A stretch of 64,000 bases of DNA, taken from the NCBI RefSeq assembly GCF_007164525.1, contig NZ_AP019791.1:855501-919500 (forward strand), read 5' to 3'. Made by a program: the position numbers and the translations under genes. The DNA is from Rubrobacter xylanophilus. Lineage in GTDB: Bacteria; Actinomycetota; Rubrobacteria; Rubrobacterales; Rubrobacteraceae. Positions 1 through 64,000 of this stretch are shown in pieces. Position 1 is the stretch's first letter, and each line of letters starts with the position of its first letter. The notes below the pieces were generated by a model that was given only the letters and a program-made list of their open reading frames with translations, did not search any database and was not told where the DNA came from.

Positions 1-40
1 ATAGGGAAAGCCAGAGGATCGCAGCGGGAAAGTCTCGGAT

Positions 41-74
41 GCAGGGCCTCACGACGTCCGCCGCGAGGCCCTGC
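41..74. terminator. Perfect 10-bp inverted repeat
   Basis: GCAGGGCCTC at 41-50 is repeated inverted at 65-74 around a 14-base loop. It lies about 95 bases before the aroQ start and has no T-run. It could be a terminator of a gene left of the window or an element of the aroQ leader. Nothing else is seen in 1-169. Confidence 0.4.
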
Positions 75-169
75 GAGGCGGCGGGACGACACGAGTCTCC
101 GCCGGACCGTCCCGTACGTCGTGTGCGATGATCTCTCCGCAACCAGAGAGCAGAATGCGGAGGTGTTAG

Positions 170-631
170 GTGGCGAGGGTATTCGTTCTCAACGGGGTGA
201 ACCTCGGGGCCCTGGGGACGCGCCGTCCGGAGGTCTACGGTACGCTGACGCTCGGGGACATCGAGCGGAGGCTGCGCGAGAGGTTCCCGAAGGTCGGGTT
301 CGAGTTCCGGCAGACGGACTACGAGGGGGAGATGGTCGGTTTCGTGCACGAAGCAAGGGAGAGCGATGGGATAGTGATCAACCCCGGCGCCTGGACCCAC
401 TACTCCTACGCCCTCCACGACGCGCTGGAGGCGGTCGAGGGGGTGCCGAAGGTGGAGGTCCACCTCTCGAACGTCCACGCCCGGGAGCCCTGGCGGCGCC
501 ACTCCGTGATCTCGCCCGCCGTCGAAGCCGTGGTCGCAGGGATGGGCCCCTACGGCTACGAGGTAGCCGTAGGCTACGTGCTCGGGCGGTCGGAGGCACG
601 GCGCGGTGATCCCCCGGAGGTGAACCCATGA
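170..631 (+). CDS. aroQ: Type II 3-dehydroquinate dehydratase
   Basis: The product interconverts 3-dehydroquinate and 3-dehydroshikimate in the cytoplasm. The 153-residue length and motif order fit the type II family: an N-terminal LNGVNLGALGTRRPEVYG block (family form LNGPNLNLLGTREPxxYG) with the catalytic Tyr, the YEGEMVGFVHEA block, the INPGAWTHYSYALHDAL block, and EVHLSNVHAREPWRRHS carrying the conserved His and Arg. The start is GTG with a GGAGGTG Shine-Dalgarno at 159-165. The stop overlaps the next start as ATGA. The partners (dehydrogenase and TIM-barrel protein) are not shikimate-biosynthesis genes, so a catabolic quinate/shikimate role is possible. Confidence 0.93.
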   Translation: MARVFVLNGVNLGALGTRRPEVYGTLTLGDIERRLRERFPKVGFEFRQTDYEGEMVGFVHEARESDGIVINPGAWTHYSYALHDALEAVEGVPKVEVHLSNVHAREPWRRHSVISPAVEAVVAGMGPYGYEVAVGYVLGRSEARRGDPPEVNP

Positions 632-1653
632 AGGCCTTCGTAAAGACGGGCTCCCGGCCCGGGGAGGCCGATGTCGAAGACGTGCCGGTCCCCGAGCCCG
701 GCCCTGGCGAGGTGCTGCTGCGGGTGGCCGCCTGCGGGGTCTGCGGGAGCGACGTGCACGCCTTCAGGTCGGATCCCGGCTTCGAATGGATAAGGACGCC
801 GGTAGCGCTCGGGCACGAGTTCTCCGGCACGGTGGAGGCCCTCGGGGCGGGTGTGGAGCGGGTGGCATCGGGAGACCGGGTCGTCGCGGTGGCGATACAG
901 GGCTGCGGCCGCTGCGAGCTCTGCATCGCAGGCCTGACGCAGCTGTGCCCGGACCGCGTGGCCGTAGGACTCTCGCGCGACGGGGGGATGGCGGAGTATG
1001 CAGTCATGCCCGAGGAGCACCTCGTCCCCATACCGGAGGGCCTGGATCTCACCCTGGCGGCCCTCTGTGAGCCGCTCGCGGTGGCCGTGCGCGCCGTGGA
1101 CGTGCGGGCGAGGGTGGAGCCCCGGCAGAGGGTCGTCGTCTCAGGGCCTGGTCCCATAGGCACTCTGTGCGCTTTGGTGGCGAGGCTGCGCGGGGCCGAG
1201 GTGCTTCTGACCGGCATCGGCCAGGACGCGGAGGTGCGTCTGCCCGCGGCGGAGCGTGCCGGGATAAGAGCGGCGAACCTGAGCGAGGCGCCGCTGGAGG
1301 AGCACCTGCGGGACGCCTTCGGCGGGCCCCCGGACGTCTGGATCGAGAGCTCCGGCTCGGTGAGGGCGCTCGAGTCGGCGCTAGAGAGCGTACGGGCGGG
1401 AGGAACGGTCGTCGTGGTCGGGTTGTACGCCGAGGAGATGCGCTTCTTCCCGACCGCCGCGGTGCGCAGGGAGCTGAGCCTGCTCTTCAGCTACTCCTGC
1501 AACCGCCAGGACTACCGGGCGGCCCTGGAGTTGCTCGCGGGCGGCGACCTCGACCTCAGGCCGCTCATCTCGACGTACCCCCTCGAAAGGGCGCCCGAGG
1601 CGGTCGAAGCAGTCGCAGCGGGACGGACCGTGAAGGCGGTGCTCGTCCCGTGA
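628..1653 (+). CDS. Zinc-type medium-chain alcohol/polyol dehydrogenase
   Basis: This is a 341-residue MDR oxidoreductase predicted to oxidise an alcohol or polyol with NAD(P). The N-terminal GroES-like half has the catalytic zinc Cys in GVCGSDVHAF, GHEFSG, and a structural-zinc-like Cys cluster CGRCELC...LC at about residues 92-108. The Rossmann half shows VVSGPGPIGTLCALVA. It resembles threonine/sorbitol dehydrogenases; the substrate cannot be read from sequence. It is coupled to aroQ (ATGA) and to the next gene (GTGA), so all three are one operon. A quinate or shikimate dehydrogenase role is suggested only by context. Confidence 0.88.
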   Translation: MKAFVKTGSRPGEADVEDVPVPEPGPGEVLLRVAACGVCGSDVHAFRSDPGFEWIRTPVALGHEFSGTVEALGAGVERVASGDRVVAVAIQGCGRCELCIAGLTQLCPDRVAVGLSRDGGMAEYAVMPEEHLVPIPEGLDLTLAALCEPLAVAVRAVDVRARVEPRQRVVVSGPGPIGTLCALVARLRGAEVLLTGIGQDAEVRLPAAERAGIRAANLSEAPLEEHLRDAFGGPPDVWIESSGSVRALESALESVRAGGTVVVVGLYAEEMRFFPTAAVRRELSLLFSYSCNRQDYRAALELLAGGDLDLRPLISTYPLERAPEAVEAVAAGRTVKAVLVP

Positions 1654-2501
1654 GCGCTGAGCGCGAGATAGGAATAGATCACCTCACGATGCTCGACGTC
1701 TCCCCTCCCGAGCTGGTGAGCGTCGCCCACGAGGCCGGCTTCGACGCGGTAAGCCCCCGCGTCTGGGCTTCGATCCCGGAGGAAGAGCCCTGGCCCATGA
1801 CCCCCGGCTCCCCCATGCTGGAGGAGACCGCGAGCCGGCTGGAGGCGACAGGGGTGCGAGCGCTCAGCGTGGAGGTCGTCCGCATCGGTCCCGGCACGAG
1901 GCGCGAGGACTACGAGGCTGCTTTAGAGGCCGGAGCACGGCTCGGTGCCCGCTACGTCACCGTCAACTCCGACGACCCAGATCTGGACCGCGCGAGCGAG
2001 ACCTTCGCCGCCCTCGTCGCCGACGCGCTTCCCTACGGCCTGCGGCCCGTGATCGAACCGATCCCCTATACCCGCGTCTCCAACCTGGAGCAGGCGATCT
2101 ACATCGCCGAACGCTCCGGAGGCGGCGGCATCCTGCTCGACGCACTGCACTTCTGGCGCTACGGGGGGAGGATCGAACGGCTCCGCTCGCTTGACCCCGT
2201 CCTGCTCTCCTACGTGCAGCTCTGCGACGCGCCGCTCGCGCCGCCCTCAGGGCTGCCGCGGCCCCAAAGGCTGCCGCGCGGGCAGTCTACCGACGGCACC
2301 GACCTGCAGCTCGAGAGCCGGGCGATGCGCCTCTTGCCGGGAGACGGCGAGCTGCCGCTGGCCGACTTTCTTGCTGCGCTGCCGGACGGGATGGCCGTCA
2401 GCGTGGAGGCACCGGTGCTGCACCTCCGGGAGACGCTCTCTCCCGAGGAATTCGCCCTGCGGGCACGAAAGGCGGTAGAGCGCGTGCTGCGCGCTCTTTA
2501 A
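1650..2501 (+). CDS. Sugar phosphate isomerase/epimerase-type TIM-barrel protein
   Basis: The 283-residue product has the AP-endonuclease-family-2/xylose-isomerase-like TIM barrel. Metal-ligand-type residues are visible in PVIEPIP (Glu), ILLDALHFWR (Asp, His), YVQLCDA (Asp) and SVEAPVLH (Glu near the C-terminus). The open frame extends upstream, but the GTG at 1650 overlapping the preceding TGA is the credible start and gives a family-sized protein. The same fold includes hydroxypyruvate isomerases, ketose 3-epimerases and 3-dehydroshikimate dehydratases. With aroQ at the operon head, dehydroshikimate dehydratase is an attractive but unproven assignment. Confidence 0.82.
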   Translation: MSAEREIGIDHLTMLDVSPPELVSVAHEAGFDAVSPRVWASIPEEEPWPMTPGSPMLEETASRLEATGVRALSVEVVRIGPGTRREDYEAALEAGARLGARYVTVNSDDPDLDRASETFAALVADALPYGLRPVIEPIPYTRVSNLEQAIYIAERSGGGGILLDALHFWRYGGRIERLRSLDPVLLSYVQLCDAPLAPPSGLPRPQRLPRGQSTDGTDLQLESRAMRLLPGDGELPLADFLAALPDGMAVSVEAPVLHLRETLSPEEFALRARKAVERVLRAL

Positions 2502-2525
2502 GATACGGCGCCGCGCGAAGTAAGG

Positions 2526-3122
2526 CTACCGGTTCTGAAAGCTCCCGGAGTAACTTAGTATCCGATCTCTCAACCCGGCGCCGAGTGCCTCCTGCACTTT
2601 GGGCGAGGGACCGCAGATCAGGAGTCCTGCCGGAATGGTGATCACCAGAAGAGGGGCGTTGTTTCCCCTGTAGTACGCGTAGGCCGCGCGCCCATGCCCC
2701 TGTGCGGTGAGGATGTTCCCCAGCGAATCGGCGGAGAAAACCGAATCCCACTCAAAGGGCACTATCCGGGCGAATGTGAGGTACTCGGCGAACGCAAAGG
2801 CGGGAGGCAGGTGCACGCTGGAGTGCTCGGCAACCCTGGTGAACTCCTCATCGAAACGCTTCTGGAACTCCTCGGAGTCGACGGACATCAAACAGACGAC
2901 CAGGCTGCGCACTACTCCACCGGCCGGGATGTCCGCCAGCTCCTGAAGATCCAGGGCCTCCAACGCTCCCTCTTCCCGTCGAAAGAGATAGGATTCACCC
3001 CCCAGGGTACGGGCCGGCGCCACGACGAAATGGGCGGAGAGCCCCGAAGTGGCATCCGAAACGGTAGTCTCGTAGATCTGCGAGATAGACAGCGTCGCCC
3101 CAAACCCATGCCAGCCATCCAT
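2526..3122 (-). CDS. Hypothetical protein, 198 aa
   Basis: I do not recognise this protein. It has balanced composition, no signal peptide, and alternating hydrophobic stretches consistent with a soluble alpha/beta fold (for example APLLVITIPAGLLICGPS near residues 160-177). It starts with ATG at 3122 without a strong Shine-Dalgarno. It is convergent with the TIM-barrel gene and lies just outside the left attachment repeat, so it is probably chromosomal and was downstream of tRNA-Arg before the island inserted. Confidence 0.6.
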   Translation of the reverse strand: MDGWHGFGATLSISQIYETTVSDATSGLSAHFVVAPARTLGGESYLFRREEGALEALDLQELADIPAGGVVRSLVVCLMSVDSEEFQKRFDEEFTRVAEHSSVHLPPAFAFAEYLTFARIVPFEWDSVFSADSLGNILTAQGHGRAAYAYYRGNNAPLLVITIPAGLLICGPSPKVQEALGAGLRDRILSYSGSFQNR

Positions 3123-3242
3123 GCCCGTATGTTACCACGACCCCGGGCTGAATCTTCCTCTGGCATACACACCACATCCAGAGAGGGAAGAACCCGCACC
3201 CCTTGCATCTCGGAGGATGCGGGGCGCGGAAGACGCCCGGCG

Positions 3243-3286
3243 GCGCGCCCGGCAGGATTCGAACCTGCGGCCGGCGGATTAGAAGT
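3243..3286 (-). repeat. attL: duplicated 3' part of tRNA-Arg
   Basis: These 44 bases match 46320-46363 with one mismatch (G at 3270, A at 46347) in the same orientation. They cover the tRNA from the anticodon region through the T arm to the acceptor 3' end. The sequence then diverges (GCGAATAACC instead of the anticodon-stem 5' side), so this is not a functional tRNA. This is the usual footprint of tyrosine-recombinase integration into a tRNA gene, and it marks the left border of the island. Confidence 0.9.
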
Positions 3287-3401
3287 GCGAATAACCACAT
3301 TCCAACCCGTCCTAGTGTGTCCGGGGATTCAGCTTATCTATGCGGTTTTTGACGGTTTGGCAGGAGCTCTTTGTCCGTCCCGTACCGCTCCGTGTCAGCT
3401 T

Positions 3402-3423
3402 GGTTGCGGTACGGTCGCGGTAA
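3402..3423 (+). repeat. Left copy of integrase arm-type repeat
   Basis: GGTTGCGGTACGG followed by TCGCGGTAA matches 46228-46249 in the same orientation with one change (C at 3416, T at 46242). Inside the right copy, TTGCGGTA occurs twice in tandem separated by CGG. It lies 116 bases inside attL. Position near both ends and direct orientation suggest integrase arm binding, which is an inference. Confidence 0.6.
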
Positions 3424-3436
3424 GTTTCGCCAGGGA

Positions 3437-3874
3437 TCAAGGGGCAGGGGCTGAAAGCCTCTGGATGAGTTCGGCTGGAGTGACGACCTCGGCGCTGAAG
3501 GGTAGCTCGGCGTCGAGCAGGTGCCGATCCCAGGTGACGATGAAGTCTGCACCGGCGTCGTAGGCGAGGTCGGGTATCCACCGGTCTTCGGGATCGGGCA
3601 CGCTGGGCCATTCCCAGCCTGGAGGCCGCCTGAGCTCGCCTTGCAGGCCCAGGTCCAGCGCCACCTCGAAGGCCCTGGCCGCGTTGAGGATCAAACCCTG
3701 CCGGTATCGGTTGCGGACGGTCCTCACCAACTCGACCAGGAAGGCGTCGGAGAGCGCCACCCTAATGTCCCCGGCGCCCACGGCGCGCAGGATCCGGTAG
3801 CTCGAAGCGCCCTCGTCGCCGATCAGGGCGGTTACGACCGCGTCCGTGTCGAGGACGACCAGCGGCCCGCTCAA
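3437..3874 (-). CDS. PIN-domain protein, VapC-like toxin
   Basis: The 145-residue product has the PIN nuclease layout: an Asp in VVLDTDAVVTAL near the N-terminus, a Glu in LVELVRTVRNRY near residue 48, Asp residues in DPEDRWIPDLA near 92-100, and a final Asp in TWDRHLL near 115. Family members cleave RNA with Mg2+. The start is TTG at 3874, overlapping the TGA of the upstream coiled-coil gene (TTGA). That arrangement is typical of a toxin-antitoxin pair. It is the first gene inside the left border. Confidence 0.78.
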   Translation of the reverse strand: MSGPLVVLDTDAVVTALIGDEGASSYRILRAVGAGDIRVALSDAFLVELVRTVRNRYRQGLILNAARAFEVALDLGLQGELRRPPGWEWPSVPDPEDRWIPDLAYDAGADFIVTWDRHLLDAELPFSAEVVTPAELIQRLSAPAP

Positions 3875-4182
3875 AGGGGCTTATAGCCCTCGCGCCGGCG
3901 ACGCTCTTCCCTGCGGTGCTCCCACTCCCGGATCTCCTCCGGGGTCGGCGCGGGCCTTCTCTCCTCTTTGAGGCCCAACCGCTCGCGCTCACGCCTGAGT
4001 TCTTCCCTCACCTCGTGCACGCCTTCCTGGGCGAGCCGCACTGCTTCGTCTTCAGGGAATTCGCCGGGGCGTTGGATCTCAGCCAGCCTCTCGACCGCGG
4101 TTCTAAGCTCCTTGACGGCCTCGGTGATCTCTTTGGCCGCGCGGGTCATCTCTTCGGTCTGTTTCTCTAACCGCTGTTCCAT
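3871..4182 (-). CDS. Coiled-coil protein, possible antitoxin of the PIN gene
   Basis: The 103-residue product is charged and largely helical: a heptad-rich segment over residues 1-40 and an Arg/Glu-rich C-terminal half ending in EERRRREGYKPL. No DNA-binding fold is recognised. The ATG at 4182 is chosen over an in-frame ATG at 4218 because AGGAG lies 7 bases before it. It is coupled to the PIN gene by a 4-base overlap, so it is the likely antitoxin by position, but it belongs to no family I can name. Confidence 0.6.
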   Translation of the reverse strand: MEQRLEKQTEEMTRAAKEITEAVKELRTAVERLAEIQRPGEFPEDEAVRLAQEGVHEVREELRRERERLGLKEERRPAPTPEEIREWEHRREERRRREGYKPL

Positions 4183-4229
4183 CTGAGGGCTCCTATCGTT
4201 CCGTCCAGATTGTCGCATGTTCTGCCCGA

Positions 4230-4583
4230 TTACGTCGCCTTCCCCGAACTCGTCGCCCGCCTCCGCGCAAGCTCCCCCTCCGGGTCGTCAGTCTTACCCA
4301 GGTAGAGCTTCTTCTGCCTGCCGCCCTCGTGGTAGCGGAAGTACCAGTACGGTCCCTGTTCCTTGACCGTGCCGTCCTTGCGCACGTACCGGCGGACCTC
4401 CGCCTGGAGCGTCCCGTCCGCATGCGGGCGGTACTCCAGCACCCCGGAGCCCGCCGGCTTGCCATCTTTCCCGGAGGCATCGTCTCCGAGCTCCCGCAGC
4501 CGCAGCTCGAGCTCCTCTCGCAAGCGGGCGAGCCCCTCCCGGTCGAGGTCCTTCAAGCCCGCGATCATCCGGTCCAGGTCCAC
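4230..4583 (-). CDS. DUF6788-like small protein
   Basis: The 117-residue protein has a leucine/arginine-rich helical N-terminus (LDREGLARLREELELRLREL) and a C-terminal beta-rich block with GPYWYFRYHEGGRQKKLYLGK split over residues 80-100. The second part is the hallmark of small DUF6788-type proteins found in mobile elements and often adjacent to recombinases. Function is unknown. It precedes the coiled-coil/PIN pair on the same strand with a 47-base gap. Confidence 0.6.
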   Translation of the reverse strand: MDLDRMIAGLKDLDREGLARLREELELRLRELGDDASGKDGKPAGSGVLEYRPHADGTLQAEVRRYVRKDGTVKEQGPYWYFRYHEGGRQKKLYLGKTDDPEGELARRRATSSGKAT

Positions 4584-4698
4584 GCGCCTCCTCTCGCATG
4601 TGCGCGCACAGATATAGTACCATTGTGCGCTCTCTTCGGGAGATGGTCAGGGGGCGCCGGCCGTGTGCGCCGGCGCCCCGGCGGGAAGAGGGCGTGCG

Positions 4699-5169
4699 TC
4701 AGGGAGCCCCGGCCACGAAGGCGCGCAGGGCCGCCTTGTGGCGAGCCCTCGCCGCCTCGACCAGTAGGCCGTCGCGCGGGTAGAGCCCGCACACCCGCAG
4801 GTACAGGTCGTAGCTCTGGCGGATCGCCGCCTCGGTGACCGGCTCAGCCAACGGCTCCGCGACCGCCTCCGCCAACTCCTCGGCGCGCCGGGCGCGAAGC
4901 TCCGCCATGAAGGAGACCGCCCGACCGTGGCGCGAGGCGGCGATCACCGCCGCGAAGACGTGCTTGCACGCCTTGCACCGGTTTTGGAAGTCCGCGCAGG
5001 TGCAGGACTCCTCTTCGAGATCCACCGCGTAGAAGCGCGGGCAGCTGCACGAAGGCACCCGCCAGCGCCTGTCCTGCATGGGCCGGATATCCACTCCCCG
5101 CTCCCGGAAGAGAACGAGACCGCGCAGCGCCCGAGACGTCTGCCGCTCGTGTACACTTTGCTCACTCAA
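4699..5169 (-). CDS. SWIM zinc-finger protein
   Basis: The 156-residue protein contains a SWIM-type CxC...CxH zinc site: SCTCADFQNRCKACKHVFAA at about residues 54-73, preceded by another pair in PSCSCPRFYAV. SWIM domains bind DNA or proteins. A helical tail follows (AEELAEAVAEPLAEPVTEAA). Such proteins recur in plasmids and integrative elements, sometimes next to helicases. The function here is unknown. Confidence 0.7.
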   Translation of the reverse strand: MSEQSVHERQTSRALRGLVLFRERGVDIRPMQDRRWRVPSCSCPRFYAVDLEEESCTCADFQNRCKACKHVFAAVIAASRHGRAVSFMAELRARRAEELAEAVAEPLAEPVTEAAIRQSYDLYLRVCGLYPRDGLLVEAARARHKAALRAFVAGAP

Positions 5170-5320
5170 GGACCAAACCTCCTTGGGTCGCGCCCGGGGC
5201 GGGACCAGCGCCGCCGGGCTTCTTTACACTCCGCACTGATTGTGCGCGTACAGTAATAGTACGGCAACATGGTGTTTTCCCAACATTAATTTTGTTTGAT
5301 TTGCAGGAAAATCTTCCAAG
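5170..5320. other. AT-richer intergenic segment
   Basis: This stretch contains an AT-rich patch around 5230-5310 that stands out from the surrounding high-GC DNA. It could hold the promoter for the minus-strand SWIM gene. No gene is seen in it. Confidence 0.3.
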
Positions 5321-5794
5321 CTAGAAGAGAGACGGCGCCGGAAGATAGACAAAGCCGGGCACACCCGCCAGGCGAAGCGAAGACCAGGAAACAGGCACGG
5401 AAGGCCGAGGCCCGGCACACCAAACCGGAAGGCCAGCGGACAGAGCGCACCGGATGGCGAGTGATGAGCCAGGGCCAAGGGAGCCGCCGGCGGGCGGGAA
5501 GACGCACAAGGCCGACGCACCGGCGACCACCGCACGGGTGCGAGCAGCCAGGCGGGCACGCGGCGGACCGGAAAACGACGAGGCGCGCACCACCACGGCC
5601 GAGATGCAGCACGAGCGGACGGCGGCATCAACGCCAGGGGCACAGCCGACGCGGACGGAGCCGCCGGCGGAAAGCACAGCCGCCACCACGGGAGAGACAG
5701 GAAAGGGCGAGCCATGACGGGAGCCGCAGAAAGCTACCACCCCACCGAGAGGGAGTGCAGAAGAAGAGCCAGATGTGTCGCTGCCAGAGATCAT
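5321..5794 (-). CDS. SLOG/DprA-like Rossmann-fold protein
   Basis: The product (157 residues from ATG 5794; the frame is open to 5854) has SLOG features: a first strand ending in VVAFCGSRHG, a VGCAPGVDAAVRSC block, and a Gly-rich loop VFPPAGGSLGPGSS followed by a helix and the strand AGLPVWCAGP. SLOG domains bind nucleotides or nucleotide-linked ligands. A stretch of 5461-5555 is matched at 19701-19808 with mainly synonymous changes, which supports real coding and gives a second, broken copy. The start is uncertain because the Shine-Dalgarno is weak. It lies directly downstream of a strong hairpin (5821-5917). Confidence 0.6.
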   Translation of the reverse strand: MISGSDTSGSSSALPLGGVVAFCGSRHGSPFPVSPVVAAVLSAGGSVRVGCAPGVDAAVRSCCISAVVVRASSFSGPPRARLAARTRAVVAGASALCVFPPAGGSLGPGSSLAIRCALSAGLPVWCAGPRPSVPVSWSSLRLAGVPGFVYLPAPSLF

Positions 5795-5820
5795 GTTTTG
5801 CCTGCCTGGAGGCGGGAGGG

Positions 5821-5917
5821 ACCGGGAGGGCGGGGATGTCAAGGGGTAGGGCACGGCCGGTATGGAGGCCCCTTGACACCCCTTTAAGGGCGGCTTAGCC
5901 GTCCCCGCCCTCCCGGT
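5821..5917. other. Long nested hairpin, possible structured leader RNA or MITE-like element
   Basis: A 16-bp perfect stem (5821-5836 with 5902-5917) encloses a directly adjoining 10-bp perfect stem (5837-5846 with 5869-5878). Bases 5879-5901 add smaller stems CCC...GGG and CGGCTTAGCCG. It lies just upstream of the minus-strand SLOG gene. The nested pairing is too extensive for chance, but no known RNA family is recognised. Confidence 0.55.
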
Positions 5918-6458
5918 GTAGCCTTCCCTGGCGTAGGCAAAACCCGGAACCCGGTCAGATCATGCGTGGATCCTTCGATGTCGGCGGAACTTTCACTCTG
6001 CGTCCTCAATGTGATTCGGGGCGGTGTGCCGACCTCCGGGAGGCTCTCCGCCTTTACGGCGTTGCGCTTCTCGCGATGTTCGATGAGGGCCGGGGTCGGC
6101 GTAGAGAAGCGGAGCCGACTGCGGACCGTACCGATGAGGATCGCCTTCCACAAGCGGCGAGCTTTAGCTGGCCGCCCTGTCGGGGCGCGTTACCGGAGAA
6201 TGTCTGTAGAGGGCCGGGGGCCGACCATCCGGGGCGGCCTGCGGCCCGTACCTCCGAGCCTCGCCCTGCGCCGTTCCGCCGGGAGAGCACAGCCCGGTTC
6301 CTGCCAGGTTGCCGCAGGCAACCCCGAAGGGGCGGCATAAAGCCGCCTGGGAGGTAGGTGTGCGAGCCTTCCCGTAGGCGTGGCGATGTCGCGATCCGAT
6401 CTCATAATCCCGCTTTGACGGCAGCGAAAGCCACTGCATCGATGCCGATCTGCGTGCT
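5918..6458. other. Gene-free stretch
   Basis: Apart from the repeat copy, no credible gene is seen. Short open frames on both strands lack recognisable domains, good start sites and coding-like conservation. Confidence 0.4.
6133..6390. repeat. Diverged dispersed repeat, copy 1, hairpin-rich
   Basis: By eye this stretch aligns along its length with 38810-39090: shared blocks include GGATCGCCT, GGGCCGGGGG, CACAGCCCGG versus CGCAGCCCGG, and a chain of hairpins. Here the chain is GTTGC/GCAAC, CCCC/GGGG and CGGC/GCCG; in copy 2 the stems are kept with different loops. No reading frame is conserved. Nearby 5874-5935 shows a weaker match to the hairpin part. Confidence 0.45.
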
Positions 6459-6720
6459 CTACAACTTTCTTGTTCGCCCGTCACGATCGTATGGTGCGAG
6501 ACGGGCGAACAGCCTCAGAGCGAAGAGGAAGTCGACGGTTATTGCCACTTGGGGAGGTTGAAGGTGGGCCAGCACCAGGCTGTCGAGTAAATTGGCAAGG
6601 CTGCCGAGGACAAAGCCAAGTGCCGTTCCGCCGACTCCCACTCCGTCCCTCCGGGTCACGCCTTCGATGGTGATGCGAATAGGGCCGAACTCGCGCCAAC
6701 GCTCGTCAGGCTCCGGGCGC
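6459..6720 (-). pseudogene. Decayed lspA (signal peptidase II) remnant
   Basis: A minus-strand frame carries ALGFVLGSLANLLDSL followed by AITVDFLFALRLF. These match LILGGGLANLLDRL and AITVGVFLVVWLL in the intact lspA at 8736-9263. The stretch between them, which holds the second catalytic Asp region in the intact gene, is shortened, and the N-terminal part is not recognisable. It lies downstream of the ZIP gene, at the tail of the same operon that carries the intact copy. Confidence 0.6.
6471..6511. terminator. 12-bp perfect inverted repeat at end of lspA remnant
   Basis: TGTTCGCCCGTC at 6471-6482 pairs with 6500-6511 around a 17-base loop. It lies at the 3' end of the minus-strand metal operon and its lspA remnant. 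It may act as the operon's terminator; no clear T-run follows. Confidence 0.4.
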
Positions 6721-6883
6721 TCTTCCGGCTCGTGCCTCCGCCCGGCACCGGTTAGCGGCCACGAGATTCATGCTCTCCTGCTCTGCGGAGCCGGGTGGTC
6801 GGGAAGCCGGATGACCATCAGGCGAGCGTGGCGGAGTCTTCAGGCCATGCTCGTGGAGGCCATCAGGGTCCCTGCCCGGCCCT
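6721..6883. other. Intergenic, nothing recognised
   Basis: This lies between the ZIP gene stop and the lspA remnant. No gene or structured site is evident. Confidence 0.3.
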
Positions 6884-7621
6884 CTACTCCACCTCCAGGT
6901 AGGTAGAGAGCAGCGCGAAGAGGGCGAAGCCGCCGATGAAGGCCAGGGACGAAAGCGGGGACTCGGGGACCTCCTCGACCGCCTCAGGCACCAGTTCCTC
7001 GACCACCAGCGTACTGAGAACCCCGGCGGTGAAGGTGAGCAAGAGGAGCTTGTTGAGCTCGGACGCGTCGCGCATCAGCCAGTAGCCGAGCGTGGCGCCC
7101 AGGAAGATGGGCGCCGCGAAGGCCGCCGAGAGGAGCAGGCGCCGGCTGCGCGGGACGCCCCTTCTCCTGAAGTTGGCGACGGTGGCGAAGCCTTCCGGGA
7201 TGTCCGAGGGCACCTGTCCCAAAGCCAGGAGCAGGCCGAGGCCCACGGCCACCGTCGAGCCGGTGCCGACCATGATCCCGTCGGAGAAGAGGTCAACCGA
7301 GACGCCGAAGAAGATCACCCACGGCCCAGCTCCGCCCTCGCCGCCGTAGCGGTCGTTGAGGCGCTGTATGGCCCAGTCCACGGCCACGTAGAAGACGCCG
7401 CCCAGGACGAAGGCCAGAACGATGGCCCAGGCCGGGTCGGCCTCCAGCGCCCGGGGCATGAGCTCCACGGCCACCACGGCGACCACCACGCCGGCGGCCG
7501 AGTAGAGGGCGAGGTTGAGCATCAGGCGCGAGACGGGCACGAACTCGGCGAGCGCCCCGCCCGCGAAGTTGCCGAGTGCGGGCAACGCGGCGAACGCGAG
7601 TACGACCAGGTACTCGTTCAA
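6884..7621 (-). CDS. ZIP-family metal transporter
   Basis: The 245-residue membrane protein has about eight hydrophobic segments. The ZIP signature pair is visible: SVDLFSDGIMVGTG in the TM4 position and QVPSDIPEGFATVANF in the TM5 position, matching the family's HxxxD and EIPEG-type binuclear site with Asp at the usual first His position. ZIP proteins move divalent metals into the cytoplasm. It is the last intact gene of the arsR-ATPase-ligase-lspA-DUF305 run on this strand (48-base gap), so import and export may be co-regulated. Confidence 0.85.
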   Translation of the reverse strand: MNEYLVVLAFAALPALGNFAGGALAEFVPVSRLMLNLALYSAAGVVVAVVAVELMPRALEADPAWAIVLAFVLGGVFYVAVDWAIQRLNDRYGGEGGAGPWVIFFGVSVDLFSDGIMVGTGSTVAVGLGLLLALGQVPSDIPEGFATVANFRRRGVPRSRRLLLSAAFAAPIFLGATLGYWLMRDASELNKLLLLTFTAGVLSTLVVEELVPEAVEEVPESPLSSLAFIGGFALFALLSTYLEVE

Positions 7622-7669
7622 GGGGCTGCTCCCTCGGGCGGCCGCGCTCCGAACGGGGCGCCAACGGCG

Positions 7670-8764
7670 TCAGGCACGCCCCTCCAACTCGCGCATGTAC
7701 TGCACTTGGTTGCGTTGCGCGTAGCGGATCTGGTCGGCGAACAGGATCAGGCGGGGGTCCCTGGCCCGCCTTATCAGGTCGTCGGACATGGTTATCGCGC
7801 CTTCGTGGTGGGAGATCATGACGGGGTAGAAGCTCCGCTCGAAGGCGGCCCCGCTCATCGTCTCCAGCTCGTCCACCCGCCCGGTCGGCGGCATGCCGGG
7901 CATGCGCTCGTGCTCCTCTTCGGTCGGCTCGGGCATCTCGCCGCCGTACCAGTTGCGCCACCAGCGGCGCATCGCGTCGAGTTCCCCCACGTGCTCGGCG
8001 TACATCAGGGTCCCCAGCACCCGCGCCTCCTTTTGTGGGGCTTTGTCCCGCAGCAGGCGGGAGAGGCGGACCCCCAGCTCGTGGTGGGCCGTCATCTGCC
8101 GCAGGAAGCTCCTGCCGACCTCGATCTCCTGCTCCCGGTCGAAGGGCCAGCGGGGCTCATGCCCCTTGCGGGCGAGGACCTCGAGCAATGCGAGGGCCGC
8201 GATCGAGCCTCCCATCGCCAGGAGGGTCAGGCGCGCCAGCCGATCCTCGTCCGGGGTCGTCTCTTCCCCTGCGATGCGCCGCCGTATCCGCAGAAAGAGC
8301 GGGTAAGCGACGCTCGACGCCAGGTGAACGGTCAAGCCCGTCCAGTAGGGGACCTGCATTTTGAGCAGCCGCTGGAGGATCGGGATGGCGACGAAGAACT
8401 CGAACGCGGAGGACGCCACCGCCCACGGGATGGCCCCGGCGAGCAGGGCTTTCCTCTGCTTCTCCTGGCCGAGGTGCCCGATGCCGAGTCCGAAGTACGC
8501 CGCCGCCCACGCAAGGTCCACGCTCTGGTGGGTGAGGATGCCCGGGAGGACCTGGGGCCAGCCGGGCTCGGAGACGATCGCCCGGTCGCGCAGGTTGATG
8601 CTCGCTATCTCCATCCAGTCGAGCGGCACGTCGCGCCCGATCCTGGGTCCTCCCAGGGAGATAAGGACCGTCGAGAACGTGCCGCTGGCCAGTCCCGTAA
8701 GGGCGCCCGCGCGCCACCTGCCGTCCGGATCATGTTTATCGAAGAAGTCGCTCAAAGAGCCCAC
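7670..8764 (-). CDS. Membrane protein with C-terminal DUF305 domain
   Basis: The product has about 364 residues. The N-terminal half has several hydrophobic segments (for example LLAGAIPWAVASSAFEFFVA). The C-terminal half carries DUF305 features: QMTAHHELGVRL, LMYAEHVGELDAMRRW and MISHHEGAITMSD, where HH pairs are candidate metal ligands in a ferritin-like helical bundle. GTG at 8764 is chosen because GGAGAAG precedes it; an open frame runs further upstream. It overlaps lspA by 29 bases. DUF305 proteins are often found with copper or heavy-metal genes; the biochemical role is unproven. Confidence 0.72.
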   Translation of the reverse strand: MGSLSDFFDKHDPDGRWRAGALTGLASGTFSTVLISLGGPRIGRDVPLDWMEIASINLRDRAIVSEPGWPQVLPGILTHQSVDLAWAAAYFGLGIGHLGQEKQRKALLAGAIPWAVASSAFEFFVAIPILQRLLKMQVPYWTGLTVHLASSVAYPLFLRIRRRIAGEETTPDEDRLARLTLLAMGGSIAALALLEVLARKGHEPRWPFDREQEIEVGRSFLRQMTAHHELGVRLSRLLRDKAPQKEARVLGTLMYAEHVGELDAMRRWWRNWYGGEMPEPTEEEHERMPGMPPTGRVDELETMSGAAFERSFYPVMISHHEGAITMSDDLIRRARDPRLILFADQIRYAQRNQVQYMRELEGRA

Positions 8765-9263
8765 GCGAATTCTTCTCCTTTCCCGTCGTAGAGTGGGGCG
8801 CGTCACGCCAGAGCAGCCACACGACCAGGAAAACACCAACCGTTATCGCCGCGTCGGGCAGGTTGAAGGTAGGCCAGCGCCAGCTCCCCAGGCCGACGTC
8901 CAGGTAGTCGGTGACGCGCCCGTCGCCGAGGCGGTCGAGCAGGTTGGCGAGGCCGCCGCCGAGGATCAGGCCGAGCGAGACACCGCCCGCGCGGCTGTCC
9001 CGCAGGGATCGAGCCAGGTAAAGCGCGAAGACGACGAGCGCGAGCGCGGAGAGCCAGGGCACGAGCGGGGAGCCACCGAGCAGGCCGAAGGCCACGCCCG
9101 GGTTCTCGCCGAGGGTCAGGCGGAAGAGGTCGCCGGCCAGGGGGACCGTCTCGCCGTAGTCCAAGCCGCGTTCGGCCCACCGGCGCGCGAGGTACGCGCC
9201 GAGGACGGTCAGGGCGGCGGCTGTCGAGGTTACGCCAATCTTCCTGCCGAACCGTCGGGTCAT
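8736..9263 (-). CDS. lspA: Lipoprotein signal peptidase (signal peptidase II)
   Basis: The 175-residue protein has four hydrophobic segments and the two catalytic Asp blocks of the A8 aspartyl family: GGGLANLLDRLGDGRVTDYL and TFNLPDAAITVGV. It cleaves signal peptides from prolipoproteins at the membrane. ATG at 9263 overlaps the upstream ligase stop (ATGA). lspA copies are known passengers of metal-resistance modules next to P-type ATPases, so this is likely an accessory copy beyond the chromosomal gene. Confidence 0.9.
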   Translation of the reverse strand: MTRRFGRKIGVTSTAAALTVLGAYLARRWAERGLDYGETVPLAGDLFRLTLGENPGVAFGLLGGSPLVPWLSALALVVFALYLARSLRDSRAGGVSLGLILGGGLANLLDRLGDGRVTDYLDVGLGSWRWPTFNLPDAAITVGVFLVVWLLWRDAPHSTTGKEKNSRGLFERLLR

Positions 9264-10672
9264 GATCCCCCCGAGTTTAGCGGGATTATCGTACGGTACT
9301 TGCCACCCGCGGATTGCTCCGGCGGCTCCCCGGCGCGCTCGACCGTGACGTGGTCGAGCCCGTTTCCGGCGAGGAGGTGCGTGATCTCGTCGTGCACCAT
9401 CCGCCACACGCGCTCCGGGTCGGCACCGGCCGCGGGATGCAGGCGCACGCGCAGGCTCGCCGGTGCGGTCTGCACGATCTGGAACAGCTCGACCCCCGGG
9501 GTGCGATCGACCAGCGAGCCGAACGCCAAAGGCGGAATGGTGACCCGCTCGCCGCCGATAGGAAAGGCGAGCACGTCGGCGGCGCGGCCCTGCACGCGGA
9601 TGGCGGGCAGCGTGTTACCGCACGAGCAGGGGTCGGGCCGCTGCAAGATACTGTCGCCGAGGTCGTAGCGGATGATGGGCTGCACCCGGTTGGCGAGGTT
9701 CGTGAGCAGGACCGTGTGCGAGTGCTTGCCCGGCGCGACGGGGCGGTGGTCGGCGTCGACCGGCTCCAAGACGAGCCAGTCGCTATTGACGTGCAGCCAG
9801 CCGTGCTCGCAGCGGTAGCTGATGAAGGGGCACTCGGTGGCGGCGTAGCTGTCGCGGACCTTGGCGTCGAACGCCCCGGCGATCCGGTCGTACTCGCGTG
9901 CCGGGAGCCCCTCGGCCGAGAGCACCACCAGCACCGGGTCGATGCGCAGGCGGCCGGCCTCCCGCTCGCCGGCCAAGAGCGCGGCCATGCTCGCGTACGA
10001 GGCGACTATGACCGGCCGAAACCGGTTGAGTTGAGCCACCATCTCCGGTAGGGGCATATCCACCGGGAAGACCTGGACCCGTTTGCCACGTAGGCGGGTG
10101 GCGGCTACCGCGGAGGCGAAGTGGCCGCCCATGGCGTTCACCATGGCCATGCGCCCGCCGCCGGCGAGGATGCCGATGACGTCGCCGATCCCGAGCCAGG
10201 CGCTCAGCATGCGGAAGACGAGGGCGCTGGTCACGGCCATGCTCCGGTCGTCCAGCACGAAGATCCTGCGGTTCCCGGTGGTGCCCGAGGTGGTGAGCAA
10301 CGTGTACCTGCCCAGGAACCGCTCCCCGATGAGGTCGGGGTTCTCAACGAACGCCCGCGCCTTCTCGATGGTCACCTCACGGTCGGTCGCCCAGTCGTCG
10401 AAGCGCGCCATCAGCGCCTTCTTTGAGGTAATCGGCAAGAGCGTGGGATCCTCGATCTTCTCCGGCAGGTCCCGGTAGAGCTTGCGGTAGTACGGCGAGT
10501 TGGCACACGCGAAGGCCACCATCCCGGCAAGCCGGGCGCGCTGCCGCCGCTCGATCGCAGCCGGGCCTTGCTTTCTGGCCCTGCGCGCGTCGCGCAGCAG
10601 CCACAGCGGATGTTCGCGCGTCCTGCCGGGTGCGGTTGCCGCGCCGGTTGCTTTCGATGGTGCGCCGGACAT
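9260..10672 (-). CDS. PaaK-like adenylate-forming enzyme
   Basis: The 470-residue protein is an ANL-superfamily member close to phenylacetate-CoA ligase/CapK-type proteins. Visible motifs are the P-loop-like LTTSGTTGNRR (residues ~130-140), SYAATECPF (the Y-x-x-TE adenine motif), RYDLGD (ribose-binding Asp) and a DPCSCGNTLP Cys cluster typical of PaaK relatives. It would activate a carboxylate as an acyl-AMP. The substrate is unknown. It sits between the P1B ATPase (14-base gap) and lspA (4-base overlap), a setting that does not suggest aromatic degradation. The start has a GAAGGAGG Shine-Dalgarno. Confidence 0.8.
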   Translation of the reverse strand: MSGAPSKATGAATAPGRTREHPLWLLRDARRARKQGPAAIERRQRARLAGMVAFACANSPYYRKLYRDLPEKIEDPTLLPITSKKALMARFDDWATDREVTIEKARAFVENPDLIGERFLGRYTLLTTSGTTGNRRIFVLDDRSMAVTSALVFRMLSAWLGIGDVIGILAGGGRMAMVNAMGGHFASAVAATRLRGKRVQVFPVDMPLPEMVAQLNRFRPVIVASYASMAALLAGEREAGRLRIDPVLVVLSAEGLPAREYDRIAGAFDAKVRDSYAATECPFISYRCEHGWLHVNSDWLVLEPVDADHRPVAPGKHSHTVLLTNLANRVQPIIRYDLGDSILQRPDPCSCGNTLPAIRVQGRAADVLAFPIGGERVTIPPLAFGSLVDRTPGVELFQIVQTAPASLRVRLHPAAGADPERVWRMVHDEITHLLAGNGLDHVTVERAGEPPEQSAGGKYRTIIPLNSGGS

Positions 10673-10686
10673 GCCATCGACCTCCT

Positions 10687-12666
10687 TCAGCCGACCCTCC
10701 GGGCGACGCGCAGGCCGTTGGCGATGGCGAGAAGCTCCGATGTCTCGTGGGCGAAGACGGCAGCGGCGATGCCGAGCAAGCCGAGTACCGCGCCGGGGAT
10801 GAGGACGGCCAGAACCAGTATGGAGAAGACGATGTTCTGCAGGCTTATGCGCTGGCTGCGCCTGGCGAGCCTGAGAGCGTAGGCAACCTTGCGTGGGTCG
10901 TCGCCCATGAGCGCCACGTCCGCCGCCTCTATGGCCGCGTCGGTACCTGCGGTGCCCATCGCCATCCCGACGGTCGCCGTGGCAAGGGCCGGCGCGTCGT
11001 TAATGCCATCCCCGACCATCGCCACGGGGCCGTGCTCCCGCTCCAGCTCCTTTACGGCTTCCACCTTGTCCTCGGGCTTCAGGTCGGCGCGCACCTCGTC
11101 GATGCCCAGCTCCCGGGCGATGGCTCTGGCGGTGCGCAGGTTGTCCCCGGTGAGCATCGCTACCTTGTAGCCCATCTCGTGCAACTCTTCGATGGCGCGT
11201 TTCGCCTCCGGACGCGGCTCGTCACGGATGGCGAGGAGCCCCTCCACACGCTCTCCGGTCCCGACCAGGACCACCGTCTTGCCTTCCTCCTGAAGGTGCT
11301 CGATCTCTTCTAGCGTACCGTCGAGGGAAACCCCGAGATCGCGGAACAGGGCGGGGCTGCCCACGTAGACGGTCCGGCCGTCGACCTCGGCCCTGGCACC
11401 GGCACCGGTGAGGGACCGGAAATCCCTGACCTCCGCAGGATGTATGCCCTCCGAGCGGGCACGCTCGACGATCGCCCGGGCCAGCGGGTGCTCGCTCAGG
11501 TGCTCGACGCCGGCTGCGACTCTCAGCATGCCGTCGGCCGAACCGTTGCCCGCGACGACATCGGTCACCACGGGCTTGCCGCGGGTGAGGGTTCCGGTCT
11601 TGTCGAAGGTGACGACCCTGACCTTCGCCAGGTTCTCCAGGTGGATGCCGCCCTTTATGAGCACGCCCTCGCGCCCGGCGCGGCCTATCGCCGCGGCAAC
11701 CGCCACGGGGGTGGACATGACCAGGGCGCACGGAGCGGCGGCGACGAGCAGCACCACCGCGCGGTAGGCCCAGGTGTCGAAGGAGCCGCCGAAGAGCGGC
11801 GGGACGACCAGGAGCAAGAGCGCTCCCAAAAGGACGGCGGGACTGTAGCGGCTACCGAAGCGGTCGATCCAGCGCTGCGCGCCGGACTTGACGCCCTGCG
11901 CCTCCTCGACCAGGTGGATGATCTTCTGCAACGAGTTCGACTCGAAGCTCGTGGTGGCGCGCACCTTCAGGGAGCCTGTGGCGTTTATGGTCCCGGCGAA
12001 GACCTTCTCCCCCTCGCCCTTCTCCACCGGCACCGACTCGCCCGTCACCGCCGACTCGTCCAGGCTGCTTGCGCCCTCCAGGATCTCACCGTCCGTTGGG
12101 ATGCGCTCGCCGGGCCTGACCAGGAAGAGGTCGCCGACCGCAAGCTCCTCCGCCGGGACCGTCTCCTCGCGCCCATCCTTGAGGAGCGTCGCCGTCTCGG
12201 GGGCGAGGTCCAGGAGCGCCCGGATGGCGGTGCGGGTCCGGGCGTAGGTGTACTCTTCGGTCGCCTCGGCGCCGGCGTAGAGGAAGACCAGGAAGGCGGC
12301 CTCGAACCACGCGCCCAGGATCACCGCGCCCACGGTCGCGAACGCCATGAGGACCTCGATGCCGACCTCGCGCTCCTCTACGAGTTCCTCAAGACCCTCG
12401 CGCGCCCAGTAGTAAGCGCCGATCAGGATGACGAGGACGAAGACGGAGATCGGTACGTAGGCCGGAAAGCCCGTGAAGCGCTCGATCAGCCACCCGATCA
12501 GCAGCAGCGCGCCCGCGATGAGGGCGTTGCGCATCGGCGGGAAGAGATACCACGGCCCCTCAAAGCCCTCGACCTCTTCGTCCTCGTCTCTCTCTTCGGT
12601 CTCTACATCCTCGCGCTCGCGAAGTCGTTCTTTGGCCACGTTTTGCTCCTTTCGTTCTTTGGCCAC
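10687..12666 (-). CDS. P1B-type metal ATPase with APC motif
   Basis: The 659-residue pump has the actuator TGES (209-212), the TM6 metal motif APC (311-313) instead of CPC, the phosphorylation loop DKTGTL (355-360) and GDGINDAP. The C-terminal HETSELLAIANGLR recalls the HEG motif of P1B-4 pumps. There is no CxxC metal-binding domain; the N-terminus is a short acidic/basic tail. P1B pumps export soft or borderline divalent metals. GTG 12666 and GTG 12639 both follow identical Shine-Dalgarno sequences because 27 bases are tandemly duplicated. It is 37 bases downstream of arsR. Confidence 0.88.
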   Translation of the reverse strand: MAKERKEQNVAKERLREREDVETEERDEDEEVEGFEGPWYLFPPMRNALIAGALLLIGWLIERFTGFPAYVPISVFVLVILIGAYYWAREGLEELVEEREVGIEVLMAFATVGAVILGAWFEAAFLVFLYAGAEATEEYTYARTRTAIRALLDLAPETATLLKDGREETVPAEELAVGDLFLVRPGERIPTDGEILEGASSLDESAVTGESVPVEKGEGEKVFAGTINATGSLKVRATTSFESNSLQKIIHLVEEAQGVKSGAQRWIDRFGSRYSPAVLLGALLLLVVPPLFGGSFDTWAYRAVVLLVAAAPCALVMSTPVAVAAAIGRAGREGVLIKGGIHLENLAKVRVVTFDKTGTLTRGKPVVTDVVAGNGSADGMLRVAAGVEHLSEHPLARAIVERARSEGIHPAEVRDFRSLTGAGARAEVDGRTVYVGSPALFRDLGVSLDGTLEEIEHLQEEGKTVVLVGTGERVEGLLAIRDEPRPEAKRAIEELHEMGYKVAMLTGDNLRTARAIARELGIDEVRADLKPEDKVEAVKELEREHGPVAMVGDGINDAPALATATVGMAMGTAGTDAAIEAADVALMGDDPRKVAYALRLARRSQRISLQNIVFSILVLAVLIPGAVLGLLGIAAAVFAHETSELLAIANGLRVARRVG

Positions 12667-12687
12667 GTTTTGCTCCTTTTAAGGTCT
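12634..12687. repeat. 27-bp tandem duplication of RBS and start codon
   Basis: Read on the minus strand, an AAAGGAGCAAAAC Shine-Dalgarno stretch followed by GTGGCCAAAGAACG occurs twice with a 27-base period. The gene therefore has two in-frame start sites (12666 and 12639), giving proteins that differ by nine residues. Confidence 0.75.
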
Positions 12688-12703
12688 GCGTACGGTCAAA
12701 GCC

Positions 12704-13117
12704 CTAGGCGGAAGTCGCCCCTCGCTCTGCGAGGACGTGTCCCACGCAGTCCTCAAGGAGCCGGCGCAGATGCTCGTCTTCGAGGCGGTAGTAGGCCAAC
12801 CGGCCCTCCTTACGGAAGCTCACCACCCCCCGATCCCTCAAGCGCTTGAGCTGGTGGCTCGCGGCGCTGATGGAGAGCCCCGCCACCGCGGCTACATCAC
12901 AGACGCACAGCTCCTCCACCGAGAGGGCGTAGACGATGCGTGACCGCGTGGGGTCGGAGAGGAGCCCGAAGATCTCCGTCGCCCTCCGCGTGACCTCCTC
13001 CTCCGGCAAAGCCTCCCGAGCTCGCCGCACGGCCTCCGCGTGGATGACGTCCACCTCGCAGACGTCCTCGCTCGCGATCCGCTCCAGATCCTTCTCTTTG
13101 TCGTCGATCGCTCGCAC
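12704..13117 (-). CDS. ArsR/SmtB-family metalloregulator
   Basis: The 137-residue winged-helix repressor has both classic sites: an alpha3-type Cys set (C20 in EDVCEVD; C71 and C73 in ELCVCD) and an alpha5-type set (D114, H116 in EDEHL and H127). The recognition helix is SISAASHQLKRLR. Such proteins leave DNA when Zn, Cd or Pb binds. It starts the six-gene minus-strand metal operon. The 36 bases upstream are AT-rich but no perfect operator dyad is seen. Confidence 0.9.
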   Translation of the reverse strand: MRAIDDKEKDLERIASEDVCEVDVIHAEAVRRAREALPEEEVTRRATEIFGLLSDPTRSRIVYALSVEELCVCDVAAVAGLSISAASHQLKRLRDRGVVSFRKEGRLAYYRLEDEHLRRLLEDCVGHVLAERGATSA

Positions 13118-13315
13118 GCAATACTCTCCTATAGTTGAACGACAATCGAAATAATGCTATACCGGCGCGTATGGAGCGTCAACTTGCCGGGGCGGCGCGA
13201 TCCGCAGGAAGGCGGGCGGAGGCGGTCGGGTTCCGGTTCGGGGTTCCGGGCGGAGAAAGCTGACGAGCGACCAACGACGGCGAAGAGGGAGCCGTTCGGG
13301 AGAGGAGAAAGAGCG

Positions 13316-13648
13316 GTGAGGACTTACACGGTTGGGGACACTATCACACTGGAGCTGGACCTGAGGGACTCAAGCGGCGTCTCCCGGGTCGATACCCTTT
13401 TCAGGGAAGACGCGAGCGGTCGCGTCATATCCATGCACGGTGACGGCGGCGGAGAGAAAGAGGTGACCGTGAGGCTCGAGGTGGAGCTTACCGACGAGAC
13501 CTTCCCCGGCGAGTACCGGTGCCGGTTCGTCGACGCTTACAACACGCGGGGCGGCAAGGACACCCACCACCCGGATATACGCTTCAGGGTCCAGATGTTC
13601 CCCGCCGAAGGCGGCGGGCCGGAGCTGGTGGAATGGCGCCTGTCGTAG
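13316..13648 (+). CDS. Hypothetical beta-rich protein, 110 aa
   Basis: The protein starts at GTG 13316, with AGGAG at 13303-13307, reading VRTYTVGDTITLELDL. The open frame extends 5' but without a start context. Alternating hydrophobic/polar residues suggest a beta-sandwich. There is no signal peptide or Cys. It is transcribed away from the arsR gene. I do not recognise the family. Confidence 0.6.
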   Translation: MRTYTVGDTITLELDLRDSSGVSRVDTLFREDASGRVISMHGDGGGEKEVTVRLEVELTDETFPGEYRCRFVDAYNTRGGKDTHHPDIRFRVQMFPAEGGGPELVEWRLS

Positions 13649-13777
13649 AGTCCGGCAAAGATCAAGTAAACGCCGGCATATGGTCAACATTGACAAAAAA
13701 TTGAGCCGATCTGATCAGGACAACACCGTCTCGCTCCGATACATTTGCGTCGCAAGTACGAAGAAGGAGGCTCTTGG

Positions 13778-14185
13778 ATGAGTGATGGTACCAAGACCGT
13801 GCTCGGCGCCCTCGGCGGCATCTTGTTGCTGCTCGTCCTGCTGGCGATCCTCGCCGGCGGCGGCTTGTTCGGTGGTGGTTCGATGATGGGTCCCGGAGGC
13901 ATGATGGACGACTGGGGGTGGGGTCCGGGTGGCATGATGGACGGCGGCCGGGGTTTCTTCGGGATACTCTGGACGCTCGTCCCGCTCCTGTTCTGGGGCG
14001 GGCTGATCGCATTGATCGTCTGGGCCGTAGTGCGCATCACCTCGGGTCAGGGTAGCTCCGACGACCATCGGGCACGCGCCGGATCGGCGGAGGAGATCCT
14101 GCGGGAGCGCTTCGCGCGCGGCGAGATCGACGCCGAGGAGTACGAGAGATCGCTTGAGGTGCTGCGGGGCGAAGGGAGTGCTTGA
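13778..14185 (+). CDS. Membrane protein with C-terminal SHOCT domain
   Basis: The 135-residue protein has a TM helix at residues ~7-28, a Gly/Met/Trp-rich linker (GSMMGPGGMMDDWGWGPGGM), a second TM helix around 60-80, and a SHOCT-type tail EEILRERFARGEIDAEEYER. Met-rich linkers can bind soft metals, which is an inference. ATG 13778 has AAGGAGG in front. It follows the 110-residue gene by 129 bases. Confidence 0.75.
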   Translation: MSDGTKTVLGALGGILLLLVLLAILAGGGLFGGGSMMGPGGMMDDWGWGPGGMMDGGRGFFGILWTLVPLLFWGGLIALIVWAVVRITSGQGSSDDHRARAGSAEEILRERFARGEIDAEEYERSLEVLRGEGSA

Positions 14186-14371
14186 AAAGGGGTTTCTTCC
14201 AAGGCTGCCCAGGATCTTACGGCTGCGCCGGTATCCTCGCGGTGGCGCGGGTCGCCCTCTCAGCCAACCCGCGCCTGCGTAAGCGAACTGCGACTCCAGG
14301 ACCAAAATCACAAGTCTCGCACCAGAACGTGAGACGTACGTACTGCTGAGAACCGTCACCCCCGCAAGGTT

Positions 14372-14833
14372 TCAAGGACCTTCTCGCGGAGTCGGGGTTT
14401 CTGCGAGACCACTCTCCACGAAGCCGCGTCCCCTTCGCGAGAGACCGAAGTAAGGCATCCCCGCTATGGGACGTTCTTCCGTAAGACCCCGGGCGGCGAG
14501 AGCGCGCAGCACGTCCTCGATCTCCGGCTGCGGATATTCGAGCAACGTGGCTACGTCGCAGGCGCAGAGGGTCGCCTCCGCGAGGCTTGCCAGTGTCCTG
14601 GCCTCCGTCGGGTCGCGCAGAAGGCCAGGGGCCGCTCCAAGGATCCGTTCGGCCACCGCTTCGCCGATCAGGACCGCCGCGACGTACTCCCCGGAGACCT
14701 CGCAGGTGAACGGCACCCGCCGAACCTCCCCCTCGCCGAGGCGCTCGCGCGCGGCTTTGGCCGCTTCCGGCAGCAGGCAACGGGTCGCGCAACCTCCCGT
14801 GTCAAGTATTCGGAACTTGCCTCGTCTGTCCAC
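14372..14833 (-). CDS. ArsR-type winged-helix protein with N-terminal CxxxC extension
   Basis: The 153-residue protein has a C-terminal winged helix with an LCAC pair (C90, C92) at the usual metal-site position. Its N-terminal ~75 residues are unusual for the family and carry C15 and C19 (GGCATRCLL) and C44 (PFTCEVSG). CxxxC plus CxC repeats the four-Cys logic of CadC at wider spacing. GTG 14833 follows GGAGGTG and starts 2 bases after the glutaredoxin stop. It is the last gene of the ATPase(CTC)-methyltransferase-glutaredoxin unit. The sensed ligand is unknown. Confidence 0.65.
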   Translation of the reverse strand: MDRRGKFRILDTGGCATRCLLPEAAKAARERLGEGEVRRVPFTCEVSGEYVAAVLIGEAVAERILGAAPGLLRDPTEARTLASLAEATLCACDVATLLEYPQPEIEDVLRALAARGLTEERPIAGMPYFGLSRRGRGFVESGLAETPTPREGP

Positions 14834-14835
14834 GG

Positions 14836-15072
14836 TTACACCTCCAGCTTCTCGCCGAGCTTCTTCGGGTCGAACCCGATGATGACCTCTCCACGGATCA
14901 CGGTGGTCGGGGTCGCTTGAGATCCGAGCCCGGTCAGCTCTCTGAGAGCCTGCTCGTCTTCCCGGATATCCTTCTCGATGAAGAACACGCCTTTGTCCGA
15001 GAGCCACTTCTTCTCCCGCAAGCAGCCGGCGCAACCAGGCTGCGTGTAGATCACAACCTGTTTTTCGGCCAT
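14836..15072 (-). CDS. Glutaredoxin-like protein
   Basis: The 78-residue thioredoxin-fold protein has the redox motif CAGC in YTQPGCAGCLREK, the cis-Pro segment SQATPTTVI, and GFDPKKL. It would reduce disulfides or carry thiol-bound metal intermediates in the cytoplasm. ATG 15072 has AAGGAG upstream. It is followed 2 bases later by the ArsR-type gene and preceded 13 bases earlier by the methyltransferase gene. Confidence 0.82.
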   Translation of the reverse strand: MAEKQVVIYTQPGCAGCLREKKWLSDKGVFFIEKDIREDEQALRELTGLGSQATPTTVIRGEVIIGFDPKKLGEKLEV

Positions 15073-15085
15073 ACTCTCTCCTTCG

Positions 15086-15736
15086 CTACCGGTCCTTTCG
15101 TACAAAGACCATCCCGTAGTGGTATGGGGGGAGTTCCATGACCCGCTCCAGCTCGAAACCGGCGGGCTCCACGACGGCCCCGGTCTTCTCGGGTGACATG
15201 CGCATCTCCGTGGCGGGGCCGCGGGGTTCGCCCAGTACGGACGTTTCTTCTCTCGGTATGGGGTGCCAGTTCACGATGGCGAACCTTCCGCCGGGTTTGA
15301 GCACCTCGAAGAGCGCGCGGGCCAACCTCGTTTGCTCCGGCACTCCGTGGAAGGTATTCGCCAGCAGCACGAGATCGACCGGCGCGGGGACGTGCTTGGC
15401 GATATCGCGGGCGTCGGCCAGGGCGAACTCGCAGTTGTTCGCCCCGTGGCGGGCCACCTCTTCTTTGGCCCGCTCCAGCATCCCGGGGTCCAGATCCAGC
15501 GCGTAGACCCTGCCCGGAGCCACCAACCGCGACAGAGGAGCGGTGAAGTAGCCGTCGCCGCAACACAGGTCGACCACACTCATCCCCGAGGAGATGCCCA
15601 GCTTCTCCAACACGCCTTCCGGGTCGGGCCACAGGGCGCTCCACCAGTCCCTGTCCGGCATGCCGGTGGCCGGGAAGGGGGACATTCGGCTTTCTTCCCG
15701 GCCCGGTCCACGACCGGCTCCGCCGGCGGGAGACAT
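15086..15736 (-). CDS. Class I SAM-dependent methyltransferase
   Basis: The 216-residue protein has motif I VVDLCCGDGYFTAPL, motif II VYALDLDPGML and a FALADARD acidic block. The target is unknown. It lacks the set of conserved Cys expected for arsenite methyltransferase. The ATG at 15736 once overlapped the ATPase stop as TAATG; an IS now lies between them. Neighbours (ATPase, glutaredoxin, regulator) suggest a metal- or metalloid-linked role. Confidence 0.78.
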   Translation of the reverse strand: MSPAGGAGRGPGREESRMSPFPATGMPDRDWWSALWPDPEGVLEKLGISSGMSVVDLCCGDGYFTAPLSRLVAPGRVYALDLDPGMLERAKEEVARHGANNCEFALADARDIAKHVPAPVDLVLLANTFHGVPEQTRLARALFEVLKPGGRFAIVNWHPIPREETSVLGEPRGPATEMRMSPEKTGAVVEPAGFELERVMELPPYHYGMVFVRKDR

Positions 15737-15756
15737 TACTTCCCTCCCCTCTCCGG

Positions 15757-16941
15757 GTGGTCTCCCTGATTAGAGTTGGTGAGATACGGAGAATATGTCA
15801 TCAACGAGAGCAGGGGAGGTCGAGTGGAGCGGATCAAGGAGCAGAGGTTGGCTTCGGCTGGCACTTTTTGCCCCAACGAGGAGTGCCAACTCCATGCCCA
15901 GGTGGATGAGGGCAACATCATCAAGTTCGGTAAGAGCAAGCAGGGCGTCCAGCGTTACCGATGCAAGTCCTGTGCAACCACCTTTAGCGCCACGCGCGGG
16001 ACGCTCTTCTATCGCAAACACGCGGCTCTAAAGGACATCCTCGAAACTCTGGCGCTCTTGGCCGAGGGGGTCAGGATCAGTAGCCTCGCTCGCGCGAAGG
16101 GCTTTAAGGAGGACACGATCCTCAGGTGGCTGCGCGAGGCTGCCCGCCACGCGGACGCCGTCGAAGAGGCGTTGATGGGCGACTACGAGGTGAGCAAGGC
16201 TCAGGTGGATGGGTTGTGGGCCTACGTGGGGAACAAAGGCAAAAAGGGGGCCACGAGGAACGCCCGGATAGAGGAGAGTTCTGGCGCTTGACGCTGATCG
16301 AGAGCGACACACGACTGCGGGCGGCACGCGCGATAGCCAAGAGCGAGACACAGGCGGCTATCGAAGCGTTCGAGAGGCTAAAGAGTCGAGGGCATCCGCA
16401 TTCTCCGCCGCCTTTGGTATCGGATGGGTGGGGTGGATACGACGAGGCGATGGTGGAGGTGTGGGGGAAGGTGCCCGAGTATGGAGGAAGAGGACGCCCT
16501 CCGACCAAGAAGCGACCCCAATCGGGCTGGCGGCATTTGCAAATGGTCAAGCGGCGAGAAAACGGGCGGGTGATGGGAGCGAAGGCGAAGACCATTTATG
16601 GGGACGAGCACGAAGTGATCGAGTTGTTGGGAACAAGCACCAGCTACGTCGAACGCACCAACCTCACCTCTCGGCACATGAACGGTAGGTTGGCGAGGAA
16701 GACTTTAGGCTACTCCAAAGAGCTCGAGATGCTCGTGGCATCCTCGATCTGGGAAGATGCGGTCTACAACCTGGGCCGGGCGCTAAAGACGTTGAGGATC
16801 AAGAGCCCGGAAGAAGCGGGGCGACGCTGGAGGAGGCGATCTCCAGCGATGGCGGCTGGATTGACGGATCATATCTGGGAGATCGAGGAGTTGCTCATCA
16901 CGTTGCCACTTCCAATTACCAACACTTGATCGGGAGACTAT
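15757..16941. mobile_element. IS1-family insertion sequence
   Basis: The element of about 1185 bp has imperfect terminal inverted repeats: GTCTCCCTGATTAGAGTTGG at 15760-15779 and its counterpart reading GTCTCCCGATCAAGTGTTGG from 16938 inward. It contains one transposase gene in two frames. It inserted at the very 3' end of the CTC ATPase gene. Removing it and one duplication joins the ATPase reading frame to a stop that overlaps the methyltransferase start. Confidence 0.8.
15824..16929 (+). CDS. IS1-type transposase read in two frames
   Basis: The first frame has a zinc-ribbon (CPNEECQLH...YRCKSCATTFS), an HTH segment and the first catalytic Asp in VDGLWAYVGNK. The -1 frame continues with RGEFW, the second Asp in LVSDGWGGYD, and the conserved ERTNLTSRHMNGRLARKTL block with the Glu. 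The switch must occur near AAAAAGGGGG (16241-16250). Lys-AAG slippage on CAAAAAG makes programmed -1 frameshifting plausible, as in IS1; a mutation is the alternative. GTG 15824 has GGGGAGG upstream. Confidence 0.75.
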
Positions 16942-19189
16942 CCCTCTCCGGCTTCGGGCGGAGCAACCTCAGGCCGTTGGCGATCACCACGAGGGCGCTC
17001 CCCTCGTTTATGGCGATGGCCGGCACCAGGCCCACCAGGCCGAGGAGCGCGGTGGGTACCAGCACCGCGACGAGGCTCACGGAGAAGAAGACGTTCTGGC
17101 GGATCGTTCGCGTCGCCCGGCGCCCCAAAGAGAGCGCCTCGGCCAGGCGCCTCAGGTCGTCGTCCATCAGCACGATGTCGCCTGTCTCGCGGGCCACGTC
17201 GGTGCCGCGGACTCCCATGGCGATCCCGAGGTCCGCCTGCGCAAGGGCCGGCCCGTCGTTGATGCCGTCGCCGACCATCGCGACCCGGTGGCCCCGCTCC
17301 TGCAGCTCCCGGACCACCCGGATCTTGTCGTCGGGCAAAAGCTCGGCGTGGACCTCGTCTATGCCCGCCTGCCGGGCGAGCGCCTCGGCGGTCCGGCGGT
17401 TGTCGCCGGTGAGCATGACGACGCGCTTTACGCCCCGCTTCTTGAGCAGCGAGACGGCCTCGGCGGCTTCCTCACGCAAGGGGTCCTGGATGCCCAAGAC
17501 GCCGAGGATCTTCCTGCTCTTCCAGACAACGATCGCGGTTTTTCCTGCGGACTCGAGGTCCGCCACGGCCCCGAGCTCTCCTGTGGGGATGTCCTCCTCC
17601 GCAGCGAGGCGCGGGCTGCCGACGAAGATGCGCTCGCCCTCCACCTCGGCGACGGCCCCGCGTCCCGTAAGGGCCGAGAAGCGCTCGGAGGTCGGGACCG
17701 CGAGCCCTTCTTTTTGCGCCCGGCGCACGACGGCGGCGGCTATGGGGTGCTCGGAACCGGCCTCGACCGCCGCGGCGAGCCCGAGCAGTTCCTCGCGGGA
17801 GACGACACCCTCCGCCGGGACGACGTCGGTGAGCTCGGGTTGACCGGTGCTCAAGGTCCCAGTCTTGTCGAGGGCCACCGTATCCACGCGGGCGGCGGCC
17901 TCCAGGTATGCTCCTCCCTTGACGATCAGGCCGCGACGAGCCCCGTTGCTGATCGCGGCGAGCGCGGCCGTCGGGACCGAGAGCACGAGCCCACAGGTGC
18001 AGGAGATCACCAGCACCACCAACGCCCGGTAGAACCAGGGCTCGAAGGGCTGGGCGAAGAGGAGCGGCGGTATCGTCGCCACGAGCGCGGCCAGGGCGAA
18101 CATAGCGGGGGTGTAGACGGCCCCGAAGCGCTCGCCGAAGTTCTCGTAGCTCGACTTGTGGGCGCGAGCCTCCTCGACGGTGCGGATGATCTGGGCCAGC
18201 GTCGTCTCCGAAGAGGCGGCCGTGACCCTGACCGTCAGCACGCCGTTCAGGTTCATGGTGCCGGCGAAGACCTCGTCGCCTTCCTCCTTGTCCACCGGCA
18301 TGGACTCGCCGGTGATCGGCGCCTCGTCCACCGCGGAGCCGCCCTCGACCACCTCGCCGTCCAGGGGGATCCTGCTCCCGGGCTTGATCCGGATCAGGTC
18401 GCCCACCCGTACCGCCTCCACGGGCACGGTCTCCTCCGCGCCGCCCCGGCGCACCACGAGCGCCGAAGGCGGGGCCAGGTCCATGAGCGCTTTAAGGTTG
18501 CGCCGGGCGCGGTCGGTGGCGTAGACCTCCATCACCTCCCCGAGCGAGAAGATGACCACCAGGCTCGCCGCCTCTTCCCACAGCCCCAGCCACAGCGCCC
18601 CCGCGCTGCCCACGACCAGAAGCGTGTTGATCGTGATCCTCTTGCGCTTGAGGGAAGCGTAGGCGCTGCGTGCGGGCGCGTAGATGCCGACGAGGATGGA
18701 CGCGCCGAACAGAATTCGTGCCAGGAGCTCCCCACCTCCGAGCCTGTCGGCCAGGCCGGTCCACTCGAAGACGAGGCCCAACATGAGCAGCGACGCCGAG
18801 AGAGCCAGAAGCACCTGCCGGGTCTGCCTCCACCAGGGCCTGGGCTCCTCTCTTGCCGGCGTATCCCCGGCCGGTGGCGCCCCCGCGGCCGCAACCACAG
18901 AACCGCTCGGGCTCCGGGAGCCCTGCGGCCTGACCGCCCACCCTTCGCTCTTCATGATCCTCCGGATGGCCTCCGTGTCGGCCTCGCCGATCACCGTCAG
19001 CCTACCGGCCACCGGGTTGAAGTCGGCCTCCTCTACACCCGGAAGATCCGCTATGGCCTCCTCGACCTCCCCGGCGCAGTCCAGGCAACCGGCGCCCTCG
19101 ACCTCGTAGACCGCCACCCGTCCGTCACCGCCGCCGTTTCCATCCTCCACGGGCGGCCCTACCTCCCGCTCTTCGAACCGCTCTTTCAA
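16916..19189 (-). CDS. P1B-type metal ATPase with CTC motif, 3' end rewritten by IS
   Basis: The 757-residue pump has one N-terminal HMA-like domain with a CxxC site (C35, C38), TGES at 293-296, an unusual CTC motif (397-399) where CPC is normal, DKTGTL at 441-446, and GDGINDGPA. Loss of the Pro in the TM6 motif is rare, so metal specificity is uncertain. The last codons (after PER) now come from the IS end and read DSLPIKCW; before insertion they would have read GGK then stop. TTG 19189 is preceded by AAGGAGA and by a palindrome (19205-19220). Confidence 0.85.
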   Translation of the reverse strand: MKERFEEREVGPPVEDGNGGGDGRVAVYEVEGAGCLDCAGEVEEAIADLPGVEEADFNPVAGRLTVIGEADTEAIRRIMKSEGWAVRPQGSRSPSGSVVAAAGAPPAGDTPAREEPRPWWRQTRQVLLALSASLLMLGLVFEWTGLADRLGGGELLARILFGASILVGIYAPARSAYASLKRKRITINTLLVVGSAGALWLGLWEEAASLVVIFSLGEVMEVYATDRARRNLKALMDLAPPSALVVRRGGAEETVPVEAVRVGDLIRIKPGSRIPLDGEVVEGGSAVDEAPITGESMPVDKEEGDEVFAGTMNLNGVLTVRVTAASSETTLAQIIRTVEEARAHKSSYENFGERFGAVYTPAMFALAALVATIPPLLFAQPFEPWFYRALVVLVISCTCGLVLSVPTAALAAISNGARRGLIVKGGAYLEAAARVDTVALDKTGTLSTGQPELTDVVPAEGVVSREELLGLAAAVEAGSEHPIAAAVVRRAQKEGLAVPTSERFSALTGRGAVAEVEGERIFVGSPRLAAEEDIPTGELGAVADLESAGKTAIVVWKSRKILGVLGIQDPLREEAAEAVSLLKKRGVKRVVMLTGDNRRTAEALARQAGIDEVHAELLPDDKIRVVRELQERGHRVAMVGDGINDGPALAQADLGIAMGVRGTDVARETGDIVLMDDDLRRLAEALSLGRRATRTIRQNVFFSVSLVAVLVPTALLGLVGLVPAIAINEGSALVVIANGLRLLRPKPERDSLPIKCW

Positions 19190-19204
19190 ACCGTCTCCTT
19201 TATG

Positions 19205-19220
19205 ATCAAGGAAATTTGAT
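19205..19220. promoter_or_regulatory. Likely ArsR operator before CTC ATPase
   Basis: ATCAA-N6-TTGAT, followed by TAA, lies 15 bases upstream of the ATPase start. The same arms and spacing occur at 19639-19654 before the neighbouring arsR gene. Two matching dyads before both genes suggest common control by that repressor. Confidence 0.65.
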
Positions 19221-19262
19221 TAAATGAGCGTAAACGGACCGCCGAACGCGCGCCTTATGGAC

Positions 19263-19622
19263 TTATGCGGTCAACGCCTCGTTACGTTCGTGCGTCGCCG
19301 AGAAGAGCAACCCGAGCCGCTCCAGGAGCTTCGGGTCGCGCAGGCTGTAGTGGCTCCAGGTGCCGTGCAACTCGCGCTCCACGACCCCCGCTTTGAGCAG
19401 GACCTTCAGGTGGTAGGAGACCTTCGATTGGCCGAGACCCAGGAGCTCCTCGAACTCGCAGGTGCAGAGGTCCTCTCGCTGCTCCAGGAGGCGGACCATC
19501 TGCAGCCGGATCGGGTCTCCGAGAGCCTTCCCGTAGGCCGCCAGGGCCGACGCTTCCCCCTCGGGGAGCAGTTGCAGGTCCCCCCGCCGCACCCTGGGTA
19601 TCTCGCTGTAGCACTCGTCCAA
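19263..19622 (-). CDS. ArsR-family metalloregulator next to CTC ATPase
   Basis: The 119-residue winged-helix protein has the Cys pair C53 and C55 in DLCTCEFEELL, an extra C4 near the N-terminus, and the recognition helix GQSKVSYHLKVLL. TTG at 19622 is preferred: the frame runs further upstream only because it passes through a SLOG gene fragment. It lies 43 bases upstream of the ATPase operator, on the same strand. It probably represses itself and the ATPase gene. Confidence 0.82.
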   Translation of the reverse strand: MDECYSEIPRVRRGDLQLLPEGEASALAAYGKALGDPIRLQMVRLLEQREDLCTCEFEELLGLGQSKVSYHLKVLLKAGVVERELHGTWSHYSLRDPKLLERLGLLFSATHERNEALTA

Positions 19623-19638
19623 GCCAAACCACCCCTTT

Positions 19639-19654
19639 ATCAAATTTACTTGAT
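19639..19654. promoter_or_regulatory. Likely autoregulatory ArsR operator
   Basis: ATCAA-N6-TTGAT followed by TAATAA lies 16 bases upstream of the arsR TTG start, matching the dyad at 19205-19220. Confidence 0.65.
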
Positions 19655-19700
19655 TAATAACGACCAGTGTAGCTCTCCTCAGGGGAAAGTCAAGGATCGC

Positions 19701-19808
19701 CCTCGTCGTCAGCGAGGAACCGGGACCGAGCGCGCCGCCGGCGGGCGGGAAGACGCGCGGGGCGGAGACGCCGGCGACCATCGCGCGGGTGCGGACTGCG
19801 AGGCGATG
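19701..19808 (-). pseudogene. Fragment of a second SLOG gene
   Basis: The minus strand encodes LAVRTRAMVAGVSA then VFPPAGGALGPGSSL, matching LAARTRAVVAGASA and VFPPAGGSLGPGSSL of the SLOG gene at 5321-5794. Most codon differences are synonymous. The N- and C-terminal parts are missing. It now forms an accidental in-frame extension before the arsR gene. Confidence 0.65.
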
Positions 19809-19843
19809 AGGCTCGTTCTGTGCGAACCCTTTGTCGGCACGGG

Positions 19844-20896
19844 TCATTCCATGGGCATGTCCATGCCGTTCTTGTTCGGGGGCGGCTTCTCGCCCATGCG
19901 CCGGAGCATGTCCTGCATGGCCTTTATCTCGGCGCTCTGGGAGGCGACGATGGAGCTTGCGAGCCGCTCGACCTCCGGGCGGTCGGTGCGGTCCAGGACG
20001 GCCCGCGCCATGGGGATGGCGCCCTGGTGGTGGGGGATCATGAGCCGCAGGAACTGCTTGTCCATCTCCGCGGGAGGCATGTCGCGCAGGGCGTTGATCT
20101 CCTTCCGGGTGGCCATGCCGGGCATCGTGCCCTCTGTCGGCATCCCCATCCAGGCCATCGGGGGTTCGGCGCTCGTCGGGGAGAGGTCCCAGACGGAGAG
20201 CCAGCCCTGCATCTGCCCGATCTGGGCTTGCTGGGTGAGGATGATGTCCGTTGCGAGGGTCCGGACCTCTTCGTTATCCGTCCTGCCCTGTACGATTCCG
20301 GCCATCTCGACGGCCTGGGCGTGGTGGACGGACATGTCCCGGGCGAAGCCCGCCTCCGGCGAGCCATCGCCGGGCGGCCTGCCGGAGAGGTAGAGCAACA
20401 GCGCCAGGCCCGCCAGCAGGACGGCGGCGAGGGCCAGGATCTGGACCAGGGTCCGATCCCCGCCCCGGGCCACCGAAAGCAGGCCCGGTCGCCGGGAGAA
20501 CCGCAGCCTCGCCAGGACGAAGACGAGGACCAGCTCCGCCGCCGTCGCGGCCAGATCCAGCACCCCGACCGCCTCCATCTCTCCCGCGTCCGGCCCAAAG
20601 AACGGTACGCCCGCGGTGCGGGTCACGAGCCAGAGGACGACCACGCCCAGGTTGGCCGCTATCCCTAAAGAGAAGAGCGCCGGCCGGGGCCAGCGCAACA
20701 GGGCCGGACCGTAGGCCCCCTGAAAGACGGCGGTTCCCAGGAAGAACGCCCCGTAGCCCCACCACTCCTCGAAGTGCTCCGGCGTCACCCGGAGGTGTAT
20801 GAGCGCCGCCGCCAAGGACAGCGCCGCCGCCGCGTACAGGACCGCCCTGGATCCCCGCGCGAAGCGACCTTCGCTACCCAACTCCAGGCCCGTCAT
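19844..20896 (-). CDS. Membrane protein with C-terminal DUF305 domain, His/Met-rich
   Basis: The 350-residue protein has about five hydrophobic segments in the first half, then a DUF305 domain with ARDMSVHHAQAVEMAG and LMIPHHQGAIPMARAVLD, whose paired His residues are candidate metal ligands. Met-rich stretches follow (AWMGMPTEGTMPGM; tail NGMDMPME). ATG 20896 overlaps the upstream stop (ATGA), so it is co-translated with the DUF3105 gene. Copper-linked roles are common for such Met/His-rich proteins; here that is inference. Confidence 0.75.
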   Translation of the reverse strand: MTGLELGSEGRFARGSRAVLYAAAALSLAAALIHLRVTPEHFEEWWGYGAFFLGTAVFQGAYGPALLRWPRPALFSLGIAANLGVVVLWLVTRTAGVPFFGPDAGEMEAVGVLDLAATAAELVLVFVLARLRFSRRPGLLSVARGGDRTLVQILALAAVLLAGLALLLYLSGRPPGDGSPEAGFARDMSVHHAQAVEMAGIVQGRTDNEEVRTLATDIILTQQAQIGQMQGWLSVWDLSPTSAEPPMAWMGMPTEGTMPGMATRKEINALRDMPPAEMDKQFLRLMIPHHQGAIPMARAVLDRTDRPEVERLASSIVASQSAEIKAMQDMLRRMGEKPPPNKNGMDMPME

Positions 20897-21459
20897 GAGG
20901 GTTCTCCTACCCCGCCGGTGCAGGCGGCGCCGGGCTCCGGGGTCTGGGGACCGATGCGGTAGGCACGGACGAACTGCTCCAGGCGTGGATCGTCGGCGGA
21001 GTCCAGTTGCAACTGGACTCCCCATGCCGAGGCCACCACGGGGACGGACAGGTCCGGGTAGGGGCTCGCGATGATGCAGTCCCGGCTCTGCGCCAACTGC
21101 CGGAGCGTGTCTTTCTGTGCCTGAGAGAGGTCGGGTCGGTAGGTGATCCAGACCGCCCCGTGCTCCATGGTGTGGACGGCGGTCTCGTTGCGTACCGGGT
21201 CCGCATAGAACCCGCTATTCTGCCAGACCGGATTATGGTTCCCTCCGGCCGGTGGCGTCTGCGGATAGTTGATCGCCCCCTCGGTGTGGTTGCGGCTCGG
21301 GATGGTGAACTCCCGCACGCCCTCCGGGGGCTCGCTCGCCGCCCGCTGTCCGCGGTCTATCACGACCACCGCGACGAAGACGCCGAGCACGGCCGCGACG
21401 ACCAGCGCCGCGATCAGGAGCCCCCGGGGACGCTCCCCGCTCGTTCCTCTCCTGCTCAA
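20893..21459 (-). CDS. DUF3105 membrane-anchored protein
   Basis: The 188-residue protein has one N-terminal TM helix (RGLLIAALVVAAVLGVFVAV) and an extracytoplasmic domain with DUF3105 features: NYPQTPPAGGNHNPVWQNSG and AVHTMEHGAVWITYRP. The conserved His residues look like metal ligands. It is coupled to the DUF305 gene. The start is TTG at 21459. Function is unknown. Confidence 0.8.
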   Translation of the reverse strand: MSRRGTSGERPRGLLIAALVVAAVLGVFVAVVVIDRGQRAASEPPEGVREFTIPSRNHTEGAINYPQTPPAGGNHNPVWQNSGFYADPVRNETAVHTMEHGAVWITYRPDLSQAQKDTLRQLAQSRDCIIASPYPDLSVPVVASAWGVQLQLDSADDPRLEQFVRAYRIGPQTPEPGAACTGGVGEPS

Positions 21460-21561
21460 AATCCTTCCTTCCTCTATCGATCATGGATCGTCCGGCGCCG
21501 CAGTGGCGCGCTCGGCCGTCAGGGGCAGCGCCGGATGTACCCGGGAAACGTGCTCCCGGGT

Positions 21562-21861
21562 CTAGAGGAAGGGTCTCGGAGGCGGAGCCTCGGGCGAGAG
21601 GAGAAACTGGTCGGGTTGCCGGTGGCTGCCGGCGCGGCGCCGGAGGAACGAGCCGGAAGCGGCCATCGAGGCCAGCCCCACGAGCACCGCGACCAGGGCG
21701 CCGGCGGCGACCCCTCCGGAAGCCGGGGCGTCGACGTGCGAGATCTCCGGGCATCCGCCCGAGTCGCAGTACCCCGACCCATCCAGGTACGGGTAGAGCG
21801 CCACGAACCCGGCGACGAGGGCCGCGAGCATGACCACCAGCGTGCGACGCCAAACCATCAT
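21562..21861 (-). CDS. Small two-TM hypothetical protein
   Basis: The protein of about 99 residues has TM helices at its N-terminus (LVVMLAALVAGFVALYPYL) and mid-region (AAGALVAVLVGLASMAA) and a short loop with two Cys (YCDSGGCPEISH) that could form a disulfide or bind metal. ATG 21861 or 21858 could start it. It precedes the DUF3105-DUF305 pair by about 100 bases on the same strand. I do not recognise the family. Confidence 0.5.
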   Translation of the reverse strand: MMVWRRTLVVMLAALVAGFVALYPYLDGSGYCDSGGCPEISHVDAPASGGVAAGALVAVLVGLASMAASGSFLRRRAGSHRQPDQFLLSPEAPPPRPFL

Positions 21862-21862
21862 A

Positions 21863-21881
21863 ACCGGTACATCATACCGGT
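21863..21881. promoter_or_regulatory. 7-bp palindrome near small membrane gene start
   Basis: ACCGGTA-N5-TACCGGT lies immediately upstream of the candidate start of the 21562-21861 gene. It is a good candidate operator for that gene and the DUF3105/DUF305 pair; the cognate regulator is unknown. Confidence 0.45.
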
Positions 21882-22089
21882 CGCGCGAGACGGACTCCAC
21901 CCTCTACGGACCGGCGCCGGGTTTCACACAAGCTTAATCAGGATTTTACGCGGCGGAAACGCTATCGGGAAGCGACGAACGTACCATGGCGGGCGGAGTA
22001 GAAGCCGGAATGAAAGGAGCGTCTTGTTCGACAGATCGAGTGAGTCCCGAACCTTCACGCCCGGGTCGGGGACGGAAGAGACCGGTAAC

Positions 22090-23428
22090 ATGAGAGGTAG
22101 GAACCGGGCGCGACGTCCGGTAGTGTTGAGCGGGCTGTTCGGCGCGCTGCTGGCGGTGGCATTGGTCGGCTTCGTTTCTTTGGGGACGGGCCTCGCGCAG
22201 CCGGGGGAGCGTGAACCGGGCGTTGAGGGATCTCCCGAAGGCAGGCCCGGAGGCGGCAAGGCGAAGAACGTGATCCTGCTCATCGGCGACGGGATGGGCG
22301 AGTCGGAGATCACCATCGCCCGCAACTACGAGAAGGGCGCCGCCGGACGACTCGCGCTCGACGCGCTGCCGCTCACCGGCGACTACACCACCTACGCCGT
22401 CCAGGAGGATGATCCCTCGAAGCCGGACTACGTGCCCGACTCGGCGGCCACCGGCACGGCGTGGGCCACGGGCGAGAAGACTTCCAACGGCCGCATCTCC
22501 ACGACGCCCGGGACGGACCGGGATCTCAAGACCATCCTGGAGCTGGCCCAGGAGGCCGGCTACAAGACCGGTGACGTCTCCACCGCCGAGCTGACCGACG
22601 CCACGCCGGCGGTGCTGGCGGCGCAGGTCAGGGACCGCAGCTGCCAGGGACCCCAGAACATGGCCGAATGCCCGCAGGACAGGAAGTCCAACGGTGGACC
22701 CGGCTCCATCGCAGAGCAGGAGGTCGATGAGGGCGTGGACGTCCTGCTCGGCGCGGGTCGCTTGCGCTTCGAGCAGGTCATAGACGGCGGACCCGATTCT
22801 GGCAAGACCGTCATCCAATCGGCCGAGCGCCAGGGCTACAGGGTGATCGGGACCGCCCAGGAACTGGAGATGGCCAGGTCCGGACAGAAGCTCCTGGGCC
22901 TCTTCAACGCCGGCAACATGAGCCTGGAGTGGACCGGCCAGCCGGCCGCCCCCGAGCCCGGCACCGGCCCGCAGCGCTGCCAGGAAGGCCGGCGCCCCGA
23001 CAACGAGCCGAGCCTGGCTCAGATGACGCAGAAATCCATCGAGCTGCTGGAGCAGAGGCCCGGCAAAGGCAAAGCGAAGGGTCGGCCCGGCTTCTTCCTA
23101 CAGGTGGAGGGCGCCTCGATAGACAAACGGGACCACGCCTTCAACCCGTGCGAGCAGATCGGAGAGAACGTTGCCTTCGATGAGGCCGTGAAGGTCGCCC
23201 TCGACTACCAGAAGAAGAACCCCGAAACGCTGGTCATCGTCACCGGGGACCATGCGCACACCAGCCAGATCATCCCCACCGATGCCACGAGCCCCGGCAA
23301 GGTGAGCACCCTCATCACCGCCGACGAGGCGGAGATGAAGGTCAACTACGGCACCGAGAAGGGCATCCAGACCCACACCGGCAGCCAGATCCGGGTGGCG
23401 GCCCAGGGTCCTATCCTGAATTATTCAT
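22090..23428 (+). pseudogene. Alkaline phosphatase, C-terminus removed by IS1380-type insertion
   Basis: The protein has a signal peptide (residues 1-37, ending near GLAQ), the metal-binding NVILLIGDGMGE, the nucleophile-Ser block PDSAATGTAWATG, EGASIDKRDHA and TGDHAHTSQI, as in PhoA-type enzymes that release phosphate outside the membrane. All catalytic residues I can name are present. The IS cuts it after AAQGP; the current frame adds ILNYS and stops inside the IS. The lost tail (MAQRVLGLTDQTDLF onward) is at 24868-24945. Residual activity is possible. Confidence 0.82.
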
Positions 23429-24863
23429 GAGCGAGTTCCGGGTCTGCTGAGGAGAGCACGTGCCAGAGGCGTTGGCCCGGGTGCCCCGAGGCCAGATGCA
23501 GGCGTACCTTCGTGAGCAGCTGGCGTACCCTGCCACCGATCTTAATGAGTGAGAGTCGAAGCGTGTCCAGCTGCATTCGCCTCACGCCCACCTCAACCAG
23601 CTTCCTACGTAAAGCGTCCATTAGCCAGTAGGCCGCCGCGTGCAAGATGAGCCGGAACTGGTTCGCCCAGAAACGATGGCAGCTCAATCGGTCGGCTTTC
23701 AGCGCTCGCTTGAAGTCCTTTATCCACCCCTCTGCTTCTCCGCGTCTGATGTACCAGTCGTAGAGCTCCTCCGGCTCATCGGAGCGGCTCGTAACCACAA
23801 AGCGGGTGTTCGTGCCCTTCTCCAAAACCTCCGCTTTGTAGATGACCCGACGGGCATGCTCCCAACTAAGAGCCCGGTATGAGCCACCAGAAACCAGCCT
23901 CACCTTCTCGCCCTCTCTCTCCTCAGACTCCCGTTTTGCCTGCTCAAGGAGATCTTGGGCGATCTCTTCGAGCCTGGGATTGGAGATGAGGCCTATGGTG
24001 TAGCCGATGCCCTCCTTCTCGCAGTAGTCGTAGATCTCTGGCACCGCGAAGCCCGCATCCGCCCTGATCTCGATCTGCACCTCTTCTCCCCACGCCTCCC
24101 TGAGTCTCCTCACGATGCGCCTTAGAACCGCCAACGCCCCACGGCTGGCATGGGTGTTGCCAGCCCTCAAAACCGCTGTGATGAGCTGACCGGTGTCCCC
24201 GTCGAAGACCAACAAGGGGTGGAGGATGTGCTCTTCGTAGTAGCCATGGTAGTAAGCACCTTCCTGATCGCCGTGGGCGGGGTCGTCGGTTGCGTCAAAG
24301 TCCAGAAGGATGCGCTCAGGAGGCGCACCGTCCTTGCTGCGCTCCCTGAGGTAGAGTTCACTCAACGCTTCGGCCATGCGCAGGCAGGCTCTGGCGTCGG
24401 GTGCGTTCTCAAGGCGAGAGATGGTGGGCTGGCTTGCCAGGTCCCCGTCTGTCTCCGGCAGAGACCCGCAGACCAACTTCAAGAGCGGATCTCTCCTCAA
24501 GGTGTCTGAGTCGTTTTGGTCCTCATAGCCGCACGCTATCTGCAAGACTCGCTGCCTGACCAGCCTCACAAGCGAGTGCCTGATGGAAGGTCCCTTTCGC
24601 CACTCGGGAACGTGAGAGGCGATCTTTTCGCACAGATTCCCGAGTTCTTCATCCGCTTTGGCCAACCAGATGAGCCCTCCGTCGGAGGTGAGCTTGCCGC
24701 CATCGAAGGCCGCCTCAAGCGCAAGCGGCGTGGTTTCAAAGCGCATCTTTTGTGTGGCACAATCACCCACGGAGGAGCCTCCTTCTTTGGTCAGTTACAG
24801 AGCAACTAGACCGTATACAGGAGTAGGCTCCTCCTCTTCAACCTCCTCTATGAATAATTCAGG
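23415..24863. mobile_element. IS1380-family insertion sequence
   Basis: This 1449-bp element has 14-bp perfect terminal inverted repeats (CCTGAATTATTCAT at 23415-23428, inverted at 24850-24863), one intact transposase gene and a 4-bp target duplication. Perfect ends and an open transposase frame suggest a recent insertion. Confidence 0.9.
23421..24770 (-). CDS. IS1380-family DDE transposase
   Basis: The 449-residue transposase has the family order: LTSDGGLIWLAKAD near the N-terminus, ILLDFDATDDPAHGDQEGAY with the first Asp, EIRADAGFAVPEIYDYC with the second, and RRGEAEGWIKDFKRAL with the Glu region. The stop lies in the left terminal repeat. GTG 24770 is the likely start; an ATG at 24746 is an alternative. 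No frameshift is seen. Confidence 0.9.
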   Translation of the reverse strand: MGDCATQKMRFETTPLALEAAFDGGKLTSDGGLIWLAKADEELGNLCEKIASHVPEWRKGPSIRHSLVRLVRQRVLQIACGYEDQNDSDTLRRDPLLKLVCGSLPETDGDLASQPTISRLENAPDARACLRMAEALSELYLRERSKDGAPPERILLDFDATDDPAHGDQEGAYYHGYYEEHILHPLLVFDGDTGQLITAVLRAGNTHASRGALAVLRRIVRRLREAWGEEVQIEIRADAGFAVPEIYDYCEKEGIGYTIGLISNPRLEEIAQDLLEQAKRESEEREGEKVRLVSGGSYRALSWEHARRVIYKAEVLEKGTNTRFVVTSRSDEPEELYDWYIRRGEAEGWIKDFKRALKADRLSCHRFWANQFRLILHAAAYWLMDALRRKLVEVGVRRMQLDTLRLSLIKIGGRVRQLLTKVRLHLASGHPGQRLWHVLSSADPELAHE

Positions 24864-24867
24864 CTAT

Positions 24868-24945
24868 GGCCCAGAGGGTGCTCGGGCTCACCGACCAGAC
24901 CGACCTCTTCGACACCATGTCCGCAGCTCTTGGCGTGAAGCGCTA
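24868..24945 (+). pseudogene. Detached 3' end of the alkaline phosphatase gene
   Basis: This reads AQRVLGLTDQTDLFDTMSA then ALGVKR and a stop, matching the usual C-terminal GLTDQTDLF block of PhoA-type phosphatases. It is in frame with the upstream part once the IS and one CTAT are removed. Confidence 0.85.
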
Positions 24946-25011
24946 GCAGAAAGCAAAGTAGCCGTCGCGGAGTTCGGGGCGGTGCAAGGTGATCCACCCT
25001 GCACCGCCTCT

Positions 25012-25926
25012 CTATCGCCCACCGATCTTTGCCACCTCGTCCGGCGTCAGGTCGGATTCCTTCTCCATCGAGAGGACCTTCTTGAGGGACGCCATCGCCA
25101 CCTCGACCATGTCGTCCGAAGGCTCGCGGGTGGTGAGCTTCTGGAGCTGCAACCCCGGCCAGGTCAGAGCTCGTACCACCGCACTGCCCTGGTGCCTGGC
25201 GCTCCACATGATGAACTCGAAGGCTATCCCCGCAACCAGCGGGATCACGAGTACCCGGCTCACCAGCATGTACAGCCACCCCTCCACGCCGAGCAGGCTG
25301 AAGACCAGGATGGAGAGCACCAGCACGTAGAGCACGAAGCTCGTCCCGCAGCGGACGTGGCTGGTGTCCAGCTTGCGGGCGTTCTCCGGAACCAGTTCAT
25401 CGCCCCGTTCGTAGACCTTTATGGCCTTGTGCTCCGCCCCGTGGTAGGCGAAGAAGCGCTTTATGTCCTTGCTGATCAGGGTTATCCCGACGAGGTACGC
25501 CATGAAGATCCCGATCCGCAAGAAACCCTCGACGAGGTTGAAGAGGACGGGGTGCTCGATCTGGGTGCCGAGCAGGGCGCCGATCCCTTTGGTCCCGAAG
25601 ACCGGGGCGGCGAGGAAGAGCACGAACCCGAGCACGAGCGCGAAGAGCAGCGTGCCGGCGATCTCCTTTTTGGAGAGATCCTCTTCCTCCCCGAGCGCGA
25701 TGTTGGTCGAGAGGGTCAGCGCCTTCATCCCGAGCCAGAGCGTCTCGCCCAGAGAGAGCGCCCCGCGGACGATCGGCAGCCGGAAGAGCCTGCTCCTGCG
25801 CGTGACCGAGCGGAAGCGCTCCGCCTTTATGTCCACCTCTCCGGTGGGCGTCCGAACGGCCATCCCCCAGAAGTTGGGGGAGCGCATCAGGACGCCCTCC
25901 ATTATGGCCTGCCCGCCGACCCTCAC
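25012..25926 (-). CDS. DUF1385 (YqhQ-like) membrane protein
   Basis: The 304-residue protein starts VRVGGQAIMEGVLMRSP, the DUF1385 signature, and has four to five TM helices plus FFAYHGAEHKAIKVYERG and HVRCGTSFV with conserved His residues, consistent with a membrane metal site. GTG 25926 overlaps the stop of the SPC ATPase (GTGA), so it is translationally coupled to it. YqhQ function is poorly defined; here it may be part of the metal operon or a chromosomal gene trapped in it. Confidence 0.82.
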   Translation of the reverse strand: MRVGGQAIMEGVLMRSPNFWGMAVRTPTGEVDIKAERFRSVTRRSRLFRLPIVRGALSLGETLWLGMKALTLSTNIALGEEEDLSKKEIAGTLLFALVLGFVLFLAAPVFGTKGIGALLGTQIEHPVLFNLVEGFLRIGIFMAYLVGITLISKDIKRFFAYHGAEHKAIKVYERGDELVPENARKLDTSHVRCGTSFVLYVLVLSILVFSLLGVEGWLYMLVSRVLVIPLVAGIAFEFIMWSARHQGSAVVRALTWPGLQLQKLTTREPSDDMVEVAMASLKKVLSMEKESDLTPDEVAKIGGR

Positions 25927-28517
25927 GATCCGTCCTTGTAGCCGAGAAGCCGCAGGGCGTTGAAGACGACGATGAGCGTGGAGCCCTCGTGGAAGACCAC
26001 GGCGGGTCCGATGCCCAGAAGACCGAAGACCGTCGCCGGGATGAGGAAGGCGACGATGCCGAGGCTGACGAACAGGTTCTGCTTGATGATGCGGCTGGTG
26101 GCGCGGCTCAGGCCGCCGGCGAACGGGAGTCTCTTCAGGTCGTCGGACATGAGGGCCACGTCGGCGGTCTCTAAGGCCACGTCCGAGCCGGCAGCCCCCA
26201 TGGCGATGCCGACCGTGGAGTTGGCCATCGCGGGGGCGTCGTTGACGCCGTCGCCGACCATGGCCACCTGCTTCTCCCGCTCGCGCAGTTTCTTTATGGC
26301 GCCGACCTTGTCCTCCGGGAGCAGGTCGCCCCACGCCTCGTCGATCCCGACCTTCTCCGCCACGGCCTCGGCCACGCGCTGGTTGTCGCCGGAGATCATG
26401 ATCATGCGCCGCAGGCCCACCTCCCGCAGGCGCTTTATGGTCTCGGCCGCCGCCTCGCGCGGCGTATCCATGAGCCCGAGGACGCCCAGGTACTCATCGC
26501 CCCGCCGCACGATCATAGTGGTGCGCCCGTCCTCTTCGAGCCTCCTTACGGTCTTTCGAACCTCCTCCGGCAGCCCCGGTCCTTTTATCTCGTCGAAGAG
26601 GGCGTCCTTGCCCACGTAGACCGACTCCCCGTCGAGGCGCGCCCGGACGCCCCGGCCGGTGATGCTCTCCATGCCCACGGCCTCCGGGACCCTGCGCCCG
26701 TCGAGCCTCTGTGTGCCGTCGCGCACCACGGCGGCGGCGAGCGGATGATCGCTGAGCTTCTCCACGGCCACGGCGGCCCGCAGGAGCTCCTCCTCGCCCG
26801 CGCCGTCGGCGGGTATTACGTCTACCAGGCGAGGCTTACCCTCGGTGAGCGTGCCGGTCTTGTCGAAGGCGATGGCGGTGAGCGTGCCGAGGTTCTCTAA
26901 GGGGCCGCCGCCCTTGACGAGCACGCCGCCCCTGCCGGCGCGCGCGACGGCCGAGAGCACGGCGCTCGGGGTGGAGATCGCCAGGGCGCACGGGCTCGCC
27001 GCCACCAGCACGGCCATCGCCCGGTAGAACGAGTCGCCGAAGGGCTCGCCCGTAACCAGCGGCGAGAGGAGCAGCAGCACGACCAGGACGAGCACCGACG
27101 GGACGAAGTACCGCTCGAACTTGTCCGTGAAGCGCTGGGTGGGCGACTTCTGGGTCTCGGCCTCGCTGACGAGCTGCACCACCCGCGCCAGCGTGTTGTC
27201 CTCCGCCCGCTTGAGCACCATCACCTCCAGCGAGCCGCTACCGTTGATGGTGCCGGCGAAGACGCGGTGCGCGGCGTCGAGCTTCTCCGGGGATTCCATC
27301 GCCGCCTCCGGGTCGTCCACGGACTGCTTGTCCACCGGGATGCTCTCGCCCGTTACCGGGGACTGGTCCACGCTGCTCTCACCGGCCACCACGAACCCGT
27401 CGGCCGGGATGCGCTCGTCGGGCTTGACTATCACCGTGTCGCCGACCTCAAGTTCCTCTACCGGCACCTCTTCCTGCTCGCCGTCGCGCTTGCGCAGGGC
27501 CGTCTTGGGGGCCAGTTCCGCGAGCGCCTGGATGGCCCTCCTGGCCCGGCCCATCGCGTAGTGCTCCAGGGAGTGCCCCAGAGAGAAGAGGAAGAGCAGC
27601 AGGGCGCCCTCCGGCCACTCGCCGAGGATGGCGGCGCCCGTGGCGGCGACGAGCATGAGGGAGTCGATCTCGAACCGCCCGGCCCTGACACTGTCCACCG
27701 CCTCGCGCAAGGTGTAGAACCCGCCGAAGAAGTACGCGGCGAAGTAGAAGCCCAAAGGCACCCACTGCGTCACGTCCGCGAACACCGAGATGAGGAAGCC
27801 GATCACCAGGGTGGCGCCGGAGAGGATCGCGAAGATCAGCTCCGTGTTCTCGCCGAAGACGCCGCCGTGAGAGTGGCCGTGCTCGCCGTGATCGTGCTCC
27901 TCGTGATCGTGCTCGTGGCCTTCGTGATCGTGGTCCTCATGGCCGGGCTCCGGGGCTTCTTCAAGGCCCCGCCGGACGAAGCCATCCCGCTCCCCCACGG
28001 GGCGCATCTCCTGCGTGTCCTCTTCGGGACCGCGAGCCTCCCGTCCGGCCCTGCCGTGCCGGTGCTCCACGACGCGCACGCCTAAAGAGCCGAGCGCCTC
28101 CCGGACCGCCGCCTCGTCGGCCCGCTCGCGGTCGAACTCCACGCGCACGTGGCCGGAGGCCGCCGCCTCGGCCTCGACTATCCCGGGCATCTTCCTCAGC
28201 CGTTCGGAGACGGTGCGGGCGCGGCGCGGGTGGCCGATCCCATCAACCTCCCAGAGCACGTGCCCGAAGCGGTCGGTGAGGTGCGCCCCGGCTCGCTCGG
28301 AGATCTGACGGATGCGCGGAAGCGAGAGTACCTCGGGGTCGTAGTGGATGCACAGCTTACCCGGCTCGCCGTTGGAGGGTTCGACCACGTGCATCCGCTC
28401 GATCCCCTCGCGCGCCTCCAGCCCTTCGATGAGCCTCTCCACGCACTCGTCATGCTCGTCCGGCACGTCCGGCAGCAGTACGGGTATGTCCAGTTGGAGC
28501 TTATCCGGCATGATCAC
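25923..28517 (-). CDS. P1B-4-like metal ATPase (SPC) with His-rich N-terminus
   Basis: The 864-residue pump begins with two HMA-like folds lacking CxxC (residues ~8-75 and ~86-150), then a His/Asp/Glu-rich tract (193-217), TGES, the SPC motif (508-510), DKTGTL from 552, GDGVNDAPA and a C-terminal HEGSTLIVVFNALRLL. SPC plus HEG is the P1B-4 signature, usually linked to Co, Zn or Fe export. GTG 28517 or ATG 28511 could start it. It is preceded by the His-rich small gene and followed by the coupled DUF1385 gene. Confidence 0.9.
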   Translation of the reverse strand: MIMPDKLQLDIPVLLPDVPDEHDECVERLIEGLEAREGIERMHVVEPSNGEPGKLCIHYDPEVLSLPRIRQISERAGAHLTDRFGHVLWEVDGIGHPRRARTVSERLRKMPGIVEAEAAASGHVRVEFDRERADEAAVREALGSLGVRVVEHRHGRAGREARGPEEDTQEMRPVGERDGFVRRGLEEAPEPGHEDHDHEGHEHDHEEHDHGEHGHSHGGVFGENTELIFAILSGATLVIGFLISVFADVTQWVPLGFYFAAYFFGGFYTLREAVDSVRAGRFEIDSLMLVAATGAAILGEWPEGALLLFLFSLGHSLEHYAMGRARRAIQALAELAPKTALRKRDGEQEEVPVEELEVGDTVIVKPDERIPADGFVVAGESSVDQSPVTGESIPVDKQSVDDPEAAMESPEKLDAAHRVFAGTINGSGSLEVMVLKRAEDNTLARVVQLVSEAETQKSPTQRFTDKFERYFVPSVLVLVVLLLLSPLVTGEPFGDSFYRAMAVLVAASPCALAISTPSAVLSAVARAGRGGVLVKGGGPLENLGTLTAIAFDKTGTLTEGKPRLVDVIPADGAGEEELLRAAVAVEKLSDHPLAAAVVRDGTQRLDGRRVPEAVGMESITGRGVRARLDGESVYVGKDALFDEIKGPGLPEEVRKTVRRLEEDGRTTMIVRRGDEYLGVLGLMDTPREAAAETIKRLREVGLRRMIMISGDNQRVAEAVAEKVGIDEAWGDLLPEDKVGAIKKLREREKQVAMVGDGVNDAPAMANSTVGIAMGAAGSDVALETADVALMSDDLKRLPFAGGLSRATSRIIKQNLFVSLGIVAFLIPATVFGLLGIGPAVVFHEGSTLIVVFNALRLLGYKDGS

Positions 28518-28582
28518 CTATCCTGTACGGGCGAACGCGCTCGCGGGAAGATCCTGTGCAACTTCATCGGGTCCTGTCCCGC

Positions 28583-28795
28583 TCAGTGGCGCCCGCCATG
28601 ACCTCTACGAGGCCCGTGCTCGCCGTGATGATCCCCGCGTCCTCCATGCTCTCCACGGTCGCCGTGACCGGAACCGTGCCTCTCTCCGAGCCCGCCGAAT
28701 AAACCACCACCGCGTTCTCCGTGATGGCCGGAAGAGCGCCCTCCGCGATGCCCGCCGCCCTTGAGGCGCCGGATCCAGCTCTCCAGAAAACCCAC
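28583..28795 (-). CDS. Small His/Gly-rich protein
   Basis: The 70-residue protein has a short amphipathic N-terminus (MGFLESWIRRLKGGG) and a tail made largely of Gly, His, Arg and Asp (for example GERHGSGHGDRGEHGGRGDH). Such composition suggests metal binding or buffering. GTG 28795 has GAGGAGG upstream with good spacing. It lies between a perfect palindrome (28892-28911) and the SPC ATPase gene on the same strand. It is below usual gene-calling thresholds. Confidence 0.6.
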   Translation of the reverse strand: MGFLESWIRRLKGGGHRGGRSSGHHGERGGGLFGGLGERHGSGHGDRGEHGGRGDHHGEHGPRRGHGGRH

Positions 28796-28891
28796 CGCTT
28801 TCCTCCTCGACTCCTGACCTGCCTGCAGGTCGTCCTCGCGCCGCCAGAGCCCGGACCCACACGGCTCCTTACGACTAGGCTAACGCTTTAC

Positions 28892-28911
28892 ACATGAACT
28901 TATGTTCATGT
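28892..28911. promoter_or_regulatory. Perfect ArsR/SmtB-type palindrome
   Basis: ACATGAAC-TTAT-GTTCATGT has 8-bp perfect arms and lies about 97 bases upstream of the His-rich gene. The form resembles SmtB/CzrA-family operators (ATGAA...TTCAT). Likely regulators are the SmtB-type proteins encoded in the island. Confidence 0.7.
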
Positions 28912-28978
28912 TATCGTCTATCCGTCGAGGTTGCAACCTCTTGCGACGTTTCGGAGAGGTATAAGGTCGACGTCCGGG

Positions 28979-29878
28979 TTATCTGTGGGTCTCCGCCGGC
29001 TCCTCGAAGTCGACAGGTTCGATCTGGATGGTCGAGTGCTCGATGTCGAACCGGTCGTGCAGGAGTTTCTGAGCCCCGGTCAGGATGTCGCTGCTGCGAT
29101 TCATATCTTCGACCACAAGATGCCCGCTCATGGCGTTCATCCCGCTGGTTATCGTCCAGGCGTGGAGGTCGTGGACCCGGACCACGCCGGGGAGCTTCTC
29201 CAGGGCCTCGCGCACCTCCCCAAGGTCCAGGTCCTTCGGGGTGCCTTCAAGGAGCACGTTCACCGACTCTTTGAGCAGGTTGTAGGCGCGAGGGATGATG
29301 AAGAGACCTATGCCGACCCCGATGATCGGGTCCGCCGGATACCAGCCGGTGAAGATTATGATGAGGGAGGCGACGATCACACCTATCGAGCCCAGAGTGT
29401 CACCGAGGACCTCCAGGTAGGCGCCCTTCACGTTCAGGCTCTCCCCGGCGCCCTTCACGAGGATGAACATGCCTACCAGGTTCACCGCCAGCCCGATAAC
29501 GGCGACGACCATCATCCAGCCACCGAGCACGTCCGGCGGGTCCTGGAAGCGCCGGTACGCCTCGTAGAGGATGTAGATGGCGACCACGACCAGGATCACC
29601 GCGTTGGTCAGCGCCGCCAGGACCTCGGTCCGGTAGTAGCCGAAGGTCCTCCGGTCGCTCGCCGGCCGCTCCCCGAGCTTTATGGCGATCAGGGCCATGG
29701 AGATGCCGAAGACGTCCGTGAGCATATGCCCCGCGTCCGCCAGCAGCGCCAGCGAGCCGGTGAGGATGCCGCCGATGACCTCCGCGAACATGTACGAGCC
29801 GGTGAGGGCCAGCACCACGTAGAGCCGTCCCTTGTGCCGTCCCCCGGCGCTTACCGCGTGCGAGTGTGCTTCCGTCAT
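28979..29878 (-). CDS. CDF-family metal exporter (CzcD/ZitB-like)
   Basis: The 299-residue protein has six TM helices and the CDF metal site: HMLTDVFG in TM2 and EVLGDTLGSIG in TM5. The C-terminal cytoplasmic domain shows VHDLHAWTITSGMNAMSGH. CDF proteins export Zn, Cd or Co by proton antiport. The N-terminal His residues are few. It is the third gene of the small membrane-CDF-ZIP-CDF run, 27 bases after the ZIP gene. Confidence 0.92.
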   Translation of the reverse strand: MTEAHSHAVSAGGRHKGRLYVVLALTGSYMFAEVIGGILTGSLALLADAGHMLTDVFGISMALIAIKLGERPASDRRTFGYYRTEVLAALTNAVILVVVAIYILYEAYRRFQDPPDVLGGWMMVVAVIGLAVNLVGMFILVKGAGESLNVKGAYLEVLGDTLGSIGVIVASLIIIFTGWYPADPIIGVGIGLFIIPRAYNLLKESVNVLLEGTPKDLDLGEVREALEKLPGVVRVHDLHAWTITSGMNAMSGHLVVEDMNRSSDILTGAQKLLHDRFDIEHSTIQIEPVDFEEPAETHR

Positions 29879-29905
29879 ATCGTTCCCCTCGCGCGTTTTC
29901 TGGTA

Positions 29906-30619
29906 TCAGGCTACGATCTCCAACGCCAATATAAGCAAGAAGGCCGCGAAGAAGCTGGCCGTCATCAGCGGGCCTTCGCGGACCTCGTGCGCCTCGACGA
30001 GCAGCTCCTCGGTGACCAGGTACAGCAGGGCGGCGCCGCCGAAGGCGATCAGGGCGTCCTGCACGGACCCGGAGAGGCCGCCGACTACCAGCCCTCCCCC
30101 GACAGCTCCGACCGCGAGCGCCAGACCGAGCCCCACGGCGGCTGCGATGGCCTTCCGGCGCGATGCGCCGCCCCCGACGAGCTGCGCCGAGACGGCGACG
30201 CCGAGGAAGACGACCTCCAGGGTGAGCGCGATCGTGAGCAGGAGCCCGCCGCCGGCCCCCGCTGCGACCCCGATCCCGATCACGAGCCCGTCCACGAAGA
30301 CGTCTATCGCCGAGGTCGCGGTTATCCCCGCGGCCTGTTGGGCGCCCTCCCCGGACTCCTCGACCTTCTGGGTTAGCAGCTTTATCAGGAGCATCAGCGT
30401 GGTCCCGACGGTGAAGCCGATGAGGAGCGGCACGAGCTTGTCCCTGTTGAGCAGGTCGAACACCAGCTCGGCGGCGACGGCGGAGAAGACCGCGCCGGCG
30501 GCGAAGTGCTGGATCGCGCTGCTTAGGCCCGGTCCCGGCGCGCGGAACGCCGCCACGACTCCTCCCAAGACTATCGCCGCCACGGGGAAGACGGTGAAGC
30601 TCAGGAGCGTACCTATCAC
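29906..30619 (-). CDS. ZIP-family metal transporter
   Basis: The 237-residue protein has seven to eight hydrophobic segments. The ZIP core is visible as SAIDVFVDGLVIGIG and LTLEVVFLGVAVSAQL, with Asp and Glu in place of the usual His residues of the binuclear site. A Gln/Glu-rich loop precedes it. GTG 30619 overlaps the CDF stop (GTGA). Coupling an importer to two exporters in one operon is noteworthy. Confidence 0.75.
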   Translation of the reverse strand: MIGTLLSFTVFPVAAIVLGGVVAAFRAPGPGLSSAIQHFAAGAVFSAVAAELVFDLLNRDKLVPLLIGFTVGTTLMLLIKLLTQKVEESGEGAQQAAGITATSAIDVFVDGLVIGIGVAAGAGGGLLLTIALTLEVVFLGVAVSAQLVGGGASRRKAIAAAVGLGLALAVGAVGGGLVVGGLSGSVQDALIAFGGAALLYLVTEELLVEAHEVREGPLMTASFFAAFLLILALEIVA

Positions 30620-31548
30620 GTGGTCTCTCCCCGAGACGCGGGGAACCGCATGCCGCGGGCCTCGCCGTCCTCTTCCTCGCCGACGCGGTCCACCTGCAAC
30701 GTGGTGTGGTGGATGTCGAAGCGCTCCTCGAGCAGTTGCTCCAGCTCCCGGCGCCTGGCGCGGCAGTCACCGTCGCGCTCCACCAGCACATGGGCGGAGA
30801 GGGCCGGAAGCTCCGAGGATATCTCCCACAGATGGAAGTCCCGCACCTCGGCCACCCCCGGTTGCCCGGCCATGGCCGTCCCGATCTCCTCCGGATCCAG
30901 GCCCTTTGGAGCGGCCTCCAGGAAGATGCGCCCCGAGTCCCTCACCAGCTTGTAGCCCGCCCGTAGCATGACCGTGGCCACGGTCATCGCCGCCAGGGCG
31001 TCCACCCGGTTGAAGCTCCCGGTGAAGTAGATGATGCTCCCGGCGACCGTGGTCGCGATGAAGGAGTAGAGGTCGGTGAGGATGTGCTGGAAGGCGCCCT
31101 CGACGTTGAGGCTCTGGCGGTTGGCCTTGCTCAGCAACCACACGTCCACCAGGTTGACCACGATACCGATCAGGCCGACGATCAGGACCAGCCCGCCCGC
31201 CACCTCGGGCGGCTCGATGAGCCGCCTCACCCCCTCGTAGTAGAACCAGACGGAGAGCAACAACAGCGTTATGCCGTTGATCTGGGCCGCGAGGATCTCG
31301 CTCCTCTTGAGCCCGTAGGTCATGATCCCCCCGGCAGACCGCGCGGCCAGGCGCATGGCGATCAAAGCCGCCCCCAGCGCCCCGGCGTCGCTCAACATGT
31401 GCCCGGCGTCGGAGAGGAGCACGAGGGAGGAGGCTATGATGCCGACGACCACCTCGACCGACATGAACGTGACCAGGAGCCCTAGGGCTATGGCCAGGTA
31501 CTTCTTGTCGGCGTCGCGGCTCGCGCCGTGCTCGTGGTCGCCGCTCAC
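30616..31548 (-). CDS. CDF-family metal exporter
   Basis: The 310-residue protein has a His-containing N-terminus (SGDHEHGASRD), six TM helices, HMLSDAGALGAALIA in TM2 and HILTDLYSFIATT in TM5, which supply the four-residue metal site, and a C-terminal domain with DFHLWEISSELPALSAHV. It is about 30% of the island's second metal operon and diverges from the CDF at 28979, so it is not a recent duplicate. The start is GTG 31548. Confidence 0.9.
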   Translation of the reverse strand: MSGDHEHGASRDADKKYLAIALGLLVTFMSVEVVVGIIASSLVLLSDAGHMLSDAGALGAALIAMRLAARSAGGIMTYGLKRSEILAAQINGITLLLLSVWFYYEGVRRLIEPPEVAGGLVLIVGLIGIVVNLVDVWLLSKANRQSLNVEGAFQHILTDLYSFIATTVAGSIIYFTGSFNRVDALAAMTVATVMLRAGYKLVRDSGRIFLEAAPKGLDPEEIGTAMAGQPGVAEVRDFHLWEISSELPALSAHVLVERDGDCRARRRELEQLLEERFDIHHTTLQVDRVGEEEDGEARGMRFPASRGETT

Positions 31549-31600
31549 CGTCTAACCACCTTGCCGTCCCGTACCGGGCTTCATGAACCTGGACATCCTC

Positions 31601-31864
31601 TTACTCCGGGTACTGCCTCAGGGCCAGCCAGACGCCGGCGCCGATCTCGACGGCGGACAGCGCCCTGACCAGGGCCGGGCGTTCGGCGAACCACTCCATC
31701 GCCTCCGCGTAACCTTCCGGGCCGAACCTCCACAGGAGACTGTGCCTCCCGGGAGCGAGAAACCCCACCACACCGTCCCCGATCATCGCTATCGCCGCGA
31801 GTTCCTTGATCCTCCTGCCGACCACGGACCGCTCCTTCTCTGCATTGCATGAACACTCTCTCAT
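31601..31864 (-). CDS. Small membrane protein with N-terminal Cys pair
   Basis: The 87-residue protein has C4 and C6 (MRECSCNAEKE) and two hydrophobic segments (LAAIAMIGDGVVGFLAPG and ALSAVEIGAGVWLAL). ATG 31864 has GGAGGG in front. It heads the CDF-ZIP-CDF operon, 52 bases upstream of the CDF gene, and its start codon lies inside a palindrome. The family is not recognised. Confidence 0.6.
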   Translation of the reverse strand: MRECSCNAEKERSVVGRRIKELAAIAMIGDGVVGFLAPGRHSLLWRFGPEGYAEAMEWFAERPALVRALSAVEIGAGVWLALRQYPE

Positions 31865-31866
31865 GC
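31847..31866. promoter_or_regulatory. Palindrome over the start codon of the CDF operon
   Basis: GCATGA-N8-TCATGC overlaps the 31864 start codon. One arm reads CATGAAC, the same half-site as in the 28892-28911 palindrome, so one repressor may control both units. Confidence 0.5.
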
Positions 31867-32004
31867 TACCCTCCGTTGGAGAGCGCCAAACTACGCCGAC
31901 GGAGTGCGGGTTGCCTCGCGGGCTATACGCCGGCAACCGAACGTGCGGGAAGGAGATGAGGTGTTGGAACCGCCGAACGATAACCGGTCTCGCAGGAGGT
32001 GAGC

Positions 32005-32721
32005 ATGAACGCAGATCCCGGTCTCACCCTGCTGCTCATCGTGCTCCAGAACGCCGTCCTGCTGGTCCTTACGGTCGGGGTCTTCTGGGCCGGCGTTCTG
32101 GTGATGAGGGGTTTTGGCAAGAGAAAGAGCTTCTCCCTGAGCCCGCTCGGGGTCCGCAGGCCCGCGAACGGGTTCCGGAGTGGAGCGGTGCTGGGCCTCG
32201 CGGTCGGCGTCGGGGCGCTCGCCGCGAGCTTCCCGCTCAACGCGCTCAGCGCCTATGTGCTGGAGACTTTGGGTTACCGGGCAGACCGCGGCGCGCAGCA
32301 GCCCTTGATGCGGGGCGTGGAGGCCCTGGTCTCGCAGGACCCGGTCTTCGCCGTACCGGCGGTCTTCCTGGTCGTGGTCGTCGTCGGACCGGCCGTCGAG
32401 GAGCTGGTGTTCCGGGGCGCCATCTTCGGCGGGCTCTACAACCTGGGAAGGCTCGCGACCGGGAGAGCCGGCGGGGAGAAGCGTTTCACGAAGATGGCCG
32501 CCTTCGTCCTGTCCGCCGCGCTCTCCTCGGCCCTCTTCGCCTCTCTGCACCTGGAGCCGGCCATCTTCCCGGCGATCTTCGTCCTGGCCGCGAGCCTGTG
32601 CTGGCTCCTGCGGAGGACCGGAAGCCTGCTGCCGCCGTTCATAGCCCACGCCACCTTCAACTCCTTCGCCACGACGCTCCTCGTCCTGGGCGGTCTCGGC
32701 GTCCTCCCCTCCCAGGCATGA
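32005..32721 (+). CDS. CPBP-family intramembrane protease
   Basis: The 238-residue protein has about seven TM helices and the CPBP motifs: EELVFRGAIFGGLYN (EExxxR), SSALFASLHLEP (His) and PPFIAHATFNS (HxxxN). Family members are membrane glutamic/metallo-type proteases (CAAX-processing type or bacteriocin immunity related). ATG 32005 follows AGGAGGTG; a GTG 6 bases upstream is less likely. It is divergent from the metal operons. Confidence 0.85.
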   Translation: MNADPGLTLLLIVLQNAVLLVLTVGVFWAGVLVMRGFGKRKSFSLSPLGVRRPANGFRSGAVLGLAVGVGALAASFPLNALSAYVLETLGYRADRGAQQPLMRGVEALVSQDPVFAVPAVFLVVVVVGPAVEELVFRGAIFGGLYNLGRLATGRAGGEKRFTKMAAFVLSAALSSALFASLHLEPAIFPAIFVLAASLCWLLRRTGSLLPPFIAHATFNSFATTLLVLGGLGVLPSQA

Positions 32722-32734
32722 GCCGTGGAGACTT

Positions 32735-32760
32735 CCGGCTCGTTTACCCGGGAGAGCCGG
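32735..32760. terminator. 7-bp hairpin after the CPBP gene
   Basis: CCGGCTC at 32735-32741 pairs with 32754-32760 shortly after the CPBP stop. No T-run follows. The rest of 32722-32935 shows no gene. Confidence 0.4.
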
Positions 32761-32935
32761 TAGCGTGTAGAATATGGCCTTTCGCAAGAGGGATCGCTCA
32801 TATGAGTGCGTTGTAGGAGTTGGCGACGAAGCCCGCGCGTGGGAGGTTTCGCTTGGCGATAGATAATTTTGCGGGCAGGCCGGGCGCCCGGCAAAAGGAG
32901 AGCGGGAGCGCACCGGTGGGATCTACGGAGGTCTC

Positions 32936-34846
32936 GTGACGGCGGAGAACCGCGGGCGGGCTTTTTCGGGTGACCTTCTGGATCGCCGGGACTGGGTGTA
33001 CGTGCTGGCGCTCCTGGTGCCTTTTACCGTCTATACCCTGGTCCTCAAGGCCGCCAGGGTCGGCTCGCTGCCGGGAGACCCCGGGCTCCTTGGGACGTTT
33101 GGGCTCATGCGCTCGGACATCCTGTTCGACCTGGGGTACGCGCTGTTCTGGATCGGGCTGTTCGCGGTGGCGAGGAGGGGCCTGCCGCGTCTTTTGGTTG
33201 TCTGGCTCTTTCACGCGACGACCATAACGGTGGCCCTCATCGAGACCGGGGCCGCCCGGTTCTATGAGATCACCGGCTCCTCCCTCGACGCTACAACGAT
33301 CCTCTTCTTCCTCTCTTCGCCCAAAGAGGTAGGGACCGTGGTCGCCAGCGCGGTTACGCCGTCGCTCGTGGCGACGCTGGCGATTGCGCTCCTCTACGCA
33401 ATCTTCGGACCCTGGCTGCTGAGCCGCTTCGCCGCCCGCCGGTGGGGCCGGCAGACCGTGGAACCCGGCACGCCAAGAGCTTCCTGGCTCGGGTTTGCCG
33501 GGGCGGCGCTCGTCGCGTACGCGCTCGTCTCGCTCTCCCTTCTGCCCGGCGGGAAGGTGCCCGGCGCGAGCGAGACCTCCACGAGGGATGGTTTCCTCAA
33601 CGTGGCGCTCTCGGCGGTCGAAAGCTCGCCACTGCCGTACGTGGACGCTGAGAAGGTCCGCGAGAGCCTGCCCACGCAGACCAGGCTCGAACCGGCGGAG
33701 CGGACCAGGAAGCGCAACGTGGTGCTCATCTTCCTTGAGTCAACCCGTGCCAGCTCGGTCACCCCCTACAACGAAGACATACAGACCACGCCGTTTCTGG
33801 ACGAGCTGGCCGGACAGAGCCTCTTCGCCGAGCGGGCCTACGCGGCCATGCCGCACACCACCAACGCGCAGACCGCCACCATCTGCGGCATCGACCCGCC
33901 GACCAGGGAGGGCACGGCTTCGCTCGGGGACCGTATCCCCGCCCGCTGCCTCCCTGATCTGCTGAACGAACAGGGTTACAGAACCGCCTACTTCCAGTCG
34001 GCCACCGAGAACTTCGAGCGCCGCCCGGAGGTGGTCAAGAACATGGGCTACGAGGAGTTCTACTCCCTGGAGGACCTGGACAAGAAGGGCTTCCAGCGGG
34101 CCAACTACTTCGGCTACGAGGACGACATCCTGCTAGAGCCGAGCAGGAAGTGGCTGCAACAGAACGGCGACGAGCCCTTCTTCGTCACCTACAATACGAT
34201 CACGCCTCACCACCAGTACCTGGCCCCGGACAAACGCTACGGGCGCAAGCAGTTCGCCAAGGACGACACCGTCAACCGCTACCAGAACACCGTGCGTTAC
34301 CTCGATTTCTTCGTCAAGAACCTGATCCGGCAGTACAAGGAGATGGGGCTCTACGAGAACACCGTCTTCGTTATCCTGGGCGATCACGGGGAAGCCTTCG
34401 GCGAGCACGGGCGCTACCAGCACGACAATGTGATCTGGGAGGAGGGGTTGCGCATCCCGATGATGGTCCTGGATCCCTCGCGCCCCGCGGGGCGCATCAA
34501 GGCGCCGGTCGGGGAGCTGGACGTCCTCCCCACCGTGGCGGACGCTCTGGGTTACCGGGTGGAGGGAGGGGAGTACCCGGGACGTTCGATGCTCGACCCG
34601 TTGCCGGAGGACCGCACCCTCAAGTTCAGCTGCTGGTACGAGAACAAGTGCCTGGCGAGCGTGAAGGGAGACAAAAAGTACATCTACCACTTCGGCGACC
34701 GGCCCGAGGAGTTCTACGACCTCTCGAAGGACCCCCTGGAGAAGAACAACATCATCGATGAAGTCGCTCCGGAGGAGATAAAAGCGCGGCGCGAGGAGCT
34801 GCTGGAGTGGCGCGCCCGGGCGGACACCGCCTACGGCTCGCCGTAG
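32936..34846 (+). CDS. Membrane sulfatase, LtaS/alkaline-phosphatase-superfamily type
   Basis: The 636-residue protein has five TM helices in the first ~230 residues and an extracytoplasmic sulfatase-fold domain. Visible sites are NVVLIFLESTRASS, the nucleophile-Thr region PHTTNAQTATICG, TITPHHQYLAP and VILGDHGEAFGEHGRYQHD. Such enzymes transfer glycerol-phosphate or phosphoethanolamine to cell-surface polymers or lipids. The substrate cannot be assigned. GTG 32936 is the start. The next gene on this strand is the excisionase-like gene at 44.7 kb. Confidence 0.8.
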   Translation: MTAENRGRAFSGDLLDRRDWVYVLALLVPFTVYTLVLKAARVGSLPGDPGLLGTFGLMRSDILFDLGYALFWIGLFAVARRGLPRLLVVWLFHATTITVALIETGAARFYEITGSSLDATTILFFLSSPKEVGTVVASAVTPSLVATLAIALLYAIFGPWLLSRFAARRWGRQTVEPGTPRASWLGFAGAALVAYALVSLSLLPGGKVPGASETSTRDGFLNVALSAVESSPLPYVDAEKVRESLPTQTRLEPAERTRKRNVVLIFLESTRASSVTPYNEDIQTTPFLDELAGQSLFAERAYAAMPHTTNAQTATICGIDPPTREGTASLGDRIPARCLPDLLNEQGYRTAYFQSATENFERRPEVVKNMGYEEFYSLEDLDKKGFQRANYFGYEDDILLEPSRKWLQQNGDEPFFVTYNTITPHHQYLAPDKRYGRKQFAKDDTVNRYQNTVRYLDFFVKNLIRQYKEMGLYENTVFVILGDHGEAFGEHGRYQHDNVIWEEGLRIPMMVLDPSRPAGRIKAPVGELDVLPTVADALGYRVEGGEYPGRSMLDPLPEDRTLKFSCWYENKCLASVKGDKKYIYHFGDRPEEFYDLSKDPLEKNNIIDEVAPEEIKARREELLEWRARADTAYGSP

Positions 34847-34863
34847 CGAGGTCCGCGGAGGGT

Positions 34864-35256
34864 TCAGTCGTGACGCACGTGCTCTAGAGAGACCTTCAGG
34901 AGCTTGCGGACGTGGTTGTCGGCGAGGGAGTAGTGGACCGTCTTGCCCTCCCGGCGGGGCTTGACCAGGTGGGCGGCCCGCAGGGTCCTGAGCTGGTGGG
35001 AGACTGCCGACTGGCTCATCCCCAGGATCGCCTGCAGGTCGCAGACGCAGAGTTCCCTCTCCGCGAGGGCGCTGAGGATGCTCATCCTCACGGGGTAGCC
35101 CACGGCCTTGAGGAGCTCGCTCGCGGCCTCGATCTCCTCCTTCGGCGGCATGCCCCTGAGTGCCTCGGACACGTGATCCGGATGCGCCCCCTTCTCGTCG
35201 CACATGGGAGAGCCGGCGAGACCGGTACGGCTGAGGTTTTGGGCCGTGTCCTGCAT
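34864..35256 (-). CDS. SmtB-type Zn-responsive ArsR regulator
   Basis: The 130-residue winged-helix protein has C-x-C in ERELCVCDLQ, the recognition helix SQSAVSHQLRTLR and an alpha5-type site DNHVRKLLKV followed by SLEHVRHD (D, H, H, H), the zinc site of SmtB/ZiaR. It is 26 bases downstream of the ZIP gene and on the same strand, so they form an operon. ATG 35256 is chosen; GTG 35271 is possible. It is the best candidate to bind the ATGAAC-type palindromes. Confidence 0.85.
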   Translation of the reverse strand: MQDTAQNLSRTGLAGSPMCDEKGAHPDHVSEALRGMPPKEEIEAASELLKAVGYPVRMSILSALAERELCVCDLQAILGMSQSAVSHQLRTLRAAHLVKPRREGKTVHYSLADNHVRKLLKVSLEHVRHD

Positions 35257-35282
35257 GGCTTGAGTATACACCGGCCGGGCCG

Positions 35283-35984
35283 CTAGCCGCCCGGCAGAAC
35301 GAGGAGGCCGGCGGTAGTAACCACAAACGTCGCCACGAAGAGGAGTCCGGAGCTTTTGCCGGGGTGCTCCGCCCGGGCCTCCGGGAGCAGGTGTCCGGCG
35401 CCCACGTACGCCAGCACGCCGCCGGCGGCGCCGGTCAGGATCCCGAGGAATGAGCCGCCGGGTATGGGGAGAGCTAGCGTCAGAACGGACGCCAACGGGA
35501 TAGCGAGCCCGAGCAGGAGCGCCGTCCGGATGACCCTCCGGCGGGCGACGCGCGCCGCAGCGAGGACGGCGGCCACCGAGATCCCGACCGGCACCTGATG
35601 GATGAAGACGCCGAGCCCGACCATTCCGGCGGAGATCTCCGAGATCCGCCCGCTCACCCCCACGACGAAGCCGTCGGCGAGGTTGTGGATCGCGAGCCCG
35701 AGCACGAACGGTCCCTGGGCGTGTTTGCCGGTGTCTTCCGGCGAGTGGTGCGTGTGGGCGCGGGTGAAGGACTCCGTCAGGAAGAGCAGCGAGAACCCGC
35801 CGACGAACCCCAGAACCGCCCGGTTATCCGCCAGCTCCAGGCCCTCGGGGAAGAGGTCGCCGAACGCCAGGGACAGCAGGATCCCGGCGGCGATCGCGAC
35901 GAGGTACGATCGCCCCCTCGGGGTCAGCTCCCCGCCGAGCAGAGCCAGGAGGCTCGCGCCCGAGAAAGCCGCCGCGGAGAGCAT
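35283..35984 (-). CDS. ZIP-family metal transporter
   Basis: The 233-residue protein has eight hydrophobic segments, a His-containing loop (TRAHTHHSPEDTGKHAQG) after TM3, and the canonical ZIP sites LAIHNLADGFVVG in TM4 and GVFIHQVPVGISVAAVLA in TM5. Its His-containing motifs fit zinc uptake better than those of the other two ZIPs. It is co-transcribed with the SmtB-type regulator. Confidence 0.88.
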   Translation of the reverse strand: MLSAAAFSGASLLALLGGELTPRGRSYLVAIAAGILLSLAFGDLFPEGLELADNRAVLGFVGGFSLLFLTESFTRAHTHHSPEDTGKHAQGPFVLGLAIHNLADGFVVGVSGRISEISAGMVGLGVFIHQVPVGISVAAVLAAARVARRRVIRTALLLGLAIPLASVLTLALPIPGGSFLGILTGAAGGVLAYVGAGHLLPEARAEHPGKSSGLLFVATFVVTTAGLLVLPGG

Positions 35985-36061
35985 GGCGACGAGGATGCGG
36001 TCACCTAACCCACCACCTGCCTTGAACGCGGAAAGATCCGGACGCGCTCCTCTATCCTACT

Positions 36062-38326
36062 CTAGACGCGCCTCCCGCGGAACAGGCGCAGCCCGTTCAG
36101 GGTCACGCCGATGGACGTCCCCATGTCGGCGAGCACGGCGAGCCAGAGGGTTACGAGCCCGAAGGGTGCCAGCAAGACGAAGACGCCCTTGATCAGAATC
36201 GAGACGAAGATGTTCTGCTTTATGATCCTCTCCGCCGCCCTGGAGAGCCGCACTGCCGCGGCGAGCTTCCTGAGATCGTCCTGCATGAGCGCCACGTCCG
36301 CCGTCTCCAGCGCCACGTCCGTTCCCGCCGCGCCCATCGCGAAGCCGACCGATGCAGCAGCGAGGGCCGGCGCGTCGTTGATGCCGTCCCCGACCATCCC
36401 GGCGTTTCCTTTCTTCGTCACCAGCTCGCGCACGGCCTCGACCTTCTGCTCGGGCAGAAGCTGCGCCCGGTAGCCGATGCCTAAAGTGTCCGCCACCCGC
36501 CGGGCGGGGGCTTCGGAGTCGCCGGTGAGCATCACCAACTCCTCCACACCCGCCGAGCGGAGCGTCCGAAGCGCGGCATGGGTGTCGGAGCGGATGGCAT
36601 CGGCGAGCCCGAAGACGGCGATAGGACCTCTCCCGTCGCCGAGGATCACGGGCGTCTCGCCGGCCTCCTCTACCTTTCGGAGCGCGGAGCGGGCGGCGTC
36701 CAGAGATATGCCTCTCTCGGCAAAGAGCCGGGGGCTGCCGATCAGGTACCGGCGGCCCTCGACCTCGCCCTCCGCGCCCCGGCCCGCGACGGTGCGGAAG
36801 TTCGCGACTTCCGGCAGCTTGCGTTCCCCGGCGGCGGAGAGGATCGCGTGCGCCAGCGGATGTTCCGAGCGGCGCTCCAGCGCCGCCGCGAGCACGACCG
36901 CCTCTTCCTCCGTACCGCCGAGCGCCAGCACCCGCTCGACGACGGGCCGGCCCTCGGTGAGGGTGCCGGTCTTGTCGAAGAGCAGAGCTTTGAGACGGCC
37001 CGCGGCCTCCAGCACCGCCCCGCCCTTGATGAGGATGCCGCGCCTGGAGGCCGCGCCGATCCCGGAGACGACCGTTACCGGGGTCGAGATCACCAGGGAG
37101 CACGGGCAGGCGATGATCAAGAGCGCCAGCGCCCGGTAGAACCACGTCCCGAAGTCCGCTCCCAGGAGCGGCGGGATCGTGGCGAGCGCGACCGCCACGG
37201 CCACCACCACCGGCGTGTAGACGCGCGAGAAGCGGTCCACGAACTGCTCGGCGGGGGCCTTGCTCCCCTGGGCCTCCTCCACCATGCGCGCGATGCGCTG
37301 CAGGGTGGAGTCCTTTGCCCCCTTCGTCGCGCGCACCACGATGCCGCCCGGGCCGTTGAGGCTGCCGGAGAATACACTATCGCCGGCGGACTTCTCTACG
37401 GGTATGCTCTCGCCCGTTACCGGGGCCTCGTCCACCGTGGTGTGCCCCTCGACCAGCACGCCGTCGACGGCGAGCCTCTCCCCCGGCCGCACGACGACGA
37501 GCTCCCCGACGCCGACCTCATCCGCCGGAACCGTGGTCTCGACGCCGTCTCTTCTGACGAGCACCTCATCCGGGGCGAGCCGCATCAGCGCCCGCACCGC
37601 CCCCCGCGTGCGGTCTATGGCAAAGACCTGAAGCGCGTTGCCGGTGGCGAACAGAACCACCACGAGCGCCGCCTCGCCCCAGGCCCCAATGCCGGCCGCC
37701 CCGATGGCCGCCGCGCTCATGAGCACGTTCATGTCCATGTGCCGGCTCTTGAGCGCCGAGAGCGCCGCCCGGAAGATGGGCAGGCCACCGACCACGATCG
37801 CCGCGGCGTAGGCCCCGACCCGCGCCACCTCGGGCGCGCCGAGCAGACCCGACGCCAAACCGACGAGGAACAGGAGCGCCGAGGCCGCCGTCAAGAGCGC
37901 TCTCGGGGTGCGCCAGAAGGGCGTCCTCTCCGCCTCCTCGGTCCGGCCCACCCCGTAGCCGGCGTCCCGCACGACCTTCTCCAGTTGCTCGACCGTCACG
38001 GAGACTTCGTGCTCGGCGTCGAGCCTGCCGGCGGCGAAGTTCACGGTGGCCCTGTAGACGCCGGGGAGCTGGCCGACCCGCTTCTCGACCGTGGCGGCGC
38101 AGCTCGCGCAGTCCATTCCCTCCACCCGGACCACGGTGCGCTCGGCGGCGTCCCCGTAGCCGTCCTCGCCACCGTCCGCAGGCCGGGCCGGGGTCTTGAC
38201 GACACCCAACCCGTTCCCGCCGGAGGGAGCGCAGCAGTCGTCGGTGCAGCCGGGGCCGGGAGCCTGCCCGGGGGTTCCATCCGGATTCTGGTCCGGCTGA
38301 AAAACGGGAAGTTGCCTCTTCTTCAC
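36062..38326 (-). CDS. P1B-2-type Zn/Cd/Pb ATPase (CPC)
   Basis: The 754-residue pump has a short Cys-rich N-terminus (CTDDCCAP, residues 27-34), an HMA domain with GMDCASC (C73, C76), TGES at 304-307, CPC at 407-409, DKTGTL from 451, GDGINDAPAL and a TM8 Asp in LADMGTSIGVTLNGLRL, the ZntA/CadA signature. It exports Zn, Cd and Pb. GTG 38326 overlaps the CadC-type regulator stop, so arsR and pump are translationally coupled. Confidence 0.93.
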   Translation of the reverse strand: MKKRQLPVFQPDQNPDGTPGQAPGPGCTDDCCAPSGGNGLGVVKTPARPADGGEDGYGDAAERTVVRVEGMDCASCAATVEKRVGQLPGVYRATVNFAAGRLDAEHEVSVTVEQLEKVVRDAGYGVGRTEEAERTPFWRTPRALLTAASALLFLVGLASGLLGAPEVARVGAYAAAIVVGGLPIFRAALSALKSRHMDMNVLMSAAAIGAAGIGAWGEAALVVVLFATGNALQVFAIDRTRGAVRALMRLAPDEVLVRRDGVETTVPADEVGVGELVVVRPGERLAVDGVLVEGHTTVDEAPVTGESIPVEKSAGDSVFSGSLNGPGGIVVRATKGAKDSTLQRIARMVEEAQGSKAPAEQFVDRFSRVYTPVVVAVAVALATIPPLLGADFGTWFYRALALLIIACPCSLVISTPVTVVSGIGAASRRGILIKGGAVLEAAGRLKALLFDKTGTLTEGRPVVERVLALGGTEEEAVVLAAALERRSEHPLAHAILSAAGERKLPEVANFRTVAGRGAEGEVEGRRYLIGSPRLFAERGISLDAARSALRKVEEAGETPVILGDGRGPIAVFGLADAIRSDTHAALRTLRSAGVEELVMLTGDSEAPARRVADTLGIGYRAQLLPEQKVEAVRELVTKKGNAGMVGDGINDAPALAAASVGFAMGAAGTDVALETADVALMQDDLRKLAAAVRLSRAAERIIKQNIFVSILIKGVFVLLAPFGLVTLWLAVLADMGTSIGVTLNGLRLFRGRRV

Positions 38327-38700
38327 GCGGGTACCTCCGTGTCCCGCGAGACCTCCGCCGACTCACCAAGCACTGCGGAAAGCAGCGAAAGCCCCTCATC
38401 CGTCAGGGAGTACATCACCAGCTTGCCGTCTCTACGAGATTTCACCAGGCCGACCGAGCGCAGCACCCTCATATGGTGCGAGACCAGGTTCTGGGCGCGC
38501 GAGGAGATCCAGGCCAGGTCGCACACGCAAAGTTCCTCACCCTCGCGCAAAGCCACCGCCAGCATGAGCCGGGTGGGATCCGAGAGCGCCCGGGTGCGCT
38601 CGGCGGCGTCCCGGGCAGCCTCCTCGGCGAGGAGCTTCCCGCGGATCTCCTCCGCCCGTGGAGCATCCAGACAGAGCAGGTCGCAACGGTCATCGGCCAT
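38323..38700 (-). CDS. CadC-like ArsR repressor
   Basis: The 125-residue winged-helix protein has C6 and C10 (DRCDLLC) plus C58 and C60 (ELCVCD), which are essentially the four Cd/Pb ligands of CadC (C7, C11, C58, C60). The recognition helix is SRAQNLVSHHMRVLR. It lies directly before the CPC ATPase gene with a 4-base overlap. It should derepress that pump on Cd, Pb or Zn. Confidence 0.9.
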   Translation of the reverse strand: MADDRCDLLCLDAPRAEEIRGKLLAEEAARDAAERTRALSDPTRLMLAVALREGEELCVCDLAWISSRAQNLVSHHMRVLRSVGLVKSRRDGKLVMYSLTDEGLSLLSAVLGESAEVSRDTEVPA

Positions 38701-38714
38701 AACTTATCCTAACG

Positions 38715-38746
38715 TCTGTTGATACATCGATGGGTAGATTAACAGA
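38715..38746. promoter_or_regulatory. Candidate CadC operator
   Basis: TCTGTT at 38715-38720 and AACAGA at 38741-38746 are inverted around 20 bases, 15 bases upstream of the cadC-like start. The arms are short, so this is a weak call. Confidence 0.4.
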
Positions 38747-38809
38747 TTTCGGCGCGGGGTTCGAGCGGACGGCAGGGTCGACCGCTATGCAACCTCTCTC
38801 TGATCCGCC

Positions 38810-39090
38810 CCGGCAAGGATCGCCTGCCGCCAGGCGGCTAGCGTGAGTTGGCCGCACTACCGGGCCTCGCCGATAACAACGTGAAGCGAAGGGCCGGGGG
38901 TCGACCCCGATGGTCGGCCCGCGGACCATCACGTGGAGTTGCGCCTTGCGCTGTGACCGGGGTAGCGCAGCCCGGGGTCCCCGGCGGTTGCGGAAGCGGA
39001 GCTGTAGCGACCCTTCAGGGCGGCCTCAGGCCGCCGCCGGGGTGGGTGCGCGGGCCTGCCACGGGAGTTTGGCGGCTCCCAACGGCTTCC
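38810..39090. repeat. Diverged dispersed repeat, copy 2, hairpin-rich
   Basis: This is the counterpart of 6133-6390. Shared blocks include GGATCGCCT, GGGCCGGGGG, GCAGCCCGG and the hairpin pair CCCTTCAGGG-CGGCCTCAGGCCG. It fills most of the gene-free gap 38747-39124 between the cadC-like gene and the nuclease gene. No coding frame is shared between the copies. Confidence 0.45.
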
Positions 39091-39124
39091 GCTCGTGAAA
39101 CCTCCTCGCAGCAGCGTTGGCCCG

Positions 39125-40135
39125 TCAGGGAGCGTCCACCTCGGGACAGGCGCTCCACAATCCCGCGCCCCTCTCCTCGGCCTCTTCCCTCGCCCGCTCG
39201 AACTCACGGCGGTAGGTGTGCGGGAAGTCGGTGGTACGGGCGAGGCCCTGCTCTATGAGGTCCTCGTTAAAGAGGCGCTCGTAGCGACCGTCGCCGTCGG
39301 TATCCAGGTAGACGTAGGCAAGGGTGCGGCCGTAAGCGTCTTCTGAGTCTCCGATGCGCGGGATCTCCAACCTTACGAGCCGACCTTCACGCACGACCCT
39401 GCCTTCTTCGTCGGTCTGCCTCTCGTAGAGGACCTGCTTCGTGTAGCTGGACGCCTGCGGTCCGAAGCAACCAATGGGCTGGTCAGGCGCCACGGTCTCC
39501 GGGGTGTCCACTCCTATGAGGCGCACGAGTGTCGTCCTGCCCTGAGTCTCGACTTCGATGGTGTCTCCATCGGTGACCTTCGTGACCTCTCCGTAGAGTT
39601 GGTCGGAGCCGCCCATGCGGTAGATCAGGCCGTCGAAACCAACCCGCGAGACCGGATAGAAGAGCAGCGCGAAGACGAGAGCAACGGCGACGAAGACGCG
39701 CTCGGAGTTGCCGCCGCTGACGACGCGGTACTCGTCGCGGCCGGGGAAGACGGCGATCAGGCGGCTCGGCCAGAAGAGCTGCACTCCTCCGAGGGTCATC
39801 ATGTCGGTGAAGAGGTGAGATCCGTAGCCTACCCCCACGGCGATCATCGCGGCCGGCTGGCCGGTGATCCACCACAAAAGCGAGCCGAGAGTTATCGTGG
39901 CGAGGATTAAGGCGAGCAGGGAGTGCAGGAAGGAGCGGTGACCGAAGGTGCGATACAGGTCCTCCGAGACGCCGCCGAGCTGGTGGCCGAGCCAGCTCTT
40001 GGGGTAATCGGCGTCGGGCAGGACGGAGCAGACCGCCGCGGCGAGGACCGAGGGCGTCTCGTAGTGGAAGTCGAAGACCGCGGAGGCTGCGAACAGGCAG
40101 CACTCGCCGAAGACTATGTGCGTGGCGACCTTCAC
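39125..40135 (-). CDS. YdjM-like membrane hydrolase fused to a thermonuclease domain
   Basis: The 336-residue protein has two parts. Residues ~1-175 match the YdjM/DUF457 membrane family: THIVFGECC, DADYPKSWLGHQ, GHRSFLHSL and GYGSHLFTDMMT supply His/Asp metal-type sites among four TM helices. Residues ~180-330 are a staphylococcal-nuclease domain: VTDGDTIEV, VRLIGVDTPET, DAYGRTLAYVYLD and ARTTDFPHTYRREFERA. It also has DTDGDGRYERLF, an EF-hand-like loop. It would place a Ca2+-dependent nuclease at the membrane. GTG 40135 overlaps the preceding stop. Confidence 0.82.
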   Translation of the reverse strand: MKVATHIVFGECCLFAASAVFDFHYETPSVLAAAVCSVLPDADYPKSWLGHQLGGVSEDLYRTFGHRSFLHSLLALILATITLGSLLWWITGQPAAMIAVGVGYGSHLFTDMMTLGGVQLFWPSRLIAVFPGRDEYRVVSGGNSERVFVAVALVFALLFYPVSRVGFDGLIYRMGGSDQLYGEVTKVTDGDTIEVETQGRTTLVRLIGVDTPETVAPDQPIGCFGPQASSYTKQVLYERQTDEEGRVVREGRLVRLEIPRIGDSEDAYGRTLAYVYLDTDGDGRYERLFNEDLIEQGLARTTDFPHTYRREFERAREEAEERGAGLWSACPEVDAP

Positions 40136-40767
40136 TCGTCCTTTGGCCTCTGCATCTTGAAGAAGAAGGGCCGGAGGCCGTACATGAGGGCGAAGGCTAT
40201 GCCGGCGAGGATGTAGAGGCTCTGGTCGTCGAGGCCGAGGCTCACGTAGCGGACCGCCATCGCTACCGCGGCCACCACGAAGATGACCGGCGTCATGTCC
40301 ACGTAGCGTTTCTCGTCTTCGAGGCGCAGCTCCACCACCTCGGCGCCGAGGCGCTCTATGGCGGTACGTCCCGTACCCGCGAGGTGACCCTCTACAACTA
40401 CGCGCTTGCCCTTCACTATGGGACGTACGTGCTCTATCTCGCCCATGGAGGAGCGGTAGAGGGCGCGTTGCAATCCTGCCTCGTCCACGTCGCGGCCCCT
40501 CACCTCACCGAGTTCCTTCGGGTCGAGCAGGCCAGCGCGCCACGCTTCGAGCGCCAGGTGGACCAGCGCGGCCTTCCTCGCGCCCGCCGGTATACGGAAG
40601 TCCTCGCCGACACCCCCGTCGATCCCGCTCTGGTGACGGTAACGGCGGGAGGTGTCGAAACCTCGACCCGGGCGGCCGGCTCTACCCGTCGAGAAGTCAG
40701 GGAAGCTGTTACCGCCGGACGGCCGTCGGCGGTCCCTGCCGTTGCTCTTTGAGGTGTCGAAGTCCAA
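40132..40767 (-). CDS. Hypothetical protein with two C-terminal TM helices
   Basis: The 211-residue protein has a basic, Ser/Gly-rich N-terminus (~60 residues), a soluble middle with IVKGKRVVVEGHLAGTGRT, and two C-terminal TM helices (TPVIFVVAAVAMAVRYV and LYILAGIAFALMYGL). The TTG start at 40767 is the best available. It is coupled to the nuclease fusion by a 4-base overlap. I do not recognise the family. Confidence 0.6.
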   Translation of the reverse strand: MDFDTSKSNGRDRRRPSGGNSFPDFSTGRAGRPGRGFDTSRRYRHQSGIDGGVGEDFRIPAGARKAALVHLALEAWRAGLLDPKELGEVRGRDVDEAGLQRALYRSSMGEIEHVRPIVKGKRVVVEGHLAGTGRTAIERLGAEVVELRLEDEKRYVDMTPVIFVVAAVAMAVRYVSLGLDDQSLYILAGIAFALMYGLRPFFFKMQRPKDE

Positions 40768-40889
40768 GCGCCTCGCCTTCTCCCGCCCGTGCGTGTGATC
40801 TTCTCTCTTATATAGGGTTTCTCACACACGGATACCCCCCTCTTCCGGCACGGACGGCTACGTCTCCATCGTGTCGGTGCGGACGCGCC

Positions 40890-41087
40890 TTACGGCGTCC
40901 TCGCTGAAGCCCGCGTCCATGGGCTTGCCTTTTCCAGGCGGCCGAGGGCCTCGGCCAGCAGGGCCTTCACCATCCCGGCGTGCTGCCTCAAGGACGGAGG
41001 TCTGCCCTCGTAAGCGTACCGCAGGGTTATCTTCAGACCGCCCTCCCGGGCGCGGGACACGCAGACGGATAGGAGACGTGCTCTCAA
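40890..41087 (-). CDS. Small hypothetical protein, coupled
   Basis: The 65-residue protein starts at TTG 41087, overlapping the stop of the preceding gene (TTGA), reading MRARLLSVCVSRAREGG with a helical HAGMVKALLAEALGRLEK. It is the last gene of the coupled lexA-like/primase module. The family is unknown. Confidence 0.5.
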   Translation of the reverse strand: MRARLLSVCVSRAREGGLKITLRYAYEGRPPSLRQHAGMVKALLAEALGRLEKASPWTRASARTP

Positions 41088-41356
41088 GGGACCGGTCCGT
41101 TGCCGCGGACGAGCCGAAGACGGGGACATCTCTTCGGCAGTACCTCTGCCAGCGCGGCCTCGTTGTCCCGCACCAGCCGCATCAGGCGGTCGGCGTGGTC
41201 GGGGTTCAAGGACTTCAGACCCTCGACCACTACCCTGTAGCCTGCCGGCCGCTCCGCGTCAGGTTCGGCATAGGCTTCGAGGCGCAGGAAGCGGAGCTTG
41301 CGGTAGAGGGTATTGGCCTCCCCGCGACGGCGGACCACCTCGTCGTAGCTGCTCAT
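41084..41356 (-). CDS. Small hypothetical protein, 90 aa
   Basis: The protein is helical and charged (SSYDEVVRRRGEANTLYRKL; ADRLMRLVRDNEAALAEVL). ATG 41356 follows AAAGGAG and overlaps the upstream TubC_N gene stop (ATGA). It sits in the coupled primase module. The function is unknown. Confidence 0.6.
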   Translation of the reverse strand: MSSYDEVVRRRGEANTLYRKLRFLRLEAYAEPDAERPAGYRVVVEGLKSLNPDHADRLMRLVRDNEAALAEVLPKRCPRLRLVRGNGPVP

Positions 41357-41700
41357 GCTTCGCTCCTTTCCCGGCGGCGGTACGCCTTCGCGTCCTCCAG
41401 CACCCAGGGCGGGCAATCGGAGGTCGCGACCTCGTGCCACTCGCCGGTGGTAGGGTCGTGCAGGGCAACGTAGCCGGGCTCTCTGGCCCACCGGATCACG
41501 AGCCCCCGGCGGTCCGCCTCCTCCAGCCTGCGGCGCTCGCGTTCGAGGTGCCGGATCAGGACTCGCTTGTGCTCGCGGAGGACGGCGTGCAGCTCGTCGG
41601 TTGCGGCGCCGGCGGGAGCGTCCACGCGCAGCGTGAGGCCGTTAGCTTCCAGGCGTACGTCTTGGCGGCGCAGCTCCTCAAACAGTGCGTGAGCACTCAT
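41353..41700 (-). CDS. TubC N-terminal docking-domain-like protein
   Basis: The 115-residue protein begins with a TubC_N-like fold: LFEELRRQDVRLEANGLTLR then LHAVLREHKRVLIRHL. The tail has EPGYVALHDPTTGEWHEVA. The TubC_N domain was named from NRPS docking but is also common beside primase genes in actinobacterial elements. Here it is coupled to the primase-like gene (ATGA), which suggests a docking or primase-partner role. Confidence 0.7.
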   Translation of the reverse strand: MSAHALFEELRRQDVRLEANGLTLRVDAPAGAATDELHAVLREHKRVLIRHLERERRRLEEADRRGLVIRWAREPGYVALHDPTTGEWHEVATSDCPPWVLEDAKAYRRRERSEA

Positions 41701-43964
41701 AACGTGAACCTCACGCGCCCGTCTTCGTCCGGGGCGTGCAGGCGTGCACCGTTTCCGGAGGGGTATGCACCCCCTCCCCCGCCTTCATCGCCGTTCGACG
41801 GGGGGAGGGGGGGGTCTATCCCCCCGTTTTCGCCTGCACGCTTGCACGCTTTCAATGCGTCCGGAGGCGGCAGTATCTCCAGGTCCTCGGGCAAGGGATC
41901 TCCGGGCACGAGCCGGGAGGGTTTTCTGGGGTTGTCTTCGAGGTCCCGGAGGTAGCCCTGCTCTCTCGCGGAACGCACCCTGCGGGAGGCGGCGGAGCGG
42001 TCGAGCTCCAGCTCCCGGGCGACCCCGGCCACGGTTACCGGCTCGGAGTTCCCGGCGTGCAGGCGTGCAACGGCGTGCACGGCCTCGCGCACGCCGTTGG
42101 GCACGGTTGCTTCGATGCCTTCGCTCACCAGGTCGGCCACCAGTTCCCTGACGGCGACGTAGTCGTCGAGGGTGGCGACGATGCGGCCGTCGGCATCCTT
42201 CTCGCGAGTGGCCTGGTGCAGGACGGCATGGGCACGGATCAGATTCAGGACCGCACCGAAGTCCCGGCGCAGCCTGACGGCCACGGGCGGGACCAGCTCG
42301 GCGAGATCCCCGGCGTAGGGGATGACGACCTGGCGTTCGGCCGTCACCAGCCACTCCTGGAGGGCGAGCCAGGGTTTGAGGTCTGGCTCGCCGGTCCTAC
42401 CCCTGGCCAAAGCCCGCAGCACGTTCCTGGTCTGGCCCCGGGTGTCCGTGACGGTCAAAGAGAGCAGGCGGGTCTCGTTCTCGGGGTGGAGCTTGACGGC
42501 GGTGGTGGTGACGATCAGGCCCGTGGGGCCTTCCCGCTCTATGAGGCGGGGCCTTATGCCGTCTTTGGTGCTCTCGACCGTCTCGTAGCGGACGCGCCCC
42601 TCAGAGAGCAGAGAGCGCATCAGGTAGGTGGCGAAGTCGCCGCTCATGCCCTCGGCCTCGTAGATCACCAGGAAGCGGTGCTTTATGGGCTCTTCGGAGT
42701 AGGCGAGCGTCCGCTCGCTCATCGCGGTTAAAGCGTAGTAGGCGTCCTCCGGGAAGAAGGAGAGGACACGCTCCACAAGGTAGGTCTTGCCGCCGGAGGA
42801 CGGCCCCTTGACCGCGATACTCACGATTCTCTCCAGGAGACGGCTCGTGAGGGCCAGGTAGAGGAGCTTCGCGGCCCGGCTCTCGCCGGCGACGCCGGAG
42901 CGCCCAAGCTCGGCGGCGAAGCGGTCGAGTATGCGTCCCTCGCGGGCCAGACCCTCGCAGGCTTCCCGGACTTCACGGGCACGGGCCTCGGCCCGCTCCT
43001 TCTCCTGGTCGATCAGAGTCGCCGCGCGCCCGAAGGCGGCCCGCAAGTTCTCCAGGAAGCGGGTAGGATCGGACAGGTGAAGCTCGCTGACGTCCTTCGC
43101 TCCGTCGAGCTCCACGAAGCGCAGCCGGTCCCGGATACCCGAGGCGGCGAGCCTTGCCTTCAACATCTCTCCTCCCTCGTCCGGCTCGATCACGGCGTAG
43201 ACCTTCCCGACGCCTTCAAGGTCCTCGGCCCACTCAGCCTTCCAGTTGGAAGCGCCGGGGACGCCCAGCGCCTCGATGCCATGGTGCCAGAGGGTGTGGC
43301 AGTCGCTCTCGCCCTCGACCAGCACGACGTAGCCGGCCTCCCGTACGCGCTCCATGCGCCACAGGCCGTAGAGGGTCGGCTTCGAGCCCTTGCGCCACCG
43401 GAAGCGGTTGTCGCCCTGCGGAGACTTCTCCAGGGCCAGCCGCAGGCGCACGGCTCCCTCCCGGCCGTCCTCCGTGAGGTACGGCATCCGCACAGCCTTC
43501 GTGCCCATGTAGCTGACGGTCGAGAGGCCGAGCTCCCGGAGAAACTCCACGGGCAGTTCCTTGGCCCCGGCATAGGCTTCGAGGGTGCAGGGAGGTTGCG
43601 CCATTGCACCCGGTTGCGCGGGGTCGCGCAATCCCTTTTCCCGCTTATCTTCGCCCTTTACAGAGCGGGGTTGCAGCGTTGCAGTCCTATACGGGGGGAG
43701 GTTACTCCCCTCCTCCACTCCGCGGCCGTTCCGGGAGAACAGGTCGCGCCTGCGAATTCCCCGCTCTTCCAGGGCCGACAGCACTTCGTCCTGCGAGCAG
43801 CCGGCAAAGCAGTGGAGCAGGACGCGGCCGTCCTCTGCCTCCTCGACGCGCAGGTTGGGGGTGTTCCTGTCGTCGTGGGCCGGGCAGAAGGCCAGGTACT
43901 CGCCTCGATGGTCGGGACCCCTGTCTACCTCCAGGACCTCCAGCACGCGCTCCAGCGGCCTCAC
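41697..43964 (-). CDS. Primase/helicase-like replication protein
   Basis: The 755-residue protein has, in order, a CHC2-like zinc finger (FCPAHDDRNTPNLRV...LLHCFAGC, residues ~27-56), a TOPRIM region with VVLVEGESDCHTLW, a P-loop VKGPSSGGKTYLVERVL with Walker-B-like RFLVIYEAEG, and a C-terminal winged helix (RSAASRRVRSAREQGYL). This fits a replication protein of an integrative element or phage satellite. GTG 43964 follows the LexA-like gene by 9 bases. Confidence 0.8.
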   Translation of the reverse strand: MRPLERVLEVLEVDRGPDHRGEYLAFCPAHDDRNTPNLRVEEAEDGRVLLHCFAGCSQDEVLSALEERGIRRRDLFSRNGRGVEEGSNLPPYRTATLQPRSVKGEDKREKGLRDPAQPGAMAQPPCTLEAYAGAKELPVEFLRELGLSTVSYMGTKAVRMPYLTEDGREGAVRLRLALEKSPQGDNRFRWRKGSKPTLYGLWRMERVREAGYVVLVEGESDCHTLWHHGIEALGVPGASNWKAEWAEDLEGVGKVYAVIEPDEGGEMLKARLAASGIRDRLRFVELDGAKDVSELHLSDPTRFLENLRAAFGRAATLIDQEKERAEARAREVREACEGLAREGRILDRFAAELGRSGVAGESRAAKLLYLALTSRLLERIVSIAVKGPSSGGKTYLVERVLSFFPEDAYYALTAMSERTLAYSEEPIKHRFLVIYEAEGMSGDFATYLMRSLLSEGRVRYETVESTKDGIRPRLIEREGPTGLIVTTTAVKLHPENETRLLSLTVTDTRGQTRNVLRALARGRTGEPDLKPWLALQEWLVTAERQVVIPYAGDLAELVPPVAVRLRRDFGAVLNLIRAHAVLHQATREKDADGRIVATLDDYVAVRELVADLVSEGIEATVPNGVREAVHAVARLHAGNSEPVTVAGVARELELDRSAASRRVRSAREQGYLRDLEDNPRKPSRLVPGDPLPEDLEILPPPDALKACKRAGENGGIDPPLPPSNGDEGGGGGAYPSGNGARLHAPDEDGRVRFTL

Positions 43965-43973
43965 GACGCCCTC

Positions 43974-44603
43974 CTAATGGCGTCTCCTGGGCGGGTGTAT
44001 CACGTAGACGACCCGTCCCTGGATGATCGTCTCCTCATCGGGCACGACGATGTCCTCGTGCTCGCCGTTCTCGGGCTTTAGCCGCAGGTACTCACCCTCC
44101 CGGTAGAGCCTCTTGACGGTGACCTCCTCGCCTCCCCGAAGCAGCGCCACCACTACCGCCCCGTCGGGCGGGTCCTCGTCCTCCTCGACGACCAGAAGGT
44201 CTCCGTCCTCGATGCCGGCTCCGGTCATGCTCTGCCCGACCACCCGCAGCGAGTAGCGTTCCCTGCCTGAGGGGGAGTAGAGGAGTTCCGCGGGCAGAGA
44301 GAAGGTTGTGCTCTCGTCCACGATGGCCTCGAACCCGCGCCCGGCGGCGATCCGGCCCAATAGAGGCGTCCTCCCCGCCACCTCCCAGCCTGTAGGGGTG
44401 AGCCTCAGGCCCCGGGCCTTCCCGACCTCCCGCTCGACGTAACCGGCCTCTTCGAGCTTCTTGAGATGCTTGTGGGCGGTCTGTGTGCTCCTCAAGCCCA
44501 CGGCCTCCCCCACCTCCTTCACGCTCGGCGCCCCCTCGCCCCTGGCGGCCCTGCGGGCCAGGTAGCCCAGGATCTCCAACCTCTTCTCCAGGTTCTCTCG
44601 CAT
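43974..44603 (-). CDS. LexA-like self-cleaving repressor
   Basis: The 209-residue protein has an N-terminal winged helix (SVKEVGEAVGLRSTQTAHKH), an Ala-Gly cleavage site in LLGRIAAGRGF, the nucleophile Ser in VVGQSMTGAGIEDGD, and the Lys in EEVTVKRLYREG. DNA damage would trigger self-cleavage and derepress the module. It is the first gene of the replication operon and divergent from the excisionase-like gene, the usual layout of an element's genetic switch. Confidence 0.88.
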   Translation of the reverse strand: MRENLEKRLEILGYLARRAARGEGAPSVKEVGEAVGLRSTQTAHKHLKKLEEAGYVEREVGKARGLRLTPTGWEVAGRTPLLGRIAAGRGFEAIVDESTTFSLPAELLYSPSGRERYSLRVVGQSMTGAGIEDGDLLVVEEDEDPPDGAVVVALLRGGEEVTVKRLYREGEYLRLKPENGEHEDIVVPDEETIIQGRVVYVIHPPRRRH

Positions 44604-44637
44604 CGCTTATGTCCCTCCCCGAAGGCGTATTCGAGGG

Positions 44638-44688
44638 TACTGTAGACGATCCTGGCCTTGACCGCAAATGTGTATTTGTACTACAGTA
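44638..44688. promoter_or_regulatory. Paired operator between LexA-like and excisionase-like genes
   Basis: TACTGTAG at 44638-44645 and its inverse CTACAGTA at 44681-44688 flank the divergent promoter region. The two half-sites could bind the LexA-like repressor and control both directions. They do not match the GAAC-N4-GTTC SOS box of Gram-positives. Confidence 0.55.
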
Positions 44689-44716
44689 GGGAACAGGACA
44701 GAAGAGGGGAGTGTGG

Positions 44717-44911
44717 GTGAACAGGGAGCGAGAGTGGCTGAAGGTACCGGAGGTGGCGGAGGTCCTGCAGATCGCGCGCAGCCGGGCGTACGAGCTGGTC
44801 GGCTCGGGGCAGATCCCATCGGTGAGGATCGGGCGCAGCGTCCGGGTGAGCCGCAGGGAGCTCGATCGCTGGCTCGAAGAGCAACGCTATCCGGAAGCCA
44901 GGCGGAAGTAG
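44717..44911 (+). CDS. Excisionase-type HTH protein
   Basis: The 64-residue protein has a MerR-like HTH_17 fold: WLKVPEVAEVLQIARSRAYEL, then SVRIGRSVRVSRRELDRWL. Such proteins act as recombination directionality factors. GTG 44717 has AGGGGA at 44705-44710; GTG 44711 would be too close to it. It is 186 bases upstream of the integrase gene on the same strand. Confidence 0.8.
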   Translation: MNREREWLKVPEVAEVLQIARSRAYELVGSGQIPSVRIGRSVRVSRRELDRWLEEQRYPEARRK

Positions 44912-45097
44912 ACCCGTCGGGGAGGATCCCTACCTCGTAACAGGTGGATCATTGACATTGTCTACGCAGCGATCAAAGATCGTCGGACGGCAGGCTCATG
45001 GTTGGGGAGGTGGATCCAAGCAGGATAAAGGCACCCGGATGTTGAGAGGTGTTGTAAGTGGCGACGCTCGTCGCCGGGACCGGAAGGGAAGGAGAAG

Positions 45098-46225
45098 ATG
45101 GGTAAACGCGGCAACGGCGAGGGCAGCATCAGCCGTCGCAAGAACGGCACCTGGCGCGCCGAGTACACCGTGTACACGGCCGAGGGGCGCAAGCGGAATA
45201 CGCTGTACGGCAAGACGCGCAGGGAGGTGGCGGAGAAGCTGGCGAAGGCGATAGCGGACCGCAATGGCGGCATCGTGTACGACGCCGGGAAGCTGACCGT
45301 CGGCGAGTACCTGGATCGCTGGCTTTCGGACTCCGTGCGGGACACGGTGAGGCAGCGCACCTACGAGCGGTACGAGTCCATAGTCCGGGTGCACATCAAG
45401 CCCACGCTGGGGCGGATCAAACTGAAGACCCTCGCTCCGGCGCATGTCCGGGGCCTCTACCGGGAGAAGCTGGGCGCCGGACTCTCGCCCCGCACCGTCC
45501 AGTACATCCACGTCACGCTCCACAAGGCGCTCAAGCAGGCCGTGAGGGACGAGCTGATACCCCGCAACGCGTCCGAGGCCATAAAGGCGCCGAGGCCCAC
45601 CAAGAAAGAGATACGGCCCCTGTCTCCCGACCAGGCCCGCGCCTTCCTCGACGCCGCGCGCGGCGACCGCTTCGAGACCCTGTACGTGCTCGCCGTGCAC
45701 TGTGGTTTGCGGGAGGGCGAGTTGCTGGGGCTCAAGTGGGAGGACGTGGACCTCGACGCCGGCACGCTCGCCGTGCGCCGCACGCTCTCGGAGACGCGAA
45801 CGGGGCACCGTTTCGAAGCCCCCAAGAACGGCAAGGGGCGCCGCATCAAGCTCACCACCGGGGCTATGAAGGCGCTCAGGCGCCATCGCAAAGCGCAGCT
45901 GGAGGAGCGTCTGCGGGCGGCGGGGCTGTGGGAGGATCACGGGCTCGTCTTCCCCAACCAGGTCGGCAAGACCATGAACGCCAAGAACCTCACTGCCCGC
46001 TCCTTCAAGCAGATCCTGGAGCGCGCCGGACTTCCCCGCACCGTGCGCGTGCACGACCTCCGGCACACCTGCGCCACCATACTTCTTAAGGTGGGCCAGC
46101 ACCCCAAGTACGTCCAGGAACTCCTCGGGCATGCCAACATCGGCATCACGCTCGACACCTACTCCCACGTGCTCCCCGGCATGGGCGACGGTCTGGCGGA
46201 CGCGATGGACGACGCTTTGGGATAA
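45098..46225 (+). CDS. int: Tyrosine integrase of the island
   Basis: The 375-residue recombinase has an N-terminal arm-binding domain (KRGNGEGSISRRKNGTWRA), a core-binding SAM-like domain (~65-165) and a catalytic domain with R205 (HCGLREGELLGLKW), H319 and R322 (VHDLRHTC), H345 (LLGHANIGITL) and the nucleophile Y355. It would integrate and excise the element at the tRNA-Arg 3' part. ATG 45098 has AAGGAG in front. It ends about 95 bases from attR. Confidence 0.95.
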   Translation: MGKRGNGEGSISRRKNGTWRAEYTVYTAEGRKRNTLYGKTRREVAEKLAKAIADRNGGIVYDAGKLTVGEYLDRWLSDSVRDTVRQRTYERYESIVRVHIKPTLGRIKLKTLAPAHVRGLYREKLGAGLSPRTVQYIHVTLHKALKQAVRDELIPRNASEAIKAPRPTKKEIRPLSPDQARAFLDAARGDRFETLYVLAVHCGLREGELLGLKWEDVDLDAGTLAVRRTLSETRTGHRFEAPKNGKGRRIKLTTGAMKALRRHRKAQLEERLRAAGLWEDHGLVFPNQVGKTMNAKNLTARSFKQILERAGLPRTVRVHDLRHTCATILLKVGQHPKYVQELLGHANIGITLDTYSHVLPGMGDGLADAMDDALG

Positions 46226-46227
46226 CG

Positions 46228-46249
46228 GGTTGCGGTACGGTTGCGGTAA
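46228..46249 (+). repeat. Right copy of integrase arm-type repeat
   Basis: This matches 3402-3423 in the same orientation with one mismatch and contains TTGCGGTA twice, separated by CGG. It starts 2 bases after the integrase stop and lies 70 bases inside attR. Confidence 0.6.
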
Positions 46250-46251
46250 AT

Positions 46252-46276
46252 AGCCCCCGACGTCGAACCGGGGGCT
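46252..46276 (+). terminator. Rho-independent terminator of integrase
   Basis: AGCCCCCG pairs with CGGGGGCT around a 9-base loop, followed by TCTCTGTTGTTT. It directly follows the integrase gene. Confidence 0.75.
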
Positions 46277-46319
46277 TCTCTGTTGTTTGCGTTTCACCTG
46301 CAAATCAAGGCTTCTCGAA

Positions 46320-46363
46320 GCGCGCCCGGCAGGATTCGAACCTGCGACCGGCGGATTAGAAGT
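46320..46363 (-). repeat. attR within tRNA-Arg
   Basis: This is the right copy of the 44-bp att repeat. It restores the 3' part of the tRNA so that the gene stays functional after insertion. Confidence 0.9.
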
Positions 46364-46393
46364 CCGCTGCTCTGTCCCCTGAGCTACGGGCGC
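46321..46393 (-). tRNA. tRNA-Arg(TCT)
   Basis: The 73-base gene folds as a full cloverleaf: acceptor GCGCCCG/CGGGCGC, D-arm TAGCTCAGG, anticodon stem-loop GCGGACTTCTAATCCGC with TCT, T arm GCAGGTTCGAATCCTGC, discriminator G. CCA is not encoded. It is the integration site of the island. Confidence 0.95.
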
Positions 46394-46401
46394 ATGACGA
46401 G

Positions 46402-46472
46402 AGCGGGTGAGGGGAATCGAACCCCCATCACCAGCTTGGAAGGCTGGGGCTCTACCATTGAGCTACACCCGC
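46402..46472 (-). tRNA. tRNA-Gly(TCC)
   Basis: The acceptor GCGGGTG pairs with CACCCGC, the anticodon loop CTTCCAA gives TCC, and the T loop is TTCGATT. CCA is not encoded. It lies 8 bases from tRNA-Arg on the same strand and probably shares its transcript. Confidence 0.95.
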
Positions 46473-46493
46473 CTGCTGTGTCGGCCTCCGGTA

Positions 46494-46568
46494 TCGGGGC
46501 GAGAGGATTTGAACCTCCGACCCCCTGCTCCCAAAGCAGGTGCGCTAACCAGGCTGCGCCACGCCCCG
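46494..46568 (-). tRNA. tRNA-Pro(TGG)
   Basis: The acceptor CGGGGCG pairs with CGCCCCG, the anticodon stem-loop is CCTGCTTTGGGAGCAGG with TGG, the T loop is TTCAAAT and the discriminator is A. It is the first of the three clustered minus-strand tRNAs. Confidence 0.95.
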
Positions 46569-46585
46569 CCAGCGGAGGCCGCTGC

Positions 46586-47434
46586 TTAGTATAGCAGAGG
46601 GGCGTCGGAGGATCTGGGATCTGGGTCGAGCGAGGCGGGCAAGACGGCCTCTATCTCTTCGTCGAGGAAGCGCCCGCCCAGGGCCGCGAACTCCTCCGGG
46701 TCGGCGGTGCACACGTAGACGGAGCTCCCGCGGTCGTCGGCGTGCCGCGGACGGCGGAGATACCCGCGGCGGGAGAGCACCCGTCCCACCTCCAGCGCCG
46801 TCTGCCCGGCCGAGGAGATCAGGCGCACCTTGGGCCCCAGGATCCTGTTTATGGTCTCGGAGATGAGCGGGTAGTGGGTGCAGCCGAGGATGACGACGTC
46901 TACCCCGCACTCCTGCAGGGGAGCCAGGTAGCGGCGGGCCGCCGCCTCTAGCTCCGGCCCCGAGGTGATCCCACGCTCGATGAGCGGAACGAACTCGGGG
47001 GCCGCCTGCTCGTAGACCTCTATCCCCGCATCCAGGTAGGAGATGGCTTTTGCGTAGGCCCCGCTCTCCACCGTGGCGGGCGTTGCCAGAACCCCCACCC
47101 GACGGCGGCGGGTCTCCAGAACCGCCGCCCGCGCCCCCGGCTCTATGACCCCGATGATGGGCACGTCGAAGGAGCGCTGGGCGGTCATGAGCGCCGCGGC
47201 CGTGGCGGTGTTGCAGGCGATGACCACCATCTTGACGTTGAGGCTGACGAGGTAGCGGATGATCTCGTAGGCGAACCACCGGACCTCCGCGAGATCCCGC
47301 ACCCCGTAGGGCACCCGCGCGGTGTCCCCAAAGTAGATGGTGTGCTCGTAGGGGAGCCGGTCATGGATCTCGGCGAGCACCGTCAGCCCCCCCACCCCCG
47401 AGTCGAAGACGCCTATGGGCCTGGGATCGCTCAC
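46586..47434 (-). CDS. murI: Glutamate racemase
   Basis: The 282-residue enzyme supplies D-glutamate for peptidoglycan. The two catalytic Cys blocks are VIACNTATAAAL and LGCTHYPLI; VFDSGVGGLTVL and YFGDTARVPYG complete the family signature. GTG 47434 is the start. It lies between the tRNA cluster and ssrA. Confidence 0.95.
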   Translation of the reverse strand: MSDPRPIGVFDSGVGGLTVLAEIHDRLPYEHTIYFGDTARVPYGVRDLAEVRWFAYEIIRYLVSLNVKMVVIACNTATAAALMTAQRSFDVPIIGVIEPGARAAVLETRRRRVGVLATPATVESGAYAKAISYLDAGIEVYEQAAPEFVPLIERGITSGPELEAAARRYLAPLQECGVDVVILGCTHYPLISETINRILGPKVRLISSAGQTALEVGRVLSRRGYLRRPRHADDRGSSVYVCTADPEEFAALGGRFLDEEIEAVLPASLDPDPRSSDAPLLY

Positions 47435-47484
47435 GAAGCGGCATTATATATCCACCGGGCAGGGGTTTTTCTGGAGAAGGACGA

Positions 47485-47507
47485 GGGCCCGGCGAAGAGC
47501 CGGGCCC
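47485..47507 (-). terminator. Hairpin after tmRNA
   Basis: GGGCCCGGC and GCCGGGCCC pair around a 5-base loop, 7 bases beyond the tmRNA 3' end. It likely ends ssrA transcription. Confidence 0.6.
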
Positions 47508-47514
47508 CGCGAAG

Positions 47515-47875
47515 TGGAGGCGGCGGGAATCGAACCCGCGTCCGCGAGCGCGCCATCCGGGAGATTGTACGAGCGTCGCACCCGGTTTCTTCTCGCCTTC
47601 CTCTGCGAACCGGGGCGCCGCAGAGGGGCCAGCCCTCTTTCGGTGTCCCCCCCGCGCCCGAGGGCCGGGGCCCGGGAGGTGAGCCCACTAACCGACGCCG
47701 GATTCCGGGTCGTGGGCCACCCGGACCGACGGGCTACCAGAGGTTTCTCTAGGCAGCCAGCGCCATCTCTCTGTCGTTGGCGTGTATGTTTAGGTGCCGG
47801 TGTTTTACGAGTCTCCGGCGAACTCGGCTCGTCTCACCGGACGCTGTCCGCTCCCGTCGAAGCCGGATCGCCCCC
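47515..47875 (-). ncRNA. ssrA: tmRNA
   Basis: The 5' end GGGGGCG then GGCTTCGACGGG is canonical and pairs with the 3' CGCCTCC; the T arm reads GCGGGTTCGATTCCCGC. The tag frame, around 47760-47790, encodes ANDREMALAA followed by TAG, with the resume codon GCC. With SmpB it rescues stalled ribosomes and marks nascent chains for proteolysis. CCA is not encoded. It lies immediately downstream of smpB. Confidence 0.93.
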
Positions 47876-47908
47876 GGAGCCGCTATTTTACCACCCGGCG
47901 AGGGTTTA

Positions 47909-48361
47909 TCAACGGCGGAGGCGTTCCTTCATCGCGCGCTCTATCTCGCGCTGGGCGGTCTTCTTGGCGATCTCGCGCCGCTTGTCGTACTGCCGCTTGC
48001 GGCTGGCGACGGCTATCTCGAGCTTTATGAGCCCGTTTTTGGGGTACATACGCAGCGGGATGATGGTCTTTCGTTCCTCCTGGCTTTTGCCCACCAGGCG
48101 GTCTATCTCCTTGCGGTGCAGGAGCAGCTTGCGATCCCGGGTGGGGTCTTGCGGGACGTTGGTAGCGTTCTTGTAAGGAGAGATGTGGGCCCCGACCAGG
48201 AAGACCTCGCCGTCTCTCACCCGCACGTAGCTCTCGCGAAGGTTCGCCCGTCCCTCGCGGATGGACTTCACCTCCGGGCCGGTGAGGGCGAGGCCCGCCT
48301 CGTAGGTTTCCTCGATGTGGAAGTCGTGCAGCGCCTTTTTGTTGCGCGCGAAGTCGCTCAC
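47909..48361 (-). CDS. smpB: SsrA-binding protein SmpB
   Basis: The 150-residue protein has NKKALHDFHIEETYEAGLAL, GPEVKSIREGRANLRESYV and a basic C-terminal tail (YDKRREIAKKTAQREIERAM), all typical of SmpB. It delivers tmRNA to stalled ribosomes. GTG 48361 overlaps the rnr stop (GTGA). The open frame continues upstream inside rnr but is not coding. Confidence 0.95.
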   Translation of the reverse strand: MSDFARNKKALHDFHIEETYEAGLALTGPEVKSIREGRANLRESYVRVRDGEVFLVGAHISPYKNATNVPQDPTRDRKLLLHRKEIDRLVGKSQEERKTIIPLRMYPKNGLIKLEIAVASRKRQYDKRREIAKKTAQREIERAMKERLRR

Positions 48362-50004
48362 AGCCTCTTCACCACCCTGAGCTCGGCCCGCAGGTGCAGC
48401 GGTCTGACGTCCAGCAATTGTACCAGAACCCGGTCCCCCACCCTGTAGGAGGCTCCGATCTCGTCGTTCGAGAGGACCACGCCGCTCGGCTCGAGCTCCC
48501 ACCAGCCGGGCAGCTTGCTGACGTGGACGAGCCCGGTGGCCCCGGTCTCCATCTCCACGAAGAGCCCGAAGGAGGTGGTGCTCACCACCGTACCCTCGAA
48601 GCACTCGCCGACGCGGTCGCGCATCAGCCACATGAGGGTGTACTCGTCGGCGGTGCGTTCGCAGATCATGCTCCGCCACTCCCTCTCGGAGATGTGCTCG
48701 GCCACCTCCGAGAGGTTCTCGGGCAGCTCGTCCCCCAGGATGGCCCGGTGGACGAGCACGTCGGCGTAGCGCCGGATGGGCGAGGTGAAGTGGGTGTAGT
48801 CCTCGAGGGCGAGCCCGTAGTGTCCCACGTTGCCGGGCGAGTAGAGGGCCCGCGGGATGGAGCGGAGGACAAGGTACCCGAGGGCCCGGGACTTGAGCAT
48901 CCGGGCGATGGTGCCCAGGTTCTCCGGGGTGGGCTCCACCCGCACCCCCACGGCGGCGAGCCGCCCGGCGAGCAGCTCCAGATCCTCGGGGGAGGGACGC
49001 TCGTGCACCCGGAAGACCGCGCCCCGCTTTCTGCGCAACTCCCGCGCCACGCAGACGTTGGCGAGGATCATGAGCTCCTCTATCAGCTCGCGGGCGGGCG
49101 TGGAGGAGCGCATCGAGGCGGCGACGGGGACGCCCTCCTCGTCCACCTCGTACTCGGGCTCCCGGCTCTCGAGCTCCAGCTTCCCCCTCACGGCGGCGTT
49201 GGTCTTGAGCCGCCGGGAGAGCTCGTAGGCGGTACGCACGAGCTCGGGCTGCTCTATCTCGCCCCTGCCCTCGAGAAAGCCGTCCACGGCCTCGTAGGTG
49301 AGCCGGGCGTCGCTGGAGATCAGGCTGCGGTACACCCTGAAGCCCAGCACCTCTCCGTCGCCGGAGAGGGAGATCTCCGCGGTCACGGCGGCCCGGTCGG
49401 CGTGCGGACGCAGGGAGCACACGTCCGTCGAGAGCCGGGCGGGCAGCATCGGGGCCACGGTGCCCGGCAGATAAACCGAGTTGCCCCGGTAGAGGGCCTG
49501 CCGGTCGAGCGCCCCACCCGGGTCCACGTAGTGGGTCACGTCGGCGATGTGCACCCACAGCCGGTAGCCGCCGTCCTCCCGGCGAACGGAGATCGCATCG
49601 TCGAAGTCCTTGGCGTCCTCCCCGTCGATGGTCACGGTGGGCAGGTGGCGCAAATCCCGCCGCTCGCCGAAGCTGCGGCCCGCGACCGACTCGGCCTCCC
49701 CCTCCACCCTGCGCGGGAAGGAGCGCGAGACGCCGATGGAGGCGAAGAGGGCCTCGTAGACGTTGCGCGGGTCGGAGGAGGGCCCGATCACCCGCACCAC
49801 CTCCCCGCGCAGCGAACCCTTCCGCTCCCGGGCCCGGACCAGCACGAGGTCGCCGGCCTCGGCTCCCCGCCGCAGCTTGCGGGCGACGAGGATGGGTCGC
49901 CGCTCCTCCACGAACAGCGGGTCGGCGACCGAGTACTTGCCCCGGCGCACCAGCACCGCGGGCAGCATCGTCGTATCGTCGGCGGATCTCCGAGAGGCGC
50001 TCAC
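48358..50004 (-). CDS. rnr: Ribonuclease R/RNase II-family exoribonuclease
   Basis: The 548-residue protein has the RNB core: IDGEDAKDFDDAISVRR with the four active-site Asp residues, PRALYSPGNVGHYGLALEDY and FTSPIRRYADVLVHRAI, then an S1 domain (GTVVSTTSFGLFVEMETG). It degrades RNA 3' to 5' and partners tmRNA in decay of non-stop messages, which fits coupling to smpB. It is shorter than most RNase R proteins; the N-terminal cold-shock domains are reduced. Confidence 0.9.
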   Translation of the reverse strand: MSASRRSADDTTMLPAVLVRRGKYSVADPLFVEERRPILVARKLRRGAEAGDLVLVRARERKGSLRGEVVRVIGPSSDPRNVYEALFASIGVSRSFPRRVEGEAESVAGRSFGERRDLRHLPTVTIDGEDAKDFDDAISVRREDGGYRLWVHIADVTHYVDPGGALDRQALYRGNSVYLPGTVAPMLPARLSTDVCSLRPHADRAAVTAEISLSGDGEVLGFRVYRSLISSDARLTYEAVDGFLEGRGEIEQPELVRTAYELSRRLKTNAAVRGKLELESREPEYEVDEEGVPVAASMRSSTPARELIEELMILANVCVARELRRKRGAVFRVHERPSPEDLELLAGRLAAVGVRVEPTPENLGTIARMLKSRALGYLVLRSIPRALYSPGNVGHYGLALEDYTHFTSPIRRYADVLVHRAILGDELPENLSEVAEHISEREWRSMICERTADEYTLMWLMRDRVGECFEGTVVSTTSFGLFVEMETGATGLVHVSKLPGWWELEPSGVVLSNDEIGASYRVGDRVLVQLLDVRPLHLRAELRVVKRL

Positions 50005-50051
50005 GGGCTGAGTCTATCACGGCGCCATGCGCCGTCCGGCGAGCCCGTTTA

Positions 50052-50939
50052 CTACACCTTGAGGAAGCGGGTCACCGAGAGGAAGCTGCCCACCACACCG
50101 ATGGCCACCCCGACCGCCACAAGCACCAGCAGCACGAACAGAGTGTCCACGGCACTGGAGGAGATCGGGACGAACGGCAGCGCGTCCCGGGCCCAGTCCA
50201 CGAACAGGAAGTTCAGCCAGACCACCACGAGCGCCGCGAGCCCCGCGCCCACGAGCCCCTGCAGAAGCCCCTCGAAAACGAACGGCCAGCGCACGAACCC
50301 GTCGGAGGCGCCGACCAGCTTCATCACCTCAATCTCCTTGCGCCGGGCGAAGATGGAGAGCCGGATGGCGTTGGAGATCAGGAGCACGCTGGCTATCAGG
50401 AAGAGGGCGGTGGCCCCGTAGAGCCCCCAGATCATGTAGCTGGTCACGGTGTTGAGCCGGTCTATGGTCTGGCGCGGGTAGTTGAGGTCCTCCTCGCCGA
50501 TCCCCTCCTCCCCCAGCAGCCGCTGCGCGACCCGGTCGGCCGTGGACGGGTCGTTCAGCCGGATCTCCAGCGACGCCGGGAGCACGTCCTCGCCGATGCC
50601 CCGGTAGATCTCCGGGTTGTCCCGGAAGGTCTCCCTGAAGCGCTCGAAGGCCTCCTCCTTGGAGACGTACTCCACACCCGAGACCTCCGGGTAGCCCGCC
50701 ACCCGCCCGCGCAGAGCATCTATCTCCTTCTGGGTGGCATCATCCGGCAGGTAGACCTCTATGTTCACGTCCTCCTTCACCGCCCCCACGACGCCCTCCA
50801 CGTGGGAGCTCACCAAAAGCCCCACCCCCAGCACCAGGATGCAGATGAAGGTGGTCGTCATCGCGGTCAGGCTCATCAGGAAGTTGTGCCGGATGTTCTT
50901 CAGGCCCTCCCGCAGGAAGAAGCCCAGGTTAAACCTCAT
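50052..50939 (-). CDS. ftsX: Cell-division protein FtsX
   Basis: The 295-residue protein has an N-terminal TM, a large extracytoplasmic loop (~50-165) and three C-terminal TM helices with LISNAIRLSIFARRKEIEVMKL-type sequence, as in FtsX. It is the membrane partner of FtsE and controls peptidoglycan hydrolases. ATG 50939 overlaps the ftsE 3' end by 11 bases. Confidence 0.95.
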   Translation of the reverse strand: MRFNLGFFLREGLKNIRHNFLMSLTAMTTTFICILVLGVGLLVSSHVEGVVGAVKEDVNIEVYLPDDATQKEIDALRGRVAGYPEVSGVEYVSKEEAFERFRETFRDNPEIYRGIGEDVLPASLEIRLNDPSTADRVAQRLLGEEGIGEEDLNYPRQTIDRLNTVTSYMIWGLYGATALFLIASVLLISNAIRLSIFARRKEIEVMKLVGASDGFVRWPFVFEGLLQGLVGAGLAALVVVWLNFLFVDWARDALPFVPISSSAVDTLFVLLVLVAVGVAIGVVGSFLSVTRFLKV

Positions 50940-51615
50940 CGGCGTACGCCCCCTTGACCCTGTCGCGCACGATCCGACCGTCCTCCAGCGCCACGACCCG
51001 CTTGCGCATCACGTCCACCATCTCCTTGTCGTGGGTGGCCACGATGACGGTGGTGCCGATGCGGTTGATGCGGTGCAACAGCTGCATGATCCCGACCGAG
51101 GTGTCCGGATCGAGGTTGCCGGTGGGCTCGTCGGCGATGAGGATCGGCGGCTGAGAGACGAAGGCCCTGGCTATCGAGACCCGCTGCTGCTCCCCGCCCG
51201 AGAGCTGGTCGGGATACTTGTCCATCTTGTCCGCGAGCCCCACGAGCTCCAGGATCTGGGGCACCTTCGTCTTGATGGCGCGCCGCCGCTGGCCCGTGAC
51301 TTCCATCGCGTAGGCCACGTTCTCGGCGGCCGTCTTGTTGGGCAGCAGCTTGAAGTCCTGGAAGACGCAGCCGATGTTGCGCCGGTGGCGTGGGATCTTC
51401 CGGCGCGGGATGGAGGAGAGCCGGACCCCCCGCACGTAGATGGCCCCGGTGGTGGGCTCCATCTCCTTGAGAAGGAGACGCACCATCGTGGACTTCCCGG
51501 AACCCGAGGGTCCGACCAGGAAGACGAACTCTCCGTCCCCTATCTCTAGGTTTATGTTCTCCAGGGCGACCGTGTCCCTGCCGAAGATCTTGCTGACGTT
51601 GCTGAATCGGATCAT
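50929..51615 (-). CDS. ftsE: Cell-division ATPase FtsE
   Basis: The 228-residue ABC ATPase has Walker A GPSGSGKST, signature LSGGEQQRVSIARAF, Walker B ILIADEPTGNLD and the H-loop ATHD. It starts at ATG 51615 (MIRFSNVSKIFG) with GGAGAGG upstream; the frame is open further 5'. It forms an operon with ftsX. Confidence 0.95.
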   Translation of the reverse strand: MIRFSNVSKIFGRDTVALENINLEIGDGEFVFLVGPSGSGKSTMVRLLLKEMEPTTGAIYVRGVRLSSIPRRKIPRHRRNIGCVFQDFKLLPNKTAAENVAYAMEVTGQRRRAIKTKVPQILELVGLADKMDKYPDQLSGGEQQRVSIARAFVSQPPILIADEPTGNLDPDTSVGIMQLLHRINRIGTTVIVATHDKEMVDVMRKRVVALEDGRIVRDRVKGAYADEV

Positions 51616-51711
51616 GGCCTCTCCACCGACGCGGCTTGTCCCTCGGGCGGGCCGGCCCGCTCTGCCGGAGCCGCCAGCACCGGCAGAAGATAGCAACGAT
51701 TTGTTGCGATA

Positions 51712-52446
51712 TCAACCGAGGATGCCTTCTATCCTCCCGGTGAGCAGGATCCTCCCGTCGAGCGTGCGTACCCCGGTGATCTCGGTCCCCTCCGGGAAAC
51801 CCTCCAGCCGGTAGACGAAACGCACCCCCTCGAGCATCCGGCTGCTGACCCGCCGGGGAAGCGGCGCCCCGGCTATGTACACGGAGCCGGGCGTGAAGAC
51901 GAGCCGCCCCTCCCTCACGGAAAGCCCCCCGCGCACCGCGAAGGGCAGCTCGTTGCCGAGAATGTCCACGTCGGAGCCAACGAAGACGCCACCGGGCCTG
52001 ACGTCCACCCGGCTCACCCGGGAATCTAGCCTGGCCACCCGTGAGATCTCCTCCTCCGATACCACCACCCTCAGATCCCCCGAGATGGGCCCCTCCGGAA
52101 CCAGCTCGCCCTCGCGCAGGCTCCGCAACACCCGTACCTCGAAGGGCTCCAGCATCACCTCCACCCGACGGGTCCTGAGCCCCCCGAACTCCGCCCCCTC
52201 CATCACCACCCGCCCCCCAGAGAACTCCCCGAGCAGCATGGCAGGCGGAGGATCACTCCTCAACCGAACCTCCGGCGGCCGCTGCAAATTCAGCCAGTCC
52301 TGCACGCTCCGGGCGACCACCCCACCCACGACCCCCGGAAGAAAGGTGTAGACCCCCGCAAACACCACGACGACGGCCAGCAGCCCAGCCGAAAACGCCG
52401 CCCCGGCAACCGGGAAGAACGATCCCCGACTCAAAAAAGAAACCAC
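51712..52446 (-). CDS. DUF2993 (LmeA-like) lipid-binding-type protein
   Basis: The 244-residue protein has an N-terminal TM/signal anchor (AAFSAGLLAVVVVFAGVY) and an extracytoplasmic beta-rich domain with repeated RVEVMLEPFEVRV-type strands. DUF2993 proteins of actinobacteria include LmeA, which acts in envelope lipid maturation. It starts at GTG 52446 and precedes ftsE by 96 bases. Confidence 0.78.
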   Translation of the reverse strand: MVSFLSRGSFFPVAGAAFSAGLLAVVVVFAGVYTFLPGVVGGVVARSVQDWLNLQRPPEVRLRSDPPPAMLLGEFSGGRVVMEGAEFGGLRTRRVEVMLEPFEVRVLRSLREGELVPEGPISGDLRVVVSEEEISRVARLDSRVSRVDVRPGGVFVGSDVDILGNELPFAVRGGLSVREGRLVFTPGSVYIAGAPLPRRVSSRMLEGVRFVYRLEGFPEGTEITGVRTLDGRILLTGRIEGILG

Positions 52447-52540
52447 CTCAACACGAACGCCCTATCCTCCACCGGTCCCGTCACGACCACGGCGAACCGA
52501 TTCTACCAGCGGACGAAGAACACCCTAATCACTATTGCTG

Positions 52541-52546
52541 TATAAT
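52541..52546 (+). promoter_or_regulatory. TATAAT -10 element
   Basis: A consensus TATAAT lies about 45 bases upstream of the ArsR-type regulator start, in an AT-rich island (52525-52565) unusual for this genome. A weak TTG-containing -35 region precedes it. Confidence 0.5.
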
Positions 52547-52589
52547 CATCAAAGTATGCAGTACGATGGAAAATGGAGGAAAGACGAGC

Positions 52590-52928
52590 ATGGCTAAAGA
52601 CGGGCGCAGGCTCTCCGACGAGGGTTTTGAGATGGTTGCCGAGCAGTTCAAGGTCTTTGCGGAGCCGATGCGGCTGAAGTTGGTCTACGCGCTCATGGAT
52701 GGCGAGAAGCGGGTCTCCGAGCTGGTAGAGGAGACGGGGGGTCTTCAGGCCAACGTCTCCAAGCACCTCGGCGTCCTGCTGGATGCGGGGGTGGTACGGC
52801 GCAGGAAGCAGGGAACGAGCTCCTACTACAGGATCGCCGACGACACCGTATACGAGCTCTGCGACCTGATGTGTGGCTCGGTGGAGAGGCGGCTGGAGGT
52901 ACAGCTCGGGGAGCTGGCGCGCTCCTGA
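52590..52928 (+). CDS. ArsR-family regulator with C-terminal Cys pair
   Basis: The 112-residue winged-helix protein has the recognition helix QANVSKHLGVLLDAG and lacks the CVC metal site. Instead it has two Cys near the C-terminus (YELCDLMCGSVERR). ArsR proteins of this form occur with sulfur or redox genes, where the Cys pair may sense thiol state; here that is inference. ATG 52590 has GGAGG upstream; ATG 52566 is an alternative. It converges with the glutaredoxin gene. Confidence 0.8.
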   Translation: MAKDGRRLSDEGFEMVAEQFKVFAEPMRLKLVYALMDGEKRVSELVEETGGLQANVSKHLGVLLDAGVVRRRKQGTSSYYRIADDTVYELCDLMCGSVERRLEVQLGELARS

Positions 52929-52935
52929 GCGCTCC

Positions 52936-53178
52936 TCACGAGGCCCTGCGCGCCAGCTCCTGATCTATGCGCGGCCTGTCGAAACCGACGATCCACTTGT
53001 TGCCTATCTTGATCACCGGCACCCCCGTGGAGCCCGTCTTGCGTACCAGATCCCGCGCCGCCTCGGGATCCCGCTCCACATTCACCTCCTTGAACGGAAC
53101 CCGCCTCTCCCGTAGATACCGCTTCGCCCTCTGACACCACGGACAGCTCGACGTCGTGAAAACTACTACCTTGCTCAT
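52936..53178 (-). CDS. Glutaredoxin
   Basis: The 80-residue protein has the CPWC active site in TTSSCPWCQRAKRYL, TGVPVIKIGN with the cis-Pro, and GFDRPRIDQEL. It would act as a thiol-disulfide reductase, perhaps mycoredoxin-like in an actinobacterium. ATG 53178 follows GGAGG. Its 3' end lies 8 bases from the regulator's stop. Confidence 0.88.
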   Translation of the reverse strand: MSKVVVFTTSSCPWCQRAKRYLRERRVPFKEVNVERDPEAARDLVRKTGSTGVPVIKIGNKWIVGFDRPRIDQELARRAS

Positions 53179-53270
53179 CCCAAAACCTCCAGAAAACACC
53201 GCATGTACTCCATTCGCATATCTATATTACCATAAAGTCATGGGTGTTCCGACGCCCGTTTAATCGGCAA

Positions 53271-53660
53271 CTACGACACCACGGCATAGATCGTGCAGGC
53301 GGCTCCCATGAGGGCGAGCCCCAGCGCCACGAGCAGGTAAACCGGCCAGGTCGGGGTGAGACGTCCCCGCCTGATCGAGCGGCCGTACCGGACGAACCGG
53401 ACGGCCGCCACCAGTTCCATAAGGGCGCCGAAGACGACCAGGGCGATTCCGAAGAGGGCGAGATCCCTGTTTCGGGAACCGTCCGTCGCCCACCCTGTGG
53501 GGAAAGCGGCCGGAAAGAACCGCAGCGCGCCGGCCAGCACACCGAGGAGGATGCCGGCTCCGACCATGTTCATCCCGGTACGGATCCAGGAGAGAAACGT
53601 CCGCTCGTTGGCCAGGTGCTCCCGGGAGAGCGTCTCCCCTTCCGGTATCTCGCTCCGCAC
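53271..53660 (-). CDS. DUF202 membrane protein
   Basis: The 129-residue protein has REHLANERTFLSWIRTGMNM, the DUF202 (YidH-like) signature, and three TM helices. Function is unknown. It is the last gene of the SulP-DUF202-DUF202 run; the second DUF202 copy is 16 bases upstream. Confidence 0.85.
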   Translation of the reverse strand: MRSEIPEGETLSREHLANERTFLSWIRTGMNMVGAGILLGVLAGALRFFPAAFPTGWATDGSRNRDLALFGIALVVFGALMELVAAVRFVRYGRSIRRGRLTPTWPVYLLVALGLALMGAACTIYAVVS

Positions 53661-53676
53661 CTCTCCCCCTCCGTTG

Positions 53677-54066
53677 TCACGATACCGAGTAGAGGACGAA
53701 CGCGGCGGCCAGCAGCAGGCTGCCGGCCACGACGATCATGTAAGGAGTCGACCTCGGCTCGAACACGCCGGCCATGATCATCCTGCGGTTGCGGAAGAAC
53801 TGCACCGCCCCCACGACGAGCGTGAGACAGCCCAGGGCGACCAGCGCGAGGCCGAAGATCTCCGAAGCCGCCGCCGTCTGTCGGCCGCCGGGGGTTGCCG
53901 ACGCCAGCGCACCGGCCCTCTCGACCACGAAGCCAACCGAGATCAGACCGACGCCCGTTCGCACCCAGGCGAGCAGGGTCCGCTCGTTGGCCAGGTGCTC
54001 CCGCACCTCGGCGTCCCTGCCGGGACGGTAGGCCCCGTTCGAGCCGCCTTTGCCGAAGAATCTCAT
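53677..54066 (-). CDS. DUF202 membrane protein
   Basis: The protein of about 129 residues has REHLANERTLLAWVRTGVGL and three TM helices, paralogous to the following gene. ATG 54066 has a strong GGAG context (CGGAGAAGG); ATG 54102, which overlaps the SulP stop, is an alternative. Two adjacent DUF202 paralogues suggest a heteromeric membrane complex. Confidence 0.82.
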   Translation of the reverse strand: MRFFGKGGSNGAYRPGRDAEVREHLANERTLLAWVRTGVGLISVGFVVERAGALASATPGGRQTAAASEIFGLALVALGCLTLVVGAVQFFRNRRMIMAGVFEPRSTPYMIVVAGSLLLAAAFVLYSVS

Positions 54067-54091
54067 CCTTCTCCGCACCTCCGGTTCGGGG

Positions 54092-55885
54092 CTATCTCTC
54101 ATTCAGGCCGTCCCTGTTCCGGGACGGAGCGTCTCCCTGCGCCCGGTGCTCCGGCTCCAAAGCCTCGCCGCCGATGTCCAGGCCGACGGCCCGCACCGCC
54201 TCCCTGGTGGTCTGGTAGTGATATCTGCCGAACTTCGCACCCCAGCCGGCCTTCTCGAGTTGCTCGCGCACCGGCAGCTTCATGTGCGTAAAGACGATCT
54301 CGATCCCGCGAGACCTGTAACCGGAGACCAGGTCCTCGAGGCCCTCTATGGCGGTCACATCGATATCGTTGACCCCGCGGCAGTCGATGAAGATCCACCT
54401 CAGATCCGGCCTCTCGGCGACCCTCCTCAGCAGCCACTCCTCCAGAAAGGGGACGTTTGCGAAGTACAGCCGGGCGTCGAAGCGAACGACGAGGGCCTTG
54501 GGGACGGTCCTGGCCCGGGGGAAGCTCTCCAGCCCCAGGAAAGCGTCCTTCTCCGGGACGTAGCCGAGCTCGGCGATGCGCGGGTAGGCCGTACGCCTTA
54601 TGAAGGCCAGCAGCGTGAAGAGTACCCCGATCAGGATCCCCTGCTCCACCCCCACCAACAACGTCGCGAGAAAGGTGATCAGGAGCGCAAGGCCGTCCAC
54701 CGGACTGATCCTGAAGACCCTCCACGCCTCCTCGAAGTCTAGCAGCCGGTAGACGGCGACCAGGACGACCGCAGCGAGCGCGGCGCTCGGCAGGTAGTGG
54801 AAGAGCGGCGTCAGGAACAGCAACACGAGGAGCACCATCAGAGCGGTGGCGATCGAGGCCAGCTGCGTCCGCCCCCCGGACTGGTACTGCACGGCGGTCC
54901 GGGAGAAGGAACCGGCGACGGGGAACCCCGAGAAGAACGCCGCAGAGGCATTGGCGAGCCCCAGCGCCCGCAGCTCCTGGTTGGAGTCGATCTTGTACTT
55001 CTCTCTGGCGGCTATGGCCTTGGCGACCGAGATGGACTCGATGAACCCCACGAAGGCGACGACCACGGCGGACGCTGCCAGGGTCCTCGCCGCCTCGAGG
55101 TCCAGGGCGGGCACCGAGAAGCCCGGAAGCCCTCCAGGGACCTCCCCCACGATGTCCACGCCCCGCTCGTCGAGCCGCAGCAGGTAGACGGCGAGCGTGG
55201 CCGCGGAGACGACGACCAGCGCCGCGGGGACGCGGGGGAACAGCCTCCCCAGCATCACGAGCGCGGCGAGGCTGCAGAGACCGACGGCAAGCGTCCACGG
55301 GTTGGTCTCCCCGATGCTCCGGGCGTGCTCCAGCACGACACCGACGGTGGAGTGCTGCCCCGAGACGGGCACGCCCAGGAAGTGCTCCACCTGGCTCAGC
55401 GAGATCACGACCGCCGAGGCGTAGATGAAACCCCTCAGCACCGGATGGGAGATGAAGTTGGCGACGAAGCCCATCCGCAGCAGCCCTATGGCGAACTGCA
55501 ACAGCCCCACCATGAGCGCCAGGAGCAGCGCGAGCGAGATGTACTCGGGGGTCCTGGGCTCCGCCAGCGCCGAGACCGAGCTGAAGGTGAGGAGCGCCAT
55601 GAGCGCCGGAGGCCCGACCGGCATGTGACGGGAGGTGCCGAACAGAGCATAGACGATCGCCGGAACGGTCGAAGCGTACAGACCGTAGCTCGCCGGCAAC
55701 CCCGCCAGCAGAGCGTAGGCCATCCCTTGCGGTACCAGCATGGCCGTGATCACCACGGCCGCCGCAAGATCCTTGAAAAGGTCTTCCCGCCTGTAGTGCC
55801 TCAACCACCCGTACGCCGGAACCAGCCTCTCCAGCAGTGTCACCGGCGCTCTTCCCGGGCGGCCCTCTCCATGGCTCCCGTCCAC
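54092..55885 (-). CDS. SulP-family anion transporter with STAS domain
   Basis: The 597-residue protein has 10-12 TM helices with LVPQGMAYALLAGLPASYGLY and FVGFIESISVAKAIA, and a C-terminal STAS domain (DLRWIFIDCRGVNDIDVTAIEGL). SulP proteins carry sulfate, bicarbonate or other anions. The setting among sulfur redox genes favours sulfate or sulfite. GTG 55885 or GTG 55843 could start it. Confidence 0.9.
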   Translation of the reverse strand: MDGSHGEGRPGRAPVTLLERLVPAYGWLRHYRREDLFKDLAAAVVITAMLVPQGMAYALLAGLPASYGLYASTVPAIVYALFGTSRHMPVGPPALMALLTFSSVSALAEPRTPEYISLALLLALMVGLLQFAIGLLRMGFVANFISHPVLRGFIYASAVVISLSQVEHFLGVPVSGQHSTVGVVLEHARSIGETNPWTLAVGLCSLAALVMLGRLFPRVPAALVVVSAATLAVYLLRLDERGVDIVGEVPGGLPGFSVPALDLEAARTLAASAVVVAFVGFIESISVAKAIAAREKYKIDSNQELRALGLANASAAFFSGFPVAGSFSRTAVQYQSGGRTQLASIATALMVLLVLLFLTPLFHYLPSAALAAVVLVAVYRLLDFEEAWRVFRISPVDGLALLITFLATLLVGVEQGILIGVLFTLLAFIRRTAYPRIAELGYVPEKDAFLGLESFPRARTVPKALVVRFDARLYFANVPFLEEWLLRRVAERPDLRWIFIDCRGVNDIDVTAIEGLEDLVSGYRSRGIEIVFTHMKLPVREQLEKAGWGAKFGRYHYQTTREAVRAVGLDIGGEALEPEHRAQGDAPSRNRDGLNER

Positions 55886-55903
55886 CCCCCGGCGGACCTC
55901 TCC

Positions 55904-58807
55904 CTATCTCCTCACGTAGAAGCACTCCTCGTCCGGCCGGTAGGGCCGGTCGAAGACCGGCGGACGCCGGAGGCCGTTCTCCAGAGGGCCGGGCCGGGTC
56001 ATCGAGAGCCAGCGCCGGTAGACCTCCCGGCTCTTGTTCGTGTCCACATAGACGTCGCCGTAGCGGTCACCGGGGTGTGCCTTCTCGACGAAGACGGCCT
56101 GGTGCCAGCAGTGCATGCCGCTTATGGGGTCGGGGTGTACGGGGAAGGTGAGGTTCTGGTGCACCCCGCCGTCGCTCCAGAAGATGCGCTCGGTGTCGGG
56201 ATCGCTGCTCTCGTATGGCCCGGGGCCCTCTATCTGCCGGAGCCTCCAGCCCCCTTTCTCGTCGCGGGTTATGTCCACCAAAGAGTTGCTCCACCTGTCG
56301 GCCCGGTCCTCCTTGCGGCGCCAGCGCCCGAGGTGGTGGGAGCAGGCCACAACGCCGGGCGCGATGCTCTCGGTAACCCAGGCGTGGTTCACGAAGTAGC
56401 CGATCTCGGTGGTGACCCGCACGAGATCTCCTGTCTCTATGCCGCGCGGCCCGGCGTCGTCGGGGTTGATCCAGAGGGGGTTCTTGTTGGAGATCTCGTT
56501 GAGCCACTTGGAGTTGCCGCTACGGGTGTGGATGAGCGTCGGCAGTCGGAAGGTGGCGTTGAGGACGAGCTGGCCCTCCTCCAGGTTCTCCGGGTGGACG
56601 TGGCTCTTTATGTAGCCCGGCGTGGCGTACTCCTCCCAGCCCCACGCCGCCAGGGTGGGAGACCAGATCTCCAGCTTGCCGCTCGTGGTGGGAAAGCCCT
56701 CCCGGGCCTTCCCGTCCACCATCACCCCCACATGGGGCATCAGGCGGTTGGCCCGCAGGACGCCTTCGGTCCGGCTCTTCTCGTTCGTGATCGTGCCGTC
56801 GTCCTCGACGCGCGCACCTTCGAGCTCCTCAGCCGCAAGCTCGCGCATGTTGCGCTCGTAGACCTCTCTCTTCACCTCGAAGGCCCCGTATCTGCGCATG
56901 TACTCCAGCGGCGTCAGCCCCTCCTCCGCCGCCCTCTCCGGAAGCCCCGGGACGGCGTTCTCGAAGATCCAGCGGTAGTAGTCCTCGGTGGTGAGCTTCC
57001 TCCCCGGCTCGTAAGGGCTCTCGAAGTGCCGCCTTATCCCGAGAGAGCCGTCGGGGTCTATCCTCCAGGAGAGCTCGATCCAGAACTCGTCGTCCTCCCA
57101 CACCTCTCCGGGGTTGGTCTCGTAGGTGTACTTTACGTCCTCGCCGCGCCGACGCGCCGCCTCCCTGAGGACGGGCTGGCGGAAAGAGAGCCACACCCCG
57201 GAGTGGGTCTCCTGGCTCATGACGTCGTGGCGCTCGGGACCGTGGCCCAACGGCAGCACGTAGTCGGCGAAGTAGGCGGTCTCGTTCCAGGTCGGGGTGA
57301 GGGCGACGTGGCAGCCGATGTATTCCTCGTTGGTGAGCGCCTCGATCCAGGAGAACCCGTCCGGGTAGGTCCACACGGGGTTCACGACCCGGCTGAAGTA
57401 GACCTCCAAACGTCCCCTGCCCTCCATCAAAAAATGCGGTAGGAGGAAGCTCATCTCGTTGGCCGCGAGCGGATACTCCAGTGGGTAGGTGAGCTCGTTC
57501 CAGACCTTCTGCGGCGGGGCCTCCTCCCAGAAGCGCGGCAGCCATTTGTTCCAGCCGTTCGGGTTCGTCCCGCCCTTTCTGCCCCAGCTGCCGGTGACGA
57601 CGTTCAGGAAGGCCAGCGCCCGGGAGACCGCCCAACCCCCCAGGTTCCCCGCGCAGGCCGCCCGCCAGGTGTGGGCCGCCACGGCGGGCGCGGCCTCCCC
57701 GATCACGCGCGCCGCCTCCAGGATCCTCTCCGCCGGAACCCCGCTCTCGGCCTCGGCGTACTCCGGCGTGAAGCGCGCGTACTCCTCCTTCAAACCCTCG
57801 ATAAACTCCTCGAAGGAGTCCGGATCCCTCCCGGGCCGCCTGTTCTTCAGGTACTCGCGCCAGTTGGTCCAGTCGTGGAGGAACCGCCCGTCGTAGAGGC
57901 CCTCCTGCAGGATGACGTTCACCATGGCGAGAAGCACGGCGGCTTCGGAGCCGGGTCGGGTGGGGAGCCAGTAGTCGGCCATCGCCGCCGAGTTGGAGAG
58001 CCGGGGGTCGAGCACGATGAGCTTTCCGCCCTTCATCTTGCTCTCGATGATCCTCTGGGCGTGCGGGTTGAAGTAGTGGCCGCTCTCCAGGTGCGCGCTC
58101 ACGAGCACTATCGCCCGGGCGTTGGCGTAGTCGGGCGAGGGCCGGTCGAAACCGCCCACGATCTGGTAGCCGAACCTGCCGCCGGAAGAGCAGACGTTGG
58201 TGTGGGAGTTGTGCGCGTCGACGCCCCACGCCCTAAAGACGCGCTCCATGTGCTGGTGTTCGAAGCCGGGACGCCCGACGTGGTACATGATCTCGGTGCG
58301 CCGGTCCTCCCGGATGGCCCGGCGGATGCGCCCGCCGATGTCTTCGAGCGCCTCCTCCCAACCGACGCGCTCCCACTCGCCGCCTCCCCGCGGCCCCTTG
58401 CGCTTCATGGGATAGAGGATGCGGTTGGGGTCCCGGATCTGGTTGATCGTCGCCGGACCCTTGGCGCAGTTGCGGCCGCGGCTGCCCGGGTGCAGCGGGT
58501 GCCCCTCGAACTTCCGGACCTCCCCGCTCTCCCTGTCCACGTAGGCCAGAAGGCCGCAGGCGGCCTCGCAGTTGAAGCATATGGTCGGGACGATCTGGTA
58601 GCTCTTCTTCTGCTTTCTCGTCCAGCCCCTGGCCTCGTACTCCGTCCAGTCGTCCCACTTCTCCGGGGGCGGGTAATTGGTGAGTGTGGGGCCGGAGGAG
58701 AGGCGCTCTATACCCCCGGCCTCCGGCTGGTCCACGTTAGGGATTATCCTGAGCCTCGTCGCCATCCGCTCGATGAAAGATCTGCCCGGCTCTTTGCGCA
58801 CCGCCAC
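55904..58807 (-). CDS. Molybdopterin oxidoreductase, catalytic subunit
   Basis: The 967-residue DMSO-reductase-family enzyme has a [4Fe-4S] motif (CFNCEAACGLLAYV...NCAKGP, ~77-115), a Cys Mo-ligand candidate in HTNVCSSGGRFGYQ, and a C-terminal MGD-binding domain. A Cys ligand fits polysulfide, thiosulfate or tetrathionate reductases. No twin-arginine signal is seen at the N-terminus, so it may be cytoplasmic or exported with a partner. GTG 58807 has AAGGAGG. It follows the FeS/NrfD gene by 47 bases. Confidence 0.85.
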   Translation of the reverse strand: MAVRKEPGRSFIERMATRLRIIPNVDQPEAGGIERLSSGPTLTNYPPPEKWDDWTEYEARGWTRKQKKSYQIVPTICFNCEAACGLLAYVDRESGEVRKFEGHPLHPGSRGRNCAKGPATINQIRDPNRILYPMKRKGPRGGGEWERVGWEEALEDIGGRIRRAIREDRRTEIMYHVGRPGFEHQHMERVFRAWGVDAHNSHTNVCSSGGRFGYQIVGGFDRPSPDYANARAIVLVSAHLESGHYFNPHAQRIIESKMKGGKLIVLDPRLSNSAAMADYWLPTRPGSEAAVLLAMVNVILQEGLYDGRFLHDWTNWREYLKNRRPGRDPDSFEEFIEGLKEEYARFTPEYAEAESGVPAERILEAARVIGEAAPAVAAHTWRAACAGNLGGWAVSRALAFLNVVTGSWGRKGGTNPNGWNKWLPRFWEEAPPQKVWNELTYPLEYPLAANEMSFLLPHFLMEGRGRLEVYFSRVVNPVWTYPDGFSWIEALTNEEYIGCHVALTPTWNETAYFADYVLPLGHGPERHDVMSQETHSGVWLSFRQPVLREAARRRGEDVKYTYETNPGEVWEDDEFWIELSWRIDPDGSLGIRRHFESPYEPGRKLTTEDYYRWIFENAVPGLPERAAEEGLTPLEYMRRYGAFEVKREVYERNMRELAAEELEGARVEDDGTITNEKSRTEGVLRANRLMPHVGVMVDGKAREGFPTTSGKLEIWSPTLAAWGWEEYATPGYIKSHVHPENLEEGQLVLNATFRLPTLIHTRSGNSKWLNEISNKNPLWINPDDAGPRGIETGDLVRVTTEIGYFVNHAWVTESIAPGVVACSHHLGRWRRKEDRADRWSNSLVDITRDEKGGWRLRQIEGPGPYESSDPDTERIFWSDGGVHQNLTFPVHPDPISGMHCWHQAVFVEKAHPGDRYGDVYVDTNKSREVYRRWLSMTRPGPLENGLRRPPVFDRPYRPDEECFYVRR

Positions 58808-58854
58808 CCGATTCCTCCTTTTCTAGACGCAGCGACCCGTGAGGCCAGCACCGC

Positions 58855-60504
58855 TCACGCGAGCGGGATGAGCTGCGGGGCCTCGACCCACGCGTGCTCG
58901 GTTGCGAGGATGCCCGCGAGCGCCAGAGCCCCGGCCGCCGCCACCAGCAGAGGGAGCGAGAGCGCCACCCCCGCGGCGATGAGGGCCAGCGGCACGAGGG
59001 ATCCCAGAACCACGGAGACGCCCCAGAAGAGCCCCCTGTAGCGGCCCGCGTAGATCATCTTCGCCGCCCGCGCGGCGTCCCGGTCAGGGTGCTCCACCGA
59101 GAGCTCCGCCCACATCACGACGAGCCCGGCGGCGATCCCCACCGCGAGCGTGAGGGCGAGCGCCGGTCTGAGAGGCTCCAGCCCCCCTACGAGAAGCGAG
59201 GCGATGTACAGGGCCGCCGCCCCTGCCACCGCGGCATGAACCAGCATGTGGACCGGCAGCGCCGGGCTCTGCCAGAAGCTCCGCCCCTTCGCCTGCGCGA
59301 AGAGGAACGCCGTGTAGACCGCCGTCGCGCCCGCGGCCACCACCAGCGGCCAGGCCAGCACCGCGTCGACCGCCGCCGCCCAGCCCTCCGGCAGAACGCC
59401 GAGGATCCCGAGCAGCCCGGCCACGAACCACAGCCCGAGCAGCAACCCGTATCCCGTGATGATGTAGGCCCCCCTCACCAGCCAGCTCCTCCACTGGGGC
59501 CTCAAAAGGACGTAGTGGAACCGGTCGGGACGGTCGAGGTCCTTGATCAGCAGCGCCCCCGTGGCCGCGAGAAAGACCATCCCCAGGAGGGCGCCGGTCC
59601 ACAGCGCGGCCTCCGAAACGGCGAACCCCAGGCCCGCCGCGAGAAAAGGGATGGCGACCGAGCCGGTCGAGATCGCCTTGGTCCACACATAAGCGGGCAC
59701 CTCTTTGCCCCACATCACGCCCTTGTTCGGCTCGTCGTAGACCCGGCGAGCCTTCTCCGGCTGTACGTGCGGGACAGGCTCCGGAGCACCCTTGCCGTTC
59801 GTGCCGGGCTTGCGGCCCAGGGGGATGACGCCCTTCGTGACACCGACGTCGTTGCCGTTCCCATGGCTGCCTCCCGGCGCGTGGTGGCCTACGCCCCTCC
59901 GCTGGCCGCTCCACATGTAGTCCGAGGCGGGCGGAGCGTCGTCGGGGGTCAGGGCGGCCTCATCGCCGTCGATGTAGAAGAGCTTCGGCCTGGTGCCCTT
60001 CTCCGGACGGCGCGCCGTGACTTTCTCGCGGGCGAGGAGCCTGCTGATCTCTGTCGTGGGATCTTCCATGTCCCCGCTGATGATGGCATGCTCCGGACAC
60101 ACGTTGACGCAAGCCGGCTCAAGCCCCACGTCCACCCGGTGGGCGCAGTAGTTGCACTTGGCCGCCGTGTGGGTCTCAGGATCTATGTAGAGCGCATCGT
60201 AGGGACACGCCTGGGTGCAGGCCTTGCAACCTATGCACCTCTCCCAGTTGAAGTCCACGATCCCATCGTCCCGGATGTACAGCGCGGTGACGGGGCAGGC
60301 CTCCACGCACGGCGCATCCTCGCAGTGGTTGCAGCGCATCACGTGAAAGGCCCGCTGGGTGTCGGGAAACTCCCCCTTCTCGATGTACTTCACCCACGTG
60401 CGGTTCACCCCTACGGGAACGTCGTGCTCGGCCTTGCAGGCCACCGTGCAGGCGTGGCACCCGATGCACTTGCGGTTGTCGATGATGAAGCCGTAGCTCG
60501 TCAT
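58855..60504 (-). CDS. Fused ferredoxin-type electron-transfer and NrfD membrane subunit
   Basis: The 549-residue protein joins two subunits normally separate. Residues ~1-190 hold four 4Fe-4S Cys clusters (CIGCHACTVACKAEH; CNHCEDAPCVEACP; CIGCKACTQACP; CNYCAHRV...CVNVCP). A linker rich in Gly/His follows (RGVGHHAPGGSHGNGND), then an NrfD-like part with about eight TM helices. It would link the molybdoenzyme to the quinone pool. ATG 60504 has GAGGGG upstream. Confidence 0.88.
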   Translation of the reverse strand: MTSYGFIIDNRKCIGCHACTVACKAEHDVPVGVNRTWVKYIEKGEFPDTQRAFHVMRCNHCEDAPCVEACPVTALYIRDDGIVDFNWERCIGCKACTQACPYDALYIDPETHTAAKCNYCAHRVDVGLEPACVNVCPEHAIISGDMEDPTTEISRLLAREKVTARRPEKGTRPKLFYIDGDEAALTPDDAPPASDYMWSGQRRGVGHHAPGGSHGNGNDVGVTKGVIPLGRKPGTNGKGAPEPVPHVQPEKARRVYDEPNKGVMWGKEVPAYVWTKAISTGSVAIPFLAAGLGFAVSEAALWTGALLGMVFLAATGALLIKDLDRPDRFHYVLLRPQWRSWLVRGAYIITGYGLLLGLWFVAGLLGILGVLPEGWAAAVDAVLAWPLVVAAGATAVYTAFLFAQAKGRSFWQSPALPVHMLVHAAVAGAAALYIASLLVGGLEPLRPALALTLAVGIAAGLVVMWAELSVEHPDRDAARAAKMIYAGRYRGLFWGVSVVLGSLVPLALIAAGVALSLPLLVAAAGALALAGILATEHAWVEAPQLIPLA

Positions 60505-60582
60505 GCCCATCCCCTCTTCGAGAACCCACACGGATGCTAACACCACCCCAAAGTGCGTTGAATAAGCAACATCCGATCCCCC

Positions 60583-60599
60583 CATAGGCACAGCCTATG
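60583..60599. promoter_or_regulatory. Perfect palindrome before the molybdoenzyme operon
   Basis: CATAGGC-ACA-GCCTATG lies about 80 bases upstream of the FeS/NrfD start. A degenerate version occurs at 61657-61673 before the SQR-like gene. It is a good candidate LysR-type binding site. Confidence 0.6.
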
Positions 60600-60613
60600 C
60601 CCGGGCGAGGGGC

Positions 60614-61543
60614 TTAACGACGGGGAACCTCCGCGCGGCGGGCGCTTCCGGCGCGCTTCTCCGCGGACAGCTGGCAGACGCCGAGCAGGTAGTCGTAGAA
60701 GCCCTGCTCGGTCGCGTTCAGTTCGGCTTCGGGATTGCGGATGAGGGTGAAGCGCCGGGGAACGGAGAACCCCCGGGCCACGGAGAGGCTCCCGGCCTTC
60801 AGCTCCAGGCGTATCGCCTCCCGCGACAGGAGCGAGAAGCCCAGTCCTGCTTCTATGGCCTCCTTGATCGCGCTGGTGCTCCCGAACTCCATCTGAACGT
60901 CGAGGGAGAGCCCCATCTCCGAGACGGCCCGCTCCACGACCTCCCGGGTCCCGGAACCCCGCTCCCTGGAGATGAAGGGCTCCCGGGAGAGCTCCCCGGG
61001 ACGGACCCCCCGCCGGGCCCATGGATGCCCCGGCCTCACGACGACCACCAGCTCGTCCTCCAGCAGCGGTACGCTCTCGAGCGGCCCCCGGACCTCATCA
61101 CCCTCTATGACCCCAAAGGCCACCGTCCCCCGCCCCACGAGCGCGACCACCTCCCTGGTGTTCCCCACGAACACCTCGGGGATCACACCGGGATGACGCT
61201 CCCTGAACCCCCGCAGCCACGCGGGAAACAGATGCTCGCCCAGCGTGGAGCTCGCCGCCACATACAGCCTCGCCTCCCGCCGGACCCGCAGGGAACGCAA
61301 GACCTCCTCCACCCGCTCGACCTCATCAAGCACCCTCCGAGCCCGCTCGTACAGCAACCTCCCCTGCTCGGTGGGCTCCACCCCCCGCCGCGACCGCACC
61401 AGTAGCGGAACCCGAGCCTCCCTCTCCAGCTCAGCGAGCCGCTCGCTCACGCTAGGCTGCGCCAGATACATCCGCCGCGCAGCCCCGGAGATGCTCCCCT
61501 CCTCCACCGCCGCACAGAACGCCTCGAGAGACCTGAGCCTCAT
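60614..61543 (-). CDS. LysR-family transcriptional regulator
   Basis: The 309-residue protein has the LysR HTH (SISGAARRMYLAQPSVSERL) and a CysB/CbbR-like effector domain (ARLYVAASSTLGEHLFPAWL; FISRERGSGTREVVE). It resembles regulators of sulfur and inorganic-energy genes. It is divergent from the SQR-like gene and upstream of the molybdoenzyme operon, with matching palindromes in front of both. Confidence 0.9.
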   Translation of the reverse strand: MRLRSLEAFCAAVEEGSISGAARRMYLAQPSVSERLAELEREARVPLLVRSRRGVEPTEQGRLLYERARRVLDEVERVEEVLRSLRVRREARLYVAASSTLGEHLFPAWLRGFRERHPGVIPEVFVGNTREVVALVGRGTVAFGVIEGDEVRGPLESVPLLEDELVVVVRPGHPWARRGVRPGELSREPFISRERGSGTREVVERAVSEMGLSLDVQMEFGSTSAIKEAIEAGLGFSLLSREAIRLELKAGSLSVARGFSVPRRFTLIRNPEAELNATEQGFYDYLLGVCQLSAEKRAGSARRAEVPRR

Positions 61544-61656
61544 CTCCCGTCGCCCCCGTTCTTGAAGACGAATATAATAATTAAGTATAGCATCATCTTT
61601 CGTGCGTCCGTGCGGGGCGCGCGTCGTTCATTTTGTATAGGAAGTTTCTAGATCCG

Positions 61657-61673
61657 CATAGGCAGAACCTGTG
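61657..61673. promoter_or_regulatory. Degenerate copy of the LysR palindrome
   Basis: CATAGGC-AGA-ACCTGTG keeps one perfect arm of the 60583-60599 site and lies in the divergent promoter region between the LysR gene and the SQR-like gene. An AT-rich TATAATAATTAAGTATAG stretch at about 61574-61591 supplies likely -10 elements. Confidence 0.5.
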
Positions 61674-61752
61674 TCCCGGGGGGCAACGCGGGCGGCGGGC
61701 GCTGCTAGCATTGGCTCAGGGGCAGGTGTTTTCGGGAAAGGAGCTTTCGGGC

Positions 61753-63057
61753 ATGCGGTCATCGAGCGCACTGAAGAGCGCCGGGATCCTCGCCGGGGTG
61801 CTGGCGCCGGCGGTTGTGGGGATGAAGATCAGGCGTCAGGCGCAGAGTCCGGCGCGCGGCAGGGTGGTGATCGTCGGGGGAGGGACGGCGGGGCTCGCCG
61901 TCGCGGCCCGGCTGTGCCGCAGGCTCCGGCATCCGGAAGTAACCATCATCGAGCCCTCCGAGAAGCACGCCTATCAGCCGGGATGGACGCTGGTCGCCTC
62001 GGGTGTCTTCGGGAAGGAGCACTTCATAAGGAGGGAGGCCGACTACATCCCCAAAGGGGCCGGGTGGATCCGGGAGCGGGTCGAAGGGTTCGAACCGGAG
62101 CACAACCGGGTGATCACGGAGAGCGGCCGGAAGGTCGGCTACGACTTCCTGGTGGTTTGCCCGGGCCATCAGCTGGACTACGGCAGAATAGAGGGGCTCG
62201 ACGGTAGCCTGGGGCGCGACGGGCTCCACAGCAACTACACGGCGGAGGGCGCCGAGAAGACCTGGGAGGGGATACGCGGCTTCCGGGGCGGCACCGCGCT
62301 GTTCACGGAGCCCGCGGGTCAGATAAAGTGCGGCGGGGCACCGCAGAAGATCTGCTACATGGCCGACTCCCACTGGAGGCGTTCCGGGGTGAGAGACCGG
62401 GTGCGTCAGGTCTTCGCGAGCGGCAAGCCGGCCCTCTTCTCCTCGCCGTATTACCGCGAAGCCCTCGAGAAGGTCATGGAGCGCAAGGGGATAGAGACCC
62501 TCTTCAACCACGACCTCGTAGCCGTGGACCCCGAGAAAAAGGAGGCGACCTTCCGGGTCAAAGAGGAAAACGGAACCAGAGAGGTCAGGATGTCCTACGA
62601 CTTCCTGCACCTCTGCCCGCCCCAGAGCGCCCCGGATTTCATCAAACAGAGCCCGCTGGCGAACGAGGCCGGCTACGTGGAGGTAGACAGGCACACCCTC
62701 CAGCACGCGCGCTACCCGAACGTCTTCGCCCTCGGCGACGCGAGCAGCCTACCCACCTCCAAGACCGGGGCCGCCATCAGGAAGCAGGCCCCCGTGCTCG
62801 TGTACAACCTGGTGCGGACCATGGAGGGTGTGGACCTCAAGGTGGATTCCCTTGACTACCACGGCTACACCTCCTGCCCGCTGGTCACCGACTACGGGAA
62901 GATGATGCTCGCGGAGTTCGACTACACGCTCAAGCCCCGGCCCACCTTCCCGCCCTGGGACCACGACTCCCGGAAGGAGACCTACGCCAACTGGCTCCTG
63001 AAGACCCGGGTGCTGCCGGCCATGTACTGGGACGGCATGCTCAAGGGGATCGCCTGA
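61753..63057 (+). CDS. Sulfide:quinone oxidoreductase-like flavoprotein
   Basis: The 434-residue protein has an N-terminal hydrophobic stretch, the FAD Rossmann motif VVIVGGGTAGLAVAARL, PSEKHAYQPGWTLV as in SQRs, candidate redox Cys in LVVCPGHQLDYG, KCGGAPQKICYMAD and HLCPPQS, and NVFALGDASSLPTSKTGAA. SQRs oxidise sulfide or persulfide and reduce quinone. ATG 61753 has AAAGGAG upstream. It overlaps the 3' end of the next, convergent gene by 17 bases. Confidence 0.87.
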   Translation: MRSSSALKSAGILAGVLAPAVVGMKIRRQAQSPARGRVVIVGGGTAGLAVAARLCRRLRHPEVTIIEPSEKHAYQPGWTLVASGVFGKEHFIRREADYIPKGAGWIRERVEGFEPEHNRVITESGRKVGYDFLVVCPGHQLDYGRIEGLDGSLGRDGLHSNYTAEGAEKTWEGIRGFRGGTALFTEPAGQIKCGGAPQKICYMADSHWRRSGVRDRVRQVFASGKPALFSSPYYREALEKVMERKGIETLFNHDLVAVDPEKKEATFRVKEENGTREVRMSYDFLHLCPPQSAPDFIKQSPLANEAGYVEVDRHTLQHARYPNVFALGDASSLPTSKTGAAIRKQAPVLVYNLVRTMEGVDLKVDSLDYHGYTSCPLVTDYGKMMLAEFDYTLKPRPTFPPWDHDSRKETYANWLLKTRVLPAMYWDGMLKGIA

Positions 63058-64000
63058 GGCGCTCGGAGGTGGCCTCCTCGCGCAGGGCGCGCCAGCCGTG
63101 AAAGGCCTCTTCGAAACCGGCCGCGAGCGCCGTGGAGGGGCCCTCCACGTCGACCCGTGCCCGGCCCTGAGGCGGAAGACCTTCCGGATAGCGCAGCGAG
63201 ATGCGGCTGTAGCGCCCTCCGCCGTGCCCGAGGTAACACTCCGGCGCGGGGAGGTGTGTCGCGGCCTCCTCCAGCAATCCGAGCCTCCGCAGGACGTCCT
63301 CGGCGGCGGTGACTCCGGCCGCCGCGGCGGCGTCCGCGGCTCGGGGCAGGCCGGTGGCCGCCGCGTCCCCGACGACGTAGAGCCCCTCCTCGGCAGTCCC
63401 GAACCGGGACGAGACCTCCACCAGCGGCCCCTCCCCGGGAAGCTCCGCGAGAACGCGGGACCTCCCGTGCGGCGGCACCACCAGCGCGAGGTCGAAGCCG
63501 AGGGAGTCGCCGTCCCGGGAACGCAGGTCGCCGCCGGCGAGGGAGTCGAGCTCCGACCGGAAGCCGGTCAAAAGCTCCACCCCCTCCGCGGCGCACGAGC
63601 GGCGCAGGAAACCCGAGACTTCCTCTCCCAGGGCCTCGAGCGGCTCCTCCTCGGGGGTGGTGAGAAAGACGCGGACGTCGCGCTCCAGCGCGCGGTAGAG
63701 GCCGGCGAGCTGCATGGCGAGACCGTAAGGAGCCGGCGGACACCGGTAGGGCAGCGAGGATACGACCACCGCGACGACGCCCTCCCGCAGCTCCCGGACG
63801 GCGCGGGAGGCACGTCCGGCCCCGTCGGGATCCCAGAAGGCGAAGACACCCGGGGCCTCTGGCACCGCACCGACGTCCAGGGCGAGGCCCGGAGAAGCGA
63901 TGACCGCGTCGGCCCGCACGGTAGTGCCATCCTCGAGACGCACGCCCTTCCCGGAGACCTCCCGAACACCCGCGGGCACGACCTCCATCCCCTCCAGCGA
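63041..64000 (-). CDS. FAD-dependent oxidoreductase, partial (5' end outside window)
   Basis: The visible part (~319 residues) has RLEDGTTVRADAVIASPG, a FAD-binding second half with LYVVGDAAATGLPRAADAA and a C-terminal domain like that of sulfide dehydrogenase/flavocytochrome-c flavoproteins or NADH dehydrogenase-like proteins. The N-terminal GxGxxG motif is not in the window, so the gene continues beyond 64000. It converges on the SQR-like gene with a 17-base overlap. The substrate is not certain. Confidence 0.75.
   Translation of the reverse strand, partial: SLEGMEVVPAGVREVSGKGVRLEDGTTVRADAVIASPGLALDVGAVPEAPGVFAFWDPDGAGRASRAVRELREGVVAVVVSSLPYRCPPAPYGLAMQLAGLYRALERDVRVFLTTPEEEPLEALGEEVSGFLRRSCAAEGVELLTGFRSELDSLAGGDLRSRDGDSLGFDLALVVPPHGRSRVLAELPGEGPLVEVSSRFGTAEEGLYVVGDAAATGLPRAADAAAAAGVTAAEDVLRRLGLLEEAATHLPAPECYLGHGGGRYSRISLRYPEGLPPQGRARVDVEGPSTALAAGFEEAFHGWRALREEATSERLRRSP

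What the first reader, a model, noticed from the sequence alone, without database searches (positions are those of the whole stretch)
15736..16951. IS1-type insertion at an operon joint rewrote the ATPase C-terminus
Removing the IS (15757-16941) and one CCCTCTCCGG copy joins the ATPase frame to GGK-stop, whose TAA overlaps the methyltransferase ATG (TAATG). So ATPase, methyltransferase, glutaredoxin and the Cys-rich regulator were once one translationally coupled operon; now the pump ends with IS-encoded residues and downstream genes may have lost their promoter.
Basis: seen in the sequence. Interest (0 to 1): 0.6.

Follow-up and report, generated by a model that had tools for sequence, protein, structure and literature searches.

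The report
IS1-like insertion splitting a metal-pump operon
A small jumping gene landed exactly at the joint between a metal-pump gene and the next gene of its operon in a hot-spring bacterium; relatives without the insert show the original overlapping joint, so the event is real and well documented, but of an ordinary kind.

Summary
Confirmed. The window lies in Rubrobacter xylanophilus AA3-22 (chromosome length matches the published one). An IS1-like element with one copy in the genome sits between a P1B metal ATPase and a SAM-methyltransferase gene, flanked by the repeat CCCTCTCCGG. Two relatives that lack the IS (genome G014 and MAG contig JADDKG010000166) have exactly the predicted joint: ATPase ...KPERGGK*, stop overlapping the methyltransferase start (TAATG).

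Refinements: (1) element ends are more likely 15756-16942 (1187 bp) with an 8-bp target duplication, CCTCTCCG. (2) The ATPase loses GGK and gains DSLPIKCW; this tail is unconserved in homologues, so the pump is probably intact. (3) The methyltransferase keeps its ribosome-binding site, but the pump's ribosomes no longer reach it. (4) R. taiwanensis Yellowstone carries the identical IS at the same site. Thirteen flanking SNPs within 15.3-17.5 kb track IS presence and none outside do: one insertion, then horizontal exchange.

Loss of downstream expression is plausible but unproven. The four-gene arrangement is seen only in Rubrobacter, and the glutaredoxin gene is frameshifted in all three relatives. 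Ordinary IS biology.

The parts
15756..16942 (+).
   Evidence: Direct repeats at both ends; one hit in own genome, 100%; absent in G014 and L030, identical in G010; ends by comparison with related IS copies
15748..15755 (.). Target-site duplication, left copy CCTCTCCG (maximal repeat 15747-15756 CCCTCTCCGG)
   Evidence: Single copy in empty sites; 8-bp duplication in a related IS
16943..16950 (.). Target-site duplication, right copy (maximal repeat 16942-16951)
   Evidence: As above
15776..16291 (+). Transposase ORF1 (zinc ribbon, HTH, first catalytic Asp region VDGLW)
   Evidence: NF033558 transpos_IS1 E 2e-15 (below its cut-off), NF050000 Zn domain above cut-off
16126..16929 (+). Transposase ORF2, -1 frame (second Asp SDGW, Glu YVERTN); its first codons lie before the frame joint
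   Evidence: Pfam DDE_Tnp_IS1, 21.0 bits, cut-off 24.1; tblastn of fused frame to single-ORF relatives
16243..16249 (+). Candidate -1 slippery heptamer A_AAG_GGG joining ORF1 to ORF2
   Evidence: Sequence; A_AA.G_GG.G listed among motifs with high-level frameshifting in E. coli (PMC4066793)
16916..19189 (-). P1B heavy-metal ATPase, last 8 residues DSLPIKCW and stop from the IS
   Evidence: TIGR01525 E 1e-186 ending at residue 742; compare G014 tail GGK
15086..15736 (-). SAM-dependent methyltransferase, ATG overlapped by TAA in the empty site
   Evidence: Pfam Methyltransf_31 E 3e-20; empty sites
15737..15755 (-). Ribosome-binding region of the methyltransferase (CGGAGAGGGGAGGGAAGTA), kept whole beside the IS
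   Evidence: Sequence and structure model
14836..15072 (-). Glutaredoxin-like gene, intact here, frameshifted in G010, G014 and L030
   Evidence: Pfam Glutaredoxin; sequence comparison
14372..14834 (-). ArsR-like regulator-type protein with several Cys, GTG start
   Evidence: NF033788 HTH_metalloreg, weak (E 5e-5, below cut-off) on the longer ORF; start
19263..19847 (-). ArsR-family repressor upstream of the ATPase (ORF limits; true start probably near 19640), promoter-like site 19693-19666
   Evidence: NF033788 78 bits, cut-off 55; promoter scan

Best explanation
An IS1-like element transposed once, in a Rubrobacter ancestor of the present haplotype, into the last codons of a P1B metal-ATPase gene, duplicating 8 bp. 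Shown: the empty site in two relatives has ATPase ...PERGGK with TAA overlapping the methyltransferase ATG; the filled site has ATPase ...PERDSLPIKCW and 1.19 kb between the genes; the interrupted haplotype, IS and flanking SNPs together, is shared with R. taiwanensis by horizontal exchange. Inferred: the pump stays functional because its tail is unconserved; the methyltransferase keeps a complete Shine-Dalgarno region but loses ribosomes delivered by pump translation, and about 1.2 kb of antisense IS RNA beyond the pump stop should reduce expression of the downstream genes by polarity.
For: Direct repeats at both ends. Empty sites in G014 (L004) and MAG contig JADDKG010000166 (L030) with exactly the predicted joint. 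Same insertion, 0 differences in 1185 bp, in G010 = R. taiwanensis Yellowstone. Within 15273-17527, 13 of 14 variable sites split IS carriers from non-carriers; none of 100 outside do. No other copy in the genome. Homologue tails after NGLR vary in length and sequence. No sigma70-like promoter on the IS minus strand. Modelled accessibility of the methyltransferase Shine-Dalgarno region falls from 0.41 to 0.05 with 60 nt upstream.
Against: No transcript or protein data. Accessibility depends on the length folded (at 30 nt upstream it is higher with the IS, 0.64 against 0.33). Rubrobacter promoters may not match the scan, so an outward promoter in the IS cannot be excluded. A 72-codon open frame on the IS minus strand ends in the same TAA that overlaps the methyltransferase ATG, so coupling to an IS-born frame is possible.
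Confidence: 0.93

Rival explanations
1. The empty site is derived: the IS was ancestral and was precisely excised in G014 and the MAG lineage.
For: R. taiwanensis shares a second IS and the glutaredoxin +TT allele with the empty-site lineages, so the trees of neighbouring markers conflict.
Against: Precise excision restoring one target copy is rare for this kind of IS (established knowledge); 13 linked SNPs inside one tract explain the conflict by recombination; the empty joint TAATG with a Shine-Dalgarno region is a typical operon joint.
Confidence: 0.03
2. The insertion is real but functionally neutral: the downstream genes are expressed as before by read-through or from an own or IS-borne promoter.
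For: The methyltransferase protein is identical in the IS-carrying window and G010; Shine-Dalgarno region intact; open minus-strand frame through the IS end.
Against: No promoter-like site found near the joint; pump translation now stops 1.2 kb upstream. The identity of the methyltransferase reflects recent exchange and says little about selection.
Confidence: 0.35
3. The split transposase means the IS is dead, its frameshift being a mutation and not a programmed one.
For: Distant relatives with the same domain order have one continuous ORF; only one copy per genome; both known copies are identical by descent, so give no test.
Against: A canonical A_AAG_GGG heptamer lies in the overlap, ORF2 is open throughout, and IS1 elements classically use -1 frameshifting (PMC8944449, PMC4066793, PMC3196728). 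By simple counting such an in-frame heptamer within the overlap has an appreciable chance (my estimate, about 0.2).
Confidence: 0.35

Closest known systems
IS1 family (InsA / InsAB' by -1 frameshift, 8-9 bp target duplications)
   Same: Zinc-ribbon/HTH N-terminus, DDE pieces VDGLW / SDGW / YVER, two frames in -1 relation with a slippery heptamer, GG-starting left end, short duplication
   Different: Transposase 384 aa, scores below curated IS1 cut-offs; about 1.19 kb; no DNA match in the plasmid collection; full-length protein matches only about 26-35%
Long IS1-like elements of Deinococcus/Meiothermus plasmids
   Same: tblastn over about 80-93% of the fused transposase, one annotated IS1 transposase
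   Different: 27-31% identity only
IS1-like element at G010:C56:77605-78851 (R. taiwanensis)
   Same: 35% identical transposase, GGTAG ends, 8-bp duplication CGATGTCG, in the same island
   Different: Single-frame transposase; different site (window 6384-6391)

Membership tests
IS1 family | Transposase matches the IS1 family models | tested here: inconclusive
   NF033558 67.1 bits against cut-off 100; Pfam DDE_Tnp_IS1 22.7 against 24.1; IS1/IS1595 Zn domain 36.8 against 28
IS1 family | Two ORFs in -1 relation with a slippery heptamer | tested here: met
   ORF1/ORF2 in -1 relation, A_AAG_GGG at 16243-16249; actual frameshifting not testable here
IS1 family | Inverted ends beginning GG and target duplication of 8-9 bp | tested here: inconclusive
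   Left GGTGGTCTCCC, right GATAGTCTCCC (second base differs); a related right end has GGTAGTCTCCC; an 8-bp TSD is compatible with the 10-bp maximal repeat but the exact cut cannot be read from one copy
IS1 family | DDE catalytic residues | tested here: inconclusive
   Candidate D, D, E in VDGLW, SDGWGGY, YVERTN; each aligns with Asp or Glu in the relatives; no structure made
P1B heavy-metal ATPase | Family score, HMA domain, DKTGT | tested here: met
   TIGR01525 622 bits (cut-off 346), PF00403, DKTGT
P1B heavy-metal ATPase, CPC class | CPC motif in the metal-site helix | tested here: not met
   CTC (SCTCGLVLSVP) instead; shared by its close homologues in G010 and G014
Translationally coupled operon | Overlapping stop/start in the uninterrupted form | tested here: met
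   TAATG in G014 and L030
Translationally coupled operon | Downstream translation depends on upstream translation | not testable with these tools
   Needs reporter or expression data

The most novel reading that the evidence does not exclude
The IS-interrupted joint was favoured because it uncouples the pump from the methyltransferase, glutaredoxin and regulator, and the interrupted haplotype spread between Rubrobacter lineages for that reason.
Probability: 0.05. Interest if true: 0.4.

Novelty: new member of a known kind. Interest (0 to 1): 0.2.

Why it matters
It is a clean case, with empty-site proof from two relatives, of an insertion converting a TAATG gene joint into a 1.2-kb gap without destroying either gene, and of an IS travelling between lineages inside a homologous tract rather than by transposition. 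It also warns that the annotated C-terminus of this pump in AA3-22 and R. taiwanensis is IS-derived. No new principle is involved.

Tried and rejected
Searching the IS as DNA in the plasmid collection gave no match. A sample of 396 genomes of the phylum gave no strong transposase relative outside the family. Looking for the operon outside Rubrobacter: of 80 methyltransferase loci the two Rubrobacter ones have the ATPase upstream (one of them with the IS between), the other 78 (52-72% identity, nearly all Proteobacteria) do not, so conservation there cannot be used as a test. The papers found by text search gave no description of this insertion in their titles or abstracts. An outward promoter in the IS was looked for and not found. 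A rescue of the frameshifted glutaredoxin in relatives by ribosomal slippage was considered and judged unlikely: no good slippery site by eye.

Full report
Where it is. The window lies in a single-contig genome of 3,022,875 bases, which equals the published length of the Rubrobacter xylanophilus AA3-22 chromosome (PMC6706694). The same-genus genome G001 (contig of 3,225,748 bases) has the length of R. xylanophilus DSM 9941 given in that paper and lacks a close copy of the methyltransferase (only 32% identity).

The observation. CCCTCTCCGG occurs at 15747-15756 and 16942-16951. Between the copies lie two overlapping + strand frames in -1 relation with IS1-type transposase matches. On the minus strand the ATPase frame crosses the right repeat and ends in the IS after eight IS-encoded residues, DSLPIKCW.

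Element ends. The maximal repeat is 10 bp. A related IS in R. taiwanensis (G010:C56:77605-78851), in the same island, has ends GGTAGCACCCC / GGTAGTACCAC and an 8-bp duplication CGATGTCG, seen against the empty window site 6384-6391. A right-end fragment of a closer relative in G060 reads GGTAGTCTCCC when reversed. With the same rule the present element is 15756-16942, 1187 bp, ends GGTGGTCTCCC and GATAGTCTCCC, duplication CCTCTCCG. The remaining base on each side matches by chance. This is likely, not proven.

The transposase. Joined at A_AAG_GGG (16243-16249) the two frames give 384 residues. The fused protein scores 67.1 bits to NF033558 (cut-off 100) and 22.7 to Pfam DDE_Tnp_IS1 (cut-off 24.1), but passes the cut-off of the IS1/IS1595 zinc domain. 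Nearest full-length relatives are mostly single-frame proteins in the family (30-35%) and Deinococcus and Meiothermus plasmid elements (27-31%). I therefore call it IS1-like. The motif A_AA.G_GG.G is named among motifs with high-level -1 frameshifting in E. coli (PMC4066793), and -1 frameshifting is usual in IS1 (PMC3196728, PMC8944449). Whether it works here is untested.

History. R. taiwanensis Yellowstone (G010, title) has the same IS at the same site with no difference in 1185 bp. Its flanks tell more: from 15273 to 17527, 13 of 14 variable sites separate window and G010 from the two empty-site lineages, while none of 37 sites to the left and none of 63 to the right do. Elsewhere G010 often groups with the empty-site lineages: all three share a second insertion at 13673-13680 (an element with 8-bp duplication) and a +TT in the glutaredoxin gene. 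Sites 15272 and 15518 show all four combinations, so recombination took place. Best reading: one insertion, carried between lineages inside a tract of a little over 2 kb of target DNA plus the IS.

Consequences. The pump model match ends at residue 742 of 757, and homologous pumps differ freely after NGLR, so loss of GGK and gain of DSLPIKCW is probably harmless. The methyltransferase keeps CGGAGAGGGGAGGGAAGTA before its ATG because the duplication reproduces the needed part. The TAA overlapping the ATG is also kept, but now closes a 72-codon open frame of the IS minus strand, not the pump. In folding models its ribosome-binding region pairs with UCUCCC just after the ATG; mean accessibility is 0.41 (empty) and 0.05 (filled) with 60 nt upstream, but the order reverses with 30 nt, so this is only suggestive. 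No sigma70-like promoter was found between the pump stop and the methyltransferase. Reduced downstream expression is likely by general knowledge of polarity, not shown.

The operon. ATPase/methyltransferase overlap by TAATG, then 13 nt to glutaredoxin and 2 nt to the regulator-like gene. Outside Rubrobacter none of the examined methyltransferase relatives lies just downstream of such an ATPase, so this is a local arrangement. In the relatives glutaredoxin is frameshifted, hence an 'ancestral intact four-gene operon' is inferred by combining genomes.

Verdict. Observation correct to within a base or so; interpretation right on structure and history, unproven on expression. Interest low.

Noticed in passing
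window 14975-14990 (glutaredoxin gene); L029, L030, G014: Glutaredoxin is intact in the window but carries a 2-base insertion, a frameshift, in R. taiwanensis, G014 and the MAG contig.
   Followed up: partly
window 16916-19189 (ATPase): The metal-site helix reads SCTCGLVLSVP, CTC in place of CPC; its close homologues share it while other family ATPases seen have CPC or APC. Metal specificity may be unusual.
   Followed up: partly
window 6384-6391: R. taiwanensis carries a second, different IS1-like insertion here with 8-bp duplication; the window is the empty site.
   Followed up: yes
window 13673-13680: R. taiwanensis has a 1766-bp insertion here (533-codon transposase-like frame, ends GATACTGTTGG, 8-bp duplication CCGGCATA); G014 and the MAG contig also enter it; the window is empty.
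   Followed up: partly
window 19806-39036: In R. taiwanensis and G014 the sequences of window 19805 and 39037 lie about 0.7 kb apart, so the window holds some 19 kb extra (or the others lost it).
   Followed up: no
window about 19200-19230 and 19636-19660: Similar AT-rich palindromes (TTAATCAAATTTCCTTGATCA; TTAATCAAGTAAATTTGATAA) precede the ATPase and the arsR gene, possibly ArsR-type operators.
   Followed up: no
window 3243-19805: About 98-99.5% identical to R. taiwanensis while other shared parts of the window are about 75-93%, indicating a recently exchanged metal-resistance island.
   Followed up: partly
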